Virus record (IMG/VR): IMGVR_UViG_3300006880_000001
Span: 1-64,000 of that record
Length of the DNA: 64,000 nt
DNA from: a virus
Direction: 5' to 3' (one strand)
Part shown: positions 1 through 64,000 of the stretch, piece by piece
How the letters are laid out: the number at the start of each line of letters is the position of its first letter
How positions within the stretch are numbered: position 1 is the first letter of the stretch
Made by a program: the position numbers and the translations under genes
Notes under the pieces: model-generated
The model's database searches: none
Seen by the model: the letters and a program-made list of their open reading frames with translations, nothing else
Told to the model about the DNA's origin: nothing

Positions 1-275
1 GGCATCATCGGCATCGGCGACTGGTTGACGGTCGCGGTGGCCCCCGCCGCGACCGGGACCGTCGGGTTCGGGATGGACGTTCCGCCCTGGGCCACCTGCG
101 TCGTCTGGGCGGCCTGCGCGGCTGCAACCGCACGCGAGACCATGTTCAGGCCGAACTGGGTGAAGAGCCCGGCGCTCTGGGTGCCTGGCTGCACCGGAGG
201 GGTGGTCGGGGTCCCGCTCGTGACGATGGGTTGGCCAGCGGCGGGAGCCGGCCCGGACGGGATCCAGAAGGGCAT
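1..275 (-). CDS. Partial virion-like protein (N-terminal part, runs off left edge)
   Basis: An open frame starts at ATG 275 and stays open to the window edge (91 codons). It begins MPFWIPSGPAPAAGQP and is rich in Pro, Ala, Thr and Gln. The start is supported by an extended -10 (TGG then TATGCT, 282-287) ending 6 nt before the ATG, the same leaderless arrangement seen at many other genes here. Composition resembles the Pro/Ala/Thr-rich protein at 63065-63787, so a structural role is possible. No domain recognised. Confidence 0.6.
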   Translation of the reverse strand, partial: MPFWIPSGPAPAAGQPIVTSGTPTTPPVQPGTQSAGLFTQFGLNMVSRAVAAAQAAQTTQVAQGGTSIPNPTVPVAAGATATVNQSPMPMM

Positions 276-323
276 GCGACGAGCATACCATCGGTCGGAC
301 CCGACCGAGAAGCTGGACTTCTC

Positions 324-494
324 CTACGGGTCCCGACGGTCGAAGCGCGGCGAGAAGAACGCCAGGATCGGCAGGATCGGTAGGGGGATCGAAGCTGCGA
401 CCAGGAACGACCCGGTCACGTGGCCGGCGCCGGCGCCGAGGAGAACGGCGACCGCCGCCGACACTGCGAACGCGATCTTACGGTTGGCGGACAC
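324..494 (-). CDS. Small membrane protein, 56 aa
   Basis: A GTG start at 494 is preceded by GGAG six bases upstream. The product (MSANRKIAFAVSAA...) is almost entirely hydrophobic, with two likely membrane segments separated by a Gly/Ala-rich turn and a charged RFDRRDP end. It overlaps the end of the upstream membrane-protein gene by 17 bp, suggesting translational coupling. Function unknown; small virion-membrane or lysis protein are options. Confidence 0.55.
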   Translation of the reverse strand: MSANRKIAFAVSAAVAVLLGAGAGHVTGSFLVAASIPLPILPILAFFSPRFDRRDP

Positions 495-711
495 CGCGAG
501 CTCCGATCCGGCCGAAGAACTGGAGGTACACGCGCCGGCGCTGTTCGGCCTGCGCCGCGCGGAGGAAGGCGAAGCCGCCGCCGACCAGCTCGGCCCCGGT
601 GCCCATCCACCGAACGTGCGGGTCGCGGAGATCCGACAGGCCGTAGATGGCGCCGCCGGCGACGATCAGCCAGGGGAGCCGGTGCCAAAGGGGAGCGAGC
701 CAACGACGCAT
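478..711 (-). CDS. Small membrane protein, 77 aa
   Basis: ATG 711 follows both AGGAAGAG and a GTCAC-N10-TACAGA promoter (719-739). The N-terminus MRRWLAPLWHRLPW leads into one hydrophobic segment, then a Gly/Ala-rich helix and an Arg-rich tail. First gene of a short leftward run with 324-494 and possibly 1-275. No family recognised. Confidence 0.65.
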   Translation of the reverse strand: MRRWLAPLWHRLPWLIVAGGAIYGLSDLRDPHVRWMGTGAELVGGGFAFLRAAQAEQRRRVYLQFFGRIGARGVRQP

Positions 712-718
712 CTCTTCC

Positions 719-739
719 TCTGTATCATGGCCTGGTGAC
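719..739 (-). promoter_or_regulatory. GTCAC-class promoter
   Basis: Reading leftward: GTCAC (739-735), 10 nt, then TACAGA (724-719), 7 nt before ATG 711. Same spacing as at least eleven other sites in this window. Confidence 0.65.
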
Positions 740-757
740 CGCGTACGATGGTCTGCA

Positions 758-1246
758 GTGCAGCCGCGCCTGCTCTTCACCGGTGGCGACGACGCCTTCT
801 CGGTATTGGTCCGAGGGTGGACAGGGAGCTACGCGACGCACGCAGCCATCGTCATCGGCGACCAGGTGCTGCATGCGGTGGGCAAGGGCGTCATCCTGGA
901 GATGCGATCAGCGCTGCGCACGCGCTACGGCTACTACGACGTCGCCGAGCTCGAAGTCCTCCCCGACGTCTCCGAGGGTCTTCGGTTGGCGAGCGCGCAG
1001 GTCGGTCGGCGCTACGACAACCTCGACGTCGCGTCCCGACTCCTCTTCGTCGCGCTGCGCGGCCTCCTGCCCTGGACTGCGCGCCGCGCTGTCAACACGC
1101 CGGGCGCGTGGACGTGCGCGCGCTTCTGCATGCTCCTCGACCCCATCGGCGATCGCATCCCAGAGTGGCGGCACGTCGACCGGACTTCGGTGACCCCCGT
1201 TGACCTTCTCGCCGTAGCCGGGCCGAGCTTCCGCCGCGTCGGCTAG
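758..1246 (+). CDS. NlpC/P60- or YiiX-like papain-fold hydrolase
   Basis: 162-aa product starting at GTG 758. It carries a permuted papain-like pattern: a His in a hydrophobic strand (residue 28, ATHAAIVIG), then a Cys near the C-terminus in a WTCARFC motif (residue 120). That is the arrangement of lipid/murein-directed cysteine hydrolases of the NlpC/P60 superfamily (YiiX, YebB type). A cell-wall amidase or peptidase role at entry or lysis is plausible. The -10-like TACGAT ends 8 nt before the GTG. Converges with and overlaps 1243-1458 by 4 bp. Confidence 0.6.
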   Translation: MQPRLLFTGGDDAFSVLVRGWTGSYATHAAIVIGDQVLHAVGKGVILEMRSALRTRYGYYDVAELEVLPDVSEGLRLASAQVGRRYDNLDVASRLLFVALRGLLPWTARRAVNTPGAWTCARFCMLLDPIGDRIPEWRHVDRTSVTPVDLLAVAGPSFRRVG

Positions 1247-1458
1247 AGGCGATAGCGGCAGTGGTACTTGCGGAACATCTCGCGCTTCCCCTGCTCCTTG
1301 CCGAAGGTGGCTCCGACGAAGAGCCCGACGATGAAGCCGGCGCCGAGCGGGATCAGCATGAGGCGGGACACCGACCCCAGGCTGGGCAGCGGGATCAGCG
1401 GCGCGCCGGGGTCCGCCAGAGTCGGACGATGGCCGTCGAGGGTGATGACGCTGGGCAC
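1243..1458 (-). CDS. Small membrane protein with MPSVITLDG leader, 71 aa
   Basis: GTG start at 1458 with TACGCT 8 nt upstream (1467-1472). After the N-terminal MPSVITLDG and a Pro-rich stretch comes one clear membrane segment (LMLIPLGAGFIVGLFVGATF) and a basic tail. The first nine residues are identical to those of the otherwise unrelated protein at 62856-63065, which suggests a shared targeting or processing signal. Confidence 0.65.
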   Translation of the reverse strand: MPSVITLDGHRPTLADPGAPLIPLPSLGSVSRLMLIPLGAGFIVGLFVGATFGKEQGKREMFRKYHCRYRL

Positions 1459-1490
1459 CGACTACGAGCGTACCCGATCTGGAGCGCGGG

Positions 1491-2387
1491 TCACAGTAGC
1501 CCGGCGCGGGTGAACAACGGCCGCAGGACGGCGTCGACCGCCGCGGCGACGGCCTTTGCGGTGGCTTCGTTCCCGTGCTCGAGGTCGGAGAAGGTGTGGG
1601 GGTCCAGCCACTTCCGCAGCGTGTCACGGAAGGCGTGGGGGCTGACGTTGGGCAGGTCGGCGCCGGCGCGCGCGCGGTCGCGGACGACCATCCAGATCCC
1701 CCAGGTCGACAGGCCTGCGCCGAGGTGCGCCTGGCGCCCGCCGAGCTCGGGGATGATCCGGCGCAGGAACGGGCCGGTCAGCCGCTCCGCGCGCAGCAGG
1801 TCCCGGTAGGGCCGCATGACGTCGACCGCCGACGGAGCGAGGGGGATCCACAGCGTCCCGATCTGCACGCTGTGGACGCCACGGCGTTGGCGGAAGCCGG
1901 CCGATCGGATCTCGGCGACCCCCGATCGCCGCGCGCCCGTCGCGAGGAGGAGGGTCAGGAGCGCGACGTTGCGGTGATGCTCCGGGTGTGGTTGGGCGGG
2001 CAGCGCCGCACCGAGGATCGCCACCACCTGCTCGGGGGTGAGCACCCGCTCGCGGATCGGTGGGGGCCGATGGTCGATGACGATGCCGTCGGTGAAGTCG
2101 ACGCCGCGGTGACGCTGTGCCCACCCCCGCGCTGCGTACTGGACCCCCATCATCATCTTGGCCGCGGTGTTCGGCCGGACGCGGTCCAGGAGCTGCGTGT
2201 AGTAGCTCTGCGCGCGCTCCTTCGTCCAGTCCTGCGGGTTGCCGCCGACGGAGCGGCAGAAGTCGGTGACGGCCTTGAGGTAGAGATCCTTGGTCGCCGG
2301 CGCCAGCTGTTGACTGGCGCGGATGGTGCGATGGAGATCGGTTGCGGGCGGGTCCGAGGGCACGTTCAGCGAGGCTATCACGCCCAC
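1491..2387 (-). CDS. Tyrosine recombinase-like protein without catalytic tyrosine
   Basis: 298 aa with the phage-integrase fold pattern: an N-terminal SAM-like DNA-binding half (about 1-105), then a catalytic-domain half with the first Arg in TGARRSGV (near 153), the box II HAFR (His251, Arg254) and the later His271. The residue nine positions after His271, where the nucleophilic Tyr belongs, is Val280, and the beta-hairpin Lys is not visible. The ORF ends normally after 298 codons, so this is not simple truncation. Likely a non-catalytic DNA-binding relative or decaying integrase. Start assigned at GTG 2387; a GTG two codons later is equally possible. Confidence 0.7.
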   Translation of the reverse strand: MGVIASLNVPSDPPATDLHRTIRASQQLAPATKDLYLKAVTDFCRSVGGNPQDWTKERAQSYYTQLLDRVRPNTAAKMMMGVQYAARGWAQRHRGVDFTDGIVIDHRPPPIRERVLTPEQVVAILGAALPAQPHPEHHRNVALLTLLLATGARRSGVAEIRSAGFRQRRGVHSVQIGTLWIPLAPSAVDVMRPYRDLLRAERLTGPFLRRIIPELGGRQAHLGAGLSTWGIWMVVRDRARAGADLPNVSPHAFRDTLRKWLDPHTFSDLEHGNEATAKAVAAAVDAVLRPLFTRAGLL

Positions 2388-2411
2388 GGGTAGGCCGGGG
2401 CGAAATCAGGC

Positions 2412-3596
2412 TTACCGACTGGCGCGGAGGAGCAGGATCGCCAACCCACCGACGAGTACGACACCGCCGAAGATGGCCGGGGGTGTTCGGTACCACGGCG
2501 GGGTCGGTGTCGGTGGGGGCTGGTCGGGTGCAATCGTCACCGGCGCCAGGACTGGCTTGTTGAGCGTGCGGCAGCCCTGGCTCAGGACCGTCGACACGGC
2601 CAGGGTCGAGGCGGCGATGGCCGGATTCGGGGACGACGAGCCCGCCGATACGGCCATCTGGCCTGCGGAGGATTCGTACTGGCGGCAGATGAGGCGTGTG
2701 AGGCGATCGGCCTGGCGTCCGATCCAGTCGACGCTCTCGGTGAACCGCTGCCACGTCGACTTCGGGAGTCGCTGCAGGATGATCGTCGCCGATGTCATCG
2801 AGTTCATGCGTGCGGACACGCCCCAGGTGAAGTCCTGGTTCTCGAACTCGACGGGCTCGGCGCAGACCGGTTGGCCATCGGGCCAGTCCCCTCCGGGGCA
2901 TGCCCGACACCATTGGCCGCATGCCCATAGGGTGTAGATGTCCTTGACGGGCACCTTGCCGCCGAAGACATCGGGCGAGAGGTAGTAGCCGCCCCGCGCC
3001 ATGAAGCGTCCGACGCCGCCCGGCTTCGACAGCTCGTCGGCCGTGGGTTGGGGCTGGGCGGTGAAGCCCTTGTAGCGGAGGACGAACTTGCCCGGGAACG
3101 CCTTCAGGAACTCGTTCAGCGACAGCGTCTGGTAGGTCTTCGGTGTGGGGATGCTCGCCGCGGTGGTGCCCGGGATCTGGGCGGGGCGCGCGGTGATGCC
3201 ACCCGGCCCGGCGGGGATCTGGCGGTTCGCTGCGGCCGCGAAGAGGCGCCTCGACACATCGGCCCAGGCGTAGCCGAGCTGCCGGAACTGGTCTGGGTGG
3301 AGCGTGAACGTGCGCTCGATCGGCTTGTTGAGGTCCTTGCCCCGGAAGTCGAACACCGTGAACAGGAACGGCGGTGCCGCGGTCGCGCCCTTGCCGAAGT
3401 AGATCTGGATCGTCGCGGGCGGGAACCGCGCGTAGTAGCCGTAGTTCTGGTACTGGCCCTTGGCCAGCGCCGCGCAGTCCACGCTGCCGCAGTTGGGCAG
3501 CCGCGTGGCGACGTCGCGCATCTCGGCGAGCTGCCGCAGGAAGGCAGCCCGGTCCTCGGCCGAGACCGGCTGCCCGAGACCAGAGAGGTTCACCAT
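2412..3596 (-). CDS. Large C-terminally membrane-anchored protein, 394 aa
   Basis: ATG 3596 lies 6 nt after a TACAAT -10 (3603-3608). The body is soluble and Cys-containing (a cluster around WACGQWCRACPGG), followed by a Pro-rich linker and one C-terminal membrane helix ending LLLRASR. C-terminal helix plus short basic tail recurs in several proteins of this window (46625, 47316, 63914), consistent with virion-membrane or envelope anchoring. No family recognised. Confidence 0.65.
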   Translation of the reverse strand: MVNLSGLGQPVSAEDRAAFLRQLAEMRDVATRLPNCGSVDCAALAKGQYQNYGYYARFPPATIQIYFGKGATAAPPFLFTVFDFRGKDLNKPIERTFTLHPDQFRQLGYAWADVSRRLFAAAANRQIPAGPGGITARPAQIPGTTAASIPTPKTYQTLSLNEFLKAFPGKFVLRYKGFTAQPQPTADELSKPGGVGRFMARGGYYLSPDVFGGKVPVKDIYTLWACGQWCRACPGGDWPDGQPVCAEPVEFENQDFTWGVSARMNSMTSATIILQRLPKSTWQRFTESVDWIGRQADRLTRLICRQYESSAGQMAVSAGSSSPNPAIAASTLAVSTVLSQGCRTLNKPVLAPVTIAPDQPPPTPTPPWYRTPPAIFGGVVLVGGLAILLLRASR

Positions 3597-3628
3597 GGGG
3601 TGATTGTAGACCACACCACCCCGCCACC

Positions 3629-4042
3629 CTACGGCTTCCAGCCCTTCGGGGGCTTCCAGCCGGCGGCCTTCGCCTGAATGGCCCAGGCCGGCCAGGCCTT
3701 GCCGTTCTCAGCCTCCGACACGGCGGCCTGGATGGCGGCTTTGGCGATCTTGAGGGCCCGCGCCGCGGCGGTATGCGTCTCCCAGTACAGCCCGATGCGG
3801 TCGTGGTTGGCGCCCTTCGTCGCTGCCGCGGCAGTCGACGCGGCAACATGCTCCAGCGAGCCCCGGGCGTCTTCGGCGTCGGGCTCCTCGCGGTAGTGTT
3901 TGATGGCCTTCGCGAGCGCGTCCGCACGGAAGTCACTCGGGTCTTGACCGAGGCAGCCACCGATGTCGTCTTCCGCCTCCAGGTACCACGAGAGGCGGAA
4001 GGCGTGGCGGTCGCTGTCGTCGACGACGAGGTGATCCGCCAC
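3629..4042 (-). CDS. Hypothetical helical protein, 137 aa
   Basis: GTG start at 4042, three bases after the upstream stop, third gene of the integrase operon. Acidic N-terminal half, Ala-rich helices in the middle and a Trp/Pro/Lys-rich end (GWKPPKGWKP). No recognisable domain. An excisionase or integrase accessory role can only be guessed from position. Confidence 0.55.
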   Translation of the reverse strand: MADHLVVDDSDRHAFRLSWYLEAEDDIGGCLGQDPSDFRADALAKAIKHYREEPDAEDARGSLEHVAASTAAAATKGANHDRIGLYWETHTAAARALKIAKAAIQAAVSEAENGKAWPAWAIQAKAAGWKPPKGWKP

Positions 4043-4045
4043 GGC

Positions 4046-4648
4046 CTACTCCAAGTCGCAGGGGAAGGTACCCTGGCAGGGCAGGGCTGCCGCCTTCTGG
4101 CGCTCGCGGTCCTCGGCAGCGATGCGCTCGCGCGCCTGCGCAAGTCGAACCGGGTCCTTCACCTGTTGCGTCCATATCACGCTCAGGCGCTCCCGTTCGG
4201 CTGGGGTCAGCGGCGGAAGCCGCCCGTCCGTCGACGACGGTACGCCCCACTCTCTCCGGGCGAGTTCGTCGGCCCGCCGAGCCATCAGGAGCTCGCCGTC
4301 CGAACGCCCTGCGGGGGTGCTGCTCTCACGGGGGACCTTGCGAGGTTCCGCCAAATCCTCGATCGGAACCACGATGACGACCCTGACGTCGTCCAACACC
4401 GTGAGGGTGGGCTTGGTGCCGGAATAGGGACAGACGCGGAACCAGTCGACGGTTCTTCGTTGTACGCAGGCCAGCGCGGTGTGGACCAAATTCGGGAGGT
4501 CGCCGCCGTGACCTCTGCCGAAGCAGCGTGACCGCCGCATCCCAGGACGCCAATGCGCGGCGGGAATGACGGCATAGCGTACGTCGTGGGCGAGGGTGAG
4601 GGGCGTGACGGCTATTGGCGTCCGGTCGTTGGCGAGGTCGAAGTTCAT
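4046..4648 (-). CDS. Hypothetical protein in integrase operon, 200 aa
   Basis: ATG 4648 overlaps the integrase stop by 4 bp, so it is translationally coupled to the integrase. Mixed alpha/beta N-terminal half followed by a charged helical C-terminal half with many Arg and Glu residues. No family recognised. Confidence 0.6.
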   Translation of the reverse strand: MNFDLANDRTPIAVTPLTLAHDVRYAVIPAAHWRPGMRRSRCFGRGHGGDLPNLVHTALACVQRRTVDWFRVCPYSGTKPTLTVLDDVRVVIVVPIEDLAEPRKVPRESSTPAGRSDGELLMARRADELARREWGVPSSTDGRLPPLTPAERERLSVIWTQQVKDPVRLAQARERIAAEDRERQKAAALPCQGTFPCDLE

Positions 4649-5520
4649 TTCGTCTCCTTGCGTCGACGCGCCGTGATGACTTCGGCGACATCGCCGCCGC
4701 GTGCGTGGCGGTCGTAGCGTTGGGTGGTCTTCGGGTCCCGGTGATGGACGGCGCCCTGGACCTGGCGGTCCGGCAGGCCAGCGTCGTAGGCCTCGGTGAT
4801 GAAGGCGACGCGGAAGCAGTGCGGATGGAAGCGATGGCCGACGGCGGCGGCGTAGCGGCTGACGATCTTGTTGATCGTGCCTTCGTGCATGGATGCGTCT
4901 TGGGGGCCCCGCGCCGGGAAGAGAAACGTCGACGGGGGCGCCACCGCCAGCCAGGCCTGGACCGCGGCGAGGGTGACGGCGGGCAGCGCCGCGACTTCCG
5001 TCCGCCCACCCTTGACCGTCACGGTCAGTTGGTTGCCTTGGAGGTGGCGGCGGCGGGCGGTGGCGATCGAGGCTCGCCGCAGGCCAACGTCGTAGAGGAG
5101 GCGCAGGATCGCGGTGTCGCGTGGCGAGCGCTCCGCCGCGGCGATCATCGCCACCGCGACCTCGTTGGGGATGATCTCCGTGGTGCCGGTCGTGGACGCC
5201 TCGGGCCGTGGCAACACCTTCGCGAAGAAGGGGTTGGCCGTGACCACCCCGGTGCGGAACAGGATGTCGTAGATCGACGCCAGCACCGCCAGCATGCGGC
5301 GGACGCTCGAGGGGGCGTAGGTGGTGATGAGGCCGTCACGGTACAGACGTGCCTGCGCCAGGGTCGCGAACCGCGGATCGACCCGATAGTGATCGCAGAA
5401 CGTGCGCCACTTCTGGAGATCGGATCGATAGACCTCCTGCGTCTTCGGGGATCGCCGCGTGCGGATGAACTCCTCGGCGGCGTCATCGAAGACGGATCGG
5501 GGGCGGTGGACGAGCTCCAT
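4645..5520 (-). CDS. Tyrosine integrase
   Basis: 291-aa phage-type site-specific recombinase. It has an N-terminal core-binding domain (about residues 10-105) and a catalytic domain with the set Arg148 (GLRRAS), Lys170 (VKGGR), His234-x-x-Arg237 (HCFR), His260 and nucleophile Tyr269 (TTQRYDR). Length and motif spacing are normal. It heads a leftward operon with 4046-4648 and 3629-4042, behind a consensus sigma70 promoter and a 20-bp palindrome. Expected to integrate or excise the element; no attachment site was identified. Confidence 0.9.
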   Translation of the reverse strand: MELVHRPRSVFDDAAEEFIRTRRSPKTQEVYRSDLQKWRTFCDHYRVDPRFATLAQARLYRDGLITTYAPSSVRRMLAVLASIYDILFRTGVVTANPFFAKVLPRPEASTTGTTEIIPNEVAVAMIAAAERSPRDTAILRLLYDVGLRRASIATARRRHLQGNQLTVTVKGGRTEVAALPAVTLAAVQAWLAVAPPSTFLFPARGPQDASMHEGTINKIVSRYAAAVGHRFHPHCFRVAFITEAYDAGLPDRQVQGAVHHRDPKTTQRYDRHARGGDVAEVITARRRKETK

Positions 5521-5527
5521 GGCGTGG

Positions 5528-5565
5528 CTATTATATCGGCCTAGGGTTGCCTGTCAATATAATAG
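5528..5565 (-). promoter_or_regulatory. Integrase promoter (sigma70 consensus) within inverted repeat
   Basis: Leftward TTGACA (5555-5550), 16-nt spacer, TATAAT (5533-5528) just upstream of the integrase ATG at 5520. The region is AT-rich against a GC-rich background and bounded by a 9-bp inverted repeat, CTATTATAT (5528-5536) and ATATAATAG (5557-5565). It differs completely from the other promoter types in the window, so the integrase is probably read by the host housekeeping polymerase. Confidence 0.7.
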
Positions 5566-5575
5566 CGAACTTGGC

Positions 5576-5595
5576 TGTTTACACTAGTGTAAACA
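5576..5595. promoter_or_regulatory. Perfect 20-bp palindrome, probable operator
   Basis: TGTTTACACTAGTGTAAACA reads identically on both strands. It lies 20 bp upstream of the integrase -35 and just after the stop of 5601-5849. Length, symmetry and position fit a dimeric repressor or activator site controlling integrase expression. Confidence 0.65.
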
Positions 5596-5600
5596 AGGGG

Positions 5601-5849
5601 TTACGGTTCCTGGCCGAGCCGAGCCCGCAACACGTCGGCGCAGCGACGACACGCCCGCGTGATCGTCAGGTTGACGACCGGGGTGAGGTCCCAGCCGTAG
5701 GGTGGTCGTACGTGGCCGCAGAGGGACGGCGTGTCGACGCCACCACTCAGCTTCTTGCCCGCGGGGGTCAGCTCGCGGATGTGCCACGGCGACGATCCCG
5801 ACGCCGTCACGGCTTCACAGAAGGCGTAGTCGTCGATCGTGGCCATCAC
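5601..5849 (-). CDS. Small putative zinc-binding protein, 82 aa
   Basis: ATG 5849 overlaps the end of the upstream gene. Two cysteine/histidine groups (SLCGH and ACRRCADVL) could form a small metal site. Last gene of the long leftward run; the integrase control region follows. Function unknown. Confidence 0.55.
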   Translation of the reverse strand: MMATIDDYAFCEAVTASGSSPWHIRELTPAGKKLSGGVDTPSLCGHVRPPYGWDLTPVVNLTITRACRRCADVLRARLGQEP

Positions 5850-6202
5850 CGCCCCTGGGCGAAGGTCGCGATGCGCTTCTCCGCTTCACGGCGGTGAAGC
5901 GCATGCCAGTCCTCGAACTTCTTGTGGTGTGTGCAGACGGCTGCGGCGAGCGCGAACAGCGCCTCCGGGAGAGTGCGGCCCTCCGCGTGGATCACGGTGT
6001 CGTCACCGCAGACGGTGGTCGAGACGGTGTAGCCCCAGGTCTTGCCGTACTCGCGCGCGCCGGCCACGGTCCACTGCTCCACGGTCCACTGCTCGCGCAT
6101 GTAGCCGATCGTCACGCGAAGCGTGTCCTGGGACCAGCCGGTGACGCCAGCGAGGAGCTGCATCAACTCCTCGACGGTGGCAGTTGTCTTCGGAGTTTCC
6201 AC
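5846..6202 (-). CDS. Hypothetical protein, 118 aa
   Basis: GTG start at 6202 (VETPKTTATVEELMQLL) directly after the upstream stop. N-terminal helices, a central beta-rich part (GKTWGYTVSTTVCGDDTVI), then a helix with His/Lys/Glu. No recognised family; coupled to both neighbours. Confidence 0.55.
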   Translation of the reverse strand: METPKTTATVEELMQLLAGVTGWSQDTLRVTIGYMREQWTVEQWTVAGAREYGKTWGYTVSTTVCGDDTVIHAEGRTLPEALFALAAAVCTHHKKFEDWHALHRREAEKRIATFAQGR

Positions 6203-6204
6203 GG

Positions 6205-6891
6205 TCAGGCCTTCTTCCTCAGCAGGAGGAACGAGGCCAGGAACGGCTGGATGCCCTCCTGGCCGATGTCCACCACGCGTTCGATGACGACGTAGTCGAG
6301 CTTGGAGAGGTACACCGCCTCCTCGTCGCCGACCTGGATCTCGGTCTTCCCGGCAGCGAGCCCTTCCTCGATCAGCTGTGGAAGCGTCTCCCGGCACCAC
6401 TTCTCGGCACTGCGCCAGCGGGCGAGGGTGCGTTCGTCCTCCTCGAACTTGGCCTTGGCCTTGGCCTCCGCCTCGGCCACTTCGACCTTCCGCCGCGCGT
6501 CGTGTCCGCGCTGGAACGCTGCCTCCAGAATGTCCTTGGTGTCCTTGGCGTCTGTCGTCACGGATCCTCCTCGCGGATGTCGAGCGGGGCAATGCCGTCC
6601 GCTCTTGTGGGGTTCGCCATCTCGGAGCTGGGGGCAGTTCGCCCAGGAGCACTCGCCGTCGCTGTTGCGGCCGGCGGCGTGGCAGCGGAGCCGTGCCGGG
6701 ACCGAGAAGTGCTTGCCGAGAAGGTCAGGTGGCAGCGGAGGCGGCAGGAGGCCGATCTCGCGCTTGGCCGCCTGCAGCTCGTCGTTCACCGCCTTGTCGA
6801 CGGCGTCCATCGCGGCGTCGAGCTCCCGCTTCGCGGCCTGGTAGCGCGCTCGCGCTGCCTCGAGACGCTGTAGGGCCTCCGCGTGGGTCAT
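6205..6891 (-). CDS. Coiled-coil / Cys-rich / helical hypothetical protein, 228 aa
   Basis: ATG 6891 follows GAGGG. The first 50 residues form a strong heptad-like helix (Ala/Arg/Glu/Lys), the middle has a Cys/His cluster (GECSWANCPQL, GRHCPARH), and the rest is helical with Lys/Glu repeats. An internal GTG at 6561 has a very good Shine-Dalgarno (GGAGGATCC), so a separate 118-aa product from that start is likely, either as a nested product or as the real second gene. Confidence 0.5.
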   Translation of the reverse strand: MTHAEALQRLEAARARYQAAKRELDAAMDAVDKAVNDELQAAKREIGLLPPPLPPDLLGKHFSVPARLRCHAAGRNSDGECSWANCPQLRDGEPHKSGRHCPARHPRGGSVTTDAKDTKDILEAAFQRGHDARRKVEVAEAEAKAKAKFEEDERTLARWRSAEKWCRETLPQLIEEGLAAGKTEIQVGDEEAVYLSKLDYVVIERVVDIGQEGIQPFLASFLLLRKKA

Positions 6892-6899
6892 GGGGACCC

Positions 6900-7262
6900 T
6901 CAGGCTGCGTCCGCGGTGTCGGCGACCGCTGCGGCGTCGAGGAGCCGACCGCGCAGCTCCTGCTCGGTGGGCAGTCCCCAACGGACCACCGCGGCTTCCG
7001 CGTCTGCGTACCGCGGCAGGCGGATGCCGTGACCGATGAGGTCGCGACGAACCTCCGCGCTCAGGACCGAGCCGAGGTCTACCAGGTGAACCGGGAGGAG
7101 CTCGCAGGTCTGCACGGCGCAGACGAGGCACGCCCGCTCCTCGCGCTGGATCTGCACGTGCGGCGCTCCCGCGTCGGGGACGTCGACACGGACGGCGGTG
7201 ACGACGCGGTGTGCGTTGGCGCGGTGAGGTTGCGTCTCACCACAGAGGGTGCACTTGAACAC
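6900..7262 (-). CDS. Zinc-ribbon-like protein, 120 aa
   Basis: GTG 7262 preceded by GGAGAC. N-terminal CTLCGETQPHRANAH and a second pair CLVCAVQTC about 45 residues on look like a treble-clef or ribbon metal site. The C-terminal half is helical and ends in an Ala-rich tail. Found in a run of similar small metal-binding genes; target unknown. Confidence 0.6.
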   Translation of the reverse strand: MFKCTLCGETQPHRANAHRVVTAVRVDVPDAGAPHVQIQREERACLVCAVQTCELLPVHLVDLGSVLSAEVRRDLIGHGIRLPRYADAEAAVVRWGLPTEQELRGRLLDAAAVADTADAA

Positions 7263-7264
7263 GA

Positions 7265-7432
7265 TCAGGTCTCCTTGTGTAGGTGGTTGGCGATCCGGCG
7301 TTCGAGCTCGGCGTAGTCGGCCGAGGCGAGAGGCGTGGATACGTCCGATCGGGTCGGTGGCTCCGGTGGGGACACGAGCCGGATCCACTTGCCGTTGGCC
7401 ATGGGGTAGTAGATGGGGAGATTGCGACGCAT
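7265..7432 (-). CDS. Small hypothetical protein, 55 aa
   Basis: ATG 7432 overlaps the stop codon of the upstream gene (TGATG), so it is likely translationally coupled. MRRNLPIYYPMANGKWIRL followed by a Pro-rich and then helical stretch. No family recognised. Confidence 0.5.
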   Translation of the reverse strand: MRRNLPIYYPMANGKWIRLVSPPEPPTRSDVSTPLASADYAELERRIANHLHKET

Positions 7433-7704
7433 CAGCGACGTCCTTTGGCCTTCCGCGGCCGGTAGCGGGTTCGGATGGCACCCATCGGGAGCACGGTGGC
7501 GACGGTGCCGTCTCGGCGGACCCCGAGCCGCATGCCGTTCGGGGCTTCCCAGATCTCGCCGTGGGGCGGTTCGTCCTCGACGAAGCGGGTGCGGGGGAGG
7601 ATCGACTCGAGCTCGCGCTTGGCGTCCGCGTACGTCCAGTTCGGACGCCAACGCTGGAGGTAGCGTCGGATGGCGTGGTCGCTGAGCGCCTTCGGTTGTG
7701 GCAT
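7432..7704 (-). CDS. Hypothetical protein, 90 aa
   Basis: ATG 7704. An N-terminal helix with LSDHAIRRYLQRW, then a beta-rich half (WEAPNGMRLGVRRDGTVATVLP) and a basic tail. The pattern of a His/Arg helix followed by beta strands is reminiscent of small toxin-like folds, but I cannot assign a family. Confidence 0.55.
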   Translation of the reverse strand: MPQPKALSDHAIRRYLQRWRPNWTYADAKRELESILPRTRFVEDEPPHGEIWEAPNGMRLGVRRDGTVATVLPMGAIRTRYRPRKAKGRR

Positions 7705-7708
7705 TGGA

Positions 7709-7984
7709 TCACCGCCACTGCGGGGGCCGGGATCGCTTCACGCGCCGCACGGGGGCTGTCGTGGTTGTCGACGGCATCACCTGGATCTTCAGAACGCCCC
7801 CGCCACCAAGCCCAGGGATGCCAGTCCCCCCGAAGGCGGCGGTCGCAGCGATGTACGTCGCGCCCTTGTACTGGATCGAGGCGAGGCTGTAGGACGCACA
7901 CAGCGGTCCGATGTACTCACGGCCGGCGTCCGTGATCACGATCCGATGTCGGCCCTGGTCGTCGATGCGATGTTCGAACGTCAC
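7709..7984 (-). CDS. Hypothetical protein, 91 aa
   Basis: ATG 7984 overlaps the upstream stop by 4 bp. Beta-rich N-terminal half (RHRIVITDAGREYIGP), a Gly-rich loop and a Thr/Arg-rich tail. No family recognised. Confidence 0.5.
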   Translation of the reverse strand: MTFEHRIDDQGRHRIVITDAGREYIGPLCASYSLASIQYKGATYIAATAAFGGTGIPGLGGGGVLKIQVMPSTTTTAPVRRVKRSRPPQWR

Positions 7985-8322
7985 GGGCTCTTCTCCGGTC
8001 GGCCCTTGGCGGCCTCCTCGGCGTAGAGGGTCTGGGCCCGCATCATGGCCATCTGAAAGCTCATGCCCCCTTGCTGGGTCGAGCCAGGGCGGTGGGTCCA
8101 GCGGTTGGTCTCTCCTGGCAGATCTTCGATCGAGACGTACCAGAAGTCATAGCCGTCCGTGGCCGCCCAGCCCGGTTTCGAGAGGACGATGGCCACCCGG
8201 TTGTCGCATCCGCGGACGTGGTAGCGGAGCTCGATGCCGTCCAGGGTCATCTGACGCTCGCCGGAGATGTCCATGCACTCGGCGACGGGGGCGATGTGGA
8301 CCGTTCGATTCTGACCGATCAC
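7981..8322 (-). CDS. Hypothetical protein, 113 aa
   Basis: GTG 8322 overlaps the MazG-like gene stop by 4 bp, with GAGGAG upstream. Beta-rich first half with a Cys pair (AECMDIS and RGCDNR), then a Gln/Met-rich helix. No family recognised. Confidence 0.5.
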   Translation of the reverse strand: MIGQNRTVHIAPVAECMDISGERQMTLDGIELRYHVRGCDNRVAIVLSKPGWAATDGYDFWYVSIEDLPGETNRWTHRPGSTQQGGMSFQMAMMRAQTLYAEEAAKGRPEKSP

Positions 8323-9086
8323 GGTAGCGGCTCCTCGCGCAGGTGCCGCGGGACGTGATTGCCCGGGCAGCTGAGCGCGCACGTGTCCTGGACGATGATG
8401 TAGTAGCAGAGGCAGCAGCGCAGCGTGCCGTCGGCGCTCTTGAACATGTCGCCCGCCCGCGGCGGGTTGACCTCGTCGCGTCGCGTCGGCCATCCGAGGG
8501 CACAGAGGGTCCCGTTTCGTATGGCCGCGTCGCGCGCTGCGGCACTGACGTTGACGTCGCTCCACCGGTGGGGGTGCGCGTTGGCGAGGCAGCCACACGG
8601 CTGCAGAGGCGCCGTGGCCGCGGCCTTGGCGATGACGCCGGCGATGTCGGGCGGCCGCCAGCCCTCGGGCTTCATCTTCTTGCCGTCGGGGCGCTTCGGG
8701 CCCGCCGCCTTGGCCATGTTCGAGGCGTGGATGACCTCCCAGGCCTCGGCAAACGGGACGCCCCAGCTGACCCCCGCACCGAGTGCGACCACGGTGAGGT
8801 CGACGATCGCATCGGTGACGTGGACGAAGGACTCGGGATCGATCGGGTCCCCGTCCCGGCCCGCGACGGCCGCGGTTCGGAGGAACGCTTCGGTCATCTG
8901 CTGGAAGACCTCGACGAAGCCGTTGCCCGGACCGACAATAGCCTCGATCAGCTCGCCGAGCTCCTCGAAGATGATCCGGAGTCGCATCGTCAGGTCGGCG
9001 TAGGTCGGGGCGCGGACGTCCCCGATCGGCTGCTCGTAGAGCTTGCAGAGCTCGGTGATCTGCTGGAAGGCGTGTTTCATGGTCAT
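8319..9086 (-). CDS. MazG/phosphoribosyl-ATP pyrophosphatase-like NTP hydrolase
   Basis: 255 aa. Residues about 30-155 match the all-alpha NTP-pyrophosphatase superfamily: RLRIIFEELGELIEAI supplies the acidic metal-binding helix, followed by DAIVDLTVVALG and a FAEAWEVIHASNMAK segment typical of phage phosphoribosyl-ATP diphosphatase-like proteins. The C-terminal 70 residues add a Cys/His-rich extension (CGCLANAHPH, CCLCYYI, CALSC), which is unusual. Such enzymes hydrolyse (d)NTPs or alarmones during infection. Substrate not predictable. Confidence 0.75.
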   Translation of the reverse strand: MTMKHAFQQITELCKLYEQPIGDVRAPTYADLTMRLRIIFEELGELIEAIVGPGNGFVEVFQQMTEAFLRTAAVAGRDGDPIDPESFVHVTDAIVDLTVVALGAGVSWGVPFAEAWEVIHASNMAKAAGPKRPDGKKMKPEGWRPPDIAGVIAKAAATAPLQPCGCLANAHPHRWSDVNVSAAARDAAIRNGTLCALGWPTRRDEVNPPRAGDMFKSADGTLRCCLCYYIIVQDTCALSCPGNHVPRHLREEPLP

Positions 9087-9089
9087 GGG

Positions 9090-9263
9090 CTACGTCCATC
9101 CCATCGCGATCGCCTGCAGCGCGTCGGCGAGGCGTTGGAGGTTCAGAAGATCCTTCTGCATCTGCCGCACGAAGTCCTCCTCGGCCTTGAAGTCGGCGGG
9201 GTCCCCGGAGCCGATGCTGCCGCGCGCCATCTCGCACAGGCGCTTGATGTCCACCGCCTTCAT
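9090..9263 (-). CDS. Small helical protein, 57 aa
   Basis: ATG 9263 overlaps the stop of the upstream gene (coupled). MKAVDIKRLCEMARGSIGSGDP followed by an amphipathic helix ending AIAMGWT. Too short for family assignment, but both flanking overlaps argue that it is translated. Confidence 0.5.
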   Translation of the reverse strand: MKAVDIKRLCEMARGSIGSGDPADFKAEEDFVRQMQKDLLNLQRLADALQAIAMGWT

Positions 9264-9433
9264 CGACAACCCAGGCCGAGGAGAGGTGGGCGGCTCCGCC
9301 CACAGGCCGTGCCGCCACGGGAGCGGAACTGCGAGAGGACGCCTTCGAGGTAGGCGTCTGCGTCAGACCGGTTGCCGCTGGCGGCGGCCATGGCTGCCAG
9401 CCAGCACACGATCTCGAGGTACCCTCGATTCAT
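9260..9433 (-). CDS. Small hypothetical protein, 57 aa
   Basis: ATG 9433 has an ideal AGGAGG site, which itself lies inside a 10-codon upstream reading frame (9430-9462). MNRGYLEIVCWLAAMAAAS is a short helical repeat-like N-terminus; the tail is Arg/Gly/Leu-rich. No family. Confidence 0.5.
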   Translation of the reverse strand: MNRGYLEIVCWLAAMAAASGNRSDADAYLEGVLSQFRSRGGTACGRSRPPLLGLGCR

Positions 9434-9462
9434 CGCGACACCTCCTGTTCCTGGGTGCTCAT
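9430..9462 (-). CDS. 10-residue leader ORF upstream of 9260-9433
   Basis: ATG 9462 encodes MSTQEQEVSR and its stop overlaps the ATG of the next gene. It is the first start codon after the GTCAC-class promoter at 9480-9500 and carries the Shine-Dalgarno of the downstream gene inside it. Could be a coupling or leader peptide. Confidence 0.35.
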   Translation of the reverse strand: MSTQEQEVSR

Positions 9463-9479
9463 GCGTATCCTTTCCGTGC

Positions 9480-9500
9480 ATCGTACCGCCGCGGGGTGAC
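9480..9500 (-). promoter_or_regulatory. GTCAC-class promoter
   Basis: Leftward GTCAC (9500-9496), 10 nt, TACGAT (9485-9480). The distance to the first ATG (9462) is longer than usual (17 nt) and contains GGAAAGG, so here a short 5' leader is expected. Confidence 0.55.
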
Positions 9501-9504
9501 CGTT

Positions 9505-9963
9505 TCAGCGCGCCCGCCAGCCGCTGAGGCCGATCGGGATCGGGATGGCATCGTCGATGCGGTCGATGCGTTCGATCTGCTCGGTGACGACGTCGTCCAC
9601 GAGGGGTGGGACGTCTGCCGCGAAGTCGGCGGGGGGCGCCGGGTCCCGTGGCGTGACGTCGACCTCGATGCTCTCGTGCAAGGCCACGGGCGGCTTGCAG
9701 TCGCCGAACCACTCGCGGTCGTCGGTGTCGAAGGAGAGGAGCTCGAGGCTCCCGGCGTGGGTGTTGCGCGGCGGCAGGGCCATCGTCCACGTCACTCGTT
9801 CGTGCGGATGCGCGCTGATCTGCCGCAGAAGGCTGGCGAGGACGCTGTTGCCGAAGCGCTTGCCGACCTCGCCGATGATCACCATCATGTCCTCGTGGAG
9901 GAAGTGATCGCGGCTGCCGTCGCGGCGATGGTGCGTCAGTTGCCAGAGGCGCATCGGAGCCAT
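9505..9963 (-). CDS. Hypothetical protein, 152 aa
   Basis: ATG 9963 overlaps the upstream stop. MAPMRLWQLTHHRRDGSRDHF is a basic N-terminus, then helices and a beta-rich middle, ending in a Pro/Asp-rich acidic region and RLSGW-like tail. The N-terminus resembles the MKLWQVAREARW stretch inside 17277-17639, hinting at a shared small fold. Function unknown. Confidence 0.55.
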   Translation of the reverse strand: MAPMRLWQLTHHRRDGSRDHFLHEDMMVIIGEVGKRFGNSVLASLLRQISAHPHERVTWTMALPPRNTHAGSLELLSFDTDDREWFGDCKPPVALHESIEVDVTPRDPAPPADFAADVPPLVDDVVTEQIERIDRIDDAIPIPIGLSGWRAR

Positions 9964-10535
9964 CACCGCCTCTCGGGCGGGTCGTTGGCAGCTTCGCGGA
10001 TCTTGAACGCGTTCAGGGACGCCTCCAGGTGATCGGCGAGGCGGCCAACGCGGCTCCACGTGGTGATGCGCTGTGCGGTCTTGGCCTCGTGCAGACGGAT
10101 CGCGTGGTAGACCGTCTCCGGGACGGCGCTCACGTCGATGGCCTCGAAGTCGTTGTCGACCGCGTCGCGGCAGTCCACGTCGATGACTTCGTAGGCGGGC
10201 GACTTCGGGTCGACCCGTACGACGACCTCGACGATCTGGAGTCGGCCGCTCTGGTGCAGGATCAGCGCCCGCTTCGCGCCGAGGTGTGTCGGGTACTCGA
10301 TGCGGGCCTCCTTGAGCTTGGTGCGGACCTGAAGGCCGTGGATGGGGGTGGTCGCGTCGGCGAGGTTGGGCAGTCCGTGGAGGGGGGTTTGGTCGAGACG
10401 TTCGATGAGCTCGGCCTCGACACGACGGATGGTCGTCACCATCTTCTCGCGTTGCTTCACGTAGACCTCCTTGGCGAGGCGGTTCTGGCCGCCGAGGTCG
10501 GGCAGGAGGGAGGATTCGACGAGAGGCTTGGACAT
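9963..10535 (-). CDS. Hypothetical protein, 190 aa
   Basis: ATG 10535 with AGGAG upstream. Long N-terminal helix (AKEVYVKQREKMVTTIRRVEAELIERL), a beta-rich middle and a helical C-terminus. No family recognised. Confidence 0.6.
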   Translation of the reverse strand: MSKPLVESSLLPDLGGQNRLAKEVYVKQREKMVTTIRRVEAELIERLDQTPLHGLPNLADATTPIHGLQVRTKLKEARIEYPTHLGAKRALILHQSGRLQIVEVVVRVDPKSPAYEVIDVDCRDAVDNDFEAIDVSAVPETVYHAIRLHEAKTAQRITTWSRVGRLADHLEASLNAFKIREAANDPPERR

Positions 10536-10549
10536 GGGTGTTTTCTCCT

Positions 10550-10577
10550 CAGGAGCACCGGATCAGGAGCACCGGAT
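10550..10577. repeat. 14-bp perfect tandem duplication
   Basis: CAGGAGCACCGGAT occurs twice back to back. The first copy's last base is in the stop codon of the upstream leftward gene, so the duplication spans the 3' end of 10563-11009 and its spacer to the next gene. Likely a recent replication slip. Confidence 0.8.
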
Positions 10578-11009
10578 CGCGCAGAATTGCTCGGGGGTGG
10601 TGTCAGCAGGGACGAAGTCCAGGATGCGCGCCTCGCAGTAGACCGCTCGGAACCGGTCTCCGTTGTCGACCCTATGCTTCTTGATGTAGTGCACTTGGAT
10701 GACCTCTGCGAAGAGGGCGGCGGTTTCCTCGTTCGCGTGGGCGGTCCAGACCGCCGGCCGCCAGGTGTGGCCGGGGTCTCCGCTCAGGTTGTCGCGGTAG
10801 AACTTGACCGCGCACCACGCCATCACCTTCGGCACCTCGCGGTGGATGTCGTAGAGGAGCTCGTAGAGTCTCTTGATCTCCGCGAGGTCCGCGAACGTCG
10901 GAGCGGTGGGGAGTGAACGCGCCGCTGCACTGGCGAGGGAGAGCCGCGCGCGGAGTGGGGTTTCCTCGTATCGCGTTTCCTCCACGATGCGGGTTCGGAT
11001 GATGTCCAT
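10563..11009 (-). CDS. Hypothetical protein, 148 aa
   Basis: ATG 11009 with AAGGAG upstream. Charged N-terminus (MDIIRTRIVEETRYEETPLRA), then mostly helical with conserved-looking Trp and His residues (WRPAVWTAHANEETAA). Ends CAIRCS inside the 14-bp duplication. No family recognised. Confidence 0.6.
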   Translation of the reverse strand: MDIIRTRIVEETRYEETPLRARLSLASAAARSLPTAPTFADLAEIKRLYELLYDIHREVPKVMAWCAVKFYRDNLSGDPGHTWRPAVWTAHANEETAALFAEVIQVHYIKKHRVDNGDRFRAVYCEARILDFVPADTTPEQFCAIRCS

Positions 11010-11013
11010 CGGA

Positions 11014-11790
11014 TCAGATCTCCTTGGCCAGTGCCTCGAAGTGGGCGATGGCGCGGTCGAGGTTGTGGAGGCGGACGCCCTTCGCCGCGTCTTCCGGGGA
11101 GGTGCGTCCGTTGAGGAGCTCGAGGAGCGCGAGGATGGTCGCCTTCGCCACCTTCGCATCGCGGATGGCGGCGAGGAACAGGCGACGAGACTCCTCGACG
11201 AGGAGCGCGTCGAAGTTGCGGAGGGCGAGGAGCGCCGACCGGGTGCCGTCGCGTTCGACGCGGCGGCCGACCTTGCGTTCACGCACCGACCCGGCGCGCA
11301 ATGCACCACGCAGCCGACGCAGCCGCTCGGCCAAGTCGGCCGCCAGGTCAGCGGCGCTGGCGGCATCGAGGTCGAGGCGCGCGACGCCGATGGCCACGGC
11401 GATGCGGCGCTCGGAGCCCGCTGCGATCGCCTCCGCGTTGAGCGCCTTGGCCTGCTCGCGCAGCGGCGCTGCCTTGGCGCGGATCTCTTCCGCGACCCGG
11501 AGCGGGGCGTACCAGCCCAGCGGCGTGTTGGCGCAACCGGTGCGGCACAGGTAGTCCACGTCCTTCTTGAGCTTGAGCGACCGGGTGACGATGTCTGCGT
11601 TGTCGACGGTGTGGATCACCTCGCGCTTGTTGCGCGCGATCACCTTGCTCTTGGCGGTGAGGCCGCCGGAGACCGTGGCCGAGCCGACGATGATGCAGCC
11701 CGGACGGAACGCCGCGAGCACACGTGGGGGCGGCGCCGGCGGCGTCACCTCGATGACGGGGTTCTCTTCGACCTTCTTGAGCGAGCGCAT
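11014..11790 (-). CDS. Hypothetical helical protein, 258 aa
   Basis: ATG 11790, three bases after the preceding stop. N-terminal 95 residues are mixed with one Cys pair (LCRTGCAN) and Trp; residues about 95-258 are long Ala/Arg/Glu helices likely to form a helical bundle. No family can be assigned with confidence. Confidence 0.6.
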   Translation of the reverse strand: MRSLKKVEENPVIEVTPPAPPPRVLAAFRPGCIIVGSATVSGGLTAKSKVIARNKREVIHTVDNADIVTRSLKLKKDVDYLCRTGCANTPLGWYAPLRVAEEIRAKAAPLREQAKALNAEAIAAGSERRIAVAIGVARLDLDAASAADLAADLAERLRRLRGALRAGSVRERKVGRRVERDGTRSALLALRNFDALLVEESRRLFLAAIRDAKVAKATILALLELLNGRTSPEDAAKGVRLHNLDRAIAHFEALAKEI

Positions 11791-11793
11791 GGA

Positions 11794-12255
11794 TCACTCC
11801 CCCCGACCGTTGAACCGGACGGCCGTGAGCCAGGCGTCCGCCTCCACCATCGCGGTGGCCTGGCTGTCACTGACGCTGGCGCGGACGATGATGTCGACGA
11901 CCGTCTTCTTGTCTACGATGACGAAGAGCCAGGGCTTGTCGCAGTCCCGCGCGGTGAACTGGCGCGACTTGCCCAGCACGTCGACGTGGGTCGGTCGATA
12001 CTCGGTCTTCCACTGCTCGAGGATGCGGTCGATGTAGCGGGTCTCGATGTACAGGTCAGCGTCGTCCTTGGTGTCGATGCCGACACGGCCGGCGGTCCAG
12101 CCCTGCACGCCGTCGGCCGCGGCGTGGATGGTCATCCACCCGTCGCTCACCATCGGTGGCGTGGCCCACGTCGGATGGGCCCATTTCACCATCACCTTCA
12201 CATACCTCTTCGTCCGGGTCGCCGTCGCCGTCGCCGTCTTCTTGGCCTTCGCCAT
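11794..12255 (-). CDS. Hypothetical protein, 153 aa
   Basis: ATG 12255 follows AAGGAG and is preceded by a full copy of the structured leader (12273-12338). An ATG at 12282 inside the leader hairpin is not the start. Thr/Lys/Ala-rich N-terminus, then a beta-rich domain with several Trp (VKWAHPTWATPPMVSDGWM). No family recognised. Confidence 0.6.
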   Translation of the reverse strand: MAKAKKTATATATRTKRYVKVMVKWAHPTWATPPMVSDGWMTIHAAADGVQGWTAGRVGIDTKDDADLYIETRYIDRILEQWKTEYRPTHVDVLGKSRQFTARDCDKPWLFVIVDKKTVVDIIVRASVSDSQATAMVEADAWLTAVRFNGRGE

Positions 12256-12272
12256 GGTCAACTCCTTCTTGC

Positions 12273-12338
12273 GCTCCACCATGGAGCCGTTGGGGCGCCG
12301 CCCGGGTAGCGAACCCGGATCCGATCCGCTCGCGGCGC
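12273..12338 (-). promoter_or_regulatory. Structured intercistronic leader, copy 1
   Basis: Leftward transcript: outer stem GCGCCGC/GCGGCGC (12338-12295) with the 5' bulge GAGCGGATCGGAT and inner hairpin CCGGGT-TCGCT-ACCCGG, then second hairpin GCTCC-ATGGT-GGAGC (12287-12273) just before the Shine-Dalgarno of 11794-12255. Both stems differ in sequence from the other copies but stay paired. Confidence 0.75.
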
Positions 12339-12343
12339 GCCTG

Positions 12344-12703
12344 CTACAGCTTGTAGAGGTACTTGTTGGCTGCTTCGACGTCGCCGAGGGCGATGTGGCC
12401 GAGCGCGGTGCGCACTTCCTCCTCGGTTCGGTTCCCTTCGAACAGCGCGTCGCAGACGCCGCCGAGAAGCTCCTTGGCCCGCCGGGGGATGGTCGGCCAG
12501 CTGGCTTGCGGGTGGCCTTCGAGGCGAACGTGGAAGCAGACGAAGTCCCGCATGATGAGATCCTCGCTCCGACGAGGCGGACGGGATGTGGTCCCGCACG
12601 GCGTCACGGCGCACCACTGTTCCTGATCGTACTGCTCCGGGTGCTCGTCGAGGGCGCGAAGGACAGCGGCGGCGATCTCGGCAGGGGTCTTCTCGGGGGT
12701 CAT
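12344..12703 (-). CDS. Hypothetical protein, 119 aa
   Basis: ATG 12703 with CGGAG upstream, 14 bases after the DUF932-like gene. Helical N-terminus (PAEIAAAVLRALDEHPEQY), a Cys/Trp segment (WCAVTPCG), then helices. No family recognised. Confidence 0.55.
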   Translation of the reverse strand: MTPEKTPAEIAAAVLRALDEHPEQYDQEQWCAVTPCGTTSRPPRRSEDLIMRDFVCFHVRLEGHPQASWPTIPRRAKELLGGVCDALFEGNRTEEEVRTALGHIALGDVEAANKYLYKL

Positions 12704-12717
12704 GGCTTGCTCCGGAT

Positions 12718-13968
12718 CTACCAGCCCAGCTTCTCGCGATCGTCGTCGGGGATCGGGAGGAGGACGTTCTTGACGTAGAGGAGGTCCGCCGCCTGCTCCT
12801 CGAGCTCGTCGTCGACCCAGGCGCTCCTCGACGTCCAGGCACCCTCGTGGGCCGCGCGGGTGATGGCGTTGTGGATGGCGGCGCGGCTGTCGTCGGCCTC
12901 CTCCGCCTCGGCCGCGGCCAGGATGGCCTTGACCTGGTCGTCCTTCGTACCGAACGGTGCCCTGGCGAGGCCGTGGTAGACGATGCGACGGACCGCCTCC
13001 TCCATCGACAGCTTGTCCTTGGTGTAGCGGTCGATGTAGAAGTCGGTCCAGGCACTGCGCCACATCGTGGCGAAGTGCTCGAGGGCGGCACCCTGCGCGC
13101 CCAGGGCCTCACGGGCGACCTCGATCAGGTTCGCCTGCGTGTGCCGCGCGTGGAAGATGACCCGCTTGTCGCGCAGGAGCGTGCAGTTGATGCAGCGGAT
13201 GCGCTCCATCGCCCAGTTGAGCTTGAACCCTGCGCTCCCGTCGTCCGCCGAGGTGATGCGGAGCATCAGGCGGTGCGGCTCGCCGACCGTACCGGCCTTG
13301 CCTCCCTCGAAGTGGTGCGGGCTCTGCAGGATGACGTCGACGCGGGAGCGGGAGCCGTCGTAGCGGACGCGCGCCCGGCTATCGGTCGGCATGATCTCGC
13401 GGATGTCGTTGGCGATCTGGTCGAGGTCGTAGCGTACATAGCGCTCGGACACGACCGAGTAGAGCGTGCGGGGCTTGTCGAGGTCGACGATCAGCGCCCC
13501 GTCCGCCGTGCGCTGCGGGCGCCGGCGGCTGCGGAGCACCGCCTTGTCGCCGGCGCGGCTGCCGAGCCAGAGGTTGACGTTCGAGCGCAGGGCGGGCGGG
13601 ATCGACGCGGGTGCGTAGCTGCTCAGGCGCTGCCAGCCGACTGGCTCGGCCCCGAACTCGAGGCGAGCGCCGTCGACGTCCGACGCCATGACGAGGCCGC
13701 TCCGCCCGATCCGCATGTCGCCCAGGTCGACGGTGTGGTCGATCCGGTTCTCGGCCTGAACCGCGTCGGCCAGCCGATCCATTGCCTCCCCGGTGGTGGC
13801 AAGCTTCAGAAACTGATCGCGGGCGCGCCGGGCGACCTGGTCGCCGACCGCCATCATCTCGGTGCCGTGCTCGAAGAAGGCTTCGCCGGGGTTGAGGCCC
13901 AGCTCCTTCAGGAGCTCGACGCCCTTGTCCGCACGCTTCTTGCCTTCGGGTCGAACCGTCGTCGTCAT
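12718..13968 (-). CDS. DUF932-like phage/plasmid protein
   Basis: 416 aa matching the phage/plasmid-like DUF932 family by its overall layout: N-terminal MAVGDQVARRARDQF region, beta-rich core with WQRLSSYAPASIP and RYVRYD segments, a long RITSADDGSAGFKLNWAMERIRCINC stretch split by a conserved Cys, and helical C-terminus. Family members are common on phages, plasmids and conjugative elements; their biochemical role is not established. Its start region lacks the full leader but has the second hairpin (13987-14001) and GGAAAGG. Confidence 0.7.
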   Translation of the reverse strand: MTTTVRPEGKKRADKGVELLKELGLNPGEAFFEHGTEMMAVGDQVARRARDQFLKLATTGEAMDRLADAVQAENRIDHTVDLGDMRIGRSGLVMASDVDGARLEFGAEPVGWQRLSSYAPASIPPALRSNVNLWLGSRAGDKAVLRSRRRPQRTADGALIVDLDKPRTLYSVVSERYVRYDLDQIANDIREIMPTDSRARVRYDGSRSRVDVILQSPHHFEGGKAGTVGEPHRLMLRITSADDGSAGFKLNWAMERIRCINCTLLRDKRVIFHARHTQANLIEVAREALGAQGAALEHFATMWRSAWTDFYIDRYTKDKLSMEEAVRRIVYHGLARAPFGTKDDQVKAILAAAEAEEADDSRAAIHNAITRAAHEGAWTSRSAWVDDELEEQAADLLYVKNVLLPIPDDDREKLGW

Positions 13969-13986
13969 CGTCTCTTTTGCCTTTCC

Positions 13987-14001
13987 GCCCCACGGTGGGG
14001 C
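13987..14001 (-). promoter_or_regulatory. Second-hairpin-only leader of DUF932-like gene
   Basis: GCCCCACGGTGGGGC forms a perfect 6-7 bp stem, identical in form to hairpin B of the other leaders and followed by the same GGAAAGG ribosome-binding context. The larger first structure is absent here. Confidence 0.6.
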
Positions 14002-14013
14002 CTGTGAAGTGTC

Positions 14014-14031
14014 CCGTGAGTCTTACCCACG
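14014..14031. promoter_or_regulatory. Inverted pair of CACG sites, possible RHH operator
   Basis: CCGTGAG (14014-14020) and CCCACGA (14026-14032) face each other across a short spacer, upstream of the DUF932-like gene. The heptads match those of the array at 23290-23720, so the same DNA-binding protein could act here. Confidence 0.4.
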
Positions 14032-14475
14032 AGTAGTAAGCGAGTCAAGAAGCTTGTGGGGATCGACCGTGGCCAGGATGTCGCTGTCCGAACCTACGAT
14101 CTTGATCACGACCTTGCCGGCGATTGCCACCGCTTTGGCCTGCGCGAGGAGTGCGGACATCGTCGCCTTGTCGCCGTCGTGCCAGCGCTTGGTGGTCCCG
14201 GTGCCGAGATGAATGTACTTGACCACCACGGCATCATTCGCGGGTCGCGGTGATGGTGGTGGCGGGGGCAGGGGCAGCGGTTCGAGCTGCAGCACCTGCC
14301 GCGTCGCGCGCGGAAAGACGATCGGCAACGTCGCCTCCTCGTCGTCCGCCGGTGGAAGCGGGATCGCCTGTTCGGTCGGCGCCCGGCTGAGGGGAGGTGG
14401 CGCAGACTGCCCGCCCGCTCCCTTGTTGTCTCCGAAGAAGTACCCCGCAGTCTGCCGCAGTGCCCGTCGACGCAT
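14023..14475 (-). CDS. Hypothetical Pro-rich protein, 150 aa
   Basis: ATG 14475. Basic N-terminus (MRRRALRQT), a long Pro/Ala-rich linker (about residues 25-75), then a compact beta/alpha C-terminal domain with several Lys and His. No family recognised. Confidence 0.55.
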   Translation of the reverse strand: MRRRALRQTAGYFFGDNKGAGGQSAPPPLSRAPTEQAIPLPPADDEEATLPIVFPRATRQVLQLEPLPLPPPPPSPRPANDAVVVKYIHLGTGTTKRWHDGDKATMSALLAQAKAVAIAGKVVIKIVGSDSDILATVDPHKLLDSLTTRG

Positions 14476-14495
14476 GGGAGGCGCTCCTGGGGCGT

Positions 14496-14825
14496 TTACG
14501 GCTCGACGACGTCGAGGTCGTGGTCCACAGCCCACCGAACCGCCTCGGTGGAGGCGATCCCGGCATCGTAGTGACTCTCGACGTGGATGGCGCGCTGCCA
14601 GCCGGCCGGGAGGTCCACGAGGAGCTCGACAGCGACGTGATGTAGGCCGTCGCAGCGGTACACGAAGACCCGCACCGGATCGTGCGGCAGGAACGGATGG
14701 CGCGCCGTCCGGATCGCCGGGGCCGGCATGAGCGCCATGAGGTTCTTGGCGGTTTCGACCTCGGAGACCGCGGCCTTGAGGGTCTTGGGTGCGATCGTCT
14801 TCTTGCTCTTCTTGCTTTTGCTCAT
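14496..14825 (-). CDS. Hypothetical protein, 109 aa
   Basis: ATG 14825 with AAGGAG. Lys/Ser-rich N-terminus (MSKSKKSKKTIAPK) followed by a mixed domain that includes a beta-rich segment (VRVFVYRCDGLHHVAVELLVDLP). Preceded by a half GATC-box promoter. Function unknown. Confidence 0.55.
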   Translation of the reverse strand: MSKSKKSKKTIAPKTLKAAVSEVETAKNLMALMPAPAIRTARHPFLPHDPVRVFVYRCDGLHHVAVELLVDLPAGWQRAIHVESHYDAGIASTEAVRWAVDHDLDVVEP

Positions 14826-14847
14826 TGGGAAAGCTCCTTCCGGGACT

Positions 14848-14874
14848 CCATTAGCCCCGATCGAACCTGCGAGG
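14848..14874 (-). promoter_or_regulatory. Probable promoter with half GATC box
   Basis: Leftward CCTCGCAGGTTCGATC (14874-14859), 5 nt, TAATGG (14853-14848). One arm matches the 16-bp palindrome found at 61357 and 63806; the other arm is degenerate. A 22-nt leader with AAGGAG precedes ATG 14825. Confidence 0.45.
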
Positions 14875-14914
14875 CAATCACCCCGCAGGGTCTGTCGGAT
14901 CCACCGAAGCCGCC

Positions 14915-15172
14915 TTAGCGCTGCGCGAGCCTGACCAAGTTCGTAAAGGCCAGGTTCTCGGGACGCGGCACACCGGGCATGAAGGCGATGAGGGCGCGGA
15001 CCCGCGCTGCCAGCTCGGGCGCGCAGGCCGCGCAGACCACCAACGACTCGAGCCCATTCGACATGTCGAAGATGGTCCACCCGCCCGATGTCTTGAGATC
15101 TTGCGCGAAGTGGCCGCGCGAGAACGTCAATGGGGCAGCACAGCAGATGCACGGACGCGTGATGGGGTCCAC
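14915..15172 (-). CDS. Small zinc-ribbon-like protein, 85 aa
   Basis: GTG 15172 with GGGAGGTGAG, three bases after the upstream stop. CICCAAP near the N-terminus and VCAACAPE about 35 residues later form a CxxC-type four-Cys set. The rest is helical. Function unknown. Confidence 0.6.
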   Translation of the reverse strand: MDPITRPCICCAAPLTFSRGHFAQDLKTSGGWTIFDMSNGLESLVVCAACAPELAARVRALIAFMPGVPRPENLAFTNLVRLAQR

Positions 15173-15175
15173 CGC

Positions 15176-16576
15176 TCACCTCCCGGTCGTGAGGAGGAAG
15201 CGGAGCACGCGCGTCCACGCCTCCTCGAGCGTGGCGACGTGCGCGTGGTCGCCGTCGCCGGCGACGTCGTGGGCGAACTCGTGCAGGAGGGTCGCGGTTG
15301 CGGTCTCGACCGAGATCAGCTCACCGCGCGCCAGGGCCACGCGTCGGGTCGCGCCGTCGTGTTGGCCGAGGCGCGACGCGGCGCGGAAGGTGACGACGTC
15401 GAGACGTTCGAGGACGCGATCGATCGCGTCCGATCGCTCGGTCGGTGTCGCGTCGGGGTTGCTCATGACGTCGAGGTCGTCGAGCGCGAACGTCCTCGGG
15501 AAGGCGACGACCACGAACCGGGCCGCCGCCTCAAGGCGTTGCCGCTCGTCGACGTCGAGATCGTTCCAGCCGTGGGTGGCCACGATCTCGTTGGCGGCCG
15601 CGGTCTTGATCTTGTCGAGCGTGCCCAGCGCTGGGGCCAGCACCGCCGCCATCGCCCGGGGCACGACGGCGCCGACGCGGCCGAGGTGGGCCAGGTCGCG
15701 CGAGTCGGCCAGGGTCGTGACCGGGACGGCGGCGTCGCCGTGGACCTTCTTGAAGGCGCCCGCCAGCGCCTCGCTGGCGGCCTTCGACGGCTCCCAGTGC
15801 TCGGAGCCGCGGACGTCCTCGGCGTCCTTCTGGAGGAGCTCGAAGTAGCGCTCGACGAGCTTCGGGTTCGCCTCGACCGCCGAGGCCCACAAGGCCTGCA
15901 GCCGGAAGCGGAGATCCCAGCTGTCGACCATGCGCCGATCGCGGTCCAGCTCGGCGTGCTCGAGGTCGTAGCCGCAGTGTAGGTCCGAGCGGCTGTGGGT
16001 GTAGAGGCCCTTGACGAAGACGTCGCCCTTGCGCGTCGGGTCCAGGAGGATCGAACCGCGCCCGGGTACGTTCACGGTGTTCTTGTCGGGATCGGGCCAG
16101 AGGAAACGGATGTGGTTCTGGACGAACGTCCAGTGGCCCTCGTTGCAGCCGGCCACCTCGATCGAGATGCGCCGCTTGAACTCGCGGCCGCCGGTGATGG
16201 TGAAGACGAGGACGTCGGCCTTGAACTTCTCCGATCGGGCGATCGTCGGCACCCACACCTCGCTACCGGTGCGGATGGTGATCCGGGCGCCCTTGCGGAG
16301 GAGCGCCAGGATGCCGAGCTTCAGCCCCTCGCCGAACCGGCCGATGGTGTCGGTCCGGTTGGCCTTGGACGTCCGGCCGAGCAGGAGGACCTCCTGCGGC
16401 AGCGTGACGCCCTCGTTCTCGATGCGAAGCTTGCCGCTCTTCTTGTCGAAACGGACGGTCATTTTGGCGCCATGTTCGATCTCGGCATCGCGGGAGTTCT
16501 GCACCAACTCGCGGATGCCCTCCCACACGCCCCAGGTCGGCAAGTAATCGACGTCGATGGACAGTTCGAGTTTCAT
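15176..16576 (-). CDS. GHKL-type ATPase with C-terminal zincin motif
   Basis: 466 aa. Residues 1-150 carry the GHKL/Hsp90-histidine-kinase ATP-binding fold: N-box E23-LVQN-S-RDA, a G1-like IENEG at 52-56 and G2 box GRFGEGLKLG at 79-88. The C-terminus has HEFAH (432-436) followed by DHAH, the HExxH zinc-protease signature with a possible third ligand. Start at ATG 16576 fits GGAAAGGAAG upstream; an in-frame ATG further up lies in the leader. Combination of ATPase and zincin-like part is rare. Could remodel or cleave a host protein; enzymatic activity is not proven by motifs. Confidence 0.75.
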   Translation of the reverse strand: MKLELSIDVDYLPTWGVWEGIRELVQNSRDAEIEHGAKMTVRFDKKSGKLRIENEGVTLPQEVLLLGRTSKANRTDTIGRFGEGLKLGILALLRKGARITIRTGSEVWVPTIARSEKFKADVLVFTITGGREFKRRISIEVAGCNEGHWTFVQNHIRFLWPDPDKNTVNVPGRGSILLDPTRKGDVFVKGLYTHSRSDLHCGYDLEHAELDRDRRMVDSWDLRFRLQALWASAVEANPKLVERYFELLQKDAEDVRGSEHWEPSKAASEALAGAFKKVHGDAAVPVTTLADSRDLAHLGRVGAVVPRAMAAVLAPALGTLDKIKTAAANEIVATHGWNDLDVDERQRLEAAARFVVVAFPRTFALDDLDVMSNPDATPTERSDAIDRVLERLDVVTFRAASRLGQHDGATRRVALARGELISVETATATLLHEFAHDVAGDGDHAHVATLEEAWTRVLRFLLTTGR

Positions 16577-16603
16577 GGGTCTCCCGCTTCCTTTCCCTTT
16601 CGT

Positions 16604-16647
16604 GCACTCCCCGGGCAACGAGCCCGGATCCGATCCGCTCGGAGCGC
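16604..16647 (-). promoter_or_regulatory. Structured intercistronic leader, copy 2 (first structure only)
   Basis: Outer stem GCGCTCC/GGAGTGC (with a G-T pair valid only on the leftward strand), bulge GAGCGGATCGGAT and hairpin CCGGGC-TCGTT-GCCCGG, between the end of 16647-17261 and the Shine-Dalgarno of the GHKL gene. The second hairpin is missing. Confidence 0.75.
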
Positions 16648-17261
16648 TACTCTTCGACGGTGTCGACGGCGTCGGGATCGTCGTCGTCGAGGGCGGCCAC
16701 GGTGTCGCAGACGGCCACCACCGGGTTCGTGAGCCGATGATCGATCATGGCGGCCTTGCGGGCCTCCCGGCGTAGTGTCCGTGCCGGCTCGACGAGCCGA
16801 AGCATGGCGAGGAGCCGATCCGCCTGCGACCCCTCGAGTACGACCTCGATGAGCGGGACCGCGCGATCGTCGGGGCCGCCGAACGGTGCGACCTGCGGCG
16901 TGACGCAGGTCTCGGCCTCGGCCGCGTCGTGGAGGAGGCCGAGGCCCACGAACGTGCGGCGGAGATCCATGGCGATGCCTCGCGCCTCGGCGCGGGCTCG
17001 GTCCTCCGCAAGGTGATCCTCGGTGAGGAGCTCCCAGGTCTCACCGTGGAAGGCGCGTCGGCCGGGCCGCGCCAGCTTCTCGGCGACGAGCTGATCGAGG
17101 ATGCGGCGGATCGACGCACGCGCGCTGCGACGAACGGCGTCGGAGACGCGGGTGGCGTGCTCGCGGCGGGTCAGCGCGTCGAGGACGGCGCCCGTCGTGT
17201 AGCGGCGGCCCGGCTGCGCCTTGAGGATGGCGAGGACACTGTCACGGGTGATATCGACCAC
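16647..17261 (-). CDS. Winged-helix-like hypothetical protein, 204 aa
   Basis: Residues about 1-80 look like a winged helix: VLAILKAQPGRRYTTGAVLDAL, a recognition-helix stretch with many Arg, then GRRAFHGETWELL as wing. The rest is helical and ends in a poly-acidic tail (DDDDPDAVDTVEE). Possible transcription regulator or adaptor of the early operon. Confidence 0.55.
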   Translation of the reverse strand: MVDITRDSVLAILKAQPGRRYTTGAVLDALTRREHATRVSDAVRRSARASIRRILDQLVAEKLARPGRRAFHGETWELLTEDHLAEDRARAEARGIAMDLRRTFVGLGLLHDAAEAETCVTPQVAPFGGPDDRAVPLIEVVLEGSQADRLLAMLRLVEPARTLRREARKAAMIDHRLTNPVVAVCDTVAALDDDDPDAVDTVEE

Positions 17262-17276
17262 GGCTGGGACTCCTTT

Positions 17277-17639
17277 TCAGACATAGGGAAGGACGTCGCC
17301 GCCGTCGCCGTCGGCTGTCCACGTCTCGTCGATCCAGACGGCGTCGAGTGGTGGTGCCGCTGCCCTCGCCTTGGCGATGGCTTCTTCGCGCGTCGGCGCC
17401 ATGACGGCAAAGAGCCGCCGCAGCGAAAGTGGCTTCCGCAGCCAACGCGCTTCGCGCGCGACCTGCCACAGCTTCATCGGTTCGATCTCGGGCTCCGGCC
17501 CCGGAGGGGGAATCGCCCCCGCGTCGGCCAGGATCTCGGCCAGGAGATCCCGGTCATCGGGGTTGCTGCCGATGTAGAAGTCGGCGAACAGGGTGGCGCG
17601 TGCGTGGAGCCACTCTCTCCACTGATCCAGGGTCGACAT
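17277..17639 (-). CDS. Hypothetical protein, 120 aa
   Basis: ATG 17639 chosen over ATG 17645 because AAGGAG is 7 nt away. Helical N-terminus with Trp (LDQWREWLHARAT), a Pro-rich linker, then MKLWQVAREARW and a basic helix. No family recognised. Confidence 0.55.
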   Translation of the reverse strand: MSTLDQWREWLHARATLFADFYIGSNPDDRDLLAEILADAGAIPPPGPEPEIEPMKLWQVAREARWLRKPLSLRRLFAVMAPTREEAIAKARAAAPPLDAVWIDETWTADGDGGDVLPYV

Positions 17640-17653
17640 GGACATGCTCCTTT

Positions 17654-17965
17654 TCAGCGCAGTGCGCGCAGCTTCTTGAAGATGAGGGCGTAGGCCGTCG
17701 GCATCGGCGTGCCGGTGGGGACGAGACTGTCGAGCGCCGCCTCGAGCGTCGCCACCTCCGTGGCCGTCAAGGCATCACGCTCGACGGTCGGGCGGCGAGC
17801 CAGCGTGAACAGCCGCTCGGCCAGCCGGATGCGGCGCTTGTCAGCGCGGCGTCGCATCGGATTGCGGGTGAAGTCGTCGAGGGCATCCGCGAGGAGGAAG
17901 GCGAGATCCGCCTCGTCCTCCTCACTGAGAAGTCCATCGACAACGACGACGATCTTGGTGGCCAC
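17654..17965 (-). CDS. Hypothetical protein, 103 aa
   Basis: GTG 17965 with AAAGGAG, directly downstream of leader copy 3. Begins VATKIVVVVDGLLSEEDEAD; remainder is helical with a basic middle. No family recognised. Confidence 0.55.
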   Translation of the reverse strand: MATKIVVVVDGLLSEEDEADLAFLLADALDDFTRNPMRRRADKRRIRLAERLFTLARRPTVERDALTATEVATLEAALDSLVPTGTPMPTAYALIFKKLRALR

Positions 17966-17978
17966 TGCGACTCCTTTC

Positions 17979-18044
17979 GAGCCCACGGTGGGCTCCTTTG
18001 GTGCGCTCCCCGGCAACGAGCCGGAGATGATCCTCTCGGAGCGC
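17979..18044 (-). promoter_or_regulatory. Structured intercistronic leader, copy 3
   Basis: Outer stem GCGCTCC/GGAGCGC (18044-18003), bulge GAGAGGATCATCT, shortened inner hairpin CCGGC-TCGTT-GCCGG, then hairpin B GAGCCCACCGTGGGCTC (17995-17979) and GAAAGGAG. The inner stem has lost one pair on both sides, consistent with selection for pairing. Confidence 0.75.
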
Positions 18045-18049
18045 TGACC

Positions 18050-18286
18050 TCACCGCGTCCAGGCTCGGATCGCCTGGAGTGCGCGCTCGCGCGTTTTGAA
18101 GCGTTGGTAGGTGGTCTCGGGGAGCCCACCATGCGGCGGATGCGAGACCACGATCTTGCCATTCCGCTCCCAGACAAAGGCCGTGCGGCCATTGGGGAGT
18201 CCGATCGCTCCGGTGGGGGCGTACCGGATCTCGACGCCGTTGGCGGCGAGGTAGTCGAGGAGGGCGGCAGCTTCCGTGACGCTCAT
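18050..18286 (-). CDS. Hypothetical protein, 78 aa
   Basis: ATG 18286 overlaps the upstream stop by 4 bp. Helical start (MSVTEAAALLDYLAANGVE), beta-rich middle, basic helical end. No family recognised. Confidence 0.55.
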   Translation of the reverse strand: MSVTEAAALLDYLAANGVEIRYAPTGAIGLPNGRTAFVWERNGKIVVSHPPHGGLPETTYQRFKTRERALQAIRAWTR

Positions 18287-19041
18287 GACTCCTCGCCGAA
18301 CGAGCGCGCCCACGCGATCACCTCGGCCGGTAGCTCGCGGTGGAGCCACGACGAGCCCAGCCGATACCCGCATTCGGGACAGACGGCGCGCTGCGCGTGC
18401 GCGTCGAGCGCAGCCTTGTGGTTGCGCCTGGCCGTGACGATGCGCGACCGCTCCTCGGCGAGTCGCGTCGCGCGTTCCGCCGCACTGCGGACATGGCCTA
18501 GGTCCGCCACCGGCGACGGCGCGACGTACGTGGGCTCCGCCTCGGCCCACGCCCGGAAGGTCTCGCCGCGGGCCTCCTGATGCTCGCAGGTGGACTTGAG
18601 GCTGTTCAGGTGGTAGCAGCGGTAGCGGGACACCTCGGGGAACCACTCATTGATGGCGCCCCCGATCTGGCCGCACGAGTCGAGGATCCAGACCTCGCCG
18701 TCTTGGGCCTCGCTCGCCATCTCGTCACGGGCGACGTCCAGCCCATGCAACTTGCCGTCGGTCTTGATGACGTAGCGCGCGGCTGCCTTCGCTGTCGCGC
18801 ACCGCGAGCCGGACCGCTGGTTCATGGCGGTGATCTCGTCGGGCTGATCCTCGAAGAACTGGATCCAGTAGTCGAGGGCGGTGCGCTCTGCCTCGGCGCG
18901 GGGGAGGATGCGGCCCTCCTGGCCGGTGATCGACAACTCCAATTTGCCGCCTCGGTCGTGCAGTGCGACGTGGACGGTGCACCACCGATCGCCTAGGCGG
19001 CGGGTCGCGCGACGGACAGACACAGTCTCGGTCTTGGACAC
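18283..19041 (-). CDS. Zinc-ribbon-containing hypothetical protein, 252 aa
   Basis: ATG 19041. Beta-rich N-terminal half with KLELSITGQEGRILP, a central Cys/His segment and a late CPECGYRLGSSW that looks like half a zinc ribbon. Alternation of beta strands and Trp-rich helices; no family assigned. Preceded by leader copy 4. Confidence 0.55.
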   Translation of the reverse strand: MSKTETVSVRRATRRLGDRWCTVHVALHDRGGKLELSITGQEGRILPRAEAERTALDYWIQFFEDQPDEITAMNQRSGSRCATAKAAARYVIKTDGKLHGLDVARDEMASEAQDGEVWILDSCGQIGGAINEWFPEVSRYRCYHLNSLKSTCEHQEARGETFRAWAEAEPTYVAPSPVADLGHVRSAAERATRLAEERSRIVTARRNHKAALDAHAQRAVCPECGYRLGSSWLHRELPAEVIAWARSFGEES

Positions 19042-19068
19042 GGTTGCTCTCCCCGGTTAGGGTCTCAC

Positions 19069-19136
19069 GGGCCCACCATGGGCCCCGTTGGCGCACGCCC
19101 CGGGCAACGAGCCCGGATCCGATCCGCTCGGCGTGC
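19069..19136 (-). promoter_or_regulatory. Structured intercistronic leader, copy 4
   Basis: Outer stem GCACGCC/GGCGTGC (19136-19093), bulge GAGCGGATCGGAT, inner hairpin CCGGGC-TCGTT-GCCCGG, then hairpin B GGGCCCATGGTGGGCCC (19085-19069). The outer stem differs from copies 1-3 at paired positions. Confidence 0.75.
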
Positions 19137-19148
19137 TACGGCTGGCTC

Positions 19149-19814
19149 TCAGTCCTCGCGGTTCCAGCGCGGTTCGCGTACGGCCGTCGGCGTGGGCTCC
19201 TTGGGCCCGACACGCCACTCTCCGACCTTGTTTCCGTTCGCGTCGTGGATGAACCCATAGCGGATCCCTCGCGGGGCCACGCCGAGGACGTCATCTCCCC
19301 GCTCGCGCATCTGGCGCGCGATCGCGTCCACCGCGGACGCGACGTCGCTGCCGGTGCGCATGGCATCGTTGCCGAGATCGATCTCGACGGTGAATCGCAC
19401 CTCGGGCGCATCATCGTCCATGACCGACTGCAGGATGTCTCGCGCGGCCTCGGCGCGGCGAGATCCGCGCTTGACGGCGTCGAGAATGCTGTCAGCAAGC
19501 GCGAGCGTGGCTTCGCCCTTCATGCCGTCGTAGTAGCCCCTCGGCTGCGTGAAGTCCGCTTCCGACTTGTACGAGCACGCGCCGAGGATGTCGACGCCGT
19601 CGAAGTCTCCGAGGCGGGCTGTCACCTTGGCGCAGAACCACGCCCACAGGTTGCCCTTCGCTAGTTGCGCGCGGATCCAAGACACTGTCTCGGCGTCGTC
19701 CTCGGCGTCACCGGAGGCGAAGTGATCCGCGGGATCGGTATCCTCCTCCTCGATCTCGAGCTTGAACTCCACCCGCTCGCGGATCTTCTCGGCCAGCTCG
19801 TCTCTGTCCATCAT
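19149..19814 (-). CDS. Hypothetical protein, 221 aa
   Basis: ATG 19814 in the shared start context AAAGGCTAACCGCC-ATG. Acidic N-terminal helix, then WIRAQLAKGNLWAWFCAKV and GVDILGACSYKSEADF, a stretch that resembles GWDILGASHWAVGWYD in 21259-21927, so the two may be distant relatives. No known family. Confidence 0.6.
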   Translation of the reverse strand: MMDRDELAEKIRERVEFKLEIEEEDTDPADHFASGDAEDDAETVSWIRAQLAKGNLWAWFCAKVTARLGDFDGVDILGACSYKSEADFTQPRGYYDGMKGEATLALADSILDAVKRGSRRAEAARDILQSVMDDDAPEVRFTVEIDLGNDAMRTGSDVASAVDAIARQMRERGDDVLGVAPRGIRYGFIHDANGNKVGEWRVGPKEPTPTAVREPRWNRED

Positions 19815-19836
19815 GGCGGTTAGCCTTTCGTCATCC

Positions 19837-19902
19837 GAGCCCACCGTGGGCTCCGTGGTGCGCCACCCGGGCAGCGAACCCGGGGTGATCCGCTCGTGGC
19901 GC
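19837..19902 (-). promoter_or_regulatory. Structured intercistronic leader, copy 5
   Basis: Outer stem GCGCCAC/GTGGCGC (19902-19860), bulge GAGCGGATCAC, inner hairpin CCCGGGT-TCGCT-GCCCGGG, then hairpin B GAGCCCACGGTGGGCTC (19853-19837) and AAAGGCTAACCGCC before the ATG. Confidence 0.75.
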
Positions 19903-20111
19903 TACTCCTTGGATCGCGGTAGCGCGTCCTCGATCCGAGCCGCGAGATCGCGCAGCGCCCCCGCCAGATCTCGCGCGGCGTCGAGATCGGTCCGGCCCTG
20001 CCCCTCGGGTACGCGGCCCGCCGGTATGTAGGCTGTCCACTGCGCATCGCTGTCAGAGTCGCCGGCGCGAACGAGCCGGATCCGGCCCCCGAGCATTGAG
20101 CGTCCGATCAT
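19902..20111 (-). CDS. Small hypothetical protein, 69 aa
   Basis: ATG 20111, three bases after the upstream stop. N-terminal beta-rich part with a TAYIPAGRVPEG stretch, then a helix ending IEDALPRSKE. No family recognised. Confidence 0.5.
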   Translation of the reverse strand: MIGRSMLGGRIRLVRAGDSDSDAQWTAYIPAGRVPEGQGRTDLDAARDLAGALRDLAARIEDALPRSKE

Positions 20112-20114
20112 GGC

Positions 20115-20807
20115 CTACTCCTCCTCGACGGCGTAGCGGTCGGGGATGATTGCGTTGACGCGTGCCAGGAGCCACGTCTCGCGTTCGGTGAGCGGCCGGG
20201 GCCGGCCACAGAGCCCGGTGGCGCGGGTGGGATCGATCCTCTTGGGCTCGGGCCGGAACCCAGCCGTACCGCTGAGGAAGTCCCACCCACTGTTGCCGAT
20301 GGCGTTTTGCTGTGTGTCGAGCATGAACCCGAGCATCAGTTGCGCGCCGACGGCTTCGACGGCGCAACCCTTGACGGGTCCGTGGGCGCGGCGGCTGCTC
20401 TTCTCGGCGATCACTGCGCGACACCCATAGTCGTGCAACGCTTCGCACAGGATCGCGATCAGCGTCTCATCGTCCGTGCCGTCGTCGATTCCATCGCCGT
20501 CGAGGAGCCCCCACGAGTGCACGGCCGACAGGATGCTCGCGTCGCTGGCGAAGCCAGGCGAGACGGCGGACAGGGTCGCGAGCCACCGGTGGCCGTGGGG
20601 CAAGATGCCCTCCTCCTCGACATACTCGAGCTTGATCAGTAGGTACACAGGCCAGTCGCACGCGATCGGCTCGCCGACGCGCCAGAGCGTACCGTCGTCG
20701 CACTGATCGACGAAACTCCGGTAGGCCACACCGCGCAACAGGCGCAGCGGGGCGCCGGGGGGTCGGGGGTCGGACATGGCGGTTGCGTTCATATCGATGG
20801 CGGGCAT
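20115..20807 (-). CDS. Hypothetical protein, 230 aa
   Basis: ATG 20807 with AAAGGAG; a second ATG at 20777 is possible. Mixed alpha/beta with a Cys/Asp patch (FVDQCDDGTLWRV), an acidic loop (DGDGIDDGTDDE) that could bind metal, and an Arg/Leu-rich C-terminus ending YAVEEE. No family assigned. Preceded by leader copy 6. Confidence 0.6.
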   Translation of the reverse strand: MPAIDMNATAMSDPRPPGAPLRLLRGVAYRSFVDQCDDGTLWRVGEPIACDWPVYLLIKLEYVEEEGILPHGHRWLATLSAVSPGFASDASILSAVHSWGLLDGDGIDDGTDDETLIAILCEALHDYGCRAVIAEKSSRRAHGPVKGCAVEAVGAQLMLGFMLDTQQNAIGNSGWDFLSGTAGFRPEPKRIDPTRATGLCGRPRPLTERETWLLARVNAIIPDRYAVEEE

Positions 20808-20841
20808 CTGCTAGACGCTCCTTTGGCTTTCGCCACTTATG

Positions 20842-20908
20842 GCGCCCACCACGGGCGCCGTGGGGTGCTCCCCGGGCAACGAGCCCGGATCCGATCCGCT
20901 CGGAGCAC
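20842..20908 (-). promoter_or_regulatory. Structured intercistronic leader, copy 6
   Basis: Outer stem GTGCTCC/GGAGCAC (20908-20865), bulge GAGCGGATCGGAT, inner hairpin CCGGGC-TCGTT-GCCCGG, then hairpin B GCGCCCGTGGTGGGCGC (20858-20842). Confidence 0.75.
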
Positions 20909-20923
20909 GCGGTGCGGCTGCGG

Positions 20924-21253
20924 CTAGGGCTCGCCGCGGCCGTCGAGGAACGGATCGCAGTCCGCCTCCTCCTCCTCCTCCTCCTCCTCGTCGTCCGCCT
21001 CGTCGTCGCCCTCCTCCGCGTCGTCGCCCTTGCGAATCTCGGCGAGCCACTCCTCGCCGAGATCGATGGCTCGCGCCGCGGTGAGCGTGTACAGATCCGG
21101 GTGCCCGGACTGACACTCCACGTTCTCCCAGCCGTCACGGCGGGACGCCCACAGGTTGAGATACGATCCGTTGATCGTGACGAGTAGCCCCAACTCCTCG
21201 TCGCACGCGACGATCGGACCGTTGCTCAGTACGTCGAAAATGGTCATGGACAT
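20924..21253 (-). CDS. Acidic-tailed hypothetical protein, 109 aa
   Basis: ATG 21253 with GGAAAGGCTAATCGCC upstream. A beta-rich N-terminal domain (FDVLSNGPIVACDEELGLLV) and an extremely acidic C-terminus with eight consecutive Glu encoded by a CTC repeat. Acidic tails of this kind occur in DNA-mimic and chaperone-like phage proteins; no assignment. Confidence 0.6.
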   Translation of the reverse strand: MSMTIFDVLSNGPIVACDEELGLLVTINGSYLNLWASRRDGWENVECQSGHPDLYTLTAARAIDLGEEWLAEIRKGDDAEEGDDEADDEEEEEEEEADCDPFLDGRGEP

Positions 21254-21258
21254 GGCGA

Positions 21259-21927
21259 TTAGCCTTTCCGGTGGAGGGGTTGCAGCCACAGCGCCAGCGA
21301 CGCGGCGATCACCGCGGCGCGCGCGAGGGCTTCGCGATCCTCGCGAGACCAGCGCACGATCCAGTTGTCCGACGCGTCGGCAAACTCGTCGCATGGCTCG
21401 ACGCGGCAGAACGCGATCAGCGCGTCCATGTCGAGATCGCCCTCGATCGTCCACCGGATCGGATCCAACTCGTCGTCAAACAGATCAGCCGCGGTGATTT
21501 CCTCGGCAATCCGGGCCAGATCGTGCGCGAGATCCTGGCAGATGCCGGGCCATTGCGCATCGCGCAGCGCCGACTCCATCTCCGCGTGGCGCGTGTCGTT
21601 CAGGATCAGGTAGCTCGCGAGTGCGGCGGCGCACTCCTGCAGGATCTTCACGAGATCGGCTCGGGTCGGATCGACGATGATATGGTCATACCATCCCACA
21701 GCCCAGTGCGAGGCACCGAGGATGTCCCACCCCGTCTCATCGGGATCCGCCGCTCGGAGTTGCGCGACGATCTCATCATGGTTGCAGCGATCGACGACGC
21801 CCGAGTCCCGATGGACTCCGCCGACGAGCGCGAAGCGCCACCCCTGCTCGGTGACCCGCTTGTCGCTGCAAGCGAAATTCGGAATGTCCTCGTAGCGCTT
21901 CAAGACTTCGATCTCGGTGACGGACAT
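21259..21927 (-). CDS. Hypothetical protein, 222 aa
   Basis: ATG 21927 in the shared start context CTAACCGCC-ATG. Mostly helical with GWDILGASHWAVGWYD (similar to part of 19149-19814) and a late beta/alpha region rich in Asp/Glu and Trp. No family assigned. Preceded by leader copy 7. Confidence 0.6.
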   Translation of the reverse strand: MSVTEIEVLKRYEDIPNFACSDKRVTEQGWRFALVGGVHRDSGVVDRCNHDEIVAQLRAADPDETGWDILGASHWAVGWYDHIIVDPTRADLVKILQECAAALASYLILNDTRHAEMESALRDAQWPGICQDLAHDLARIAEEITAADLFDDELDPIRWTIEGDLDMDALIAFCRVEPCDEFADASDNWIVRWSREDREALARAAVIAASLALWLQPLHRKG

Positions 21928-21948
21928 GGCGGTTAGCCTTGCCTTTCC

Positions 21949-22014
21949 GGGGCTACCGTAGCCCCCTAGTGCACCCCCCGGGCAACGAGCCCGGATCCGA
22001 TCCGCTCGGGGCGC
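21949..22014 (-). promoter_or_regulatory. Structured intercistronic leader, copy 7
   Basis: Outer stem GCGCCCC/GGGGTGC (22014-21971), bulge GAGCGGATCGGAT, inner hairpin CCGGGC-TCGTT-GCCCGG, then hairpin B GGGGCTACGGTAGCCCC (21965-21949). Hairpin B keeps its form while replacing CCAC/GTGG by CTAC/GTAG, a compensated change. Confidence 0.75.
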
Positions 22015-22021
22015 CGCGCTG

Positions 22022-22750
22022 TCACTCGTCGTCGTCGACGGGCGCAACGTACATGCATCGCGTGGTCGCGGGGCGCGGCATGAGGCGCGCGGCGCCCGCA
22101 TCCGTGGCGCGGACGGTCCAATACGTCACGGTGTCGTCCGAGATCTGCGCCAGCCGATCGGCGATATCTTGGACGTCTAGCTCGAGCTGGATCTGAGGGT
22201 CCGTACCGTCGGGCTCGGACGCGGTGTCCGCGTAGGTGTCGCCCTGGTACGTCACGACGACAAACAACGGCAACTCCACGATACAGCGTCCCTCACGGCA
22301 TTCCCGACAGGGTGCATCGACGCGATCGGACTCGAAGTCCGCTCCAAAACGATGGCTACCGCAGCGCGCACACGGCACTTGCGGACCGGGGTTGACGCGA
22401 TGGGGGATCCGCTCACCGTTCATGTTCCGGCAATGGATTTCCCGGGTCGGAGCCGTGTCGTCGTCGTCGTCGTCGTCGTCGTCGGTCCCGAACATCTCAT
22501 CGAGCGCCGCGCGCGCCTCGTCGGCGGAGTCGTGCGGACCGGTCCAATCCGTACAGTCGAGGTAGCCCGGGGCCGACAGGCGCGCCCACCACTTGCCGTC
22601 GACAGTCTCGACGGAGGCGGGATCGCAGCCCGTCTCTTCAGCGAAGCGCTCGTGGCTGCCCCATACGTACGCCGGGGCGACGTACGTCTCCCCACCGGCG
22701 TCGCCAACATGGAAAGCCTCTTGCGTCACCTCTGGTCTCATGAATGACAT
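22022..22750 (-). CDS. Zinc-ribbon and poly-Asp protein, 242 aa
   Basis: ATG 22750 in the CTAACCGCC-ATG context. Contains a run of nine Asp (encoded by a GTC repeat), then CARCGSHRFG and CRECREGRC, two CxxC-type pairs of a zinc ribbon. N-terminal 90 residues include a Trp/Tyr-rich part. First gene of the leader-bearing early run; probably a regulator or adaptor, unassigned. Confidence 0.6.
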   Translation of the reverse strand: MSFMRPEVTQEAFHVGDAGGETYVAPAYVWGSHERFAEETGCDPASVETVDGKWWARLSAPGYLDCTDWTGPHDSADEARAALDEMFGTDDDDDDDDDTAPTREIHCRNMNGERIPHRVNPGPQVPCARCGSHRFGADFESDRVDAPCRECREGRCIVELPLFVVVTYQGDTYADTASEPDGTDPQIQLELDVQDIADRLAQISDDTVTYWTVRATDAGAARLMPRPATTRCMYVAPVDDDE

Positions 22751-22770
22751 GGCGGTTAGCCATCCTTTCC

Positions 22771-22853
22771 GAGCCCCACCGCGGGGCTCCTAGTGCGCCG
22801 CGTGGCAGCGAGCCACGGCGATCCCACTGTGGGATCCGATCCACTCACGGCGC
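22771..22853 (-). promoter_or_regulatory. Structured intercistronic leader, copy 8 (variant with extra hairpin)
   Basis: Outer stem GCGCCG/CGGCGC (22853-22795), bulge GAGTGGATCG, an additional hairpin GATCCCAC-A-GTGGGATC (22836-22820), inner hairpin CGTGGC-TCGCT-GCCACG, then hairpin B GAGCCCCGCGGTGGGGCTC (22789-22771). Inner stem sequence is unlike all other copies yet fully paired. Confidence 0.75.
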
Positions 22854-22862
22854 AAACCTATC

Positions 22863-22880
22863 GGAAACACGTGTGTTTCC
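22863..22880. promoter_or_regulatory. 18-bp palindrome, possible operator
   Basis: GGAAACAC-GT-GTGTTTCC, perfect 8-bp arms, upstream of the first leader-bearing gene 22022-22750. Likely site for a dimeric regulator of the long leftward operon. Confidence 0.45.
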
Positions 22881-23289
22881 CTTGGCCAAATCCTCTAGCC
22901 CCCGCTGTTTCGCTGTCACGCAAGATCCACGCGTCCCCCCACACCCCTCCACCTAGCGCTCGCATCCGCAAGCGCGCTACGCGCGTTCCCAGCACGGTCG
23001 GGCGATGGCCTATTCGGTTGTCACGCCCCGGGCGCCGTCGGCGCCGCGTGGCAGCTGTAGCTCCCCAGGGGGCGAACCCCGGGCCGATCTCGCGGTCGGG
23101 CGATGGACCCTGCCGCTTAGCCGTCGGGCGCGCGTAGCGCCGTGGCGTCCACCGAGCGCGCGTCCCGGGACCGTGCGCGGCCGCCCGAGGGTGGGCTGGC
23201 GCCGCGCGTAGGCCCGGACGTGCGTCCGGCGCGATCGGATGTAGGTGCTAGTCGTACCTCCGTCGCCCCACCGTGGGGCCAAAGGGTGA

Positions 23290-23714
23290 AAGTCTCGTGG
23301 GTTGCCGTGAGAAACCCGTGGAAATCCCACAGGAAACTCGCCGCTACTCGCCGGCCCATCACTGCGACCGGGGAGTCAACCGTAGCAACGAGTAGGTTTA
23401 GACGCAAGCCCCGTGAAAACTATCTCACAAACTCACGTAATTATTACTGTTTTCCACGTGTTCGTGTGAGCCATACACGGGATTTTCGCGGCTACTCACG
23501 TGTAACCCACGGAAAACTCACAGGAATCGCGGAGTGCCGTGTAACTGTGCGAATCCCCTGTGGAAATCCCACGGCGGACTCACGGCTACCCACGGGCTAC
23601 CCACGGCCGACTCACGGCCCGTACACGGGCGCCTGGCGTACGGGACGCGGGTGGCCGTGAGCGGCCCGTGGGTGACTCACGGCGCACTCGCACCCACACA
23701 CGGCGGATTCACGT
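23290..23714. repeat. Helically phased CACG(G) iteron array
   Basis: Fifteen forward CACG sites at 23434, 23455, 23476, 23497, 23508, CACAGG at 23519, then 23570, 23581, 23591, 23602, 23613, 23624, 23678, 23699 and 23710. Steps are 10-11 or 21 bp with two gaps of 51 and 54. Three inverted CGTG sites at 23296, 23306 and 23317 precede them. Core heptads are CTCACGG and CCCACGG. The AT-rich segment sits among the first sites. An RHH gene follows immediately, the setting of plasmid centromeres and iteron origins. Confidence 0.75.
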
Positions 23715-23747
23715 GGGATCGCCGGGGCCCGCGGTAGGCTCGTGGGT

Positions 23748-24017
23748 GTGGATACCCGGGTGATCGGCGTACGACTCCCCCCGGAGATCGTGGCGCGGTT
23801 GGAAGCGATGGAGCGCCAGACGCGGCTCAGTCGCTCGGAGCTACTGCGGCGGATCATCATTACGGCTTTGCAAGGCCAGCCCGACGTCGATGGGGCCCGC
23901 ATCGAGGCCGAGGAGCGGAAGCGCGCGTATGCGGATGCCGTCCGTCTCATCGCGAAGCGGCTGCGCAAGGTCCTCGACGAGGAGCTGGTGGGCAAGCTCA
24001 TCTCACGGAGGGGGTGA
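23748..24017 (+). CDS. Ribbon-helix-helix DNA-binding protein
   Basis: 89 aa from GTG 23748 (TAGGCT ends 7 nt upstream; a GTG two codons earlier is possible). Residues about 4-45 give the RHH pattern: strand RVIGVRLPPEI, helix VARLEAMERQT, turn, helix RSELLRRIIITAL. The C-terminal half is a basic, helical tail. Lies directly beside the CACG array, so it is the likely array-binding protein, either a segregation adaptor of ParR/ParG/Omega type or a repressor. No ParA/ParM-type motor gene was seen next to it. Confidence 0.75.
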   Translation: MDTRVIGVRLPPEIVARLEAMERQTRLSRSELLRRIIITALQGQPDVDGARIEAEERKRAYADAVRLIAKRLRKVLDEELVGKLISRRG

Positions 24018-24204
24018 ACCGGCCGAGGAGCCTTGTCAAAGCCACCGTGCACGCATCGCAGAGATCTCCACGGCAGCCTCGCGGCACCGCGACAGTGTGA
24101 CCGGCGCCAGCGTGGCACTTCAGACCGTCGTGGACTGGGTAGACTTCGGCGAGCGCAGCGCGGAAGGTGGTACGTCCGGCGGCCAGCTGACGGGCGAGGC
24201 TCAT
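23998..24204 (-). CDS. Small Cys/His protein, 68 aa
   Basis: ATG 24204 overlaps the upstream stop by 4 bp. KCHAGAGHTVAVPRGCRGD and LCDACTV form a possible zinc site. Converges with the RHH gene, overlapping it by 20 bp. Function unknown. Confidence 0.55.
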   Translation of the reverse strand: MSLARQLAAGRTTFRAALAEVYPVHDGLKCHAGAGHTVAVPRGCRGDLCDACTVALTRLLGRFTPSVR

Positions 24205-24470
24205 GCGGTTGCCTCGTCGTCGTCCTCGTCCTCCTCGTCGTCCTCGTCGTCCTCGTCGTCCTCGTCGTCGACCTCGCTGACGGTGTCGACTTCGGGACGC
24301 TTCGCCGACCCCCAATCGATCTCCCAGTCGCCCGGGGAGGCCTCCTCCTCTTCGAGTCGGGCGATCTCCGCGATGGCCGCTTCGCCGGCCTCGTCCGGAT
24401 CGTCGGCCTCGATCTCGACGTTGGTGTAGAGCTGCACGTCGCGCAGCAGGATGACTTCGAACTTCGGCAT
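24201..24470 (-). CDS. Acidic repeat-tailed hypothetical protein, 89 aa
   Basis: ATG 24470. Beta-rich start (MPKFEVILLRDVQLYTNVEIEA), then an acidic helix and a C-terminal tract of Asp-Asp-Glu repeats encoded by a GTC/CTC microsatellite. Coupled to both neighbours by overlaps. Function unknown. Confidence 0.55.
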   Translation of the reverse strand: MPKFEVILLRDVQLYTNVEIEADDPDEAGEAAIAEIARLEEEEASPGDWEIDWGSAKRPEVDTVSEVDDEDDEDDEDDEEDEDDDEATA

Positions 24471-24835
24471 CAGTTGGGCGCTCCCGGATCGAGTTCTTCG
24501 GTGTCGGTGAACAGCTCGCCGACCTTCCCGGTGGCGAGAGCCTCGAGCTCGGGTCCGGTGGGCCGCCGCCACGTCCCCTCGCCGAACACGTCGTAGTCGT
24601 CCTCCTCGCCGGCGACGCGGAGGACCTCGACTCGGAGGGTTCCCTCCCAGATCCAGAGCCCAGCTTCGTTCGGCGTCCCGAGGTAGGAGATCTCGGGGGT
24701 GACCGACGGTCCGAACTCCATGAACTCCATCATGGCGCGGTGGCCGATGGCGTCGAGGAGGACGGTCCGGCCGTGTCCGTTGTCGTCGATCTGGTACGCG
24801 AAGAAGCGCTGGTTCCGGTGAGTCGAGGGCTTCAC
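24470..24835 (-). CDS. Hypothetical protein, 121 aa
   Basis: GTG 24835, 7 nt after a TAGGCT -10 in a GTCAC-class promoter. Beta-rich domain with many aromatic residues (RNQRFFAYQIDDNG, GLWIWEGTLRVEVL) and an acidic C-terminus. First gene of a three-gene leftward operon. No family recognised. Confidence 0.6.
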   Translation of the reverse strand: MKPSTHRNQRFFAYQIDDNGHGRTVLLDAIGHRAMMEFMEFGPSVTPEISYLGTPNEAGLWIWEGTLRVEVLRVAGEEDDYDVFGEGTWRRPTGPELEALATGKVGELFTDTEELDPGAPN

Positions 24836-24842
24836 GAACCTG

Positions 24843-24863
24843 AGCCTACCAGCACCCCGTGAC
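24843..24863 (-). promoter_or_regulatory. GTCAC-class promoter
   Basis: Leftward GTCAC (24863-24859), 10 nt, TAGGCT (24848-24843), 7 nt to GTG 24835. Confidence 0.65.
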
Positions 24864-24866
24864 CGT

Positions 24867-25265
24867 TCACGTGTGGCCGAGCTTCTTACCGAAGTCGATC
24901 CAGGAGGAGATCTCCTTGCTCAGGACCGCGTCTGGCCAGACGTCCGGCGAGTAGGGGACGTCCCCGAAGCCCTCGATGTCGGCGATGACGAGCGCCAGCA
25001 GTCGGTGGGCCTGCTCGCCCGGTCCTGGCTTGACGATCGCGTCGTGGGCGTCCCCGGGCGTGCCCTCGACGACCGCGATGACCGGAGCGTCGTGGGCCGG
25101 GTCGTAGGGTCCGTGCAGCTCGCCGAAGAGGCTTCGGATGGTCGTCAGACCGAAGCGGCAACCAGGCCAACGTCGCTCGCAGAGGCTGCGCGCGGCGCGT
25201 TCGTCCCCTTCGAAGCAGGGCTTCTGGATGCCCTTCTCCCACGCGGCGACGATGACCTTCTTCAC
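24867..25265 (-). CDS. Hypothetical protein in sugar operon, 132 aa
   Basis: GTG 25265 overlaps the dehydrogenase stop by 4 bp. VKKVIVAAWEKGIQK, then a mixed domain with Cys residues and GPYDPAHDAPVIAVVEG. No family recognised; coupled to the sugar genes. Confidence 0.55.
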   Translation of the reverse strand: MKKVIVAAWEKGIQKPCFEGDERAARSLCERRWPGCRFGLTTIRSLFGELHGPYDPAHDAPVIAVVEGTPGDAHDAIVKPGPGEQAHRLLALVIADIEGFGDVPYSPDVWPDAVLSKEISSWIDFGKKLGHT

Positions 25266-26611
25266 GGGTTGAACCAGCCCGGGCGACCGATCCGCACGTA
25301 GTCGACGCCCTTGGCGGCCCAGTCGTGGCCTTCCCAGCTGCCGTGGGCGTCGATGATGGTCTGGTGACCCCCTCGCCACCGTTCTTGGGGCCAGCTCGCG
25401 TAGGCGTCGTGTGCGGTGGCCAGGACGACGACGTCCGCGCTGCGAACTTCCTCGGTGGAGCCCGCTGCACGCAGCCCCTGGTGATCGATCCGCTTCACCA
25501 TCTCGTCCAGCTCCGCCGGCGAGAAGAGTGGATCGTGGACGACGATGGAGGCGTCGAAGGGATGGCACAGGCTCAGGGCCTTGGCGAGCCGCAGCCCGGG
25601 GGACATGCCCACGTCTCGGAAGTTGGGACGGTAGCCGAGACCGAGGACCGCGACTGCGGGCGAAGGGTTGCTCGTCCACACCCTGCGCCGCGTCTTGTGC
25701 CAGATGAGCTTGGCGATCTCGGTGCTGATCCCCTCTTCGGCGAGGTTGGCGACGTCGAACATCGTCTGCGGGTCGCAGATGGACGTCCGCCCCCGAGGGG
25801 TGTCGATGTGGCGGTACGTCCCCTCCGCGAGGTACTTGCTGCCGAGGGGAACGCAGCGCCCTCCGCTGCCGAGGCCGAAGTAGAGGGAGCCGAAGGACTC
25901 GAAGCGCCAGTGGGTCGCCGCCAGCTGCACCGCGGTGGCGACGTCGACGTTCGGGTACGACAGCGCGACGTCGTGGACCAGCATGATGACGCTATGGAAG
26001 ATGGCGTTCTCGAGCGGCTTCACGAGCTCGGCGGTCTCGAGGTCGGTCGTCATGATGCGGTCGCGCGGCGTCACGCAGGTCAGGACCTCGATCGCCTTCG
26101 CCAGGCTGACCTCATCGAGGGCGCCGACGACGCGGGGCAGGTTGCTCAGGTTCTTGTCCGGGCTGGCGAACCAGTCTCGCCTGGGTGCGTGGGCGAACGT
26201 GTGCCCGCATGCGGCGGCTGCCTCCGCGAGCGGGCGGAGCGTCCCTGGCGTCACCGTGCTCTCGACGATGATGCAGGTGGGCTTACGTGCGTTGTCGCAG
26301 ATCCAGCGCACGGTCTCGACGACCGCGTCCATCCACGGCGCGTCACGACGTTCCGACGGCACCGCTAGGATGTGCGCGTCGGCGTCGAGGTCGAGCGTGG
26401 CGGTGCGGTCCGTGGTGGCCCAGAGGCGATCACGGTAGTGGACCTCCGCCAGGTAGCTGAGGAACTCGCCGGCCTTCGGCGCGCCGTTGTTGATGGCGTC
26501 GACGACGGTCGGATCCGGATCGTAGCCGACGACGCCAGCCAGTCGACTCCCGGCGAAGTGGACCGCGGCGGTCAGGCCGACGTAGCCGAGGCCGTGGACC
26601 GCGATCTTCAC
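25262..26611 (-). CDS. UDP-glucose/UDP-ManNAc 6-dehydrogenase family enzyme
   Basis: 449 aa from GTG 26611. N-terminal NAD-binding Rossmann motif (AVHGLGYVGLTAAVHF), a central helical linker, and the catalytic Cys in GSGGRCVPLGSKY, then a C-terminal sugar-binding domain (GLGYRPNFRDVGMSP). It oxidises a UDP-sugar C6 to a uronic acid. With WecB-like 30154-31188 nearby, UDP-ManNAc (giving ManNAcA) is a plausible substrate; UDP-glucose is the alternative. Coupled to the methyltransferase upstream. Confidence 0.85.
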   Translation of the reverse strand: MKIAVHGLGYVGLTAAVHFAGSRLAGVVGYDPDPTVVDAINNGAPKAGEFLSYLAEVHYRDRLWATTDRTATLDLDADAHILAVPSERRDAPWMDAVVETVRWICDNARKPTCIIVESTVTPGTLRPLAEAAAACGHTFAHAPRRDWFASPDKNLSNLPRVVGALDEVSLAKAIEVLTCVTPRDRIMTTDLETAELVKPLENAIFHSVIMLVHDVALSYPNVDVATAVQLAATHWRFESFGSLYFGLGSGGRCVPLGSKYLAEGTYRHIDTPRGRTSICDPQTMFDVANLAEEGISTEIAKLIWHKTRRRVWTSNPSPAVAVLGLGYRPNFRDVGMSPGLRLAKALSLCHPFDASIVVHDPLFSPAELDEMVKRIDHQGLRAAGSTEEVRSADVVVLATAHDAYASWPQERWRGGHQTIIDAHGSWEGHDWAAKGVDYVRIGRPGWFNP

Positions 26612-27312
26612 GCGCCCTCCTTGGGGGAGCCGAGGCGCCACTTCGCGGCAGGCTTCACGCATCGGAAGGTGCGGAAGAGACCGTTGGCGTAGTCGAAGGT
26701 CGATTCGACCTTGAGCCCGGCGGACTCGAGGAGGTTGGTACCTTCGGAGACCGTGTACGATCGCGAGTAGGGGCAGCCCTCTCCGTCGGTGGCCCACCCG
26801 AAGGCCTGGCCCTGGGTGAGCCCCCGTGCCATGTGCTTCTGGGTCTCCTCGGCGAGGTTCTTCTCGAGGCCTTCGGTGTAGAGCATGATGGCCGCGCGAC
26901 CGCCGGGCTTGAGGACGCGGACGAACTCGTCGAGGACAGGGCGCGGGTCCTCGATGTGGTGGAGGACCCCGTGGCAGTTGACCACGTCGACCGTGCCGTC
27001 GGGCAGCATGGTCTTGTCCGAGTGCATGAGGGGGACGCCGATCGCCTTGGCCAGGTACCCGGCCGCCTGGACGCGCGCCATCGTCATGCGGACGTTGGTG
27101 ATGACGACGTCCGCGAACCAGACGGTACAGCCGCGCCGGAGGAGGCTCATCGTGTCGGAGCCCCCGCCGCAGCCGTACTCGAGCACCGCCTGCCCTGCGA
27201 CCCGATCGAACTCATGGGCAATGGCGTGATCCGGGTAGCACTTCTCCTTGTCGGGCGGGTACCCCGACGCGCACTGCCAGAACTGTCGAACCACAGTGAG
27301 ATCGGTGTCCAT
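26608..27312 (-). CDS. SAM-dependent methyltransferase
   Basis: 234 aa, class I fold with motif I VLEYGCGGGSDTMSL and post-motif VVNCHGVLHHIEDP. ATG 27312 has a GTCAC-class promoter with TAGGGA 8 nt upstream. A clear paralogue of 35854-36531. Likely modifies a sugar or glycan component. Confidence 0.8.
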   Translation of the reverse strand: MDTDLTVVRQFWQCASGYPPDKEKCYPDHAIAHEFDRVAGQAVLEYGCGGGSDTMSLLRRGCTVWFADVVITNVRMTMARVQAAGYLAKAIGVPLMHSDKTMLPDGTVDVVNCHGVLHHIEDPRPVLDEFVRVLKPGGRAAIMLYTEGLEKNLAEETQKHMARGLTQGQAFGWATDGEGCPYSRSYTVSEGTNLLESAGLKVESTFDYANGLFRTFRCVKPAAKWRLGSPKEGA

Positions 27313-27320
27313 GGCTTCGA

Positions 27321-27356
27321 TCCCTACCACGGGCCGGTGACCGAACATGGTAAAGT
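27321..27356. promoter_or_regulatory. Divergent GTCAC-class promoters sharing one box
   Basis: GTGAC/GTCAC at 27337-27341 serves both directions. Leftward: 10 nt then TAGGGA (27326-27321), 8 nt to ATG 27312. Rightward: 9 nt then TAAAGT (27351-27356), 8 nt to ATG 27365. Confidence 0.7.
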
Positions 27357-27364
27357 GCCGGAAC

Positions 27365-28372
27365 ATGAAGCTCAGGATCGTGGTCACCGGCGCCCGCGGC
27401 TTCGTGGGTAGCATCTTCGCCCTCCGCGCCTTCGAGCGCGGCCACGCGGTCTTGGCTCTCGACGACGAGAGCCGAGGCCTCAACGACATCGAGGCAGCCA
27501 TCGGGCTCTGCTACCAGCGGCACGACTGCCTCGGCGGCATGCGCGACATCGCCGCGTCGTTCCTGGGGACGACCGACGTCGTCGCCCACTTCGCCGCCGC
27601 CACCGGGTCGCTCGAACGTCCGATCGACGAGCTCCGCGACTACAACGTCGGCATGACCCAGCGGGTCTACGAGGACGCCCTGGCGCTCGGCGCCAAGACC
27701 TTCCTCTGGCCCACCACCTCGCTGGCCCTGGGCGTACCCGACTCGCCCTACGTCCAGTCGAAGGAGGAGGGGCTCACCAAGCTCCGCGAGATCGACGCCA
27801 AGGCACGCATCTCGGTGCCGGTCCGGTTCTTCAACGTCGCCGGCGCCTACAAGGGATTCAGTGAGCTCCGCCGGAACGAAGTCCACGCGATCCCGGTGAT
27901 GCTGCAGAACTACCTGAACCGGACGCCCTTCATCGTCAACGGCGACGACTACGACACCGTCGACGGCACGCCGTCGCGCGACTTCGTCCACATCTTCGAC
28001 GTCGTCGAGTACCTCCTCGACATCGCCGAGGGCAAGATCCACCCCTGCGCCCACCGTACGGACGGCGCGGTATGGCTCGGCACCGGCATCGAGACCACCG
28101 TCCGTCATCTCATCCGCCTGTTCGACCATGCCGTCGGCCATCTCGACCACCGAATCGGTCCCCGCCGCGCGTTCGACTGTGGCCGGCTCGTGGTCGACCC
28201 GGACCAGCGGCAGCAGTTCTGGCGCGCGCGTAACGGCCTGGCCCCGTCCTGGGTCGCCGTCCGCGACGAGCTGACCGCGCTCTTGCACGCACCCCGCGAG
28301 CTTCTCGGCCTCCGCGTGATCGAGGTAGAACCCCAAGCGAAGACCGTCCCCGCGATGATCATGGGGCGCTGA
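27365..28372 (+). CDS. NAD-dependent sugar epimerase/dehydratase (GalE-like)
   Basis: 335 aa, extended SDR family: glycine motif TGARGFVGS near the N-terminus and active-site YVQSK (Tyr-x-x-x-Lys), followed by the ERPIDE-type substrate region. Start at ATG 27365 follows the promoter by 8 nt; an upstream ATG at 27347 is less likely. Probably an epimerase or dehydratase on a nucleotide sugar. Confidence 0.85.
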   Translation: MKLRIVVTGARGFVGSIFALRAFERGHAVLALDDESRGLNDIEAAIGLCYQRHDCLGGMRDIAASFLGTTDVVAHFAAATGSLERPIDELRDYNVGMTQRVYEDALALGAKTFLWPTTSLALGVPDSPYVQSKEEGLTKLREIDAKARISVPVRFFNVAGAYKGFSELRRNEVHAIPVMLQNYLNRTPFIVNGDDYDTVDGTPSRDFVHIFDVVEYLLDIAEGKIHPCAHRTDGAVWLGTGIETTVRHLIRLFDHAVGHLDHRIGPRRAFDCGRLVVDPDQRQQFWRARNGLAPSWVAVRDELTALLHAPRELLGLRVIEVEPQAKTVPAMIMGR

Positions 28373-28566
28373 TGCGGACGACGGTTCTTCCGATGGTGTC
28401 GCCCGCCGCCGTCGCGTGGCTCGTCTACCTGGCGCTGTTCGGTCTCTTGGTGTGGGCGCTTGCGGACGGCCTCAGGGTCGAAGGTGGGATCATGCTCCTG
28501 CTGGCGTGCATGCCCCGACGTGGCCGTGCGTTGCCACCATCGCCGCCGCCTCGTCGCGAGCGATGA
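28372..28566 (+). CDS. Small membrane protein, 64 aa
   Basis: ATG 28372 overlaps the epimerase stop (TGATG). One strong membrane segment (AVAWLVYLALFGLLVWALA) followed by a second hydrophobic stretch and a Pro/Arg-rich tail. Its end overlaps the convergent glycosyltransferase by 77 bp, so the tail is uncertain. Confidence 0.5.
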   Translation: MRTTVLPMVSPAAVAWLVYLALFGLLVWALADGLRVEGGIMLLLACMPRRGRALPPSPPPRRER

Positions 28567-30157
28567 GATCGCGCGTCACCTGATCGTCGGATGACGTCTG
28601 GGAGTTGTTCGACGAGGCGCCGTCCGCGGACACGCGCCAGTAGGCCTCCGGCTTCATGTCGTTGGCGTGGAAGCGGATGTACTGGATCTGCTCGGCGGTG
28701 GGGTCGACGTAGAGCTCGTCGCCGTGGACCCCACGCCAGACTGGACGCGCGACCCGGGTCAGGCGGTAGTTGGACAGGAAGTCCTCCATGTTGACGAGCC
28801 GCGGGTCGACATGGCTGCCCCAGCGCCGCTTGACCTCGCGGAGCGCCGACGTGCGCGCCGCGATGTTCGCCCAGCTGAGCACGAAGCCGCCCCGGCCGAG
28901 GGTACGGATCGCCTCCTCCGCGGGCATTGGAGCGTTGCAGAGCTCGGCCTTCTGTCCGTCGCGGAAGACCTGGTAGGGGCCGTAGCAGAGCGCGTGGTCG
29001 CGGAGCGCTCGCGCGTCGAGGAGGAGCTTGTTGGGCTCGAACCAGTCGTCGGAGCCAAGGCGGGTCCAGTACTCCGTCCACTCGCAGGCGAGGTCCATCC
29101 CGATCTCGTTCAGGGCGACAGCGCCCAGCTTCGGGTACCGCGCGTAGAAGACGCGGGGATCGCGATCCTGCCAGCGCCGCATGATGCTGCACGTGTCGTC
29201 GGTGGACCCATCGTCGAGGACGACCGCGATCCAGTACGGGTAGACCTGGCGCTCGAGGGACGCCAAGGTCTCGTCGAGGGCCCACCCGCGGTTGTGGGTC
29301 GGGATCACGACCGTGAAGGTCTGCTGCCGGGCCTTCATGTCGCCGAGGACCCGATCGATCAGCTCGACCTCCCGGGGCGTGTAGGGCCGGGGCATCCCCT
29401 CGCTCGTACGTTGCACCTGCCGGAAGCTCGCCGACTCGAAGTGGAGATGTCGGTTCGAGTCGCCAAGGCCGTTCCGGTAGGTCACGACCTTCCAGATGAG
29501 GTTCTTGCCGTAGTTCCCCCAGTGGATCACTTCGTAGGGGAAGACCTCGAGCTCGCCATCGTGACCCAGGAACTGTCGCGGGAACTGCGCGTGGTGGGTC
29601 CGGTAGACGACGTCGAAGCAGAGGTCCGGCGACCACCGCCACAGCTTCACGAACCAGCCGTCGTCGAAGCCGTAGTCGGTTCTCGCCCAGGTCGCGTTCC
29701 GCCACAGCTGGGTGTAGTGGCAGCGGTACGCCGGCGCGAGCTTGGGCAGCGTCGGGTCGCGCGGCGCAGCCGGGTCGCCGAGGCGTTCATGACAGAAGGC
29801 GCGGATGGCCGTGACGCCCTCGGGGGAGAGCTCCTCGTCGCCGTCGGCCCACCAGATGAAGTGGGGCCGTAGGCGATGGACGATCTGCATCATCCGATCC
29901 TTGACGGCCAGCTCGTTGCGGAAGTCCTGCTCCGCGGGATCGATCAGGAGGAGGTGCTCGGCGGGGATCTCGCGCTGCAGGACCGCGCGCGTCCCGTCGA
30001 TGGAGGCGTCGTCGCAAGCGACGATCACATCGCAGAACTGCCGCAGGTTGTTCAGGACCCGCGCGAGGTCCCCCTCCCGTACGATCTCGTTCCTGACCTT
30101 GAGGAAGCCACAGATGAGCGGGCGGTTCTCGTCGGACACGTCGGGGAGCTCCTTCAT
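28490..30157 (-). CDS. Tandem GT2-domain glycosyltransferase, 555 aa
   Basis: Two GT-A domains in one chain. N-terminal part has CDDASIDGTRAV and a metal-binding WADGDEEL. The C-terminal part restarts with VVIPTHNRGWALDETL, DDGSTDDTCS and LGSDDWFEP, closely like 35009-35854. The double domain is a processive or two-step transferase arrangement. Overlaps the WecB-like gene by 4 bp. Confidence 0.85.
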   Translation of the reverse strand: MKELPDVSDENRPLICGFLKVRNEIVREGDLARVLNNLRQFCDVIVACDDASIDGTRAVLQREIPAEHLLLIDPAEQDFRNELAVKDRMMQIVHRLRPHFIWWADGDEELSPEGVTAIRAFCHERLGDPAAPRDPTLPKLAPAYRCHYTQLWRNATWARTDYGFDDGWFVKLWRWSPDLCFDVVYRTHHAQFPRQFLGHDGELEVFPYEVIHWGNYGKNLIWKVVTYRNGLGDSNRHLHFESASFRQVQRTSEGMPRPYTPREVELIDRVLGDMKARQQTFTVVIPTHNRGWALDETLASLERQVYPYWIAVVLDDGSTDDTCSIMRRWQDRDPRVFYARYPKLGAVALNEIGMDLACEWTEYWTRLGSDDWFEPNKLLLDARALRDHALCYGPYQVFRDGQKAELCNAPMPAEEAIRTLGRGGFVLSWANIAARTSALREVKRRWGSHVDPRLVNMEDFLSNYRLTRVARPVWRGVHGDELYVDPTAEQIQYIRFHANDMKPEAYWRVSADGASSNNSQTSSDDQVTRDLIARDEAAAMVATHGHVGACTPAGA

Positions 30158-31188
30158 GGCTTGGCGCGGGTGAGGACGTCCACGATGCGCTCGGCGGCAC
30201 GCCCATCGCCGAATGTACCCTTACTGGTCCGCACCCGTCCCAAAAAGGACGAGACGAGCTCCGGCAGCGTCGAGATGTCTCGGACCAACTGACAGGCGCC
30301 GTCGAGGGCCTCCGGCCGTTCCGTGACGTCGCGCAGGATGAGGCACGGCCGTTCAGCGTCGGCGGCCTCCTCGATCAAGCCCCCCGAGTCGGTGATGACC
30401 ACGGCAGCGGTAGCCACGAGCTGGGCCATGGTCTCGTGGCGAACCGGCTGGAGGATGATGATGTCCGGGTGGTCTCGCACCACCGCCTCGACGGCGCGGC
30501 TGATGAGCGGATTCGGGTGTACCGACCAGAGGATCTTGAGCCGCTCGTTGGCGCACGCTCGTACGGCTTCGGCGATGAGGCGGATGCGCGGCCAATTCTC
30601 CCGACGGTGAACCGTGACCAGCGCGTAGTCGTCGCTGAGGGTCCGGCGGAGGTTCCGACACGCGTTGCGGAAGGCGTCGATGCCGGTGTTGCCCGTGATC
30701 GCGACCCGACCGAGGACGCGTTCGCGGTGGAGGTTCTGCGACGCGTGGGGCGTGGGTGCGAAGTGGAGCGTCGCGATCTGGCTGATGAGCCGCCGGTTGC
30801 CCTCCTCCGGGTACGGCCATTCGGAGTAGGTACGAAGGCCCGCTTCGACGTGCGCCACCACCGCCCCGCGGTACCACGCGGCCAACGCACCCGCGAGCGC
30901 CGTCGTGGTGTCGCCCTGAACCACCACGACGTCGGCATCGTGCTGCCTCAGGTGCATGCTGACCGCCGCGATCGCTTGCCCCAGGAGGATGTCGAGCCCC
31001 GTATCGGAGGTGCGATCGATGGGGGCCACATCGGCCGACAGCCCCGTCTCGGCCAAGTGCTTCTGCAAGAGATGCGCTTGCTGGCCGATCGCGAGCACGC
31101 GGTGTTGGACCTGGCGGGACGCCAGGACGTTGCAGATCGGCGCAAGCTTGATGAGCTCGGGCCGTGTGCCGAGAACCACGGTGATCAT
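30154..31188 (-). CDS. wecB: UDP-N-acetylglucosamine 2-epimerase
   Basis: 344 aa with WecB/MnaA signatures: VLGTRPELIKLAP at the N-terminus, QGDTTTALAGALAA, HVEAGLRTYSEW and PEEGNRRLISQIA, VTVHRRENW and VITDSGGLIEEAA. Converts UDP-GlcNAc to UDP-ManNAc. Leader has GGAGG and an extended -10 TGG-TATTGG upstream, so this gene has a normal ribosome site, unlike its divergent neighbour. Confidence 0.9.
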   Translation of the reverse strand: MITVVLGTRPELIKLAPICNVLASRQVQHRVLAIGQQAHLLQKHLAETGLSADVAPIDRTSDTGLDILLGQAIAAVSMHLRQHDADVVVVQGDTTTALAGALAAWYRGAVVAHVEAGLRTYSEWPYPEEGNRRLISQIATLHFAPTPHASQNLHRERVLGRVAITGNTGIDAFRNACRNLRRTLSDDYALVTVHRRENWPRIRLIAEAVRACANERLKILWSVHPNPLISRAVEAVVRDHPDIIILQPVRHETMAQLVATAAVVITDSGGLIEEAADAERPCLILRDVTERPEALDGACQLVRDISTLPELVSSFLGRVRTSKGTFGDGRAAERIVDVLTRAKP

Positions 31189-31211
31189 GGTGGCGCCTCC
31201 ACCAATACCAC

Positions 31212-31223
31212 ACGGAGTTCCGT
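31212..31223. promoter_or_regulatory. Palindrome between divergent promoters
   Basis: ACGGAGTTCCGT, 5-bp arms around GT, midway between the extended -10 of the leftward WecB-like gene and that of the rightward transferase at 31245. Confidence 0.35.
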
Positions 31224-31244
31224 ATCCGTGCTAACTGGATGGAC

Positions 31245-32057
31245 ATGGAACGGCCTCCGCTGCTCTGCGCTGCGATGCCTACCCGGAACGACCGCCTGCC
31301 GCTCCTACCTTGGGCCATCCGCCAATGGCTCGCGCAGACCGAAGACGTCCGTGGCAGCGCCTTCTGCCAACTCTGGATCGGCGTCGACGGAGGGTGGTCG
31401 GACGCCGCGCGGGTCACCACGTGGTTGACCCAGCAGCTGCACGGTCTACCGCCCGAAGTACTCATCGTCCCCATCCCGTTCGCAGGTGCGATCGGTGGGA
31501 AGCGCAACCTCCTCCTGGAGGAGATCGACCGCGGAACGGAGCGCCTCGGCCTGAAGGTCTGGATCCTCACCTGGGACGACGACGACTTCCATGGACCGAA
31601 CCGCCTCCTCTACACCACCCGCGCGATCCAGAAGGACCGCAACGTGACCGTCCTCGGCACGCGCATCATGAAGATCTTCCTGCTCCCGCGCGGTGAGGCG
31701 TGGCGCTATGAGTACCCTGCGGGGCGCCGCCCGGAGTACTACGTCGGCGGCACCATGGCGTTCCGGATCGACGAATGGCGGGCAGAGCCATACAGCGGGG
31801 CGGCCAAGACCGGCGAGGATGCCACCTGGGTCGTGAACCGCATCATGGCGGGCGCGGTCCACGCAGAGATTCCCCACGTCGGCGACGAGTACGTCGCCAT
31901 CTACCACACCGGCAACACGGCCTCACAGCTCCCACCCGAAGACGGCTTCCGAGATCCCTGGTTCGAACCGACGACGCTGGCGCCTTCCTTCTGGGCCGCC
32001 TGGCCGGAGATCGACGCGGCCTACCAGGCATTTCGAGGAACGGCCACCGCACCGTGA
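31245..32057 (+). CDS. Probable glycosyltransferase, 270 aa
   Basis: GT-A-type protein with the DxD-like metal motif in WDDDDFHGPNRLL and PFAGAIGGKRNLLLEE. ATG 31245 is chosen because TGC-TAACTG ends 7 nt upstream, matching the leaderless rule; ATG 31239 in the same frame is possible. First gene of a rightward cluster toward the tRNA-like gene. Confidence 0.75.
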   Translation: MERPPLLCAAMPTRNDRLPLLPWAIRQWLAQTEDVRGSAFCQLWIGVDGGWSDAARVTTWLTQQLHGLPPEVLIVPIPFAGAIGGKRNLLLEEIDRGTERLGLKVWILTWDDDDFHGPNRLLYTTRAIQKDRNVTVLGTRIMKIFLLPRGEAWRYEYPAGRRPEYYVGGTMAFRIDEWRAEPYSGAAKTGEDATWVVNRIMAGAVHAEIPHVGDEYVAIYHTGNTASQLPPEDGFRDPWFEPTTLAPSFWAAWPEIDAAYQAFRGTATAP

Positions 32058-32063
32058 TACTTA
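32043..32063 (+). promoter_or_regulatory. GTCAC-class promoter (GCCAC variant)
   Basis: GCCAC, 10 nt, TACTTA (32058-32063), 7 nt to ATG 32071, overlapping the end of the previous gene. Confidence 0.55.
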
Positions 32064-32070
32064 TGGCCTG

Positions 32071-32403
32071 ATGCTGCCCAAGCCGTTGCGGTCCGGCGCC
32101 AAGCTCCACCTCTCCAACCGCTTCCGCGCCACCCTTCTGAAGGCTGTCGACGTAGCGTTTGCCATGGCGCTCGTTGACGATCCCACGCTCGAGAGGTTGC
32201 GCGCCCAGGTCACCAACCGACTTGGAGCGCGGTTACCGCTCACGGAGCGTCAGACGACACGTACGGCCCGCGTGCTGCTTGAGGCCATGTTGATCACTTT
32301 CTCCACGCACCTCGATGCAAAGGACCGGGCGGAGATGGAATCCTTCCTGGAGATGATCGAGGCGAAGAATGCGCAGGTTGCCAAGCGGAAGAGGCGCCGC
32401 TAG
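32071..32403 (+). CDS. Small basic helical protein, 110 aa
   Basis: ATG 32071. Helical with basic N-terminus (MLPKPLRSGAKLHLSNRFRA) and a C-terminal tail VAKRKRRR like other poly-Arg-tailed proteins here. No family recognised. Confidence 0.65.
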   Translation: MLPKPLRSGAKLHLSNRFRATLLKAVDVAFAMALVDDPTLERLRAQVTNRLGARLPLTERQTTRTARVLLEAMLITFSTHLDAKDRAEMESFLEMIEAKNAQVAKRKRRR

Positions 32404-32414
32404 ACGATCCGTAG

Positions 32415-32435
32415 GTCACAGCGCCGTGATACGGT
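32415..32435 (+). promoter_or_regulatory. GTCAC-class promoter
   Basis: GTCAC (32415-32419), 10 nt, TACGGT (32430-32435), 7 nt to ATG 32443. Confidence 0.65.
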
Positions 32436-32442
32436 TCGCGGC

Positions 32443-32607
32443 ATGATCCTGCCCTACGTTCCCGTCCTCGTCATGGTCGCTGGTCTCTTGCTGTACCTGC
32501 TGAGCAGCAACGCGAAGGCGCAGGAGCTCGGCCGGATCCTGTTCTTCGTCGGTCTGTTCTTCACGGTCGGTGTCATCGGCGGTGCGAAGGTCCTGACCCT
32601 CAAGTAG
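32443..32607 (+). CDS. Small membrane protein, 54 aa
   Basis: MILPYVPVLVMVAGLLLYLL, a short polar stretch (SSNAKAQELGR), then a second membrane helix (ILFFVGLFFTVGVIGGAKVL). Two helices with a short loop, typical of small phage membrane or holin-like proteins. Good promoter but no family. Confidence 0.6.
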   Translation: MILPYVPVLVMVAGLLLYLLSSNAKAQELGRILFFVGLFFTVGVIGGAKVLTLK

Positions 32608-32634
32608 TTCACCGACGGTGATCGATCACGGCCC

Positions 32635-32663
32635 TTGACACGCCTACATGGTGTCGCTAGGTT
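32635..32663 (+). promoter_or_regulatory. Probable sigma70-like promoter
   Basis: TTGACA (32635-32640), 17-nt spacer, TAGGTT (32658-32663) ahead of the PTH2-like gene. A leaderless ATG at 32671 would be 7 nt downstream but is out of frame with the gene (see 32666-33025). Confidence 0.5.
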
Positions 32664-32665
32664 CG

Positions 32666-33025
32666 GTGGCATGTCCCATTGACCGTCAGCCGCCCGCGGC
32701 CACGTCACTCGCCCACTACGTCGTCATCCGCGCTGACCTCCCCCTCGGGTTGAAGGTCGCCAACACAGTCCACGCAGCTGGGCTATCCGCCTCCTGGCGA
32801 GACGGTCCGCTGCCCACCGACACCATCGCCGTGGCTCTCGCCGCGCGTGATGAGAGCCACCTCCACGAGCTCTCCGTGAAGCTCGCGGAGCGCAACATCC
32901 TCCACCACCCTGTCCGTGAGTCCGACGGACCCTACGCGGGGCAGTGGATGGCCATCGGCCTCGAGCCGACCGCCGACCGCGACGCGGTCAGAAAGGTGGT
33001 CTCGCACCTACCGCTCGTGCGGTGA
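32666..33025 (+). CDS. PTH2-like peptidyl-tRNA hydrolase family protein
   Basis: About 119 aa. HYVVIRADLPLGLKVANTVHAAG, then IAVALAARDESHLHELSVKLAE and NILHHPVRESDGPYAGQWMAIGLEP match the peptidyl-tRNA hydrolase 2 fold, with the catalytic-site Asp region in RESDGP. Start uncertain: GTG 32666 is in frame; the best-placed ATG (32671) gives only a 3-codon frame. If active it would recycle peptidyl-tRNA. The tRNA-like gene lies 85 bp downstream. Confidence 0.7.
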   Translation: MACPIDRQPPAATSLAHYVVIRADLPLGLKVANTVHAAGLSASWRDGPLPTDTIAVALAARDESHLHELSVKLAERNILHHPVRESDGPYAGQWMAIGLEPTADRDAVRKVVSHLPLVR

Positions 33026-33109
33026 ACGTTCCTGGGGTCGTGGTGTACGCACGCACGCGCCGTCCTCGCGCCGGCGAAGACCTGGCCTGCCGCCAGGCGA
33101 CCCCACCAA

Positions 33110-33186
33110 GCGCGCTTAGCTCAGCAGCAGAGCACCGAGCGTAATGGACTCGGGTGTCGGGGGTGCGACTCCCTCAGCGCGCGCCA
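33110..33186 (+). tRNA. tRNA-like gene with expanded anticodon arm
   Basis: Acceptor stem GCGCGCT/AGCGCGC (perfect, 7 bp), D stem GCTC/GAGC, anticodon stem CCGAG/CTCGG around a 9-nt loop (33140-33148), T stem GGGGG/CCCTC, and encoded CCA after G73. The loop is 2 nt longer than normal; aligning U33 at 33142 gives AAT as anticodon (Ile-type). D- and T-loop invariants are partly lost (loop TGCGACT lacks the usual T55). Either a divergent phage tRNA, a frameshift-type tRNA or a tRNA-like RNA. Confidence 0.65.
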
Positions 33187-33189
33187 GCT

Positions 33190-33210
33190 GTCACCCTGTT
33201 GTGGTAACGA
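33190..33210 (+). promoter_or_regulatory. GTCAC-class promoter
   Basis: GTCAC (33190-33194), 10 nt, TAACGA (33205-33210), 8 nt to ATG 33219, immediately after the CCA end of the tRNA-like gene. Confidence 0.6.
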
Positions 33211-33218
33211 TGCGGGGT

Positions 33219-33470
33219 ATGAGCGATCGATCCAGCGCCGACATCTTCGCGACGATGTTCCTGCTGCTCGACTCGGACAAGACCAAGGAGCAGATCGCCC
33301 AGGAGCTGTGGAAGAAGACATTCGAGTTTGACTTCTCATGCCAGCAGCTCGAGATCGACGACACGTTGGTGCGGTTTGGCCTCGCCAGAAAGGTGAAGCG
33401 CCCCGACTACCCCGACGAGACCATCACCCAGTACCGGCGCGCGGACGGTCGGCGCTGGGATGATCCGTAG
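33219..33470 (+). CDS. Hypothetical protein, 83 aa
   Basis: ATG 33219 preferred over 33210 by promoter spacing. Acidic and helical (SSADIFATMFLLLDSDKTKEQ) then a mixed C-terminal half. Ends one base before the convergent glycosyltransferase gene. No family recognised. Confidence 0.6.
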   Translation: MSDRSSADIFATMFLLLDSDKTKEQIAQELWKKTFEFDFSCQQLEIDDTLVRFGLARKVKRPDYPDETITQYRRADGRRWDDP

Positions 33471-33471
33471 G

Positions 33472-34404
33472 TCACCAGGACCCGATCGCGACCTTCGCCC
33501 GCTCGACGTAGGAGGTGATCCAGGCCGCCTCCTCGGGGAAGTAGATGGCCGGGACGTCGAAGCACCACCAGGGTCTCTCGCCGGGGTAGAAGCGGCAGGG
33601 GATGAAGTCGATCGGCGCCGACGGCGGGTCCCCACGGCCAGGGATCCAGCCATCCGCGAGGAGCAGGAGCCCCCGGTGCATGTGCTCGTGGGGCGTTAGC
33701 TGTGGAGCGTCGATGGGGTCGACCAGGTAGAGATCTCCCTGCCGCCAGACCCCCGTCGAGACCTCCTCCACGACACCCTGGGCGCGGGGATGGGCGAGGA
33801 AGGCATACGACCCGATCGTTTCGTCGAGGTCGGTGTAGTTGGTCCGGGAGGGCAGGTACGGCGCGATCGTGTCGACCAGGGCGTCGTGGGGGATTCCGTA
33901 GTTGAGGGGGAGCATGTAGCGCCAGATCTCGGCGGTGGCCCCCGAGTAGCACATCGGGAACCGGACCTCACCGGGGCGCATGACCGCCGGCGGCCTTGGT
34001 GGCACGGGCGCCGCGGGCTGCATCCAGATGTCCCCGAGGCCGCGGTAGACGATGAAGTCCTCGCGGCGATCGAAGAAGGTCCGCGACAGGGGGATCATGT
34101 CCACGTCGGAGGTCAGGAGGAAGTCCTCGGGGTCGAGGAAGGGCTCGCAAGCGGCGACCAGCCGCGCACAGCGCATCGTGTTGGCGATGCCGAGCGGGGC
34201 CACCGCGTCGATGATGCTGGTGGTGGAACCCGCGAGCGCGAGCTCGGCGCGCACGAGATCGCCGAACGGCGTGTCCCAGCCCTCGGCGTGGAGGTACACC
34301 AACGCCTTGTAGCCGAGACGGCGCCACAGGCGGACGACCAGGGGGAGGTAGATGGCGTAGGTGGGGGCAGCGTCGCAGGCGAGGACGATGTAGCGTTGCT
34401 TCAT
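33472..34404 (-). CDS. Probable sugar/glycan-modifying GT-A-like protein, 310 aa
   Basis: ATG 34404 overlaps the upstream stop by 4 bp. MKQRYIVLACDAAPTYAIYLPL, then LLTSDVDMIPLSRTFF, a DxD-type metal site of nucleotide-diphospho-sugar transferases, in a mixed alpha/beta fold. Last gene of the five-gene leftward sugar operon 33472-37292. Transferred sugar unknown. Confidence 0.65.
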   Translation of the reverse strand: MKQRYIVLACDAAPTYAIYLPLVVRLWRRLGYKALVYLHAEGWDTPFGDLVRAELALAGSTTSIIDAVAPLGIANTMRCARLVAACEPFLDPEDFLLTSDVDMIPLSRTFFDRREDFIVYRGLGDIWMQPAAPVPPRPPAVMRPGEVRFPMCYSGATAEIWRYMLPLNYGIPHDALVDTIAPYLPSRTNYTDLDETIGSYAFLAHPRAQGVVEEVSTGVWRQGDLYLVDPIDAPQLTPHEHMHRGLLLLADGWIPGRGDPPSAPIDFIPCRFYPGERPWWCFDVPAIYFPEEAAWITSYVERAKVAIGSW

Positions 34405-35012
34405 CTCGGGGGCACCAGGTCGCGGAGGAAGGGATGCCACGAACGCCAGCTCTCTTTGTGCTCGGGGAAGGCGCGCGTGATGGTCTCGTGGTAGCGGTCG
34501 AGCTCGTCGAGGTTGACGAACCGCTCGCGCCAGAGGACGGCGGTGTGGGGTGTGGCGTGGGTGAAGACCGAACGGCGCCAGTCGCCCTGGACGGCGTCGC
34601 GGTACGACGGCTCCTCGAAGTCGTGGGCGACGACGATGGGCGCCCGGGTTTGACTGGTGACGAACGCGATGGTGTCGACCCGGGCGTCGACGGTGACCGA
34701 GTCGTCGATGAAGACGACGTCGTAGTCGTGGTAGTGGAGGAACGGTGCGGCGAGCTTCGCCATGGGCACCCCCTCCTCGTAGTGGAGGCGGCAACCCGGC
34801 CACGGATCGGTGAAGAACTCTCGGCGGACCGCCTCGTAGTACCAGGCCTCGCCGTTCTCGAGGACGTCCAGATGCGTGAGGTCGGGGAAGACCACGTCGT
34901 CCTGGAACATCGGTGAGCTGAAGCATCCCGATCCGAGCTCGAGAAGCCGCCGGATCGGACGGAGCTGCGCTAGAAGGACGAAGACCGGGATGTGCGATCC
35001 GGAGGCGATCAT
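34401..35012 (-). CDS. Methyltransferase-like protein, 203 aa
   Basis: ATG 35012 coupled to the upstream gene. RRLLELGSGCFSSPMF is a SAM motif I and YHDYDVVFIDDSV the acidic motif II region of class I methyltransferases. No specific target. Part of the glycan operon. Confidence 0.65.
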   Translation of the reverse strand: MIASGSHIPVFVLLAQLRPIRRLLELGSGCFSSPMFQDDVVFPDLTHLDVLENGEAWYYEAVRREFFTDPWPGCRLHYEEGVPMAKLAAPFLHYHDYDVVFIDDSVTVDARVDTIAFVTSQTRAPIVVAHDFEEPSYRDAVQGDWRRSVFTHATPHTAVLWRERFVNLDELDRYHETITRAFPEHKESWRSWHPFLRDLVPPR

Positions 35013-35854
35013 GCGTCGGGCCCGAAGGGGAGGATGGTGACGAACCCGAAGGGCTCGATCTCGTCTGGGGGCCACGCCGCGCGTTCGAGGCCCGAGAGAC
35101 GCTCGGTGAGCGCCATGTCGGTCTGCACCACCTTCTGCAGCTGCGGCGCGTAGGTGGCGCCGTCCGCGGCGATGCGATACCACGCGTCCGGGCGGTACCA
35201 GTACGTCGGGATCTGGTCGGTGTGGGTGGCCCCCGCGGCGACCCGGGCGCCATCGACCGAGAGGCCGCGCCAGACGAACTCCGTGAAGCGCGCGGCACGG
35301 ACGTTGAACAGCCAGTCCTCCATGTTGCGGAGGCCGGGGTCGACGAAGTTGCCGAAGCGCGCCTTCACCTTGGCGAGCACCGACGTCTTCATGGCGATGT
35401 TCGCCCACGAGGCGCAGAACGAACCGGCGAGGAGCTCCTGGCGCGCGGGCCGTGGGTAGTTGCCAGCGCCGGCGACGTTGCCCTCGTTCTCGTAGGGACC
35501 GAAGCAGGCGTCGGCGAAGCGTAGGGCGATGCGGTCCAGCGCGAGCTTCTCGGGCTCGAACCAGTCATCGGAGCCGAGGCGGACCCAGTAGGTCCCCTCC
35601 GCGACGGCGAGCTCCATGCCGATCTCGTTCATCGCGACGCCGCCGCGGTTGTCGTCGAAGCGGCGGTAGCGGATGCGCGGGTCGATCGTGTATGGGTGCA
35701 CGACGGCTTCGGTGTTGTCGATGGAGCCGTCGTCGAGGATGTACAGCCGCCAGTCGCGGTCGGTCTGCGCGCGCACCGACTCGATGGCCTGGGGCAGCGT
35801 CTTGGCCCGGTTGTAGGTGGGCAGGATGACGACGAAACGACCTTCCTTGTGCAT
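35009..35854 (-). CDS. GT2 glycosyltransferase, 281 aa
   Basis: VVILPTYNRAKTLPQAIESV, DDGSIDNTEAV and WVRLGSDDWFEPEKL give a classical family-2 GT-A domain (residues about 8-110); a C-terminal region with CASWANIAMKTSVL and NMEDWLFNVRA is shared with 28490-30157, so the two are homologous. Transfers a nucleotide-activated sugar to a glycan acceptor, probably on a surface polymer. Confidence 0.85.
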   Translation of the reverse strand: MHKEGRFVVILPTYNRAKTLPQAIESVRAQTDRDWRLYILDDGSIDNTEAVVHPYTIDPRIRYRRFDDNRGGVAMNEIGMELAVAEGTYWVRLGSDDWFEPEKLALDRIALRFADACFGPYENEGNVAGAGNYPRPARQELLAGSFCASWANIAMKTSVLAKVKARFGNFVDPGLRNMEDWLFNVRAARFTEFVWRGLSVDGARVAAGATHTDQIPTYWYRPDAWYRIAADGATYAPQLQKVVQTDMALTERLSGLERAAWPPDEIEPFGFVTILPFGPDA

Positions 35855-36531
35855 CAGGGTCTCCGACAGTAGAACGTGCGGAAGTCGCCGCAGTTGTAGA
35901 CCTGGACGTCCTCGATCCGGAAGCCGGCGCGTTCGATGACCTCGCGGCCCGCCGCCTCGGTGTAGTGGCGGGCGATGCAGCCATCACCGTCGGTGCAGGA
36001 CCCGAAGGCCGCGTCCTCCGCCCAACCCTGCTCGAGGCGGGGGGCGATGATCCAGTCGCAGCGCTGCCGCAGGTGCTCGGTGTAGAGCATGAACGTCGCC
36101 CAGCCGGTGGGCCGCAGCCGTGCGTGCAGCGCACGGAGCACGACGTGCATCATCGGCTCCTCGATGTGGTGGAGGACGCCGTGCGAGTTGATGACGTCGT
36201 AGGTCACGTCCGCCGGCGGAAGCGCGTCGCTCGCCGTCAGCCACCAGAACTGCGCGCGTGCCAGCATCCGCGGTCCGAGGAGCTCTTCGATGCGGCGGCG
36301 CGAGGTCTCGAGGTTGTCGGGGACGATGTCCACCAGGGTCACGTGCTCGGCGCCCGCCTTTAGGTACGACATGGCGTCGGCACCGCCGCCGCAGCCGTAC
36401 TCGAGGACCCTCTTGCCAGCGACCTCGGCCAGGTGTTGGACCCGCGCGTGGTCCGGGTAGACCACGGTCTTGTCAGGCGGGAAGCCCGACGCGTGGATCC
36501 AGAATTGGCGATCTGCGGCTAGCCGAGTCAT
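35854..36531 (-). CDS. SAM-dependent methyltransferase, 225 aa
   Basis: Class I fold: VLEYGCGGGADAMSY and DVINSHGVLHHIEEP. Strongly similar to 26608-27312 along the whole length, including FWIHASGFPPDK versus FWQCASGYPPDK. A pair of paralogues inside one virus suggests two different methylation positions. Coupled to both neighbours. Confidence 0.8.
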   Translation of the reverse strand: MTRLAADRQFWIHASGFPPDKTVVYPDHARVQHLAEVAGKRVLEYGCGGGADAMSYLKAGAEHVTLVDIVPDNLETSRRRIEELLGPRMLARAQFWWLTASDALPPADVTYDVINSHGVLHHIEEPMMHVVLRALHARLRPTGWATFMLYTEHLRQRCDWIIAPRLEQGWAEDAAFGSCTDGDGCIARHYTEAAGREVIERAGFRIEDVQVYNCGDFRTFYCRRP

Positions 36532-37292
36532 GGCAACACTTCCTTGATGGCCTGGATGGCGTATTCACCCTCGATGCTGGGGATGGCGTCGCGGATCCGC
36601 TCGGCATAGTTGTCGGGGGTCATGGAGGCCCACGGGATGCGCGCACCGCGGGCGTGGTGGGCGACCGACTCCGGGTTGGGCTCGGAGATGAACTCGATGT
36701 AGCGCGCGCGGGCGACGCCGGGCGCGTTCTCGACCGAGCCGAAGGTCTCGACCCAGAAGCCGGGGCCGAACGGGCTCTGACCGCCGGGGGCCTGCGTGGC
36801 GGGGCTGAGCGCGCGCTGGCGCTCGACCAGGATGCGCAGCGCTTCGGCGCCGGCGGTGGCGCTGATGACCGCGGTGTGGGCGTACTCGCCGTCCCAGACC
36901 AAGGCGACCTCCCCCTGGTCGATCGACGAGCCGAGCACCGACCGGAAGTAGAGGACGTCGACGTCGCTCCAGATCCCACCGTGGCGATGGAGGAGCCAGT
37001 GGCGGAGGACGTCGGAGCGGAAGACCTGGCACCACGCGCTCGAGGCGTCGTAGCCGGTCAGGCTGGCGCCGGTGACCTCATCGGGATCGACGAAGGCCAT
37101 CTCGATGTCGGCCTTGAGGGCGTCGTCGAAGTAGCAGCGCCCCGCGGGGTAGGCCGTCTGCTCATGCGGATGGGGTCGGTAGAGGGTCACCCGCCAGTCC
37201 GGGTGATGGATCCGGAAGCTCCACATGGACAGGTACTGGAACCAGGGGAGGGTCGTGTTTCCCCAGTAGAAGTGGGCGTGGCGCTGGTTCAT
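36528..37292 (-). CDS. DxD-type (GT32-like) glycosyltransferase, 254 aa
   Basis: ATG 37292. LHRHGGIWSDVDVLYFRSV is the DxD sugar-binding motif of GT32-like transferases, and FYWGNTTLPWFQYLSMWSF is the usual N-terminal element of the family. Extended -10 TGT-TACAGT precedes the start by 8 nt. First gene of the operon. Confidence 0.8.
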   Translation of the reverse strand: MNQRHAHFYWGNTTLPWFQYLSMWSFRIHHPDWRVTLYRPHPHEQTAYPAGRCYFDDALKADIEMAFVDPDEVTGASLTGYDASSAWCQVFRSDVLRHWLLHRHGGIWSDVDVLYFRSVLGSSIDQGEVALVWDGEYAHTAVISATAGAEALRILVERQRALSPATQAPGGQSPFGPGFWVETFGSVENAPGVARARYIEFISEPNPESVAHHARGARIPWASMTPDNYAERIRDAIPSIEGEYAIQAIKEVLP

Positions 37293-37356
37293 CTTCAACG
37301 ACTGTAACAGCTCACCGCGATCGGGCAGCAGAAAGACCTCTGCTAGAATCGCGGGT

Positions 37357-37680
37357 ATGCCCAGACGTGATCTGCTCCCTGGAGGACGTGCCGCTGGACG
37401 GTCTCCGTCCGAGTTCGATCCCGCGCAGCTGCGCCGCGGCATCAAGGTCGAGCTGGAGCACACCCCCGATCGTCGGATAGCCCGCGAGATCGCGATGGAT
37501 CACCTGACGGAAGACCCGCGCTATTACACCAAGTTGGCGCGGGTCCACCTGGATGGCGTTGGACGAAAGACCATCGCCGCCGGAGTGGTCTTGGGGTTCG
37601 TCGTTACGGGGTTCGTCGCCTGGCGCTACCGCCGCCAGGTCATTTCCGCAATCGCGACCATCGCCCCCGCGGTCTCCTGA
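37357..37680 (+). CDS. DUF5661-like protein with C-terminal membrane helix
   Basis: 107 aa. Residues about 20-60 carry the DUF5661-type pattern (GIKVELEHTPDRRIAREIAM then DHLTEDPRYYTKL), followed by a membrane helix (TIAAGVVLGFVVTGFVAW) and a short tail. TGC-TAGAAT ends 7 nt upstream of ATG 37357 (leaderless). The family is common in phage; function unknown. Confidence 0.7.
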   Translation: MPRRDLLPGGRAAGRSPSEFDPAQLRRGIKVELEHTPDRRIAREIAMDHLTEDPRYYTKLARVHLDGVGRKTIAAGVVLGFVVTGFVAWRYRRQVISAIATIAPAVS

Positions 37681-37687
37681 AAGAACG

Positions 37688-37708
37688 GTCACCGCGCCGT
37701 GGTACAGA
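37688..37708 (+). promoter_or_regulatory. GTCAC-class promoter
   Basis: GTCAC (37688-37692), 10 nt, TACAGA (37703-37708), 8 nt to ATG 37717. Confidence 0.65.
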
Positions 37709-37716
37709 CCACGGTG

Positions 37717-39093
37717 ATGACCGAGAGCATCTACATCATCGGAGGTGGGACCGTATTCCACGTCCGGCCCCACCTGGCCCTGGCCGCGATGGCGTACGGC
37801 ACCGCTGCACGCCGGCTCGCCCACCACGTCAACCATGCGGGCCGCGTCTACCACGCCGACCACACGGGCAGCTTCCACGGCGCCGTGCACCTTTACCTGA
37901 CGAAGATGGCGGGGGACGTGCACGAGGTCACGTACCCGCCGACCGACGGGACGGCTATGAAGCCGCGCCCCCGCCTCGAGACCAACGACGACGTCGCCAA
38001 CCTGGTCGAGAAGATCGTCGCCGACCCGACGGCGAGGATCCTCTTCCTACCGGTCGCGCTGTGCGACTTCCGAGGGCAGGTGAACGAGGGCCCAGCACAC
38101 CCATTCGACCTCGGCGTCGCCGGCTCCGGCAAGGAGCTCCCCCGCCTGTCGTCGGCGCAGCAGTACACCATGGACCTCGTCGCTGCTCCGAAGATCCTGC
38201 AGATGGTCCGCGCCACCCGGAAGGACCTCTTCCTCGTCGCCTTCAAGACGACCGCGGGCGCTAGCCGCGAGGCGCAGTTCGAGGCGGGCCTTCGACTGCT
38301 CAAGACGGCGTCGTGCAACCTGGTGGTCGCCAACGACATCCGTACCCGACACAACATGATCGTCACGCCGGAGCAGTCGTGGTACGCCCCCTCCGACGGC
38401 GACCGCGATGCGGTCCTCCGCGCGGTGGTCGACATGGCGATCCACCGATCGCAGGGCACCTTCACACGGTCGACCGTGGTCCCCGGCGATCCGGTCTTCT
38501 GGAACTCGAACCACGTCCCGAGCTCGCTGCGTACCGTGGTCGATCACTGCATCCGCCGCGGGGCCTACCGCGCGTTCCTCGGCAAGACGGTCGGCCACTT
38601 CGCGTTCAAGGTCGACGACAAGACATTCGTCACCTCCCGCCGCGGCGCCGACTTCAACGATATGGCCAAGGCCGGCATGGTCAAGGTCGAGCTCGACGGT
38701 GTCGATCGCGTCATCGCCCACGGCGCCAAGCCCTCCGTCGGCGGGCAGAGCCAACGCATCATCTTCCACGACCACCCGGACGTCGACTGCATCGTCCACT
38801 TCCACTGTCCGCTGCGGGAGGGGGCACACGTCCCGACGCGACCCCAGTGGCTCTACGAGTGCGGCTCCCACGAATGTGGGGAGAACACCAGCGACGGCCT
38901 CGCCCCGTTCGAGCTCGGCGGCTACAAGCACAACGTCAGCAAGCTGGTCGGCCGCGGCGCCCCGGTCTACGCGGTCATGCTCGACCGGCACGGTCCCAAC
39001 ATCGTCTTCCACCGGGACGTCAACCCGCAGGACGTCATCGACTTCATCGAGCAGAACTTCGACCTCACCAAGCAGACGAGCGACATGCCATGA
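37717..39093 (+). CDS. CoaB-like plus class II aldolase-like fusion
   Basis: 458 aa. N-terminal half resembles the phosphopantothenoylcysteine synthetase (CoaB) fold: IYIIGGGTVFHVRPHLA at the start and KELPRLSSAQQYTMDLVAAP ... LFLVAFKTTAGA, with NLVVANDIRT later. From about 260 it resembles class II aldolase/adducin domains, ending in a VHFHCPLREGAH metal motif and further His residues. The DNA frame is continuous. Such a fusion suggests coenzyme or sugar-phosphate metabolism; activity unproven. Confidence 0.65.
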   Translation: MTESIYIIGGGTVFHVRPHLALAAMAYGTAARRLAHHVNHAGRVYHADHTGSFHGAVHLYLTKMAGDVHEVTYPPTDGTAMKPRPRLETNDDVANLVEKIVADPTARILFLPVALCDFRGQVNEGPAHPFDLGVAGSGKELPRLSSAQQYTMDLVAAPKILQMVRATRKDLFLVAFKTTAGASREAQFEAGLRLLKTASCNLVVANDIRTRHNMIVTPEQSWYAPSDGDRDAVLRAVVDMAIHRSQGTFTRSTVVPGDPVFWNSNHVPSSLRTVVDHCIRRGAYRAFLGKTVGHFAFKVDDKTFVTSRRGADFNDMAKAGMVKVELDGVDRVIAHGAKPSVGGQSQRIIFHDHPDVDCIVHFHCPLREGAHVPTRPQWLYECGSHECGENTSDGLAPFELGGYKHNVSKLVGRGAPVYAVMLDRHGPNIVFHRDVNPQDVIDFIEQNFDLTKQTSDMP

Positions 39094-39680
39094 GCGACGA
39101 GACGAAGACGTTGTCTTTCCTCTTCGAGCTCGGGATCTCTTCGCCCCAACCGGGATCCCCCGCATCGCGCCCCCTGGGCTGGACGGACATCCACGTCAAG
39201 GTCCACGCCGACAAGGACTCCACCTTCGTCGACCTGGGCGTCGACTCCACCGTCGTAGGGCTGGGGCCAGGAAGGCTCTTCCTCACCAGAGACGACGTGA
39301 CATGGCTCGTCGAACGTCTCGTCGCATGCCGCGAGGTGATGGCCCTGCCGGATGTACCGAACACGGGCGGGAGGGGTTGCGCCGCGTGGCAGTGGGACCG
39401 CCAGCGCGCTGTCGAGGCCCATGTGGATGCCGCCCGGGCGCACCTCGCCTCGGCCTACCACATCATGCGCTCCCCCAGCCTCAATCCGAGCGGCGACCAC
39501 TACCGAGTCCTCGAGCAGATTCGGGAGCGCCTGCGGCTGCTTGTCGATGCGATCCCGACCAACAATGAGGTCCTGGCGGCGTTCAACGCGGAGCGCGCGT
39601 ACCGGAAGGCAGAGGACGAGGCCAGTGCTGGGATCGCCCAGATCGCGAAGCTCGAAACGGTGAAGGGCCCGGCCGAGTAG
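39090..39680 (+). CDS. Hypothetical protein, 196 aa
   Basis: ATG 39090 overlaps the fusion-protein stop by 4 bp. Beta-rich N-terminal half (DIHVKVHADKDSTFVDLGVD) and a helical C-terminal half; ends ETVKGPAE before the terminator. No family recognised. Confidence 0.6.
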   Translation: MSDETKTLSFLFELGISSPQPGSPASRPLGWTDIHVKVHADKDSTFVDLGVDSTVVGLGPGRLFLTRDDVTWLVERLVACREVMALPDVPNTGGRGCAAWQWDRQRAVEAHVDAARAHLASAYHIMRSPSLNPSGDHYRVLEQIRERLRLLVDAIPTNNEVLAAFNAERAYRKAEDEASAGIAQIAKLETVKGPAE

Positions 39681-39745
39681 CCGAGCCCTTCACGCAGCAC
39701 AGACAGGATGATCACCCCAAAAAATGGAGTGATATCAGATACTAG
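39662..39745. terminator. Bidirectional terminator region
   Basis: Between convergent genes. AAGGGC...GCCCTT (39663-39690) forms one hairpin, and ATCACCCCAAAAAATGGAGTGAT (about 39711-39733) a second with an A-tract; on the leftward strand the latter is followed by T-rich sequence. Good position for transcription ends on both strands. Confidence 0.6.
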
Positions 39746-40188
39746 AACGTGTAAGAGTGCCGGAAGAAGACCTCGAGATAGGCCTCGCCGGCGACCGCCT
39801 CGCTCGTGATGGCGATCTGCGGGTTGCCGGCGGCGACCGTCGCGTCGATCGACCAGGTCGAGGTGCCCGAGCGGTTGGTCACTTTGCACATGAAGCGCGG
39901 GACCAGGTCGTTGCCGATGCCGGCGCCGACCGACAGCTGATCACCGAGGAGCAGGTTTCTGGCCTGGGCCTGGATCATGGTGGTGGCGGCGACGGTGCCG
40001 ATACCGTCGACGCCAGCCCGCCCGAGCACGCGCATCGGGCCGCCTTCGGAGGCGTCGGTGCGCAGGTCGGGCGTCGCGGCGCCGGACGAGGTGATCGTGA
40101 AGGTGCCGCCGAGGGGCGAGCCCGAGTTGGCGAGCAGGTAGACCAGGCGGTCCTGGGTGACGTCGACGAGCGTGACGGTGATGGCCAT
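39742..40188 (-). CDS. Small beta-rich virion-like protein, 148 aa
   Basis: ATG 40188 with AAGGAGG. Gly/Ser/Thr/Ala-rich and beta-rich throughout (MAITVTLVDVTQDRLVY, RFMCKVTNRSGTSTWS), ending in an aromatic FFRHSYTF. Composition resembles the fibre-associated proteins at 55256 and 55833. Likely a small coat or spike protein. Confidence 0.6.
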   Translation of the reverse strand: MAITVTLVDVTQDRLVYLLANSGSPLGGTFTITSSGAATPDLRTDASEGGPMRVLGRAGVDGIGTVAATTMIQAQARNLLLGDQLSVGAGIGNDLVPRFMCKVTNRSGTSTWSIDATVAAGNPQIAITSEAVAGEAYLEVFFRHSYTF

Positions 40189-40233
40189 GAGAGTCCTCCT
40201 TGCGTGGGTTGGGTGAAGTACGTGAGGTTCGGA

Positions 40234-40482
40234 TCAGCGACGGCGCTTGGAGCGCGCACCCGCAAGCCCGGCGCGGAAGCGCCACGTTTGGGGCATCTTC
40301 GTGGTGCCGCAGTGGACGCCGTACGCCTTCGCGGCCGCGCGCCAGGTCTTGCCTGAGGCTCCCTTGCCGTAGAGGTCGATGCGCGACCCACGGTCGAGAT
40401 GGCGCCAGGCAGTCGCGCAGGCGCCCTTCTTGGCGAGTCGGAGGGCCTTCTTGGCGTCTACGTTGACTGTTTTCTTGGGCAT
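40234..40482 (-). CDS. Small basic protein, 82 aa
   Basis: MPKKTVNVDAKKALRLAKK, a mixed middle and a tail GARSKRRR. Member of a run of small Lys/Arg-rich proteins, probably nucleic-acid-binding coat or core proteins. Confidence 0.65.
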   Translation of the reverse strand: MPKKTVNVDAKKALRLAKKGACATAWRHLDRGSRIDLYGKGASGKTWRAAAKAYGVHCGTTKMPQTWRFRAGLAGARSKRRR

Positions 40483-40506
40483 GGAGAGGGGCCTCGAGCT
40501 CTTGAC

Positions 40507-40728
40507 CTACTTGCGTCTCCCTCGGGCCGGCTTGCCGAAGCCGGGACCGGGGTGCTTGACACCCGCGCGGCGCAGGCACTCGTTGTACTTGGCGACGCGC
40601 AGGACCTCGCGGTCCTCGGGCCGGGTGCGCTTGGTGGCGGTCCAGGCGCGGTCCCAGCAGGCCTTCCGCGCGGCGGTGCGCCGGCGGCCGGCCTTGCTGG
40701 CGACGAGCTTCTTGCCGACGCGCTTCAT
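40507..40728 (-). CDS. Small basic protein, 73 aa
   Basis: ATG 40728. Highly basic (MKRVGKKLVASKAGRRRTAA) with two Cys and a tail FGKPARGRRK. Same run as 40234-40482. Likely DNA-binding. Confidence 0.65.
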   Translation of the reverse strand: MKRVGKKLVASKAGRRRTAARKACWDRAWTATKRTRPEDREVLRVAKYNECLRRAGVKHPGPGFGKPARGRRK

Positions 40729-40731
40729 GGT

Positions 40732-41052
40732 TCAGCGCCTACGCCGACGCCGGCGACGAGCACGGCCGAGGGAGGCGCCATCCATGCCCTGCCACATCAC
40801 GCGCTCGCGCTCGGCCTTGGCCTCGGCGGTCAGCGGCGCCATCTTCTGCCACTCCTTCTTGCCGGCGGAGACGCCGCGGGCGTAGGAGGCCTTGGCGATC
40901 GTGGCGCAGGCCTTCCGGCCGATGATCTTCTTGCCGAAGGTCTTGGCGGCGCGGTCAGGGCAACCGCCCCCCTTCTTGATCTTCCAGCCCTTCTTGATGC
41001 GACCGGTTCGGGCGTTGACGCCCTCGCACTTCTTCCAATCGGACGTGGCCAT
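40732..41052 (-). CDS. KKGW/KGGGC-family basic protein with poly-Arg tail, 106 aa
   Basis: Residues about 8-30 carry the pattern Cys, N-x-RTGRIKKGW, KKGGGCPD, which recurs in 41091-41393 and, more loosely, in 62856-63065. The C-terminus is eight Arg. A nucleic-acid-binding virion protein is the simplest reading. Confidence 0.7.
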   Translation of the reverse strand: MATSDWKKCEGVNARTGRIKKGWKIKKGGGCPDRAAKTFGKKIIGRKACATIAKASYARGVSAGKKEWQKMAPLTAEAKAERERVMWQGMDGASLGRARRRRRRRR

Positions 41053-41090
41053 GGACCATCTCCTCGCTCAGAGCTCGGGGTTGGGACAGA

Positions 41091-41393
41091 TCAGCGGCGG
41101 CGCCGCCGCCGACGGCCCCGAGCTCCGGTGAGGCCGGGCAGCGTCAGCTGCTCGACGACGCTCGTGGTCGACTTGCCGGCCTTGGCGGCCTTGTAGCCGT
41201 CGCGCTTGCCGCGACTGAACATCGTCTTCACGATGGTGCCGCAGCGGCCGCGGCCGACGACGGTCTTGCCGCCGGCGCGTGGTGCCTTTTTGGTCGGCTG
41301 GGGGCAGCCACCGCCCTTGACGGACCGGTAGCCCTTCTTGATGCGGCCGGTGCGCTTGTTGATGCCGGCACACTTCGCGCGAGCGGTAGCCAT
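41091..41393 (-). CDS. KKGW/KGGGC-family basic protein with poly-Arg tail, 100 aa
   Basis: Paralogue of 40732-41052: CAGINKRTGRIKKGYRS, VKGGGCPQP, a GRCGTIVKTMFSRGKRDGYK stretch and seven terminal Arg. Downstream of the GATC-box promoter at 41401-41428. Probably a virion or core DNA-binding protein. Confidence 0.7.
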   Translation of the reverse strand: MATARAKCAGINKRTGRIKKGYRSVKGGGCPQPTKKAPRAGGKTVVGRGRCGTIVKTMFSRGKRDGYKAAKAGKSTTSVVEQLTLPGLTGARGRRRRRRR

Positions 41394-41400
41394 GGAGCAA

Positions 41401-41428
41401 AGCGTACTCGAGGATCGAAGGTGCGATC
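41401..41428 (-). promoter_or_regulatory. GATC-box promoter
   Basis: Leftward GATCGCACCTTCGATC (41428-41413), 6 nt, TACGCT (41406-41401), 7 nt to ATG 41393. Confidence 0.7.
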
Positions 41429-41475
41429 AAGGCGAACCTGGCACCGGGCTCGCAGGGCGTGGTACCCTGGTCGAC

Positions 41476-41739
41476 GTGCCTGACGCCAACCACGCCGGGG
41501 ACGCTGAGGCGAGCCAAGTCGACGTGCTCCACCTCGCCATGCGGGGGCTCACCAACGAGATCGGCCAGCTCACGCGACGCATGGAGGCTGTCGAGAGCGG
41601 CCTCGCGCTCGTGGGCGAGCGCCTGACGCGCCTGGAGGTCCTCTCTGACGGCATCCACCGTCTCGCCAACGCGATGCAGGGTCTCACGCTGGAGCTCGAG
41701 CTCGCGCGAGTCCGGGGGGCGAAGGCCGACGGAACCTAG
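41476..41739 (+). CDS. Coiled-coil protein, 87 aa
   Basis: GTG 41476; TACCCT ends 7 nt upstream. Heptad-like helix through residues 15-80 (LHLAMRGLTNEIGQLTRR then GERLTRLEVLSDGIHRL). Converges with 41736-42017. Function unknown. Confidence 0.6.
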   Translation: MPDANHAGDAEASQVDVLHLAMRGLTNEIGQLTRRMEAVESGLALVGERLTRLEVLSDGIHRLANAMQGLTLELELARVRGAKADGT

Positions 41740-42017
41740 CGTCGGCGCCGACGCGGACCGGTCAGATCGAGGAGCTCGCCGCGCTCACCGCGGGTCTTGC
41801 GCACGCCTTGGTGCGGGGCCGTTCGGACGCACTGCGCGACGACCAGCCGACGGAGGTCGTACATCTTCCGCTTGGCCTGCCCTGCGTAGGGCTCGGCATA
41901 GAGGAGCGCGTCGACGGCGCTCTTGCAGTCCCCGAGCTCGAGGTGGTCTCGGATGAGGCGCACCTGCGCGCTGACCTCTCGATCTGCGTTGTGTTGCTGA
42001 CGTCGGCGGGTACTCAT
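41736..42017 (-). CDS. Small basic protein with poly-Arg tail, 93 aa
   Basis: ATG 42017 coupled to the upstream gene. Helical, basic start (MSTRRRQQHNADREVSAQ) and end LDLTGPRRRRR. Shares its C-terminal shape with 42014-42349, a probable paralogue. Confidence 0.65.
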   Translation of the reverse strand: MSTRRRQQHNADREVSAQVRLIRDHLELGDCKSAVDALLYAEPYAGQAKRKMYDLRRLVVAQCVRTAPHQGVRKTRGERGELLDLTGPRRRRR

Positions 42018-42349
42018 CGACGCCTCCGTGGCCGCGGCCCCTTCAGCTCCAGCTGGCGACCGCGTTCCGCGGTCTCCTCGGCGAGCCGGCTGTAGTCCTT
42101 CGGCGCCGAGCGCGTGCAGCGCGCGAGCATCTGCTCGCGCCATCGGTAGTCGCCTCCGACGTCGCTCACGTCCTGCTTCTTGCGTCGTGCGACGCCGAAG
42201 AGATGCTTCAACTCGGCCAGGCGGAATACGAAACCTTGGCAGTCGTCATTGGCCATCGCGCGCCGGACCTGCGCGTCGACGGCCACGGCCTGCTCGCGAA
42301 GGGATGGACGTTTCCCTCGCGGCCTCATCGGACCCTTTGGCAGCGCCAT
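42014..42349 (-). CDS. Small basic protein with poly-Arg tail, 111 aa
   Basis: ATG 42349 with AAGGAG. Helical, basic; ends QLELKGPRPRRRR. Paired with 41736-42017 by overlapping start/stop. Confidence 0.65.
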   Translation of the reverse strand: MALPKGPMRPRGKRPSLREQAVAVDAQVRRAMANDDCQGFVFRLAELKHLFGVARRKKQDVSDVGGDYRWREQMLARCTRSAPKDYSRLAEETAERGRQLELKGPRPRRRR

Positions 42350-42361
42350 GGTTCAGGCTCC

Positions 42362-42652
42362 TTACGAGGGGGGACCCTTCTTGAACTTCGAGGCAGCGCG
42401 GGCGTCCGCGGCCTTGTCGTTGCCGGCGATCGCGGACGCGAACTTGGTGAGGGCTGCGTCGATGACCTTGGGATCGATCTTGCCCTTCGTCAGGTTGGCC
42501 AAGAGGGCCACCGCCGCAGCCTTGACCGCGGTCAGGATCTCGACTGCGCGGTCGTCGATCTGCGTCTTGGTGAGCCCCGCCAGCGACGACAGCAGCGACT
42601 GCAGTCGGTCGTAGTGGTCGAGGAGGTGGCGAAGGTCTTCGAGCTTGCTCAT
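42362..42652 (-). CDS. Helical hypothetical protein, 96 aa
   Basis: ATG 42652 coupled to the upstream gene, with AGGAG. Long helices (LRHLLDHYDRLQSLLSSLAGL then VEILTAVKAAAVALLANL) and a charged C-terminus ending KFKKGPPS. No family recognised. Confidence 0.6.
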   Translation of the reverse strand: MSKLEDLRHLLDHYDRLQSLLSSLAGLTKTQIDDRAVEILTAVKAAAVALLANLTKGKIDPKVIDAALTKFASAIAGNDKAADARAASKFKKGPPS

Positions 42653-42924
42653 CGAGCTCTCCTGCGGCGTGCACCGCGCAGCGGCGTCCCGCATCGGTTG
42701 GAGGTCCACAGCTGCAGCGCCTCTTCGAGGTGCTCCTTGGCCTTCGCGCGGAGGTGTCGGATGGACTTCTGGCTGCCGACGGTCTTGGTTACGAGCTCGC
42801 GCCGTGGGCCCATCCTCATGCCGTGCGAGTAGACCGCCCCTTCGATCGCGTCAGCTCGCTCGAGGAGTCGCTCGGCCGTGGCGCGAAGACGGACGGCTCG
42901 GTGGCAGGGGCTTCGGTGCGACAT
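42649..42924 (-). CDS. Basic helical protein with Arg-rich tail, 91 aa
   Basis: ATG 42924 with AAAGGA. Ends CGTPLRGARRRRAR. Its start overlaps the end of the lipoprotein gene by 74 bp, longer than usual; a later start at ATG 42819 cannot be excluded but has no ribosome site. Confidence 0.55.
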   Translation of the reverse strand: MSHRSPCHRAVRLRATAERLLERADAIEGAVYSHGMRMGPRRELVTKTVGSQKSIRHLRAKAKEHLEEALQLWTSNRCGTPLRGARRRRAR

Positions 42925-43297
42925 CAGGGTCCTTTGTGCGGAGCTTGTCGATGGCTCGACGGAAGTTGATGGCGGCCTGGACCGCCGCCCGCACCGATTC
43001 TACCGCGGCGTCGGACTCGGCGTCACGGGCAAGCGAAGCCACCGCCAGGAGACGGTAGGCGGCCGCGAAGGCAGCCAGGACCGGCGCCCGTGCGCCCCGA
43101 TACCGCTCCAGGCCACGAAGCGCATCCGGGTACGACGCCGCCTCGTCGACGATGCGGTCCTGGGTCGTCCGATCCCAGGTGTCGAACCCAGTCGCCGACG
43201 CTTCGAGCACCGCGAAGCTCCGGCGGAGGGCCTTCTGGTGACCACCACACCCCACCGCAAGGGTGAGGACCATGAGAAGGATGCGACGGTAGGTCAT
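42851..43297 (-). CDS. Putative lipoprotein, 148 aa
   Basis: ATG 43297 with the GTCAC-class element sharing a box with the divergent gene. N-terminal signal MTYRRILLMVLTLAVGCGG has a lipobox (LAVGC). Mostly helical mature part. Probably acylated and anchored to a host or virion membrane. Confidence 0.65.
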   Translation of the reverse strand: MTYRRILLMVLTLAVGCGGHQKALRRSFAVLEASATGFDTWDRTTQDRIVDEAASYPDALRGLERYRGARAPVLAAFAAAYRLLAVASLARDAESDAAVESVRAAVQAAINFRRAIDKLRTKDPDVAPKPLPPSRPSSRHGRATPRAS

Positions 43298-43305
43298 CAC
43301 TTTGG

Positions 43306-43341
43306 GTTGTACCATGGGCGGTCACGGGGGCGTGGTATCGT
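43306..43341. promoter_or_regulatory. Divergent GTCAC-class promoters sharing one box
   Basis: GTCAC at 43321-43325. Rightward: 10 nt, TATCGT (43336-43341), 7 nt to ATG 43349. Leftward: 9 nt, TACAAC (43311-43306), 8 nt to ATG 43297. Same design as 27321-27356. Confidence 0.7.
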
Positions 43342-43348
43342 GTTTGGG

Positions 43349-43750
43349 ATGCATACCCATCTGTCCTCACGACACCGCCGCCCGGTCAAAGGGGAATGCT
43401 ACTGCGACCGCGTCTGGATGGGGATCTTCCCGCCCCCGCCCTGCGATCCGGCGGTCTGCCGGCGGCGCTCCTTCGCCGATCGCTACTTCGACTTCCCCTT
43501 CCCGGAGCGCAGCACCGCACAGCCGCCGCAGCCGCGCGAACCGACGACCGGGAGTCCACCGCCCCACGCGCCGGAGTCGACGACCGTTCCAACGCCGGTG
43601 TACCCGGTCCCGACCCCGCCCGTGATTCCCGAGGTGCAGGGGACGGGGTGGCAGTGTCCGTGCTGCGGCCTCGTCCACGCTCCCTGGGTGAGCTCCTGCG
43701 GCTGCGCAGTCCGGATCATCATCACGCCCACGACCACGACCATCCAGTGA
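43349..43750 (+). CDS. Pro/Thr-rich Cys protein with zinc-like cluster, 133 aa
   Basis: Cys pairs near the N-terminus (ECYCDRV), a long Pro/Thr-rich central linker, and a C-terminal CPCCGLVHAPWVSSCGCAV cluster that looks like a small zinc knuckle. Function unknown; structure suggests a surface or adaptor protein. Confidence 0.6.
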   Translation: MHTHLSSRHRRPVKGECYCDRVWMGIFPPPPCDPAVCRRRSFADRYFDFPFPERSTAQPPQPREPTTGSPPPHAPESTTVPTPVYPVPTPPVIPEVQGTGWQCPCCGLVHAPWVSSCGCAVRIIITPTTTTIQ

Positions 43751-44019
43751 AGGTCCCAACGCGCGAGGAGATGCTCGCGGCCCAGCTCCCGTTCGAAGTC
43801 GAACGGATCTCAGTGACACCGGAGGGGACCACATCGCCGGTCACCTGGCGGTACCTCAGCGAGGCCGCGATGCACGAGCAGGATGCCGCGGCCCGCGCGG
43901 CTATCGCAGGCCCTTCAGAAGGTCCGCGACGTTCCCCGGATAGATCTCCTGCAGACGGCGCTCGACCGCGCGGACCAACCCCTCGCGCTCCACGAGGTGG
44001 TCGCGGGCGGCGAGGGTGA
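43747..44019 (+). CDS. Hypothetical protein, about 90 aa
   Basis: GTG 43747 overlaps the upstream stop (GTGA). First 55 residues look like a real protein (VKVPTREEMLAAQLPFEVE); the remaining Arg/Pro/Gly-rich part runs over the convergent gene 43901-44218 by 119 bp and may reflect chance. The true end may be earlier in evolution, but no stop intervenes. Confidence 0.4.
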   Translation: MKVPTREEMLAAQLPFEVERISVTPEGTTSPVTWRYLSEAAMHEQDAAARAAIAGPSEGPRRSPDRSPADGARPRGPTPRAPRGGRGRRG

Positions 44020-44218
44020 TGCTGAGGAGACCGACGAGGAGCGCCGACGAGAGGCGATTCACGTCGATCTCCCGGATGGCCGCGTCGAGGTGGGCGAAGT
44101 GCCCGCCATCGAACAGATCGTCGATGGCGTCGTAGAGGACGTCGAGCGCGTCGTCCACCTTGCCCTCCGCGTCGAATGTGTAGACGCGATCGAGCCACAG
44201 GTGACTGTCGGGCAACAT
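43901..44218 (-). CDS. Helical hypothetical protein, 105 aa
   Basis: ATG 44218 overlaps the upstream stop. Largely helical and Leu-rich (ALDVLYDAIDDLFDGG, RLSSALLVGLLSITLAARD), ending NVADLLKGLR. No family recognised; downstream partner of the holin-like gene. Confidence 0.6.
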   Translation of the reverse strand: MLPDSHLWLDRVYTFDAEGKVDDALDVLYDAIDDLFDGGHFAHLDAAIREIDVNRLSSALLVGLLSITLAARDHLVEREGLVRAVERRLQEIYPGNVADLLKGLR

Positions 44219-44487
44219 CAGTCCTCGGCCGCCTTGGGGGGAAGCTTCGGGATGCGGGTCGATCCTGCCTGGTGGATCTTGGCCGCCTCCTTACCATGGT
44301 CCGCGACGCCTTGACCGACGAGGTAGGCGATGACGAGGGCCACGACCTTCTCGAGCTCGTCCTCGGTAACGGTGACGCTGACCTTGGCGAGCAGCGGTGT
44401 GACCAGAACGAAGAGGACGGTGGCGATCGTGGCCACCGCCTTCTTCGAGCCGGCGATGGCGGAGAGGAAGCGCTGAAGGAGTTCCAT
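44218..44487 (-). CDS. Holin-like membrane protein, 89 aa
   Basis: Two hydrophobic helices (KKAVATIATVLFVLVTPLLA and KVVALVIAYLVGQGVAD) with a charged loop and a soluble tail ending PPKAAED. The VIAYLVGQGVADHGKEAA pattern is seen in many small phage holin-type proteins. A TACGAT, part of the GATC-box at 44493-44508, ends 6 nt before the ATG. Confidence 0.6.
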   Translation of the reverse strand: MELLQRFLSAIAGSKKAVATIATVLFVLVTPLLAKVSVTVTEDELEKVVALVIAYLVGQGVADHGKEAAKIHQAGSTRIPKLPPKAAED

Positions 44488-44492
44488 CGGGT

Positions 44493-44508
44493 GATCGTAC
44501 CTTCGATC
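44493..44508 (-). promoter_or_regulatory. GATC box overlapping the -10 of the holin-like gene
   Basis: GATCGTACCTTCGATC on the top strand. Reading leftward its right half contains TACGAT, placed as a -10 six bases before ATG 44487, so here the box and -10 coincide, unlike the other sites. May be a repressor position. Confidence 0.5.
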
Positions 44509-44520
44509 AGCCCTTTTCTG

Positions 44521-45153
44521 TTACTGCTTCGGCAACTCCTCAGTTTTCTTTAGCCTTCTCGCGCGCGCATCCTCCCGTGGCGACCAGCGATAGTGCCCGT
44601 GTGGCTTCGTGACGCCGTAGTCGCTCGCTGGCTTGGTCGTCGGTTGGGTGGTCGGGATCTTCTGCGTGATGTCGTACGAGGGTCCCTCGAAGGCCTCGTC
44701 CTGTTTGTGGGCCATCCAACGGGCGAGGAGCGCGAAGAGCAATACCCCGCCCACCATCGTCCCCACCATGGCGTACGCGGGCAGTCCAGGCTGACGGCCC
44801 CCTTCGAGGGCGCGGGTGACGTACGTACGGACTACCTTCGCGTTCCGGGCCAGGTGCGTGATCCACTGCTGGACGGTCGTCCCCGATGTGGGCCAGGCCA
44901 CCCGGGCGAGCGTGGGGTCGAAGGCCCAGTGGAGCCGCTGCGCGATGAGGGTCAGCACCCACTGTGCCGCCACCGCGGTCTCCTTCGTGATGCGGCCGTC
45001 GACCGGGAGCTCGAGGACCTCCTTGGGCACCTGGGATCCGGCCTGCGCGAACTGGCTTGCGGCGGTCCGCAGGGCTTGCTGGAGCGCGGCGAACTCAGTC
45101 CGGGTGGCCTCGTTGGTCGCCTCGCAGGCGTAGGCGGTACAGGCGGGCGGCAT
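44521..45153 (-). CDS. Membrane-anchored PG-binding-like protein, 210 aa
   Basis: ATG 45153 (TGG-TACGAT 7 nt upstream). Residues about 45-65 have PVDGRITKETAVAAQWVL, like a PG_binding repeat, followed by helices, a membrane segment (AMVGTMVGGVLLFALLARWM) and a charged tail. Same domain order as 46625-47263. Confidence 0.55.
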   Translation of the reverse strand: MPPACTAYACEATNEATRTEFAALQQALRTAASQFAQAGSQVPKEVLELPVDGRITKETAVAAQWVLTLIAQRLHWAFDPTLARVAWPTSGTTVQQWITHLARNAKVVRTYVTRALEGGRQPGLPAYAMVGTMVGGVLLFALLARWMAHKQDEAFEGPSYDITQKIPTTQPTTKPASDYGVTKPHGHYRWSPREDARARRLKKTEELPKQ

Positions 45154-45226
45154 GCGAAGAATCGTACCATGAGCGTCCGCGCATTTCGCTGCGCGTTCGA
45201 TCAGCCGATCTATATTGGGCACCATT

Positions 45227-45697
45227 ATGACCGCCAAGAACTACAACGACCTCTCAACCACGTTCGTCAAGGATGTCACCTCGCGCGCGCAGGCGTTCGT
45301 CGGTTCGATCCTCGACCAGGCGACGGCCGAGGCCAAGGCCGGCATGCAACGGGTCTTCAACGGCGGCGCCCCGACCGCAGCGACACCCCCGACCAACGGC
45401 CACACCAAGAAGAAGCCGACCAACGGCCACGCCAAGAAGGCGAAGCCCAAGGCGAAGGCGAAGGCCAAGGCGACGAAGGCGTCGGGATCGAAGCCGCGGA
45501 AGAAGCCGGTCAAGATCGACCCCGACCAAGTCGTCGAGATCCTCACCCAGGAGGGTCCGCTCGGACGCGGAGAGCTCGCGCGTCGCATCGGCGCCTCGGA
45601 GAGCGCGACCTACAACATGCTGACCACGCTGCTCGCCGAGGGACGCATCAGCAAGTCGGGTGCGCGACGTACCGCGAAGTGGGGCACGGTCAACTGA
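45227..45697 (+). CDS. Lysine-rich histone-like protein with C-terminal winged helix
   Basis: 156 aa. N-terminal helix (SRAQAFVGSILDQATAEAK), a central 45-residue Lys/Ala/Pro linker (KKAKPKAKAKAKATKAS) like a linker histone H1 tail, then a winged-helix HTH at the C-terminus (IDPDQVVEILTQEGPLGRGE then ESATYNMLTTLLAEGRISK). Likely packages or coats DNA, or is a regulator. TATATT precedes ATG 45227 by 10 nt. Confidence 0.7.
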   Translation: MTAKNYNDLSTTFVKDVTSRAQAFVGSILDQATAEAKAGMQRVFNGGAPTAATPPTNGHTKKKPTNGHAKKAKPKAKAKAKATKASGSKPRKKPVKIDPDQVVEILTQEGPLGRGELARRIGASESATYNMLTTLLAEGRISKSGARRTAKWGTVN

Positions 45698-45707
45698 AGG
45701 AACGCCC

Positions 45708-46406
45708 ATGAACACGAAAGACATCGACGTCTCAGAATGGGTACACCACGAATTCCGGTCGGCCTTCCTCCTCCCTCAGGACCGCCCAGGCGGATTCGTC
45801 CGTGAGCTCTTCACCTACAGTCGGTCGCAGCCGATTGTCGGTACGACGCGGATGTCGGAGCTGGTCCATACCAACATCCCGCGGTCGGGCGACAGCGGTC
45901 TCCCTCGGGATTGGGGGATGGTCGTCTTGGGGTGGCGCGCGACCACGGACGCTCCGATGGATGAAGCGCTCATGCGCTGGGCGGCCGCGACGGTGGTGCG
46001 CTTCGAGTACAACAGCAGATGGTACGCCGATGCGCCGCTCGCCAATCTCCTCCGCAAACCGCAGCCGCTTCTCGACAGACCTGTGACGATGGAGGACTTC
46101 GCTATGCCGCGTAGGGCGACATCGGACGAATCGAGCGCACCACTCGGCGGCGCGCTCCCCATCTATATGCGCGACAACATCTCGTACAAGGTCGACGTCG
46201 CCGCGCCGCATGCAGAGTCGGACGCCTTCCGTGCACACCTGGCGTGTGAGTGGCCCGGCGGTGTCACGCAGGCCCTGGGCCACCTGCGCGCCCTGCAGAT
46301 GACGAAGGAGACTTCTCCGTTGGTCTCCGCTGCCATCGGCGCCCTGACGAAAGACGTCACGTTCTGGGTGCACTTCAACGGACTGCTCAAGCGCCCGATC
46401 CAGTGA
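45708..46406 (+). CDS. Coat-protein-like paralogue, 232 aa
   Basis: Homologous to 61452-62144 along its length: SRSQPIVGTTRMS, TNIPRSGDSGLPRD, VVRFEYNSRWY, LPIYMRDNISYKV and the ending GLLKRPIQ. The other protein has QPIPGGTRPMS, TNVPRAGDSGLPQG, ALRFEYNNKEF, LPIYLRDGISYKM and GLIQRPIT. Beta-rich. Likely a minor or second coat protein. ATG 45708 follows AAGGA. Confidence 0.7.
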   Translation: MNTKDIDVSEWVHHEFRSAFLLPQDRPGGFVRELFTYSRSQPIVGTTRMSELVHTNIPRSGDSGLPRDWGMVVLGWRATTDAPMDEALMRWAAATVVRFEYNSRWYADAPLANLLRKPQPLLDRPVTMEDFAMPRRATSDESSAPLGGALPIYMRDNISYKVDVAAPHAESDAFRAHLACEWPGGVTQALGHLRALQMTKETSPLVSAAIGALTKDVTFWVHFNGLLKRPIQ

Positions 46407-46412
46407 AAGCTG

Positions 46413-46433
46413 TCACCCCGCCGGCGTACCATC
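46413..46433 (+). promoter_or_regulatory. GTCAC-class promoter
   Basis: GTCAC (46413-46417), 10 nt, TACCAT (46428-46433), 7 nt to ATG 46441. Cleanest copy of the consensus. Confidence 0.7.
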
Positions 46434-46440
46434 CTTCGGA

Positions 46441-46644
46441 ATGGCTCGAACGAGTTTCGCGAAGGAGACCGTCCTCTGCCTCTGGCAGTGGAACCCCCGC
46501 CTTGGGCGCTGGCTGTCGCTCCGGCGGGTGACCGCCTCGACGGCGCAGGAGAAGCTGGCGGCGGCGCGTCGGGCGCGTCCCGAGGGGATCTTCGCCGTCA
46601 GCCTGCGCGCCCCGACCGGGAAGCCTAGCGATACCAGCCCTTGA
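46441..46644 (+). CDS. Small hypothetical protein, 67 aa
   Basis: ATG 46441. Beta-rich first half with aromatic residues (VLCLWQWNPRLGRWLS), helical second half. Convergent with 46625-47263 by 20 bp. No family recognised. Confidence 0.6.
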   Translation: MARTSFAKETVLCLWQWNPRLGRWLSLRRVTASTAQEKLAAARRARPEGIFAVSLRAPTGKPSDTSP

Positions 46645-47263
46645 GGCCAGCGGCCTTCTTGCGCTTGCGCTTGGGCAGGAAGACGAGGAGGCCAGCGCCG
46701 AGAACACCCGCGGCGAGGAGGCCGTACACGAGCTTCTTGCGACCCGACGTCGGTCCGATGGCCGAGGTCGCGCTGCCGTCGGGGAGCATGGGTGGGAGCG
46801 GGACCGTCTCCGCCGGACCGGGCGCTGGCGTGTTGGCGGGAACGGCCCGGATGTACGCCCCGACCGCGCGGATGGCGGTCGGCAGCCCCGGCGCGTACCG
46901 CGCGAGGCGATCGTACGCGGCCGCGCTGGACACCGTCGAGGCGAGCTCGGCGAATGGGATGGCGCCGTAGCGCTCCGCCGGGGCGGCGACCGTCGGCGCC
47001 GCGACCAGGATGGCGCCCGCGTGGACGCCGGCCGCGTTGGCGATGGCCTTGAGGGACGTCAGCGTCCTCTCCCCCAAGATCCCATCGACGGGGATGAGCG
47101 CCTTGCCCATCTTCCGCAGGACCCTGTTGATCTCCTCCTGGACTTGTCGGAACAGCGTACTCGTCGTCGGGCTGTCGTAGCCGAAGCAGCCAGCGGCGGC
47201 GCACTTGTACTGGGCCGGAGCGAGACCCAGAACGCCGAGACCCATGGATCCGAGACCTTGCAT
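46625..47263 (-). CDS. Peptidoglycan-binding-like membrane-anchored protein, 212 aa
   Basis: ATG 47263. Residues about 38-72 resemble a peptidoglycan-binding repeat (INRVLRKMGKALIPVDGILG then ERTLTSLKAIANAAG), then a Pro-rich linker and a single C-terminal helix (KLVYGLLAAGVLGAGLLVFL) with a Lys/Arg-rich tail. Driven by a GATC-box promoter shared with the divergent lytic gene. Confidence 0.65.
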   Translation of the reverse strand: MQGLGSMGLGVLGLAPAQYKCAAAGCFGYDSPTTSTLFRQVQEEINRVLRKMGKALIPVDGILGERTLTSLKAIANAAGVHAGAILVAAPTVAAPAERYGAIPFAELASTVSSAAAYDRLARYAPGLPTAIRAVGAYIRAVPANTPAPGPAETVPLPPMLPDGSATSAIGPTSGRKKLVYGLLAAGVLGAGLLVFLPKRKRKKAAGLKGWYR

Positions 47264-47269
47264 GGGGCG

Positions 47270-47308
47270 ATGGTAGCAGAGGATCGAAGGTACGATCCAC
47301 GGTAGTCT
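47270..47308. promoter_or_regulatory. Bidirectional GATC-box promoter
   Basis: One 16-bp palindrome GATCGAAGGTACGATC (47282-47297). Leftward: 6 nt, TACCAT (47275-47270), 6 nt to ATG 47263. Rightward: 5 nt, TAGTCT (47303-47308), 7 nt to ATG 47316. Confidence 0.75.
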
Positions 47309-47315
47309 CGAGGCC

Positions 47316-48149
47316 ATGACCTGCCTGCCGGCGTGGCACCCCAAGCTCCGGGCCGTCCTCGCTCGCGACGTCAAGGTCCCCTCGGGATGTCCGGTAGATG
47401 GCAGCGGCAACATCCCCTGTCGCCCCGACACCCTTCGTGCGAAGGCGGAGGCGCTCCTCGTTGGCCGCGGGCTCTGGCGCGGGGCCCTATCGCTCGACGC
47501 CTACTCGCTCGGTCGCAACATCGCCACCGAGGTTGGCGCCGGCACGACACCCGAGGAGATGGTGGCTCTCGCAGAGGCGTCGGTGAACCAGGCCAAGCGC
47601 CGCGGCAAGAGCGTAAGCGCGCTCATCCTGACCGCGAGCTCGGGGAACGCGGGGTGGTACGGACCGATCCACGGCCCCTCGGGTGTCGGCTCGGCGCCGT
47701 ACGGTCGGTGGACGGCGTCGTCGAAGGATCCGACGCTCGCGACGCTGACCGTCGCCGACTTCGTCCTCCGCGGCGAGTCGGGCAACTTCACCCATGGTGC
47801 TGACGACCAGCTCGGGCTCGAGTACTTCGACGACCCCGTCGGGCTCATGCAGCGCCATGCGACGAACGGCCAATACTGGGTGGGGCCGTTGCCGGGTGTC
47901 GATCCCTGGCGCATCACCCTCTTCCGAACCATGAAGTCGGTGAAGCCGACCAGCCTCGTCGGCGCGCCGCTGCTCGTCCGTGGTGTGGCGTTGGCGCGCG
48001 CCGGACATCAGAAGCCGCCCCCCGTCGACTCTCTACCCGTATGCGCGTCCAGCGGGGGATTCGTCGCAGCCTTGGCGGTCGGCACTGCCATGGTGGGTGG
48101 GGCGCTCTGGTGGCGACGTCGTCACGGCCCCCTCCCCCTCCCACGGTAG
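47316..48149 (+). CDS. Membrane-anchored muralytic enzyme-like protein, 277 aa
   Basis: N-terminal domain resembles SleB/transglycosylase-type wall hydrolases: LDAYSLGRNIATEVG with the conserved Glu at about residue 72, then MVALAEASVNQAKRRG and GWYGPIHGPSG. C-terminal Pro-rich linker and membrane helix (FVAALAVGTAMVGGALWWRRR). Probably cleaves peptidoglycan from a virion or membrane position. Confidence 0.65.
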   Translation: MTCLPAWHPKLRAVLARDVKVPSGCPVDGSGNIPCRPDTLRAKAEALLVGRGLWRGALSLDAYSLGRNIATEVGAGTTPEEMVALAEASVNQAKRRGKSVSALILTASSGNAGWYGPIHGPSGVGSAPYGRWTASSKDPTLATLTVADFVLRGESGNFTHGADDQLGLEYFDDPVGLMQRHATNGQYWVGPLPGVDPWRITLFRTMKSVKPTSLVGAPLLVRGVALARAGHQKPPPVDSLPVCASSGGFVAALAVGTAMVGGALWWRRRHGPLPLPR

Positions 48150-48176
48150 ATCGAACCTTCGATCCTGTGGTACCGT
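48149..48176 (+). promoter_or_regulatory. GATC-box promoter
   Basis: GATCGAACCTTCGATC (48149-48164), 6 nt, TACCGT (48171-48176), 6 nt to ATG 48183. Full consensus on the rightward strand. Confidence 0.75.
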
Positions 48177-48182
48177 GCATGC

Positions 48183-48245
48183 ATGGCGAACAACTGCTGC
48201 ACTCGCCCGATCGTCAAGCCGAAGCGGCCACCGGTCAAGCGCTGA
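48183..48245 (+). CDS. 20-residue basic peptide
   Basis: ATG 48183 encodes MANNCCTRPIVKPKRPPVKR, two Cys and a Lys/Pro/Arg tail. Very strong promoter placement argues that it is translated; it could also act as a leader for 48274-48606. Confidence 0.5.
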   Translation: MANNCCTRPIVKPKRPPVKR

Positions 48246-48273
48246 ACCCGTCCTGTCCCCCTCGGAGGAAGTG

Positions 48274-48606
48274 ATGCCCACCTCGTACGCCAACATCGGC
48301 CGCGGCAACTACCAGGTCCGCCTCCACGGCCGCGCCAAGACCGTCTCGCGCACCCAGCTCGAAGCCATCGACCGCGACATCGATCGCCTGCGCAGCGGCA
48401 AGGGCTGCGTCATCTTCTTCCCCCGCAAGAAGGGTGGGAAGGGCATTCGCGCCGTGCAGCGCTGCGAGGGCAAGAGCACCTTCAAGACGCCGTCCTTCCG
48501 CCAGGCGGCGCGGACCCGCGCGAAGAAGCAGTGCCGGAAGGCGAACCTCTTCACGCGCTGCAAGACGGGGCGGGTCATCGGCCGGAAGAAGAGCAAGAAG
48601 CGCTGA
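48274..48606 (+). CDS. Small basic protein, 110 aa
   Basis: ATG 48274 with GGAGG. Lys/Arg/Cys-rich with VRLHGRAKTVSRTQLEAIDRD and a basic end RVIGRKKSKKR. Same general class as the poly-Arg-tailed proteins, probably DNA-binding virion protein. Confidence 0.65.
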   Translation: MPTSYANIGRGNYQVRLHGRAKTVSRTQLEAIDRDIDRLRSGKGCVIFFPRKKGGKGIRAVQRCEGKSTFKTPSFRQAARTRAKKQCRKANLFTRCKTGRVIGRKKSKKR

Positions 48607-48609
48607 GCG

Positions 48610-48966
48610 ATGGAACCGCCCCAGGCACAGTCCCTCTTCGAGACCGCGCTCTCCTGGGGAGGCCTGGGGGTCCTGACGTTCGCGCTCGGCTTCATCTCCT
48701 GGATCCTCTTCAAGCGGCTGTCGAAGAACGAGGAGCGTCAGGAAGAGCGCCACGAGAAGCTCGTCGCCGGCATGCAGGCGTCCCTGGACAAGGCACGTGA
48801 GGAGGCGGTCGCGAGTGAGGAGAGGCATCGGCAGGAGATCCAGGCCATGGCCAACCGGCAGATCACCATGTCGGAGTCGTACGCCCGCGAGTACCACAAG
48901 CTCGCCGAGAAGGCGACCGAGGTCCTCGGCGCGCTGTCGCGCAGGATCAACAGCCGGGGGCGCTGA
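48610..48966 (+). CDS. Membrane-anchored coiled-coil protein, 118 aa
   Basis: Three bases after the preceding stop. N-terminal membrane helix (GGLGVLTFALGFISWILF) followed by a long charged heptad helix (ERQEERHEKLVAGMQASLDK onward). Spanin- or holin-like topology; no family assignment. Confidence 0.6.
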   Translation: MEPPQAQSLFETALSWGGLGVLTFALGFISWILFKRLSKNEERQEERHEKLVAGMQASLDKAREEAVASEERHRQEIQAMANRQITMSESYAREYHKLAEKATEVLGALSRRINSRGR

Positions 48967-48967
48967 C

Positions 48968-49273
48968 GTGCCGCTGCCGGAAGGACATCGTCGGATCATG
49001 GCACTGGTCAACGCCTCCATCCCCTCTGGCCGAGCGCCCGAGCTCCCGCTCGATCCGGACATGGAGGCTGCGCTCGAGGCGTCCGACCGCGAGCGCGCGG
49101 CCATCTACGCCTCGATGGACGACCTCTCCGACAAGTTCGAGCAGCTCGCCGACGACATCGACAGCGGTCCACAGAACGATGCCATCCCCGTCGAGATCTC
49201 GGAGGACGAGGACAGCCTCGCCGTCCATGTCGACGCCGCCCTCGACAGCACGCCGGTCCCGCGCCGGCGCTAG
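48968..49273 (+). CDS. Acidic hypothetical protein, 101 aa
   Basis: GTG 48968, or ATG 48998. Strongly acidic middle (DMEAALEASDRERAA then DDIDSGPQNDAIPVEISEDED), ending PVPRRR. Converges with the spike gene 49270-52098 by 4 bp. No family recognised. Confidence 0.55.
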   Translation: MPLPEGHRRIMALVNASIPSGRAPELPLDPDMEAALEASDRERAAIYASMDDLSDKFEQLADDIDSGPQNDAIPVEISEDEDSLAVHVDAALDSTPVPRRR

Positions 49274-52098
49274 ATGAGCTCGAGCGTCACGAGGACGTTG
49301 GTCTGCGCCGTGCCCGGGAGCGCCGACTTGGTGACCTGCATCGAGAGCAGGTCACCCGCGGCGAACGAGATGGAGGCCGAGGCCGACGAGCCGCTCGACG
49401 CTGTGTGGGCGACGGTCAGCACGAGACCGGTCGAGGCGCCGTTCTTCCGCATGGTGTAGACCGTGTTGCCGGCGCCGACGCCGGCCGTGCAGTGCATGCG
49501 CAGATTGCGGATGATGCAGGCGCGGGGGATGTTGAGCTGGATCTCGGTGGTGCCGACCAACGCCTGGCCGAAGCCCGGCGCCATGAAGCGCGCGGCGGTC
49601 ACCGCGGCGTCCGTGTCGACGGTGCCGAAGGTGACGGGGAAGCCGCCGACGGAAGCCCAGCCAGTGTTGTTGGCGGCGGCCTCCTTCGTCCAGAGGACCG
49701 TCGCTTGGCCGCCGCTCGAGTTGACGAGGGCGGAACCGATCGGAGCGGTGACGTTGTTCTGCGGACCCGCAGCGAGCGCCATGAGGGCGATCTGTCGCCC
49801 CAGACCGGCGTTGCCGCCTGCGGTGACGCCCACGGACGCGCCAACAACGACGCCGGTCGGGAAGCCGATGAGCGCGTTCGCGGTACCACCGGTGACCTGG
49901 ATGCTGCCCGCGTTGCCGGAGGTGGTGGTCCAGATCCGGGCCGGTACCGGGGTCCCATCCGCCTGGTTGGTGAGGAGGATCGAACCGCCGCCCCTACCAC
50001 CCGCCAGCGTCGTCGTTGCGGCGTCGCCGACTTCCTTGCTCGACACGTTCAGGATGTCGGAGACGTTGCCGGTGCCGCTGGTGGAGCCGACGGCCATGCC
50101 GAGCGTGGCAGCCGCGGTGCCGCCAACGACCTGCACGCGAGAGCCGAGACCACACCGGTTCGACGTGATGCGTAGCTGGCCGCCGCTGTTGGAGGCGACG
50201 GCGGTCGTGAGGACACCGTTGATGCGGTTGATGACGTCGACGAGGGCCTGGTCGGCCGCCGTGAAGACGATCGACTGATTTGTCGTCGCGTCGATGTTGA
50301 CCGTGAGCGCCTCACCACCGACGAAGCCGGTCGGGTAGGTACCGGCGACGCCAGTGCGCTGCGCCTGCGTACAGCTGAAGGTGATGGTCTGCGGCGCGCC
50401 GCCATTGACGGCGACGGTCAGGGTGTCGCCATTGGTCATGACGTACGGCATCGGAAGCGTAGAGACCACGGCCCCCGTGTTGTCGGCGGGGACCTCGATG
50501 CCGGCGTTGGTGATGACGCCGAGGTTGTGTTGGGCGATCCGCGAGCCGAAGATCGGCTCCGTCGTACCTCGCGTCCATCGTGCGATCGAGAACGCGTTGA
50601 TGACCATGCAACCGCTGACGGTCGAGTTGCTGATCGATCCGGGGGACGCCGAGAAGTTGACGCAGGTCAGCAGATTCAGTCCGCCGGTCAACGCCATGGA
50701 CCCACGCACCGTCTGGTGGTCGCCGAGACCTTCGATGGCGCGCAGGTTGAAGCCGACCGCGGTGTTGACGGCGGTAGGGGTCATCCGTGCGATGCACCCC
50801 GCGACCAGTACCTCGTACGCCGATTCGATGACGAAGCCGGTCGGGCCACGCGTGGAGTCGGCGATGCTGTTGCTGACGTGCACCTTCGACGGCAACGTGG
50901 ACCCGCCCACGCCGAAGATGTACACCGGCGTGACGTCGACGGCGGAGGCCGCGACGATGTAGCGGGCGATGTTGGCGGTGTAGGTCAGGCCCTCGATGTA
51001 GCGGAAGAGCTTGACCTGTGGGCGGCCGGTGCCGAGATCCGGATCGACGTTGCCTTCGACATCGCGCACGAAGACGTTGCCGATCATGTCGACGTTCTGC
51101 AGGTTCAGGGCGTCGACCGACCCGCGAATGACGTTGCTGGCGATCACCGATCGCTTGTGCGAGGTGGCGCCCGGACCGTCTCCGGTGAACGTACAGCTCA
51201 GCGCCGAGTTCGAGACGTTGTGGGTCTGGTTACAGTGGATGTTGAATTCGAAGTTGCCCACCAGACCCGTCGGCTCGAAGTCGATCTCCTGGTCGTGGGG
51301 GCCGCTCAGCCAGTTGTGCGAGATGATGATCCGCCCCGTCGCGCGCTGGATGCCGATGCCCGAACGCGAGCTCACGCAGTCGAGCGCGTTGGCGACGATG
51401 CGGACGTTGGTGACCTCTTTGGCCGACTCGCCGAGGATCTGGATGCCATCGCCGGGCTGCCCGAAGAACCAGCAGCCGACGACCTCGACGTCCGTCGGGC
51501 CGACCGCGTCGGAGGCCGCGCCGCGGATGCGGATGATGTGGTCCTGCTCGGAAATGTTGGTGAGGCTGAGGCCATCGAACCCGAGGTTGTAGAAGCGGAT
51601 CCGCTTCGAGCCGCCGTGGACATAGAAGAGGTAGTAATCCTGGAGGCCGGACGAGCCGGTCATGAGCAACTTCGAGGCAGGACCGTCACCCAAGAAGAAG
51701 ATGTCGGTGACGCCGTTGAGCTCGAAGTTCCACACGTTGGGCGGGGCGGGGCGCTGGAATGCGTAGTTCCCCGGGGGGAAGTAGAGGATGCCGCCACCAG
51801 CAGCCGACATCGTCGCGATCGCCGTCTTCGCCATCGCGTCGTTGTTCGTTACGCCATCGCGCACGAAGCCGAAGTCGCGGACCGCGTTGTACACGCGTAG
51901 GTTGTGCAGGTTCTGGATCGTCCAGCCGGAGGTTGGCGTGCTGGTCTTGAGCCACGTGCGCGGCAGGACCGTGGACGTATCGATACCGATGGAACCCACC
52001 GTCGCCGCGTACGGAGCGGTATCGTACGACGTCGCTTGCTGTGCTGCGTCGATCAGGTTGACCCGCAGCTTCTGGGTGCCGAAGACGCCGGCCGTCAT
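49270..52098 (-). CDS. Spike protein with pectate-lyase-like beta-helix, 942 aa
   Basis: Starts with a short N-terminal module shared with 52098-54245, then VRDFGFVRDGVTNNDAMAKT, the pectate-lyase/beta-helix entry motif of phage spikes, and a long right-handed helix. From about 560 there are inserted repeat-rich modules with VVGGTAAATLGMAVGS and VTGGTANALIGFPTGV copies. The C-terminal 150 residues match those of 52098-54245. Binds or degrades a surface polysaccharide. Confidence 0.8.
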   Translation of the reverse strand: MTAGVFGTQKLRVNLIDAAQQATSYDTAPYAATVGSIGIDTSTVLPRTWLKTSTPTSGWTIQNLHNLRVYNAVRDFGFVRDGVTNNDAMAKTAIATMSAAGGGILYFPPGNYAFQRPAPPNVWNFELNGVTDIFFLGDGPASKLLMTGSSGLQDYYLFYVHGGSKRIRFYNLGFDGLSLTNISEQDHIIRIRGAASDAVGPTDVEVVGCWFFGQPGDGIQILGESAKEVTNVRIVANALDCVSSRSGIGIQRATGRIIISHNWLSGPHDQEIDFEPTGLVGNFEFNIHCNQTHNVSNSALSCTFTGDGPGATSHKRSVIASNVIRGSVDALNLQNVDMIGNVFVRDVEGNVDPDLGTGRPQVKLFRYIEGLTYTANIARYIVAASAVDVTPVYIFGVGGSTLPSKVHVSNSIADSTRGPTGFVIESAYEVLVAGCIARMTPTAVNTAVGFNLRAIEGLGDHQTVRGSMALTGGLNLLTCVNFSASPGSISNSTVSGCMVINAFSIARWTRGTTEPIFGSRIAQHNLGVITNAGIEVPADNTGAVVSTLPMPYVMTNGDTLTVAVNGGAPQTITFSCTQAQRTGVAGTYPTGFVGGEALTVNIDATTNQSIVFTAADQALVDVINRINGVLTTAVASNSGGQLRITSNRCGLGSRVQVVGGTAAATLGMAVGSTSGTGNVSDILNVSSKEVGDAATTTLAGGRGGGSILLTNQADGTPVPARIWTTTSGNAGSIQVTGGTANALIGFPTGVVVGASVGVTAGGNAGLGRQIALMALAAGPQNNVTAPIGSALVNSSGGQATVLWTKEAAANNTGWASVGGFPVTFGTVDTDAAVTAARFMAPGFGQALVGTTEIQLNIPRACIIRNLRMHCTAGVGAGNTVYTMRKNGASTGLVLTVAHTASSGSSASASISFAAGDLLSMQVTKSALPGTAQTNVLVTLELI

Positions 52099-54245
52099 CA
52101 GATCAGCTCCACGGTAGCCGTCACGTTCGTCTGCCCCGCGGTGACCGCGCCCGACTTCGTGATGCTGATGGAGAGCAGGTCTCCAGCGACCACCGTGAAG
52201 GTGTGGGTCGTGTCCACGGCGTTGCCGGTGGCGGTGTTGCCAAGGGTCGTCAGGAGCGTGGTGTCCACGCCGTTCTTGCGGACGGTGTACGTGACGGTCG
52301 CGGCGTCGGTGCCAGCACCGGTCACGTGGACGCGCAGGTTGCGGACCGTCCCCGGGCGAGGGAGATTGATCTGGAGCTCGGTGGCGCCGGCGGTCGCCGT
52401 GGTGAAGCCGGGCGCGAAGTACAGCGCCGTCGCGACCGTGCCGGCGTCGCCGATGCCGAAGACGACCGGTCCACCGCCACAGGGGACCCAGCCTGCGGCG
52501 CCGGTGCCGGTCTCCTTGTAGTAGAACGCGGTGTCCTGGCCACCGTCACGGCGGGCGTATAGCGACCCGACGCGGGCGGTGACGACGCCTTCGGGCGAAC
52601 CGTTGCCGGTGCGGTACGTGGTGCCGACCGCCGACGCGTTGAGGCCGATGTACGGGAATACGGTGGTGCCGACCTCGGAGTAGTCGGCCGTCGCGGCGTC
52701 CCACAGGTTGGTGGCGTCCATCAGCTGGCCAGTGGTGAGCGAACCACCACCGGCGTCCTCGTAGCGGATGCCGACGTCGATCTGGTCGGCCTGGTTGTCG
52801 ACCATCTGCACGTTGACGATGTTGGCGCCATTGCAGAGGAGGCGAATGGCCGATCGGAACGTACCCGCGGCCGCCGTCATCTGGTTGCCGACGAGCTGGA
52901 CGCCGTCGACGGCGGCGTTGACCGCCTGAACGTCGATGGCGTCGACCGCGGTGGCGCCCGCGTTCGAGCTCCGGCAGATGTTGTCGCCGACCGACACGTT
53001 GATCGGGTCGAGCAGGTAGATGAACGGCGCGGCCGTGACCTCCTGCACGAGGGTGTTGTTGCCGCAGCGGACGATCGTCGGCTGGATGGCATCCGCGAGC
53101 TCCATCGAGAAGCACGCACCGACACCGGCACCGCTCGTGCGGACCCAGACGTTGCCCGAGAAGGCCAGATGGCTCACTCGACGCGTCACGCGCCAGGAGG
53201 CGTCGGTGCTGGCGTAGACACCGCTGGTCTGAACATTGCCGACGAAGGTGGAGTCCGCGACGTTCGTGATCTCGACGAAGCCGTTCAGGATGACGTTGTT
53301 GTTGAACGCCATCGCGTTGATGCGATCGGTGTCGTGGCCGACGAGGGACACCGCACGCCGCTCGGTGGCGTGGGTGTGGATGATCTCGTTGCCGGTGATG
53401 ACGACGTCCTGCGTCACCCCCGCCGCGGTCGAGACGAAGGCGATCTCGCGCTCGCAGCCGGTCAGGTAGCTGTCGCAGACCCAGAGGTTCGACACGCCCT
53501 GCTCGACGCCGACGCCATAGCGGGCGATCGACTCGAAGACCGAGTCGAGGACCCACACGCGCTGCACCAGGTTGCCAGCTGCGCCGAAGAGGTGGAGGCC
53601 GTCGCCCGCGTTCGCGACTGTGTTTTGGAAGCGGCAGCGGAAGAACTGGATCTCCGTCGGAGAGCCGGTACCGTCGCCGATCTCGACCAGGTGGTTCTGC
53701 CGCGACGCCGCCGGGTTCGAGAGCCCGCTACCGTCGAAGGTCACATCCTCGAATCGGATCTTTGACGCGTTGCCGCGGATCCGGAAGAGGCTCCACGCTG
53801 CCGCACCGGCGTTGCCGCTCTGCTTGAAGACGGTCGCGCTGCCCTGCCCGACGATGATGACGTTGGCCATCGCGTTCATGTCGATGGAGTACGGATTGGC
53901 TCCGTCCTTCGACATGAGGTACGTCCCGCGCGGGGCGTAGACGACCCCGCCGCCGGCCGCGTTGCAGGCGATGATGGCGTTGTTGATCGGGACGCGGTCG
54001 TCGGCGACGCCGTCGCCGGCGGCACCGTAGTCGCGGACCGAGTACCAGTGGAACGATTGGTTCAGGATCGTCCACGCGGTGTTGCCCGCTGCGGTCTTCT
54101 GGTAGGCACCCGGCGTCCCCTCGCGGCTGTACAACGAGCCGATGACGGCGGACACGCCACCCCCCGCCGTCGGATCCCCAGGCTGGCTGAGGATGTCGAC
54201 GAGGTTGAGGCGGATCTTGATGGCGCCAGCGTAGCCTGCCGTCAT
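52098..54245 (-). CDS. Spike protein with pectate-lyase-like beta-helix, 715 aa
   Basis: N-terminal adaptor-like segment (QPGDPTAGGGVSAVIGSLYS), then VRDYGAAGDGVADDRVPINN, the beta-helix start motif, about 400 residues of helix, and a C-terminal module (RVGSLYARRDGGQDTAFYYK onward) shared with 49270-52098. Overlaps that gene by one base in a start/stop fusion. Probable receptor-binding or glycan-degrading spike. Confidence 0.8.
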   Translation of the reverse strand: MTAGYAGAIKIRLNLVDILSQPGDPTAGGGVSAVIGSLYSREGTPGAYQKTAAGNTAWTILNQSFHWYSVRDYGAAGDGVADDRVPINNAIIACNAAGGGVVYAPRGTYLMSKDGANPYSIDMNAMANVIIVGQGSATVFKQSGNAGAAAWSLFRIRGNASKIRFEDVTFDGSGLSNPAASRQNHLVEIGDGTGSPTEIQFFRCRFQNTVANAGDGLHLFGAAGNLVQRVWVLDSVFESIARYGVGVEQGVSNLWVCDSYLTGCEREIAFVSTAAGVTQDVVITGNEIIHTHATERRAVSLVGHDTDRINAMAFNNNVILNGFVEITNVADSTFVGNVQTSGVYASTDASWRVTRRVSHLAFSGNVWVRTSGAGVGACFSMELADAIQPTIVRCGNNTLVQEVTAAPFIYLLDPINVSVGDNICRSSNAGATAVDAIDVQAVNAAVDGVQLVGNQMTAAAGTFRSAIRLLCNGANIVNVQMVDNQADQIDVGIRYEDAGGGSLTTGQLMDATNLWDAATADYSEVGTTVFPYIGLNASAVGTTYRTGNGSPEGVVTARVGSLYARRDGGQDTAFYYKETGTGAAGWVPCGGGPVVFGIGDAGTVATALYFAPGFTTATAGATELQINLPRPGTVRNLRVHVTGAGTDAATVTYTVRKNGVDTTLLTTLGNTATGNAVDTTHTFTVVAGDLLSISITKSGAVTAGQTNVTATVELI

Positions 54246-54257
54246 GGGCGGGGTCCT

Positions 54258-55259
54258 TTACAGCTGCAGGGGGATGTAGATCCCAGGGTTGCCGTCGCTT
54301 CCGGTGAGACCACCACCGCCTCCACCCGCACCGCCCGCGCCGCCGAGCACCGTCGGCGTACTCCCCGAGAAGGCGTGGAAGCCGATGATGATGACCCCGC
54401 CACCGCCACCGCCGCCGCCGCCGATGCCCGCCGCGGCCAGCGTGGCCCCTGCGCCGCCGTTCGCCGAGATGGTTCCGTTGTTGACGACCTCGCGAGCGAA
54501 GATGAATATGCCACCTGCACCCGAACCGCCACCGCGCCCCGCCGTCCCGCCATCGCCACCACCGGCACCACCGCCTGCTCCCGGTTGAAGCTGGATGAGG
54601 CCTGCCGTGGAGAAGTAGTTGCCGACGCCCCCCGAGATGGGATTCCGCACCGTACCGCGGTTGGCCACCGCGGCCGTGACCGTACCGCCGCCGCCCGCGG
54701 TGCCGCCGGATCCCGCGCCACCGGCGCCTCCCGAGCCCGTGAAGCCCGGGATGCATTCGGTGCGGTTGGTGCCGGCGTTGCCATTGGTGGCGGTTCCGTT
54801 ACCGCCAGCCCCCGACGAACTGCCCCAGACCGCCGCGGTGACCGCGCCGCCTCCCGACGATCCGGACGCGTTCACGCCGTTCGTGCGGATGATGCCACCA
54901 ACATCGACCGTGAGCGTGCCGCGCACCCAGATGCGGCAACCCCCTGGTTGCAGGATCTGTCCGGCGGGGACCGTCAGATTCGTGTAGTAGGTATCGCGTG
55001 TGAGCGTGACGGTGCCCGCAACGGTGAGCGCACCGTCGGAGCCGTCGCCGAAGAGGTCCCGTGGTGTGAGGGGAACCCAGGCGGTGTCCGCGGATCCCAC
55101 CTTCTGCCAGATCAGGCTCGTCGATGTCTGGTAGTAGAAGGAGCCAAGAGCCGCGACGACACCACCGCCGCTCGAGGGATCCGCGGCGCCGGGTTGCAGA
55201 GTCGGCGAGGTCGCAGCACCGCCCAGGGAGACCACGTCAGAGGCGAAGGGAAGGCTCAT
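54258..55259 (-). CDS. Gly-rich fibre-like protein, 333 aa
   Basis: N-terminal segment QPGAADPSSGGGVVAALGSF resembles that of 52098-54245, then a beta strand-rich part and a long Gly/Ala-rich repeat region with GGGAGGGDGGTAGRGGG. Looks like a fibre or spike shaft. Downstream of 55256-55819. Confidence 0.7.
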   Translation of the reverse strand: MSLPFASDVVSLGGAATSPTLQPGAADPSSGGGVVAALGSFYYQTSTSLIWQKVGSADTAWVPLTPRDLFGDGSDGALTVAGTVTLTRDTYYTNLTVPAGQILQPGGCRIWVRGTLTVDVGGIIRTNGVNASGSSGGGAVTAAVWGSSSGAGGNGTATNGNAGTNRTECIPGFTGSGGAGGAGSGGTAGGGGTVTAAVANRGTVRNPISGGVGNYFSTAGLIQLQPGAGGGAGGGDGGTAGRGGGSGAGGIFIFAREVVNNGTISANGGAGATLAAAGIGGGGGGGGGVIIIGFHAFSGSTPTVLGGAGGAGGGGGGLTGSDGNPGIYIPLQL

Positions 55260-55819
55260 GTCGGATCCTCCACCCGGATGTCGAACACATGGCCCGAGAC
55301 GAGGCTGGTTGTGGTCTGCACCCGGAACTGCGTGGTGGTGCGATCGCCAGCTACCGCATCGGGAAGCGAGTAGCCGATGACGGTGGCGCCGCCCGCCTGT
55401 GTCATCTGGATGCGGTAGGCGTCGCTGGCGCGCGCGGCGGGGAGGGTGATGAAGAAGTCGCTACCCTCGGCTCCCGACGCCGAGTAGCGGAAGACCTGAG
55501 CCGTACCCGACCCGCCGCCGGCCGAGCCGCCGATGGACACGAACGGCCGCGGAATGAGGAAGGTGGTTGCCTCGGCGCCGAAGACGCGGAGTTCGCTGTG
55601 GAGGATCTCGAGCCAGACATCGACGCTCAGGATCCCACCCGTGGTGTTCGTGACGGTGACCTGGGTGGCGTCGGCGGTGGCGGTGAAGCCCGCCGTATCG
55701 AAGAAGATCCGGTCCGGGATCAACGCGACGGCGTTGACGTTCAGACTGTGCGGGAGCGACGCGTTTCCGCCGCCCGCGACGTTCGCGAACGACAAAACCT
55801 GATGAAGGCGGTTTGCCAT
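55256..55819 (-). CDS. Fibre-associated virion protein, 187 aa
   Basis: Beta-rich, with RYSASGAEGSDFFITLPAAR and DAVAGDRTTTQFRVQTTTS. The corresponding parts of 55833-56444 are TYTATGIEGTDFIVTLPVAE and DLVAGDRTPTQFRVLTS, so the two are paralogues. Likely a coat-decorating or spike-base protein. Confidence 0.7.
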   Translation of the reverse strand: MANRLHQVLSFANVAGGGNASLPHSLNVNAVALIPDRIFFDTAGFTATADATQVTVTNTTGGILSVDVWLEILHSELRVFGAEATTFLIPRPFVSIGGSAGGGSGTAQVFRYSASGAEGSDFFITLPAARASDAYRIQMTQAGGATVIGYSLPDAVAGDRTTTQFRVQTTTSLVSGHVFDIRVEDPT

Positions 55820-55832
55820 GGACGATCTCCCA

Positions 55833-56444
55833 TCAGGTCCTGGTGGCGAGCATGAAGTCGATCTTGTCGCCGGCGGACGGCGCGAGGCTCGTCAGGACCC
55901 GGAACTGCGTCGGCGTTCGATCTCCGGCGACGAGGTCCGGGCATTCGACGGTGTACTGGGCGATCTGCTGACCCGCCTGGCCGGGGATCACGACGTAGTT
56001 GTCGTTGAGCTCGGCGACCGGGAGGGTGACGATGAAGTCGGTGCCCTCGATACCGGTAGCGGTGTACGTGAAGGCCTGGTAGCCGGCGACGCCGCCGCCG
56101 CTGCCGCTGCCGCCGGCGACGATGAACGGCTGCGGCGTCAGCGCCTTGAAGAGCGTGTCGGGCGTGCCGCCCGTCGCTCCGAAGTTGCGGATGAACGTGT
56201 GCCAGTGCCAGAGGAGGACGTTGCACGACCCGACCCCCGCGCCGTTGTTGCGGACGGTGATCGACGTGGTCGTGATGTTGGTGACCGAGAAGCTGCCGTT
56301 GTCGAGGAAGAGCTGGTCCGCCGCGATGGGGATCGTTCCCGCCGGATCCGCCGCGGTGTACAGGAGCCCCTGGACATCCGTGACCGTCGATGTGGCGCCG
56401 GGACCGATCGTGTTGAACGCGATGATTCGGAGCAGACGGTCCAT
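55833..56444 (-). CDS. Fibre-associated virion protein, 203 aa
   Basis: Paralogue of 55256-55819 in its C-terminal two-thirds; N-terminal part has FNTIGPGATSTVTDVQGLLY. First gene of the spike operon 49270-56444. ATG 56444 has AGGGGTTAGCGC upstream. Confidence 0.7.
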   Translation of the reverse strand: MDRLLRIIAFNTIGPGATSTVTDVQGLLYTAADPAGTIPIAADQLFLDNGSFSVTNITTTSITVRNNGAGVGSCNVLLWHWHTFIRNFGATGGTPDTLFKALTPQPFIVAGGSGSGGGVAGYQAFTYTATGIEGTDFIVTLPVAELNDNYVVIPGQAGQQIAQYTVECPDLVAGDRTPTQFRVLTSLAPSAGDKIDFMLATRT

Positions 56445-56514
56445 GCGCTAACCCCTTCTTTTCGCGGGCGCTCGGGTGGCGTGTGGCATCACCAGGCCTG
56501 GGGCCAGTGTAGGG

Positions 56515-56530
56515 GATCGCACCTTCGATC
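56515..56530. promoter_or_regulatory. GATC box upstream of thioredoxin-like gene
   Basis: GATCGCACCTTCGATC. Neither direction has the -10 at the usual 5-6 nt; rightward the nearest match is TGT-TAGGAT (56571-56576), 9 nt before ATG 56586, and leftward the distance to ATG 56444 is about 70 nt. Box conserved but its use unclear. Confidence 0.5.
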
Positions 56531-56585
56531 TCAACGACCACGCATCGCCGTGCCCTACGCGTGGGTGTGTTAGGATGGAGCGGCC

Positions 56586-56921
56586 ATGGCCGCCAAGACC
56601 ATCGACCTCTCACACGAGGGTGCCGCCGTTCTGATCTTCGTGCAGCCAGGCTGCGGCGCGTGCGACGACTTCGTCCCCATCCTCGCCCCACGCGCGCAGG
56701 CCTACCGCATGGCCGGCCTGAAGGTGATCCTGCTCAACCTAGCGAGCGCCGACGCGGCGATCCAGGCGGCTGCGGACCAGTACCAGGTCCGGGCAACGCC
56801 GACCACCATCGTGGTGCGTCGCGGCGCAGCGCCCCTTCGGATCGAAGGAGCCGTCGACGCCCGGTCCGTCGATCATATCCTCTCCGAGGCGTACCGCTGG
56901 CACAACCACACGCGGCCGTGA
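56586..56921 (+). CDS. Thioredoxin-like protein, 111 aa
   Basis: Thioredoxin fold with active-site CGAC in FVQPGCGACDDFVP, cis-Pro region RATPTTIVV, and normal length. Oxidoreductase or electron donor; a role in virion disulfides is possible since the convergent gene 56924-57895 has a Cys-rich segment. TGT-TAGGAT and GGAG precede the start. Confidence 0.8.
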   Translation: MAAKTIDLSHEGAAVLIFVQPGCGACDDFVPILAPRAQAYRMAGLKVILLNLASADAAIQAAADQYQVRATPTTIVVRRGAAPLRIEGAVDARSVDHILSEAYRWHNHTRP

Positions 56922-56923
56922 CC

Positions 56924-57895
56924 CTAGAGGACGTTGCCGTCCTCGTCGATATCGATGACGCGTCGGCCGGGACGACGGGCGCCTGCGTAGGCTCCGGCGC
57001 TGCGATCGGTCCACCACGCCCAGGCCCGCCAGCCGCCGTAGAGGGCGAGGCCCGCCAGGGCGACGTAGCCCACGGTGGTCAGGGTGTTCGTCGGAGCCAC
57101 CTGGCCGGGCGCCTGCGGATCCGGCACCAGGCGATCGCAGGCCTTGGCGCACGCGTCGCCGCGCGAGCCCGTGGCGATGCATTGCTCGAGGCAGCTCGTC
57201 GCCGTCTTGTAGGCTGCGTTCAGCTGCGTGGTGTAGTTCGCCGAGACCTTGGCGCTGTTCTCGGAGATCTTCATCTCCGCGTACCAGCCGTAGAGGCGCA
57301 CCGCCGCGAGGACGCCGAGGACGACGAACAGGCCGACGATGACGATGGTCAGCGGGCCGAGGCCGAGCTCGCCCGTCTGGGTGAGCCGTGTCGTGAGCTC
57401 CGCCAGCGAAGGCGCCTTCGCCTGGAGGAAGTTCTGGTCGGTGGTGAGGACCTTGACGTCAGCGGACGAGACGAAGCGGTTCGCGGCCGAGGCCGGCTGC
57501 GTCGCCTCCCGGAGTGCACCCAGGAGCTGCGGCGCCGTGTCGTCGTTGAACATGGCACCCGCGAGGCTGCCTGCAGTCGCACCGCTGCCACAGTCGAAGA
57601 GGATGGCCTTCTCGCCAGGGACACCCTTCCAGGCGAACAGGGTCGGCGCCGGGACGCTCTCCGGGAGCCCCGCGACGTTCTGGGCGCGCAGCTGCGCGAG
57701 CATCCCGCGCTGCGTCTCGTAGATGGAGATCGCGAAGAGGTTGTAGGCCTTGAGCTGTGCGCAGGTAGCCCGGCCCGCTCCGAGGAGCAGGGTGATGTGC
57801 TTCGCCATCACCCGAAGGTTCTCGCGGGTTTGGTCGATGTAGGCCGTCGTCCGCTTGAGGCTCTCTGCCTGCTCGGAGGTGAGCTGGTCCGCCAT
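56924..57895 (-). CDS. Virion-like membrane protein with Cys-rich segment, 323 aa
   Basis: Soluble helical N-terminal half, a membrane helix (GPLTIVIVGLFVVLGVLAAV), a Cys-rich segment (SCLEQCIATGSRGDACAKAC), a second membrane helix (TVGYVALAGLALYGGWRAWAW) and a polar end with DIDEDGNVL. ATG 57895 is 6 nt after TACCGT of a GATC-box promoter. Membrane structural protein likely. Confidence 0.65.
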   Translation of the reverse strand: MADQLTSEQAESLKRTTAYIDQTRENLRVMAKHITLLLGAGRATCAQLKAYNLFAISIYETQRGMLAQLRAQNVAGLPESVPAPTLFAWKGVPGEKAILFDCGSGATAGSLAGAMFNDDTAPQLLGALREATQPASAANRFVSSADVKVLTTDQNFLQAKAPSLAELTTRLTQTGELGLGPLTIVIVGLFVVLGVLAAVRLYGWYAEMKISENSAKVSANYTTQLNAAYKTATSCLEQCIATGSRGDACAKACDRLVPDPQAPGQVAPTNTLTTVGYVALAGLALYGGWRAWAWWTDRSAGAYAGARRPGRRVIDIDEDGNVL

Positions 57896-57901
57896 GCTTC
57901 G

Positions 57902-57929
57902 ACGGTACCACGCGATCCCACCTTCGATC
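57902..57929 (-). promoter_or_regulatory. GATC-box promoter
   Basis: Leftward GATCGAAGGTGGGATC (57929-57914), 6 nt, TACCGT (57907-57902), 6 nt to ATG 57895. Confidence 0.7.
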
Positions 57930-57930
57930 C

Positions 57931-57967
57931 ACGGTCCCTGTTCCGTGGGGCACTTACCAGGGACCGT
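57931..57967. promoter_or_regulatory. 10-bp inverted repeat between divergent promoters
   Basis: ACGGTCCCTG (57931-57940) and CAGGGACCGT (57958-57967) are separated by 17 bp and the second arm touches the GTCAC box of the rightward promoter. Possible operator or loop anchor. Confidence 0.45.
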
Positions 57968-57986
57968 CACCCCGCCATGGTACTCG
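57966..57986 (+). promoter_or_regulatory. GTCAC-class promoter
   Basis: GTCAC (57966-57970), 10 nt, TACTCG (57981-57986), 7 nt to ATG 57994. Confidence 0.65.
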
Positions 57987-57993
57987 TAGGACG

Positions 57994-58545
57994 ATGACTC
58001 ATGACTATCAGACGCGGCGCGAAGTCGTTTACACCGGCCAGGACGACTTCACGGGCACCCCCTGCCGGGTGATCTACCTCAGCGAGTGGCACGGACCTAA
58101 CCGACGCCACAACGCGGTCATCGTCGAACGCCAAGACGGCGCCGATGCCATGGGCGTCGCGCGCTGGCGCGTCGTCGACGACGTCGGCATCTACACCCGT
58201 ATGGCAGCCGCAGCGTGCGTGGCTGCATTCTTCGGCACGGCGGCCGCTAAGCCCCCGGACACGTCGACCCCGACGCCGGCACCCATCGCAGACACCGCGC
58301 CCACCGCCTATGACGAGGAGGATGTCGCCCGCGCGCTCGCGAGGTGCGTCCCGATCGGATCGTACGGCGCGACGATCCTTGGCGAGGCGGGGCCGATCGT
58401 GGAGCCGAGCATCCACGAGGTGGATACCCGGAAGCTCACGGTCCACGAGATGGAAACCCGTAAAGTCGTGGTCGACTTCGATCTCCTCCAGGACGCGTCG
58501 GAAGACGAGACGTCCTTTCAGGATGTCGCGCCGGAACAGCGCTAA
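57994..58545 (+). CDS. Hypothetical protein, 183 aa
   Basis: Beta-rich N-terminal half (PCRVIYLSEWHGPNRRHNA), a short hydrophobic segment (MAAAACVAAFFGTAAA), a Pro/Thr-rich linker and acidic C-terminal half. Possibly a single-pass or signal-bearing protein. No family recognised. Confidence 0.6.
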   Translation: MTHDYQTRREVVYTGQDDFTGTPCRVIYLSEWHGPNRRHNAVIVERQDGADAMGVARWRVVDDVGIYTRMAAAACVAAFFGTAAAKPPDTSTPTPAPIADTAPTAYDEEDVARALARCVPIGSYGATILGEAGPIVEPSIHEVDTRKLTVHEMETRKVVVDFDLLQDASEDETSFQDVAPEQR

Positions 58546-58547
58546 CC

Positions 58548-58568
58548 GTCACCCCGGTGTGCTACCAC
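58548..58568 (+). promoter_or_regulatory. GTCAC-class promoter
   Basis: GTCAC (58548-58552), 10 nt, TACCAC (58563-58568), 6 nt to ATG 58575. Confidence 0.65.
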
Positions 58569-58574
58569 GCCGGG

Positions 58575-58997
58575 ATGGCCGAGCCCCCAAAGCTATATCA
58601 GGTCTATCGTCCCGTCGCGACCTACCTCTGCCAGACCTTCGCCCGCTGCAACTGTCCTGCGACGGCGCTGAAGCGTCCACCCCGCTGGCGGTGGGGCTTG
58701 CCGAACCTCCTCACCGAGAGCGTCTGGGTCACCTCGCCGACGGTCACCGACGCCCTACCCACCGACTGGCAGGCGGCGCTGGTCGGGATGGCGATCCTCG
58801 ACGACCGCATCGACCGGACGTTGGTCGGGCTCTACGCCGGCTCAGGCCTCTCCCAGGAGAGCCTCCAACAGCTGATCCAGGGGTGGGTCCGGGAGCGCGG
58901 GTTGAAAGGAGCCGAAGACGCGCAGGCCCAGGCGGTCATCCTCAGCTACGTCATGGAGGTCACGCGAGACCAATTCCTGGCCGCACGGCATCGCTGA
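58575..58997 (+). CDS. Hypothetical protein, 140 aa
   Basis: Start ATG 58575 (MAEPPKLYQVYRPVATYLCQ) fits the promoter. One Cys pair, helical C-terminal two-thirds (LVGLYAGSGLSQESLQQLI). No family recognised. Confidence 0.6.
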   Translation: MAEPPKLYQVYRPVATYLCQTFARCNCPATALKRPPRWRWGLPNLLTESVWVTSPTVTDALPTDWQAALVGMAILDDRIDRTLVGLYAGSGLSQESLQQLIQGWVRERGLKGAEDAQAQAVILSYVMEVTRDQFLAARHR

Positions 58998-59013
58998 AGA
59001 CCATTTGCGGAAG

Positions 59014-59033
59014 GTCATTTCGCGTGGTACCGT
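59014..59033 (+). promoter_or_regulatory. GTCAC-class promoter variant
   Basis: GTCAT (59014-59018), 9 nt, TACCGT (59028-59033), 9 nt to ATG 59043. Looser match. Confidence 0.5.
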
Positions 59034-59042
59034 CCGGCTACC

Positions 59043-59555
59043 ATGCGCACGATGACCTGTCTGGCCGGCCTCCTGCTCCTCGTGGGCTGTGCGGTGGACG
59101 AGCCCTGTGTGTACGACGAGACCCGCGCCGAGATGACCTGTGTTGACACCGACGCGACCGTCTCAGATGATGGGATCATGCGTTGGTGGCAGACGATGTT
59201 CGCCAAGATCACCCCCTACCTGGGGGTCTCCGGGACGTACAAGGTCGAGGGCTACGCCATCGCGCAGGCCTGCGCCGGGCAGCAGCGCTCCTACCTGAGC
59301 GGTACCTTCACCACCCAGTTCACGCTTGATGCGGCGGGCGGCATCTCCCCGTCCAGCTTCTCGCTGAACCGGACGCTCACGAGGCCGCCCGCGGCCCTCG
59401 TGGTCTACATGGAGTCGAGCGGCAAGCAGTACCGCTTCGACTTCGTGGACAACTGTGGCGGGAAGCTTCGCGGGTCGTGGATCGCGGAGTTCGTCGACCC
59501 CGCGACCGGCTTGACCTGCTGGCACTTCGGACACGCCACCGCGACCCGCCACTGA
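59043..59555 (+). CDS. Putative lipoprotein, 170 aa
   Basis: N-terminal signal with lipobox: MRTMTCLAGLLLLVGCAVD, cleavage before Cys16. Several Cys in the mature part, beta-rich C-terminal half with RPPAALVVYMESSGKQYRF. Probably acylated and surface-exposed. Converges with 59560-60423. Confidence 0.7.
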   Translation: MRTMTCLAGLLLLVGCAVDEPCVYDETRAEMTCVDTDATVSDDGIMRWWQTMFAKITPYLGVSGTYKVEGYAIAQACAGQQRSYLSGTFTTQFTLDAAGGISPSSFSLNRTLTRPPAALVVYMESSGKQYRFDFVDNCGGKLRGSWIAEFVDPATGLTCWHFGHATATRH

Positions 59556-59559
59556 CGAG

Positions 59560-60423
59560 CTACTCGTCGGTCGCGTACGTCTCGAAGGCGAAGGTCGCTC
59601 CGTCCGCCACGTTGTTGTAGTAGATCATCAGGTACTCGCCGAGGGCGGGGTTGATGACGAACCGCGACGTGGTGGTCGAGGCGACGGCGGCGGCAGAGGC
59701 CACGGTAGCCTCGCGCATGTTGAAGAAGTTGTCGATGAGCCCGACACGGACGTCCGCCGCCGCGCTGCCCTTCGTGTAGACGATGATCGTCCGCCGGCCA
59801 GAGACTGGGAACTGCGCGGCCAGCTTCTCGACGCCGGCGCCAGCGCCAGCAGTCGTCACCTGGCCGGTCTGGTAGAGCGGGAACCGCGACGTGGGGATGA
59901 TGGGCGGCGGGGCGCCCAGGTAGGCGTAGAGGTGTAGGAGCGGGGCGTTGTACGCCGCGTTGGGGACCGTGGTCCCGAACGTCGCCGTTGACCCGTCCGC
60001 CTTCACGTACGTGTTCCCGAACTGGAAGAGCTCTTCGGTGAGCGTTCCGGCGAAGGTCGTAATGACCAACGACGACGTCGTGTTGAAGACGGCGGTCGGG
60101 ACCACGTTCTGAGTCGCCGGTTGCGAGAAGGCCAGTGGCGCCTTCACGGAGACGCGGCGAGCGAAGTCCCAGAGGCTTGCGCTCGGGACCAGCTTCTGCA
60201 GCGAGTACGACACCCAGACGCGGTCGACAGTGCTGCGGGGGCCGATGGCGAGGCCGCCCAACGCCGGCATGGCCTTGGAGTTGATGGGTGGGAAGACGAG
60301 GTTCGTGCCGTCCGGGTCGTTCGCGACGACCGTATCGCCCCAACGGGCGATGAGGATCTCGAAGACGTTGTTCCTCTGCGCGAGGACGTCATCGACGGAG
60401 ATGGCGCTGTTGATCCAGACCAT
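59560..60423 (-). CDS. Beta-rich virion-like protein, 287 aa
   Basis: ATG 60423 with GGAGG; an in-frame upstream start is not needed. Beta-rich and Thr/Val-rich (VWINSAISVDDVLAQRNN, TSSLVITTFAGTLTEELF, SGRRTIIVYTKGSAAADV), ending FAFETYATDE. Candidate for a coat or major structural protein. Last gene of a leftward structural run from 61287. Confidence 0.6.
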   Translation of the reverse strand: MVWINSAISVDDVLAQRNNVFEILIARWGDTVVANDPDGTNLVFPPINSKAMPALGGLAIGPRSTVDRVWVSYSLQKLVPSASLWDFARRVSVKAPLAFSQPATQNVVPTAVFNTTSSLVITTFAGTLTEELFQFGNTYVKADGSTATFGTTVPNAAYNAPLLHLYAYLGAPPPIIPTSRFPLYQTGQVTTAGAGAGVEKLAAQFPVSGRRTIIVYTKGSAAADVRVGLIDNFFNMREATVASAAAVASTTTSRFVINPALGEYLMIYYNNVADGATFAFETYATDE

Positions 60424-60427
60424 AGGC

Positions 60428-60757
60428 TCAGCCTCCGATTGCGGTCGGCCACGCCTCCGAGATTGCGACGGAGATGAGTCCGATCGCACCGGACCCCGCC
60501 GCGTGGCAGCCCTGCTCGGGCGCCAAGACGAAGGTCGCCTCGGAGTTGGGCGGGATCAGGAACGTCGCTTGGGTGTTGCTCGCGATGTTGACGTCCTGTG
60601 CTGTGTGGGCGAAGAAGATGTTGACCGGACCGACGTTCCGAACGACGACGCGGATCGGTACCTTCGACGCGTAGGTGATGACCGCCGGCGCGCCGACGCC
60701 GAGGTTGGGGACGGTCATGGTCTTGACCGTCGACGGTTGCATGGCGCGGGGAGACAT
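60428..60757 (-). CDS. Small beta-rich virion-like protein, 109 aa
   Basis: ATG 60757 with GGGAGGACG. Almost entirely beta-rich with short charged turns (VPIRVVVRNVGPVNIFFAH). Likely a small coat or capsid-stabilising protein next to 59560-60423. Confidence 0.65.
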   Translation of the reverse strand: MSPRAMQPSTVKTMTVPNLGVGAPAVITYASKVPIRVVVRNVGPVNIFFAHTAQDVNIASNTQATFLIPPNSEATFVLAPEQGCHAAGSGAIGLISVAISEAWPTAIGG

Positions 60758-60774
60758 GGTCGTCCTCCCCCGGC

Positions 60775-61287
60775 TCAGCGCGCCTCGGACGGCGGCGCGA
60801 CCGTGACGTGGAAGCCCTGGAAGGTGAGCTCGATCCGGAGGTTGGCCACCACGGGGTTGAACGCCACCGCCGGCACCGCGAGCGTGTCGACTGAGATGAT
60901 GAGCTGCTCGGCCTTCTTCAGGTAGAGCGGCTCAGCGAGCTCCCAGGTCGCCTCCGACTGGCCCTTGATCAGGGTGTGGAGGAGGGTCGGGGCGCGGGTC
61001 CACAGGTGATCCTTCGAGACGTCCTGGATGCGCACGCGCACGAAGCGCAAGAGGATGTCGAAGACCGAAGACGGCTGGATGGCCAGGATGACGTTGTTGG
61101 CATCGAGGCCGGTCACCCGTGGGATCATCCGATGGATCTCGAACGGGCGATCGAAGGAGTTCAGGAACGTCGCGTCGGGGAACTGAACGCCTGAGGCCGA
61201 GAAGGGGACGATGAGCTCGCCCGGGATCGAGAACGGCTCGCGGAAGGTGATGTTGAGACCAGCGAACGTGCTTGGCAGGCGACCCAT
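60775..61287 (-). CDS. Beta-rich virion-like protein, 170 aa
   Basis: ATG 61287 with GGGAG. MGRLPSTFAGLNITFREPFS, DANNVILAIQPSSVFDILLR and a C-terminal VVANLRIELTFQGFHVTVAP give a beta-rich layout suited to a coat or capsid-associated protein. First gene of the group after the terminator and GATC-box promoter. Confidence 0.65.
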   Translation of the reverse strand: MGRLPSTFAGLNITFREPFSIPGELIVPFSASGVQFPDATFLNSFDRPFEIHRMIPRVTGLDANNVILAIQPSSVFDILLRFVRVRIQDVSKDHLWTRAPTLLHTLIKGQSEATWELAEPLYLKKAEQLIISVDTLAVPAVAFNPVVANLRIELTFQGFHVTVAPPSEAR

Positions 61288-61341
61288 GGAAGAGCTCCCG
61301 ATCGTCGAGGGGTTTGGACTTGATTCCCCGACGTCAAGGCC

Positions 61342-61372
61342 ATCCTACCAGACGACGATCGAACCTGCGATC
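61342..61372 (-). promoter_or_regulatory. GATC-box promoter
   Basis: Leftward GATCGCAGGTTCGATC (61372-61357), 9 nt, TAGGAT (61347-61342), then a 54-nt leader with GGGAG before ATG 61287. The one GATC-box promoter with a clear 5' leader. Confidence 0.6.
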
Positions 61373-61379
61373 AAAAGGC

Positions 61380-61412
61380 CAAGGGCCCGTCGGCACTTCG
61401 CCGTACGGGCCC
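61380..61412. terminator. Strong hairpin terminator after coat-like gene
   Basis: AAGGGCCCGT and ACGGGCCCTT form a 10-bp stem (61381-61412) containing an inner CGGC/GCCG pairing; on the leftward strand the sequence then runs into CCTTTTGATCG. Separates 61452-62144 from the promoter of 60775-61287. Confidence 0.65.
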
Positions 61413-61451
61413 TTTGGGGGATAGCCAGGCGCCGTCGAGGGCGCCGTCCGA

Positions 61452-62144
61452 TCAGGTGATCGGGCGCTGGATCAGGCCGACGAGGCGGACGACGAAGTCC
61501 GCGAAGCCGAGCACCGCACCACCGTCCGAGGCCGCCTGCGCGATCGCGAGGGCGGTTTCCGGCTGGAACTGCATCTTGTACGAGATGCCGTCGCGCAGGT
61601 AGATCGGCAGCACCAGCGACGCGCGGTCACGCGGGCTGGGGATGCCGTTCTGCGCGAGCTCGATGTTCGCCGCCGTCGTGAACAGCGAGTAGCCCGACCC
61701 CTGCGGGTAGTACTCGAGCTGTCCGGTGGTGAACTCCTTGTTGTTGTACTCGAACCGCAGCGCGGTCACGCGGTTGATGTTGAACAGCGTGCGGAGCGTC
61801 GGCGGGTCCGAGAAGTCGCCGAGGACCGGCTGGGCGCCGGCAGCGCGGCAGACGCGGTTGCAGCGCACGCAGATCGCGTACACGAGCATCGCGTAGCCCT
61901 GCGGCAGGCCGGAGTCGCCGGCGCGCGGCACGTTCGTGTCGACGCGCGACATCGGGCGAGTACCGCCGGGGATCGGCTGCGAGCGGCCGACCGCGAAGGC
62001 CTCGACCTGCGCCTGCTGCGCGTTCGACAGCTGGACGGCCGAGAAGTAGCTGTCGTCGATCCAGTCACGGAGGGAGATCACGGTCCCGTCCGAGAGCTTG
62101 ACCGTGGTCGTTCCTGGGGATACACCAACAGTTCCCTGCGACAT
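61452..62144 (-). CDS. Probable coat protein, 230 aa
   Basis: Beta-rich, Gln/Asn/Ala-rich (LSNAQQAQVEAFAVGRSQP) with a Cys-containing CVRCNRVCRAAG stretch. Clear paralogue of 45708-46406. Its own transcription unit is framed by a hairpin-rich leader upstream and a strong terminator downstream, as expected for an abundantly made protein. AGGAG precedes ATG 62144. Coat identity is inference; no capsid family could be matched by eye. Confidence 0.6.
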   Translation of the reverse strand: MSQGTVGVSPGTTTVKLSDGTVISLRDWIDDSYFSAVQLSNAQQAQVEAFAVGRSQPIPGGTRPMSRVDTNVPRAGDSGLPQGYAMLVYAICVRCNRVCRAAGAQPVLGDFSDPPTLRTLFNINRVTALRFEYNNKEFTTGQLEYYPQGSGYSLFTTAANIELAQNGIPSPRDRASLVLPIYLRDGISYKMQFQPETALAIAQAASDGGAVLGFADFVVRLVGLIQRPIT

Positions 62145-62159
62145 TGTCTTTTCTCCTGA

Positions 62160-62220
62160 GAGGGTGAGGACTTGCAGCCCTATCGGGGAGGGCGGACCTC
62201 CCTAGCGCAGGGCTTGGTGG
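62160..62220 (-). promoter_or_regulatory. Hairpin leader upstream of coat-like gene
   Basis: Leftward AGCCCT...AGGGCT encloses GGGAGG-TCCG-CCTCCC, a long imperfect stem ending near the AGGAG of 61452-62144. Could stabilise the mRNA, act as attenuator or mark RNA processing. Confidence 0.5.
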
Positions 62221-62233
62221 ACGTGGGTCGGGA

Positions 62234-62815
62234 TCAGCCCCAGATCGTGCCGCCGTACGCGCCGGCGAGGTTCGACGTCTGGGGGCCGCCGAGCAGGTTG
62301 ACCTGATCCGACTGCGCGGACTGGCCGAGCAGATCGACCGGCGGCGACTCCGACAGCGACGCACCGGCGATCGAGCCGCCGTTGATCATGCCGTAGGCCG
62401 GCGACTGCGGAGTCGCGGCGGGCAGACCCATGGCGCCGTTCAGGTAGTCGACCTGGGGCAGGCCGAAGCCGTTCAGGTAGTCGACCTGGGGCAGGCCGAG
62501 GGCCGCGGAGCCCATCAGGTGGCGCTCGACGAAACGCACGCCGGCCGAGACGAGGAGACCGAGACCGGCCATGACGCCGGCGCGGCGGGTCGAGGGCATC
62601 GCCCACAGCCCCAGCGCAGCGGCCGCGCCGACGCCGAAGCCGACGTCGTCGCTCTTCATGTACCAGCTCGATCCCTTGTCCGTCGCCATGCGGACGAGGG
62701 CGCTCACGATGGCGGGCGCGCCGGCGCCGATGAAGGCGCCGTACAGGGGAGGCAGGCCCTCGGGCTCGCCGAACTCGTTGAGGCCAAGCAGGTTGACCTC
62801 GCTCAGGTGCTTCAT
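62234..62815 (-). CDS. Membrane protein with internal tandem repeat, 193 aa
   Basis: ATG 62815 with GAGGAG. Several hydrophobic segments (YGAFIGAGAPAIVSALVRMA and VMAGLGLLVSAGVRFVER), then a Gly/Leu/Asn-rich tail with two exact copies of GLPQVDYLNG. Likely virion or infected-cell membrane protein. Confidence 0.65.
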   Translation of the reverse strand: MKHLSEVNLLGLNEFGEPEGLPPLYGAFIGAGAPAIVSALVRMATDKGSSWYMKSDDVGFGVGAAAALGLWAMPSTRRAGVMAGLGLLVSAGVRFVERHLMGSAALGLPQVDYLNGFGLPQVDYLNGAMGLPAATPQSPAYGMINGGSIAGASLSESPPVDLLGQSAQSDQVNLLGGPQTSNLAGAYGGTIWG

Positions 62816-62855
62816 CTGTCGTCTCCTCTGGTGAAGGTCACGTGTGGCCTCGGGT

Positions 62856-63065
62856 TCAGCGGGCGCACTTGGCAGCGCCTCCCTTTTGGAAGGCCCATCC
62901 GGTCTTGACGCGCTTGTCGGGGCAGAGTCGCCCCCAGCGCTTGGTTCGGCTGTTGTAGATGCAGCGGCAGCCGTCGGCATCGACGGCGGCACCGTCATCG
63001 CCCAGCCCCGCACCGCGGCGCTTCTTGCCGCGGCGGGGACCGTCGAGTGTGATCACGCTCGGCAT
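62856..63065 (-). CDS. Small basic Cys protein with MPSVITLDG leader, 69 aa
   Basis: ATG 63065 overlaps the upstream stop. Starts MPSVITLDG, identical to 1243-1458, then CRCIYNSRTKRWGRLCPDKR and VKTGWAFQKGGAAKCAR, which recall the KKGW/KGGGC family of 40732 and 41091. Likely a DNA-binding or cross-linked virion protein. Confidence 0.65.
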   Translation of the reverse strand: MPSVITLDGPRRGKKRRGAGLGDDGAAVDADGCRCIYNSRTKRWGRLCPDKRVKTGWAFQKGGAAKCAR

Positions 63066-63787
63066 CAGTGCTCCTCGCCCTCGTCGGGCAGCGGTGGCGG
63101 CGAAGGGGCTTGCGGCATGTTGGCCGCCGACTCGCGCATCGGGTTGACGAACTGGCGCCAGCCGCGCTGGTCGGCAGCCTCCTCGACGATCGCGGGGAGC
63201 CCGGCGGTCCACTGCTGGCCGACCGGGACTGCGTAGGCGCCGTGCTGCTCGGCGGTGATGATGGGCGTCGAGGTCGGCGGATGCATCGCCGCCGCGGTCG
63301 TCTTGCCGACGATGTTCATGGCGGCGGTCATGACCGGTTGCATCGGCGGTCGGCCCCAGGCGTAGCCGTGGACGTTGCGCAGCGTACCCGGCTGGAACGG
63401 CGCCGCGGCTTGAGGCGGGGTCGACGGCGAGGTGGCGACCGGCGTCGCCGCGGTCGTCGCGACGAGCGCCGCCGCGCGCTGGATGCGGCGCTTGAGGAAC
63501 CAGCCCCGGACGCGATCCACGAGGCGTGGCTTCCCGGCGCTGAAGCCGTAGTAGTACGGGAGCGGTGCGTAGCCGAGCCCGTTCACCGGCGGCGAAGTCG
63601 GCGGCGACACCACTGCAGTCGTGGCCGGCGCCGCGCTCGTGATCTCGATGCCGAACTGCGGCGCAGCGGTGAACTGCCAGGCGACGTTCATCGCCGCCTG
63701 GACCGGATGGTAGCCCGGAATCGGCTGGCGGACATTCGTCCACGACGTCACATCGGGGCGAACGTACGCGAACGGTGCCTTCTTCAT
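63065..63787 (-). CDS. Pro/Ala/Thr-rich virion-like protein, 240 aa
   Basis: ATG 63787. MKKAPFAYVRPDVTSWTNVR, many Ala/Thr/Pro repeats, an Arg-rich WFLKRRIQRAAALVATTA stretch, and QPVMTAAMNIVGKTTAAAM near the C-terminus, ending with the acidic DEGEEH. Composition like 1-275. Structural role likely. Confidence 0.6.
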   Translation of the reverse strand: MKKAPFAYVRPDVTSWTNVRQPIPGYHPVQAAMNVAWQFTAAPQFGIEITSAAPATTAVVSPPTSPPVNGLGYAPLPYYYGFSAGKPRLVDRVRGWFLKRRIQRAAALVATTAATPVATSPSTPPQAAAPFQPGTLRNVHGYAWGRPPMQPVMTAAMNIVGKTTAAAMHPPTSTPIITAEQHGAYAVPVGQQWTAGLPAIVEEAADQRGWRQFVNPMRESAANMPQAPSPPPLPDEGEEH

Positions 63788-63794
63788 AGTGTCG

Positions 63795-63821
63795 ACGGTA
63801 GCGTGGATCGAACCTGCGATC
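63795..63821 (-). promoter_or_regulatory. GATC-box promoter
   Basis: Leftward GATCGCAGGTTCGATC (63821-63806), 5 nt, TACCGT (63800-63795), 7 nt to ATG 63787. Confidence 0.7.
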
Positions 63822-63913
63822 AACTGCCAAACATCGGAGATCCCACGCGTCGCGGGCGGTGCTCTCCGTTTTCGTGGGTGCGCATGGTCGACGAAGCGAG
63901 GTCGGGGCAGCGC

Positions 63914-64000
63914 TTATCGGCGCTTGCGCTTGTGCAGAAGGGCGTACGCGACCAGCGCGGCGATGCCGACACCACCGGCGATCTTGAGCGCGGGCCAGCG
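63914..64000 (-). CDS. Partial membrane-anchored protein (C-terminal end, runs off right edge)
   Basis: 28 residues before the stop at 63914-63916: RWPALKIAGGVGIAALVAYA then LLHKRKRR, a membrane helix with a short basic tail, the same C-terminal signature as 46625-47263 and 2412-3596. The rest lies outside the window. Confidence 0.6.
   Translation of the reverse strand, partial: RWPALKIAGGVGIAALVAYALLHKRKRR

What the first reader, a model, noticed from the sequence alone, without database searches (positions are those of the whole stretch)
12273..22853. A repeated structured leader in front of eight genes of one operon
Between 12.2 and 22.9 kb the sizeable gaps between leftward genes hold the same two-part element. 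Part A has an outer 6-7 bp stem, a 5' bulge with the near-invariant GAGnGGATC, and an inner hairpin with loop TCG(T/C)T closing directly onto the outer stem. Part B is a hairpin of the form xxCCACsGTGGxx just before GGAAAGG-type ribosome sites. Stems change sequence between copies while staying paired: outer GCGCCGC/GCGGCGC, GCACGCC/GGCGTGC, GTGCTCC/GGAGCAC, GCGCCAC/GTGGCGC; inner CCGGGC, CCGGGT, CCGGC, CGTGGC with matching partners. A G-T pair in copy 2 is valid only on the transcribed strand. Such covariation points to a functional RNA: a common regulator-binding site, RNA processing element or translational switch. It does not match any riboswitch or ribozyme I know.
Basis: partly seen in the sequence, partly recalled or inferred. 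Interest (0 to 1): 0.92.

Follow-up and report, generated by a model that had tools for sequence, protein, structure and literature searches.

The report
tRNA-like RNA elements between phage genes
An uncultured bacterial virus carries eight copies of a small structured RNA element between the genes of one operon; the element looks like a transfer RNA stripped down to its acceptor stem, T-arm and CCA-like tail, probably so that the host's tRNA machinery (most likely RNase P) cuts or otherwise handles the long messenger at those points.

Summary
Eight copies of element A lie on the minus strand between 12,295 and 22,853 of a 129-kb IMG/VR phage record, and nowhere else in it. All 118 pairing cells form standard pairs, with seven doubly changed pairs (0/500 shuffles reach the covariation score). 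Seven copies are followed by hairpin B, which also covaries and occurs twice without A. Rfam has no match.

It is a tRNA acceptor/T-arm minihelix: a 7-bp outer stem (G1-C72 in all copies), an inner hairpin whose 3' strand runs straight into the outer 3' strand, loop YTCGYTR, a D-loop-like GAGnGG, and a tail N-C-(C/T/G)-A, exactly NCCA in five copies. Copy 1 has an extra hairpin where an anticodon arm would be. A covariance model built only from real bacterial tRNAs ranks two copies first in the record (24.7 and 23.8 bits; next match 16.1).

Best explanation: tRNA-like punctuation of a polycistronic phage mRNA, most likely RNase P sites. Main rival: a tRNA-like translation-enhancing leader. Against a true T-loop, A58 is absent and positions 54-60 covary as a pair. 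Two copies overlap the upstream stop codon by one base. No relatives were found.

The parts
22791..22853 (-). Element A copy c1 with tail ACTA; carries an extra 7-bp hairpin where an anticodon arm would be
   Evidence: R1 23.6 bits although not in the model; fold
22771..22789 (-). Hairpin B of c1
21967..22014 (-). Element A copy c2 with tail ACTA
   Evidence: R1 73.5 bits; tRNA model R2 15.3 bits
21949..21965 (-). Hairpin B of c2
20861..20908 (-). Element A copy c3 with tail CCCA
   Evidence: R1 73.0 bits; R2 15.0 bits
20841..20859 (-). Hairpin B of c3
19856..19902 (-). Element A copy c5 with tail ACCA and loop TTCGCTG; first G is the last base of the upstream stop codon
   Evidence: R1 60.7 bits; R2 12.9 bits; geometry
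19837..19853 (-). Hairpin B of c5
19089..19136 (-). Element A copy c4 with tail GCCA
   Evidence: R1 72.5 bits; R2 23.8 bits, second-best match to the tRNA model in the record
19069..19085 (-). Hairpin B of c4
17999..18044 (-). Element A copy c6 with tail ACCA; inner stem one pair shorter
   Evidence: R1 46.2 bits although not in the model
17979..17995 (-). Hairpin B of c6
16600..16647 (-). Element A copy c7 with tail ACGA; no hairpin B; first G is the last base of the upstream stop codon; precedes the GHKL ATPase gene
   Evidence: R1 73.1 bits; geometry
12291..12338 (-). Element A copy c8 with tail CCCA and loop TTCGCTA
   Evidence: R1 72.1 bits; R2 24.7 bits, best match to the tRNA model in the record
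12273..12287 (-). Hairpin B of c8
13987..14001 (-). Hairpin B without A, before the gene 12718-13968
23265..23279 (-). Hairpin B without A, upstream of the first gene of the operon

Best explanation
Element A is a tRNA-like RNA: an acceptor/T-arm minihelix with a D-loop-like strand and a CCA-like tail, present in the mRNA sense between the genes of a leftward phage operon. It most likely serves as punctuation: the host's tRNA-maturation machinery, above all RNase P, recognises the 12-13-bp coaxial stack, the loop and the N-C-Y-A tail and cuts the polycistronic transcript at or near the 5' side of the outer stem. Each downstream messenger would then begin with a paired 5' end, followed by hairpin B and the ribosome-binding site. 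Shown here: the RNA fold, its conservation and its resemblance to tRNA. Inferred: that RNase P or any tRNA enzyme acts on it, and what the cut achieves.
For: Covarying fold. Outer stem of exactly 7 bp in 7 of 8 copies, G1-C72 in 8 of 8, T-arm-like hairpin contiguous with the 3' acceptor strand, tail N-C-N-A in 8 of 8 and NCCA in 5. Model R2, made only from real tRNAs, ranks c8 (24.7 bits) and c4 (23.8) first in the 129-kb record, next match 16.1; the same model gives 17-27 bits in tRNA arrays of other phages. Among 963 chance sites of similar layout, 12 have a YTCG loop, 46 an NCnA tail, 44 an AGnGG bulge, none all three. D-loop-like GAGnGG as in tRNA-Ser. c1 folds as a four-way junction. Position directly after stop codons and only in uncoupled gaps. 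Precedent: RNase P cuts acceptor-stem/T-stem/T-loop hairpins (PMC11143913), mRNAs and t-elements (PMC4919922), and t-elements define mRNA ends (PMC11658184).
Against: A58 of the T-loop is C or T in all copies, and positions 54-60 covary as a base pair, so the loop may be a pentaloop. In c5 and c7 a cut exactly before G1 would split the upstream stop codon. c7 has ACGA, and c1 and c2 have ACTA, instead of NCCA. ARAGORN and Rfam see no tRNA. Six of the eight copies score no higher than chance matches with R2. The motifs counted at chance sites were chosen after seeing the element. No expression data and no relatives.
Confidence: 0.42

Rival explanations
1. Element A is a tRNA-like leader that raises translation of the gene behind it through its tertiary shape, without being cut; hairpin B keeps the ribosome-binding site free.
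For: tRNAs placed upstream of a Shine-Dalgarno raise translation 2- to 6.3-fold in vitro, and the yjdF riboswitch needs the two G residues of its D-loop equivalent (PMC9142559). A stands 27-57 nt before start codons of genes that are not coupled to their neighbours. GG in the 5' strand and TCG in the loop are invariant. No conflict with the stop-codon overlap.
Against: The invariant C74 and A76 are not needed: removing ACCA cost little in PMC9142559. A sits next to the upstream stop rather than at a fixed distance from the start. No sign of a switch that hides the ribosome-binding site.
Confidence: 0.22
2. Element A, B or both are binding sites for a phage or host RNA-binding regulator that co-ordinates the genes of the operon; the tRNA likeness is secondary.
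For: Repeated in front of many genes with conserved unpaired bases; A and B can occur alone, as expected of separate binding sites; copies only in this operon.
Against: Does not predict the 7-bp stem, the contiguous T-arm or the NCCA-like tail. No candidate regulator identified.
Confidence: 0.17
3. RNase III processing sites, as between the early genes of phage T7.
For: Helices between genes of one transcript; the T7 early transcript is cut this way (own knowledge).
Against: Only 12-13 bp of helix with a large 5' bulge, shorter than typical RNase III sites (own knowledge); does not explain the loop, the 5' strand or the tail.
Confidence: 0.06
4. Nascent-RNA antitermination elements that bind RNA polymerase, like HK022 put.
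For: put RNAs are about 70 nt, with two stem-loops, in a phage early operon (PMC9378689).
Against: HK022 has one put site per early transcript, acting over at least 10 kb, whereas here there are eight in one operon; A and B also occur alone.
Confidence: 0.05
5. Recombination sites of gene cassettes that act as folded single-stranded DNA, in the manner of integron attC.
For: Structure-conserved elements follow stop codons in one orientation; two tyrosine recombinase genes lie nearby (1491-2363, 4645-5520).
Against: No GTT/AAC core sites at the element ends; modules hold one to several genes; the wobble pairs all fit the mRNA strand; no copies elsewhere in the record.
Confidence: 0.03

Closest known systems
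t-elements of plant mitochondrial mRNAs (PMC11658184, PMC4919922)
   Same: tRNA-like sequences at the ends of genes in polycistronic transcripts; recognised by RNase P and RNase Z, so they define mRNA ends
   Different: t-elements are homologous to tRNA genes, have no encoded CCA and belong to organelles; A has no anticodon arm in 7 of 8 copies, encodes an NCCA-like tail and is repeated eight times in one phage operon; cleavage of A is untested
RNase P acceptor/T-arm model substrates (AT1, pMini3bpUG; PMC11143913)
   Same: acceptor stem, T-stem and loop, 3' RCCA; G1-C72
   Different: artificial hairpins; A has a 12-13-nt 5' strand at the junction and a non-canonical T-loop
yjdF riboswitch (PMC9142559)
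   Same: tRNA-like fold in the leader of a bacterial mRNA, with D-loop and T-loop equivalents
   Different: four-helix junction with ligand binding and a Shine-Dalgarno-pairing off state; no Rfam match of A to it or to any family
tRNA-like domains of tmRNA and of bacterial Y RNA YrlA (PMC8394870)
   Same: acceptor, T-arm and D-loop features without an ordinary anticodon arm
   Different: parts of free small RNAs; A is embedded between genes and repeated
SAS/ESAS of cluster K mycobacteriophages (PMC3203893)
   Same: repeated elements with inverted repeats placed just before many phage genes, function unknown
   Different: ESAS are imperfect 17-bp inverted repeats with a variable spacer, next to a start-associated sequence; A is a 7+6-bp structure of fixed layout
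RNase III sites of the phage T7 early transcript (own knowledge)
   Same: structured sites between phage genes that cut a polycistronic early transcript into units
   Different: different enzyme and longer helices; no tRNA likeness

Membership tests
tRNA gene | 7-bp acceptor stem with T-arm directly joined to its 3' strand | tested here: met
   7-bp outer stem, ending at 7 bp in 7 of 8 copies; no base between the two 3' arms
tRNA gene | anticodon arm and D-stem | tested here: not met
   only c1 has a hairpin at the place of the anticodon arm; ARAGORN calls none here
tRNA gene | T-loop with U54-A58 pair | tested here: not met
   position 58 is C or T in all copies; 54-60 covary as a base pair
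tRNA gene | 3' CCA | tested here: inconclusive
   NCCA in 5 of 8; NCTA in 2; NCGA in 1; C74 and A76 invariant
RNase P substrate | acceptor/T-stem stack of about 12 bp, G1-C72, RCC after the stem | tested here: inconclusive
   stack of 12-13 bp and G1-C72 in 8 of 8; RCC in 3 copies, CCC in 2, ACT in 2, ACG in 1
RNase P substrate | cleavage at the 5' side of the stem | not testable with these tools
   needs an in-vitro or in-vivo assay
t-element | tRNA-like sequence at an mRNA end that is homologous to a tRNA gene | tested here: inconclusive
   a tRNA-only model scores c8 and c4 best in the record, the other copies weakly
yjdF riboswitch and other Rfam families | match to the Rfam covariance model | tested here: not met
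   no match at gathering scores; only chance-level matches with E up to 10
SAS/ESAS (cluster K mycobacteriophages) | imperfect 17-bp inverted repeats next to a start-associated sequence | tested here: not met
   A has 7+6 bp with a fixed layout (definition); sequence consensus not compared
HK022 put | RNA polymerase-bound antitermination activity | not testable with these tools
   two stem-loops in both, but eight copies in one operon here
integron attC | terminal RYYYAAC/GTTRRRY core sites | tested here: not met
   by reading: the ends are stem arms (mostly GCGC...GCGC) followed by NCNA, without AAC/GTT cores

The most novel reading that the evidence does not exclude
A DNA phage punctuates a polycistronic mRNA with an array of minimal, CCA-tailed tRNA mimics, so that host tRNA enzymes split it into separately stabilised and translated units: an operon-wide bacterial analogue of tRNA punctuation and t-elements, in a new RNA family without an anticodon arm.
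Probability: 0.33. Interest if true: 0.85.

Novelty: new variant of a known kind. Interest (0 to 1): 0.66.

Why it matters
Bacterial RNase P is known to cut some mRNAs, but a dedicated, repeated, tRNA-shaped mRNA element in a phage operon is not something I know of or found in the papers searched. If it works as proposed, a phage controls its messenger with the host's tRNA pathway, and the copies are naturally evolved minimal substrates with which to ask what RNase P, RNase Z, CCA enzymes and T-loop modifiers need. If it instead enhances translation, it would be a natural counterpart of the grafted tRNA leaders tested in vitro (PMC9142559).

Tried and rejected
DNA operator: rejected, because the stems vary with compensation while the unpaired bases are fixed, and the wobble pairs fit only the mRNA strand. 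Promoter or intrinsic terminator: no sigma-70-like site, and fewer terminator-like sites than in shuffles. Rfam families: none.

284 genomes from the phylum of a Polyangiaceae MAG (a guess at the host group) gave scattered matches judged chance. The GHKL ATPase, the 416-aa protein and the DNA polymerase found no kin in viral contigs. A VWA protein found six distant phages, none with element A. Megablast of the region in phages and plasmids found nothing.

Short R2 hits in those phages looked like minihelices, but those inspected are 3' parts of ordinary tRNA genes. A Ro60/Y-RNA link through a VWA protein was considered and dropped: no TROVE match. A GAG/CUC pseudoknot between 5' strand and loop was considered, but there is no linker to span the inner stem.
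Full report
What is there. The window is bases 1-64000 of a 129,359-base virus record of IMG/VR. Between 22.9 and 12.2 kb on the minus strand, small genes mostly without recognised families follow one another; one encodes a GHKL-type ATPase related to PHROG 6077. Eight copies of element A lie in front of eight of these genes. A covariance model built from six copies recovers the other two, and nothing else in the whole record approaches it.

Is it more than chance? In a hand-made alignment of the eight copies, all 118 cells of 15 pairs are standard pairs. Seven pairs change on both sides, and none of 500 shuffles reaches the covariation score; slid registers pair only 35-51%. Hairpin B behaves the same way over nine copies. 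Shuffling whole 3' arms among copies reaches the observed pairing in 3 of 20,000 trials for the outer stem and in 125 for the inner stem. The wobble cells are G-U on the mRNA strand and never A-C, which favours an RNA of that strand over double-stranded DNA. The copies are paralogues in one genome, so these counts are not independent events.

Anatomy. Reading 5' to 3': stop codon of the upstream gene; 0-15 nt; 7-nt outer arm beginning with G; strand GAGnGGATC plus about four bases; inner arm; loop TCG(C/T)T; inner arm; outer arm with no base between the two 3' arms; then N-C-(C/T/G)-A; 0-3 nt; hairpin B; ribosome-binding site; start codon. In c5 and c7 the first G of A is the last base of the upstream TAG. 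c7 lacks B, and B occurs without A at 13987-14001 and 23265-23279, so the two are separable modules. Of the nine gaps of at least 50 nt between successive genes, seven carry A, one only B and one neither; gaps of 20 nt or less carry none; c1 stands before the first gene. This gap count rests on my own codon-based gene calls.

What it resembles. Numbered as a tRNA, most copies of A have acceptor pairs 1-72 to 7-66, a T-arm of 5 bp with the 7-nt loop YTCGYTR, and positions 73-76. The tails are ACTA, ACTA, CCCA, ACCA, GCCA, ACCA, ACGA and CCCA for c1, c2, c3, c5, c4, c6, c7 and c8. The outer stem stops at 7 bp in seven of eight copies. The 5' strand GAGnGG has the form of tRNA-Ser D-loops, with C, A or T at the variable base in both. 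In c1 an extra 7-bp hairpin lies where the anticodon arm would be, and the predicted fold is a four-way junction.

Controls for that resemblance. Among 963 chance sites in the record with a similar layout (at least 11 of 12 pairs, 5' bulge of 8-20 nt), 12 have a YTCG loop, 46 an NCnA tail and 44 an AGnGG bulge; one has loop and tail, none has all three. A model made only from 11 real bacterial tRNAs, with the part between position 20 and the T-stem cut out, was run over the record without filters. Its two best matches are c8 (24.7 bits) and c4 (23.8); the best other match has 16.1. The remaining A copies score 9-15 bits, among chance matches, and c1 is not listed. In phages that carry dozens of tRNA genes the same model gives 17-27 bits in their tRNA arrays. 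The two best copies therefore look as tRNA-like to this model as real tRNAs; the others look less so.

What does not fit. A58, which with U54 holds a T-loop together, is C or T in every copy, and positions 54-60 covary as a base pair, so the loop may be a pentaloop on a 6-bp stem. ARAGORN calls no tRNA here in standard or mitochondrial modes, and Rfam has no match. The motifs for the chance-site count were chosen after seeing the element.

How it may work. [quoted passage not shown] It seems to need a T-loop or similar loop but not the D-loop (PMC4919913), and it also cuts some mRNAs (PMC4919922). In plant mitochondria, tRNA-like t-elements at gene ends are cut by RNase P and RNase Z and so define mRNA ends (PMC11658184). 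By analogy A would split the operon transcript; this step is inference. The stop-codon overlap in c5 and c7 speaks against a cut exactly before G1 there, or means that cutting follows translation. The strongest rival rests on PMC9142559: tRNAs placed upstream of a Shine-Dalgarno raise translation 2- to 6.3-fold, and the yjdF riboswitch needs the two G residues of its D-loop equivalent. That would explain the conserved GG and TCG and the position before uncoupled genes, but not the conserved C74 and A76.

Relatives. Pattern scans of the viral and genome collections, followed by R1, found nothing beyond chance. Two proteins of the operon and the phage DNA polymerase found no kin in the viral collection; a VWA protein found six distant phages without A. 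One of these (G295) has a few tRNA-like segments that lack an anticodon arm but have a true T-loop, one of them directly upstream of an HNH-type gene. I record this as a lead, not as evidence for a family.

Verdict. A real, covarying, tRNA-like RNA element with a separable companion hairpin, so far seen in one phage; its function is inferred.

Noticed in passing
L184:3638-3689, L184:15902, L188:15042 (a distant phage, G295): tRNA-like segments with a perfect 7-bp acceptor, 5-bp T-stem and true T-loop but no anticodon arm (5' strands of 17, 20 and 35 nt); the first lies about 10 nt before an HNH-type gene. Seven such layout hits outside tRNA genes in 160 kb of G295 against none in the reversed sequence; some of the seven may be chance.
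   Followed up: partly
window 33110-33186 and L019:3833-3907: The phage encodes tRNA-Ile with anticodon AAT (unusual in bacteria) and tRNA-Leu (TAA); neither has the T-loop of element A.
   Followed up: no
window, upstream of starts at 22750, 21927, 21253, 19814: Several genes of the operon share an extended start context of the form AAAGG...CTAAYCGCCATG, also at one gene (21253) with neither A nor B.
   Followed up: no
window 22860-23600: About 700 bp upstream of the operon without a convincing gene, rich in inverted repeats, with a lone hairpin B at 23265-23279; probably the control region.
   Followed up: no
window 14826-14914: The one larger gap of the operon with neither A nor B; it holds a different hairpin (CCTGCG...CGCAGG) near GGATCCGA.
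   Followed up: no
window 1491-2363 and 4645-5520: Two different tyrosine recombinases within 4 kb (PHROG 1 integrase, Pfam Phage_integrase).
   Followed up: no
L167, L168, L169 (phages G290 and G293): Phages that share the VWA protein (PHROG 2426) carry more than 40 tRNA genes each; this phage has two.
   Followed up: no

What the first reader, a model, noticed from the sequence alone, without database searches (positions are those of the whole stretch)
23290..24017. CACG array phased at 11/21 bp beside a ribbon-helix-helix gene: candidate centromere
Forward CACG(G) sites at 23434, 23455, 23476, 23497, 23508, 23519, 23570, 23581, 23591, 23602, 23613, 23624, 23678, 23699 and 23710 step by 10-11 or 21 bp, i.e. 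on one face of the helix, with three inverted sites before them and an AT-rich segment inside. An RHH protein starts 34 bp after the last site. Known parallels are the 11-bp iterons of plasmid R1 parC bound by RHH ParR, heptads bound by RHH Omega, and R388 stb repeats that work with a single DNA-binding protein. No ParA, ParM or TubZ is adjacent, so a one-protein segregation or an origin/repressor array is possible.
Basis: partly seen in the sequence, partly recalled or inferred. Interest (0 to 1): 0.86.

Follow-up and report, generated by a model that had tools for sequence, protein, structure and literature searches.

The report
Phased binding-site array before phage RHH gene
A complete but otherwise unknown 129-kb phage genome carries about two dozen short DNA sites, all on one face of the helix and in both orientations, leading straight into the promoter of a small DNA-binding (ribbon-helix-helix) gene, which looks like a large self-regulating protein-DNA assembly that might also act as a motor-less centromere.

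Summary
Window = part of a 129,359-bp phage record with a 110-bp exact terminal repeat (complete map). Between 23296 and 23744 lie 14 CACG, one CACA and 9 independent CGTG sites with a 10.6-bp period (R=0.90). It is the only such cluster in the genome (motif-free z about 9.6). New finding: the inverted sites share the forward sites' helical phase when measured at the tetramer centre (p=5e-6; 0.001 with neighbours lumped). So the binder is probably two-fold symmetric, as a ribbon-helix-helix (RHH) dimer is. The only RHH gene in the genome follows. Its probable leaderless start (GTG 23748) has a -10 box, TAGGCT 23735-23740, embedded at the array's end, so autorepression is the best-supported function. 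The centromere reading is possible but unproven: no ParA, ParM or TubZ was found, so only a motor-less, R388 StbA-like mechanism would fit. The origin reading is weak: skew turning points lie elsewhere, and DnaA-type binding does not explain the orientation-blind phase. Fifty other phage records with 10-11-bp CACG arrays carry no confident RHH gene, so the repeat layout alone does not identify the binder. No close relative was found, so conservation could not be tested.

The parts
23296..23320 (-). Inverted trio of sites (CGTG at 23296, 23306, 23317), steps 10 and 11 bp, in phase with the forward array 117 bp downstream
23434..23522 (+). Forward cluster A: 23434, 23455, 23476, 23497, 23508 (CACG) and 23519 (CACA), steps 21,21,21,11,11
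23570..23627 (+). Forward cluster B: six CACGG at 23570, 23581, 23591, 23602, 23613, 23624, steps 10-11
23678..23713 (+). Forward cluster C: 23678, 23699, 23710, steps 21 and 11, next to the RHH promoter
23412..23744 (-). Interspersed inverted sites CGTG at 23412, 23463 (2.1 bp off phase), 23538, 23656, 23667, 23741
   Evidence: dev R list
23361..23530 (.). AT-rich segment in a 68% GC genome (52-55% AT in 100-bp windows starting 23361-23431; second most AT-rich place of 129 kb)
23735..23740 (+). Probable -10 box TAGGCT of the RHH gene, 7 bp before GTG 23748; the inverted site 23741 lies between it and the start
   Evidence: genome-wide TANNNT peak 6-8 bp before starts, 28 of 203 genes; assignment to this gene is inference
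23748..24017 (+). RHH_1 (CopG-type) protein, 89 aa from GTG 23748 (91 aa from GTG 23742); RHH about residues 6-43 of the 91-aa form, then a charged, probably helical C-terminal half (by eye)
22814..22873 (.). Outlying sites 22814+, 22846+, 22868+/22870- between the array and the divergent leftward gene that starts at 22729; possible second, minor target
   Evidence: weak

Best explanation
The array is the binding region of the adjacent RHH protein. RHH dimers bind pseudo-palindromic sites, consensus AYYCACGGS with a YCA|CGR core, spaced one or two helical turns (10.6 bp) apart in either orientation, so a row of dimers builds up along one face of about 42 turns of DNA. The promoter-proximal sites (23699, 23710, 23741) flank and overlap the -10 box and start of the RHH gene, so filling the array shuts the gene off. 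The roughly 20 further sites make a large cooperative complex whose extra role is undetermined: tighter switching, control of the divergent leftward gene block, or a centromere-like or handcuffing complex. Shown by computation: the sites, the phase, orientation independence, uniqueness in the genome, the RHH domain, no motor found. Inferred: binding, cooperativity, repression, any segregation role.
For: Phase and density. Reverse sites share the forward phase at the tetramer centre, as expected for a symmetric dimer; omega RHH dimers bind direct and inverted heptads (PMC9499535). Core conserved while spacers vary, so not fresh tandem slippage (contrast). Only dense cluster in the genome, next to its only RHH gene. 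Promoter-like TAGGCT at the array's end in a genome with a clear TANNNT-leaderless pattern. RHH regulators typically sit on their own promoters and spread from distal sites (PMC5569661).
Against: No binding data. In 50 other phage records with 10-11-bp CACG arrays none has an RHH hit over the cut-off, so such layouts are also used by other proteins. No relatives to test co-conservation. More than 20 sites is far more than an autorepressor needs.
Confidence: 0.62

Rival explanations
1. Motor-less centromere: the RHH-array complex stabilises the phage as a circular plasmid prophage, as StbA on its 11-bp-stepped repeats does for R388, for example by pairing with the nucleoid; autorepression comes with it.
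For: Array size; R388 stbDRs are two sets of five 9-bp repeats with 2-nt spacers (11-bp step) around their own promoter, and StbA works without StbB (PMC3098194). Two Xer-like tyrosine recombinases. Phage B83, a plasmid prophage, has an RHH adaptor and iterons (PMC6669507).
Against: No ParA/ParM/TubZ; no replicon-type Rep found; lysogeny not shown; B83 and R1 use a motor; StbA is not known to be an RHH protein (own knowledge).
Confidence: 0.25
2. Replication origin: the array holds initiator boxes (phage DnaA domain-IV protein or host DnaA) with an AT-rich unwinding segment.
For: AT-rich segment; motif NNAYYCACG resembles the DnaA box core; the phage encodes a DnaA domain-IV protein; several other phages carry 10-11-bp CACG arrays inside genes that look like replication initiators.
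Against: Skew extremes at 66 and 124 kb; no DnaA box of the standard searched forms at the array; no phased CAC array near DnaA-IV genes of six other phages and no DnaA-IV in 50 array-bearing records; orientation-blind phase is not expected of a monomeric initiator.
Confidence: 0.13
3. Packaging (pac) or other structural site bound by a protein encoded elsewhere; the RHH neighbour is incidental.
For: Repeated short motifs are known at some pac sites (own knowledge); similar arrays elsewhere lack RHH genes.
Against: No terminase hit in the window's scanned proteins nor with PF03237 in the genome; promoter and RHH gene directly abut the array.
Confidence: 0.08
4. Antitoxin-type operator of a toxin-antitoxin pair.
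For: Weak NCBIfam similarity to RelB-like and VapB antitoxins, far below cut-off.
Against: No partner gene in the operon: the RHH gene is followed by convergent genes; more than 20 sites.
Confidence: 0.03

Closest known systems
R388 StbA-stbDRs
   Same: 11-bp-step repeats around the promoter of the DNA-binding gene; stability without a motor (PMC3098194)
   Different: [quoted passage not shown] StbA not known as an RHH protein (own knowledge); here about 24 sites in both orientations, in a phage
R1 / pB171 ParR-parC (type II)
   Same: N-terminal RHH with a C-terminal extension; about 10-11-bp iterons at the promoter; autorepression (PMC5016525, PMC4949242)
   Different: ParM motor absent here; parC iterons are direct repeats only, here both orientations
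pSM19035 omega-parS (type Ib)
   Same: RHH dimer, sites containing CAC (WATCACW) in direct and inverted orientation overlapping promoters (PMC9499535)
   Different: 7-bp contiguous heptads and a ParA partner activated through an N-terminal tail; here 10.6-bp spacing, no ParA, no such tail
Archaeal virus RHH repressors AvtR/SvtR
   Same: Viral RHH repressors; SvtR represses its own gene and RHH proteins oligomerise from distal sites to the promoter (PMC5569661)
   Different: Few inverted-repeat operators, not a long in-phase array
Bacillus phage-plasmid B83 RHH/iterons
   Same: Phage with RHH protein and a nearby iteron region (PMC6669507)
   Different: B83 also encodes ParM

Membership tests
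RHH (CopG/Arc/MetJ) DNA-binding proteins | RHH_1 domain above Pfam gathering cut-off | tested here: met
   PF01402 31.0 bits against 20.5, E 2.2e-7
RHH-bound operator/centromere array | repeated short phased sites at the promoter of the RHH gene | tested here: met
RHH-bound operator/centromere array | specific binding by the RHH protein | not testable with these tools
   needs EMSA/footprint
Type II par (ParMRC) | actin-like ParM encoded with it | tested here: not met
   no such Pfam hit among scanned called proteins
Type Ib par (omega/ParG) | ParA partner and N-terminal arginine-finger tail | tested here: not met
   PF13614 absent; RHH begins about residue 6
R388 Stb-type motor-less segregation | DNA-binding protein alone stabilises the replicon through its repeats | not testable with these tools
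   needs plasmid-loss assay
DnaA-type origin | consensus DnaA boxes and skew minimum at the site | tested here: not met
   no TTWTNCACA in the window; skew extremes at 66/124 kb
Toxin-antitoxin operon | adjacent co-transcribed toxin gene | tested here: not met
   RHH gene followed by convergent genes

The most novel reading that the evidence does not exclude
A phage keeps its 129-kb genome as a plasmid prophage with a one-protein, motor-less centromere: an RHH protein coating about 42 turns of DNA through sites that are orientation-blind and share one helical face.
Probability: 0.18. Interest if true: 0.8.

Novelty: new variant of a known kind. Interest (0 to 1): 0.52.

Why it matters
It joins two features that are separate in the RHH systems compared here: 10-11-bp spacing (ParR) and orientation independence (omega), in a complete phage genome without a recognisable segregation motor. 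If the protein binds the whole array, it is a compact natural test of whether an RHH nucleoprotein filament alone can stabilise a large replicon or silence a divergent region. The shared-phase test at the tetramer centre is a simple way to ask of any repeat array whether its binder is a symmetric dimer.

Tried and rejected
Relatives of the RHH protein: none in viral contigs, phages, plasmids or the PDB. Relatives of the phage through a phrog_6077 protein and DNA polymerase A: none in viral contigs; the three records found through the DnaA-IV protein share only its TSCPD-like half, a distant polymerase and short fragments. Pattern scans for similar arrays: many in phages, some inside replication-like genes, none beside an RHH gene over the cut-off; those inspected in bacterial genomes are mostly near-perfect tandem repeats. 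DnaA-IV hypothesis: attractive by motif and 11-bp spacing, not supported by co-occurrence or by the orientation-blind phase. G001-G003 pattern hits looked like scattered matches in coding sequence. Sigma-70 and terminator scan: nothing.

Full report
What the window is. The window is bases 1-64000 of a virus record of 129,359 bases. The first and last 110 bases are identical, so the map is probably complete. GC is about 68%. It is a tailed-phage genome: PHROG hits include tape measure, minor head protein, endolysin, Dda-like helicase and thymidylate synthase, and Pfam gives DNA polymerase A. No close relative was found in viral contigs or in the phage and plasmid records.

The array. Forward CACG stands at 23434, 23455, 23476, 23497, 23508, 23570, 23581, 23591, 23602, 23613, 23624, 23678, 23699 and 23710, and CACA at 23519. 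Best period is 10.6 bp, R=0.90, reached by none of 5000 random placements. Without choosing a motif, in-phase 4-mer repetition at lags 10, 11, 21, 32, 42, 43 and 53 makes this region the strongest of 2623 windows in the genome, 8.7 against a mean of -0.2 (sd 0.93) and 3.2 for the best place elsewhere. With a matrix built from the sites, up to 22 hits fall in 300 bp here and at most 5 elsewhere. The consensus of 21 sites is A-Y-Y-C-A-C-G-G-S; the core is nearly invariant while most spacer positions are mixed. This differs from the near-perfect tandem repeats seen in bacterial genomes.

New property: the array is orientation-blind. With period and phase fixed by the forward sites only, the nine CGTG sites that are not part of CACGTG fall on the same phase; the phases differ by about 0.2 bp, i.e. 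a dyad offset of about 0.1 bp measured at the tetramer centre (V=0.88, p=5e-6). Parts of the region are related by imperfect inverted duplication, so neighbouring sites are not independent; treating neighbours as rigid blocks gives p=0.001. A binder with two-fold symmetry placed on the YCA|CGR core explains this directly. A monomeric asymmetric binder such as DnaA domain IV does not.

The neighbour. The ORF at 23742-24017 matches RHH_1 at residues 8-43 above Pfam's cut-off and is the only RHH_1 match in the genome. Across the genome, TANNNT ends 6-8 bp before the start codon in 28 of 203 genes, against 0-3 at other spacings, the mark of leaderless promoters. TAGGCT at 23735-23740 lies 7 bp before GTG 23748, so the start is probably 23748 and the promoter lies inside the end of the array. 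That gene assignment is inference.

Best explanation. RHH dimers bind along one face of about 42 turns of DNA and repress their own promoter. Binding, cooperativity and repression are inferred. RHH regulators often sit on their own promoter and spread from distal sites (PMC5569661), and omega dimers bind direct and inverted heptads (PMC9499535).

Centromere? R388 gives a true parallel: two sets of five 9-bp repeats with 2-nt spacers around the stb promoter, where StbA stabilises without the StbB ATPase (PMC3098194). In this phage no ParA and no ParM, TubZ or ParA-type family appeared in Pfam scans of nearly all called proteins. The protein lacks the N-terminal tail of type Ib centromere-binding proteins (PMC5016525). 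A motor-less centromere remains possible, and two Xer-like recombinases fit a circular prophage, but nothing here shows segregation.

Origin? The AT-rich stretch and the similarity of AYYCACG to the DnaA box core made me test this. The phage encodes a DnaA domain-IV protein 80 kb away. Cumulative skew turns at about 66 and 124 kb. DnaA-IV genes of six other phages have no phased CAC array nearby, and 50 phage records with CACG arrays have no DnaA-IV domain. Some of those arrays lie inside genes that look like replication initiators, so 10-11-bp arrays can be origins in other phages. I leave the origin reading at about 0.13.

Limits. Fifty other phage records with CACG arrays have no RHH match over the cut-off, so the layout alone does not point to RHH. 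Without relatives, co-conservation of array and gene could not be tested.

Noticed in passing
G000 103470-104219 (-), L004:3473-4219: Phage protein that fuses a DnaA domain IV (GNRHHTTV in place of GGRDHTTV) to a domain like the C-terminus of B12-dependent ribonucleotide reductase (TSCPD); no paper in the library holds the terms TSCPD, ribonucleotide reductase and DnaA together.
   Followed up: partly
whole record, e.g. 24864, 32414, 94774, 95920, 115873, 116399, 128360: Promoter class GGTCAC-N10-TANNNT, often 28-30 bp before start codons (15 hits); transcripts look leaderless.
   Followed up: partly
41-72 kb: 41413, 44493, 47282, 56515, 57914, 63806, 66098, 68380, 72234 and others: Palindrome GATCGNANNTTCGATC-like, often 32-35 bp before a start and just upstream of TANNNT: a second promoter/operator class.
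   Followed up: partly
L018 3568-3626, L031 8293-8395, L074 7537-7606, L129 75-104, L130 1248-1277 and others: Unrelated phages carry 10-11-bp CACG arrays inside or beside genes that look like replication initiators; possible in-gene origins.
   Followed up: partly
window 24867-37292: Block of sugar-nucleotide and glycosyltransferase-like genes (UDPG/GDP-mannose dehydrogenase, epimerase-like, glycosyltransferases) directly after the array locus.
   Followed up: no
window 1491-2387 and 4645-5520 (-): Two Xer/integrase-like tyrosine recombinases near the record's left end.
   Followed up: no
G000 80449-81208: Intergenic stretch with the most AT-rich 100 bp of the genome; possible origin candidate.
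   Followed up: no
window 18000-23000: GC skew of the + strand turns negative although the genes there are leftward like those before them.
   Followed up: no
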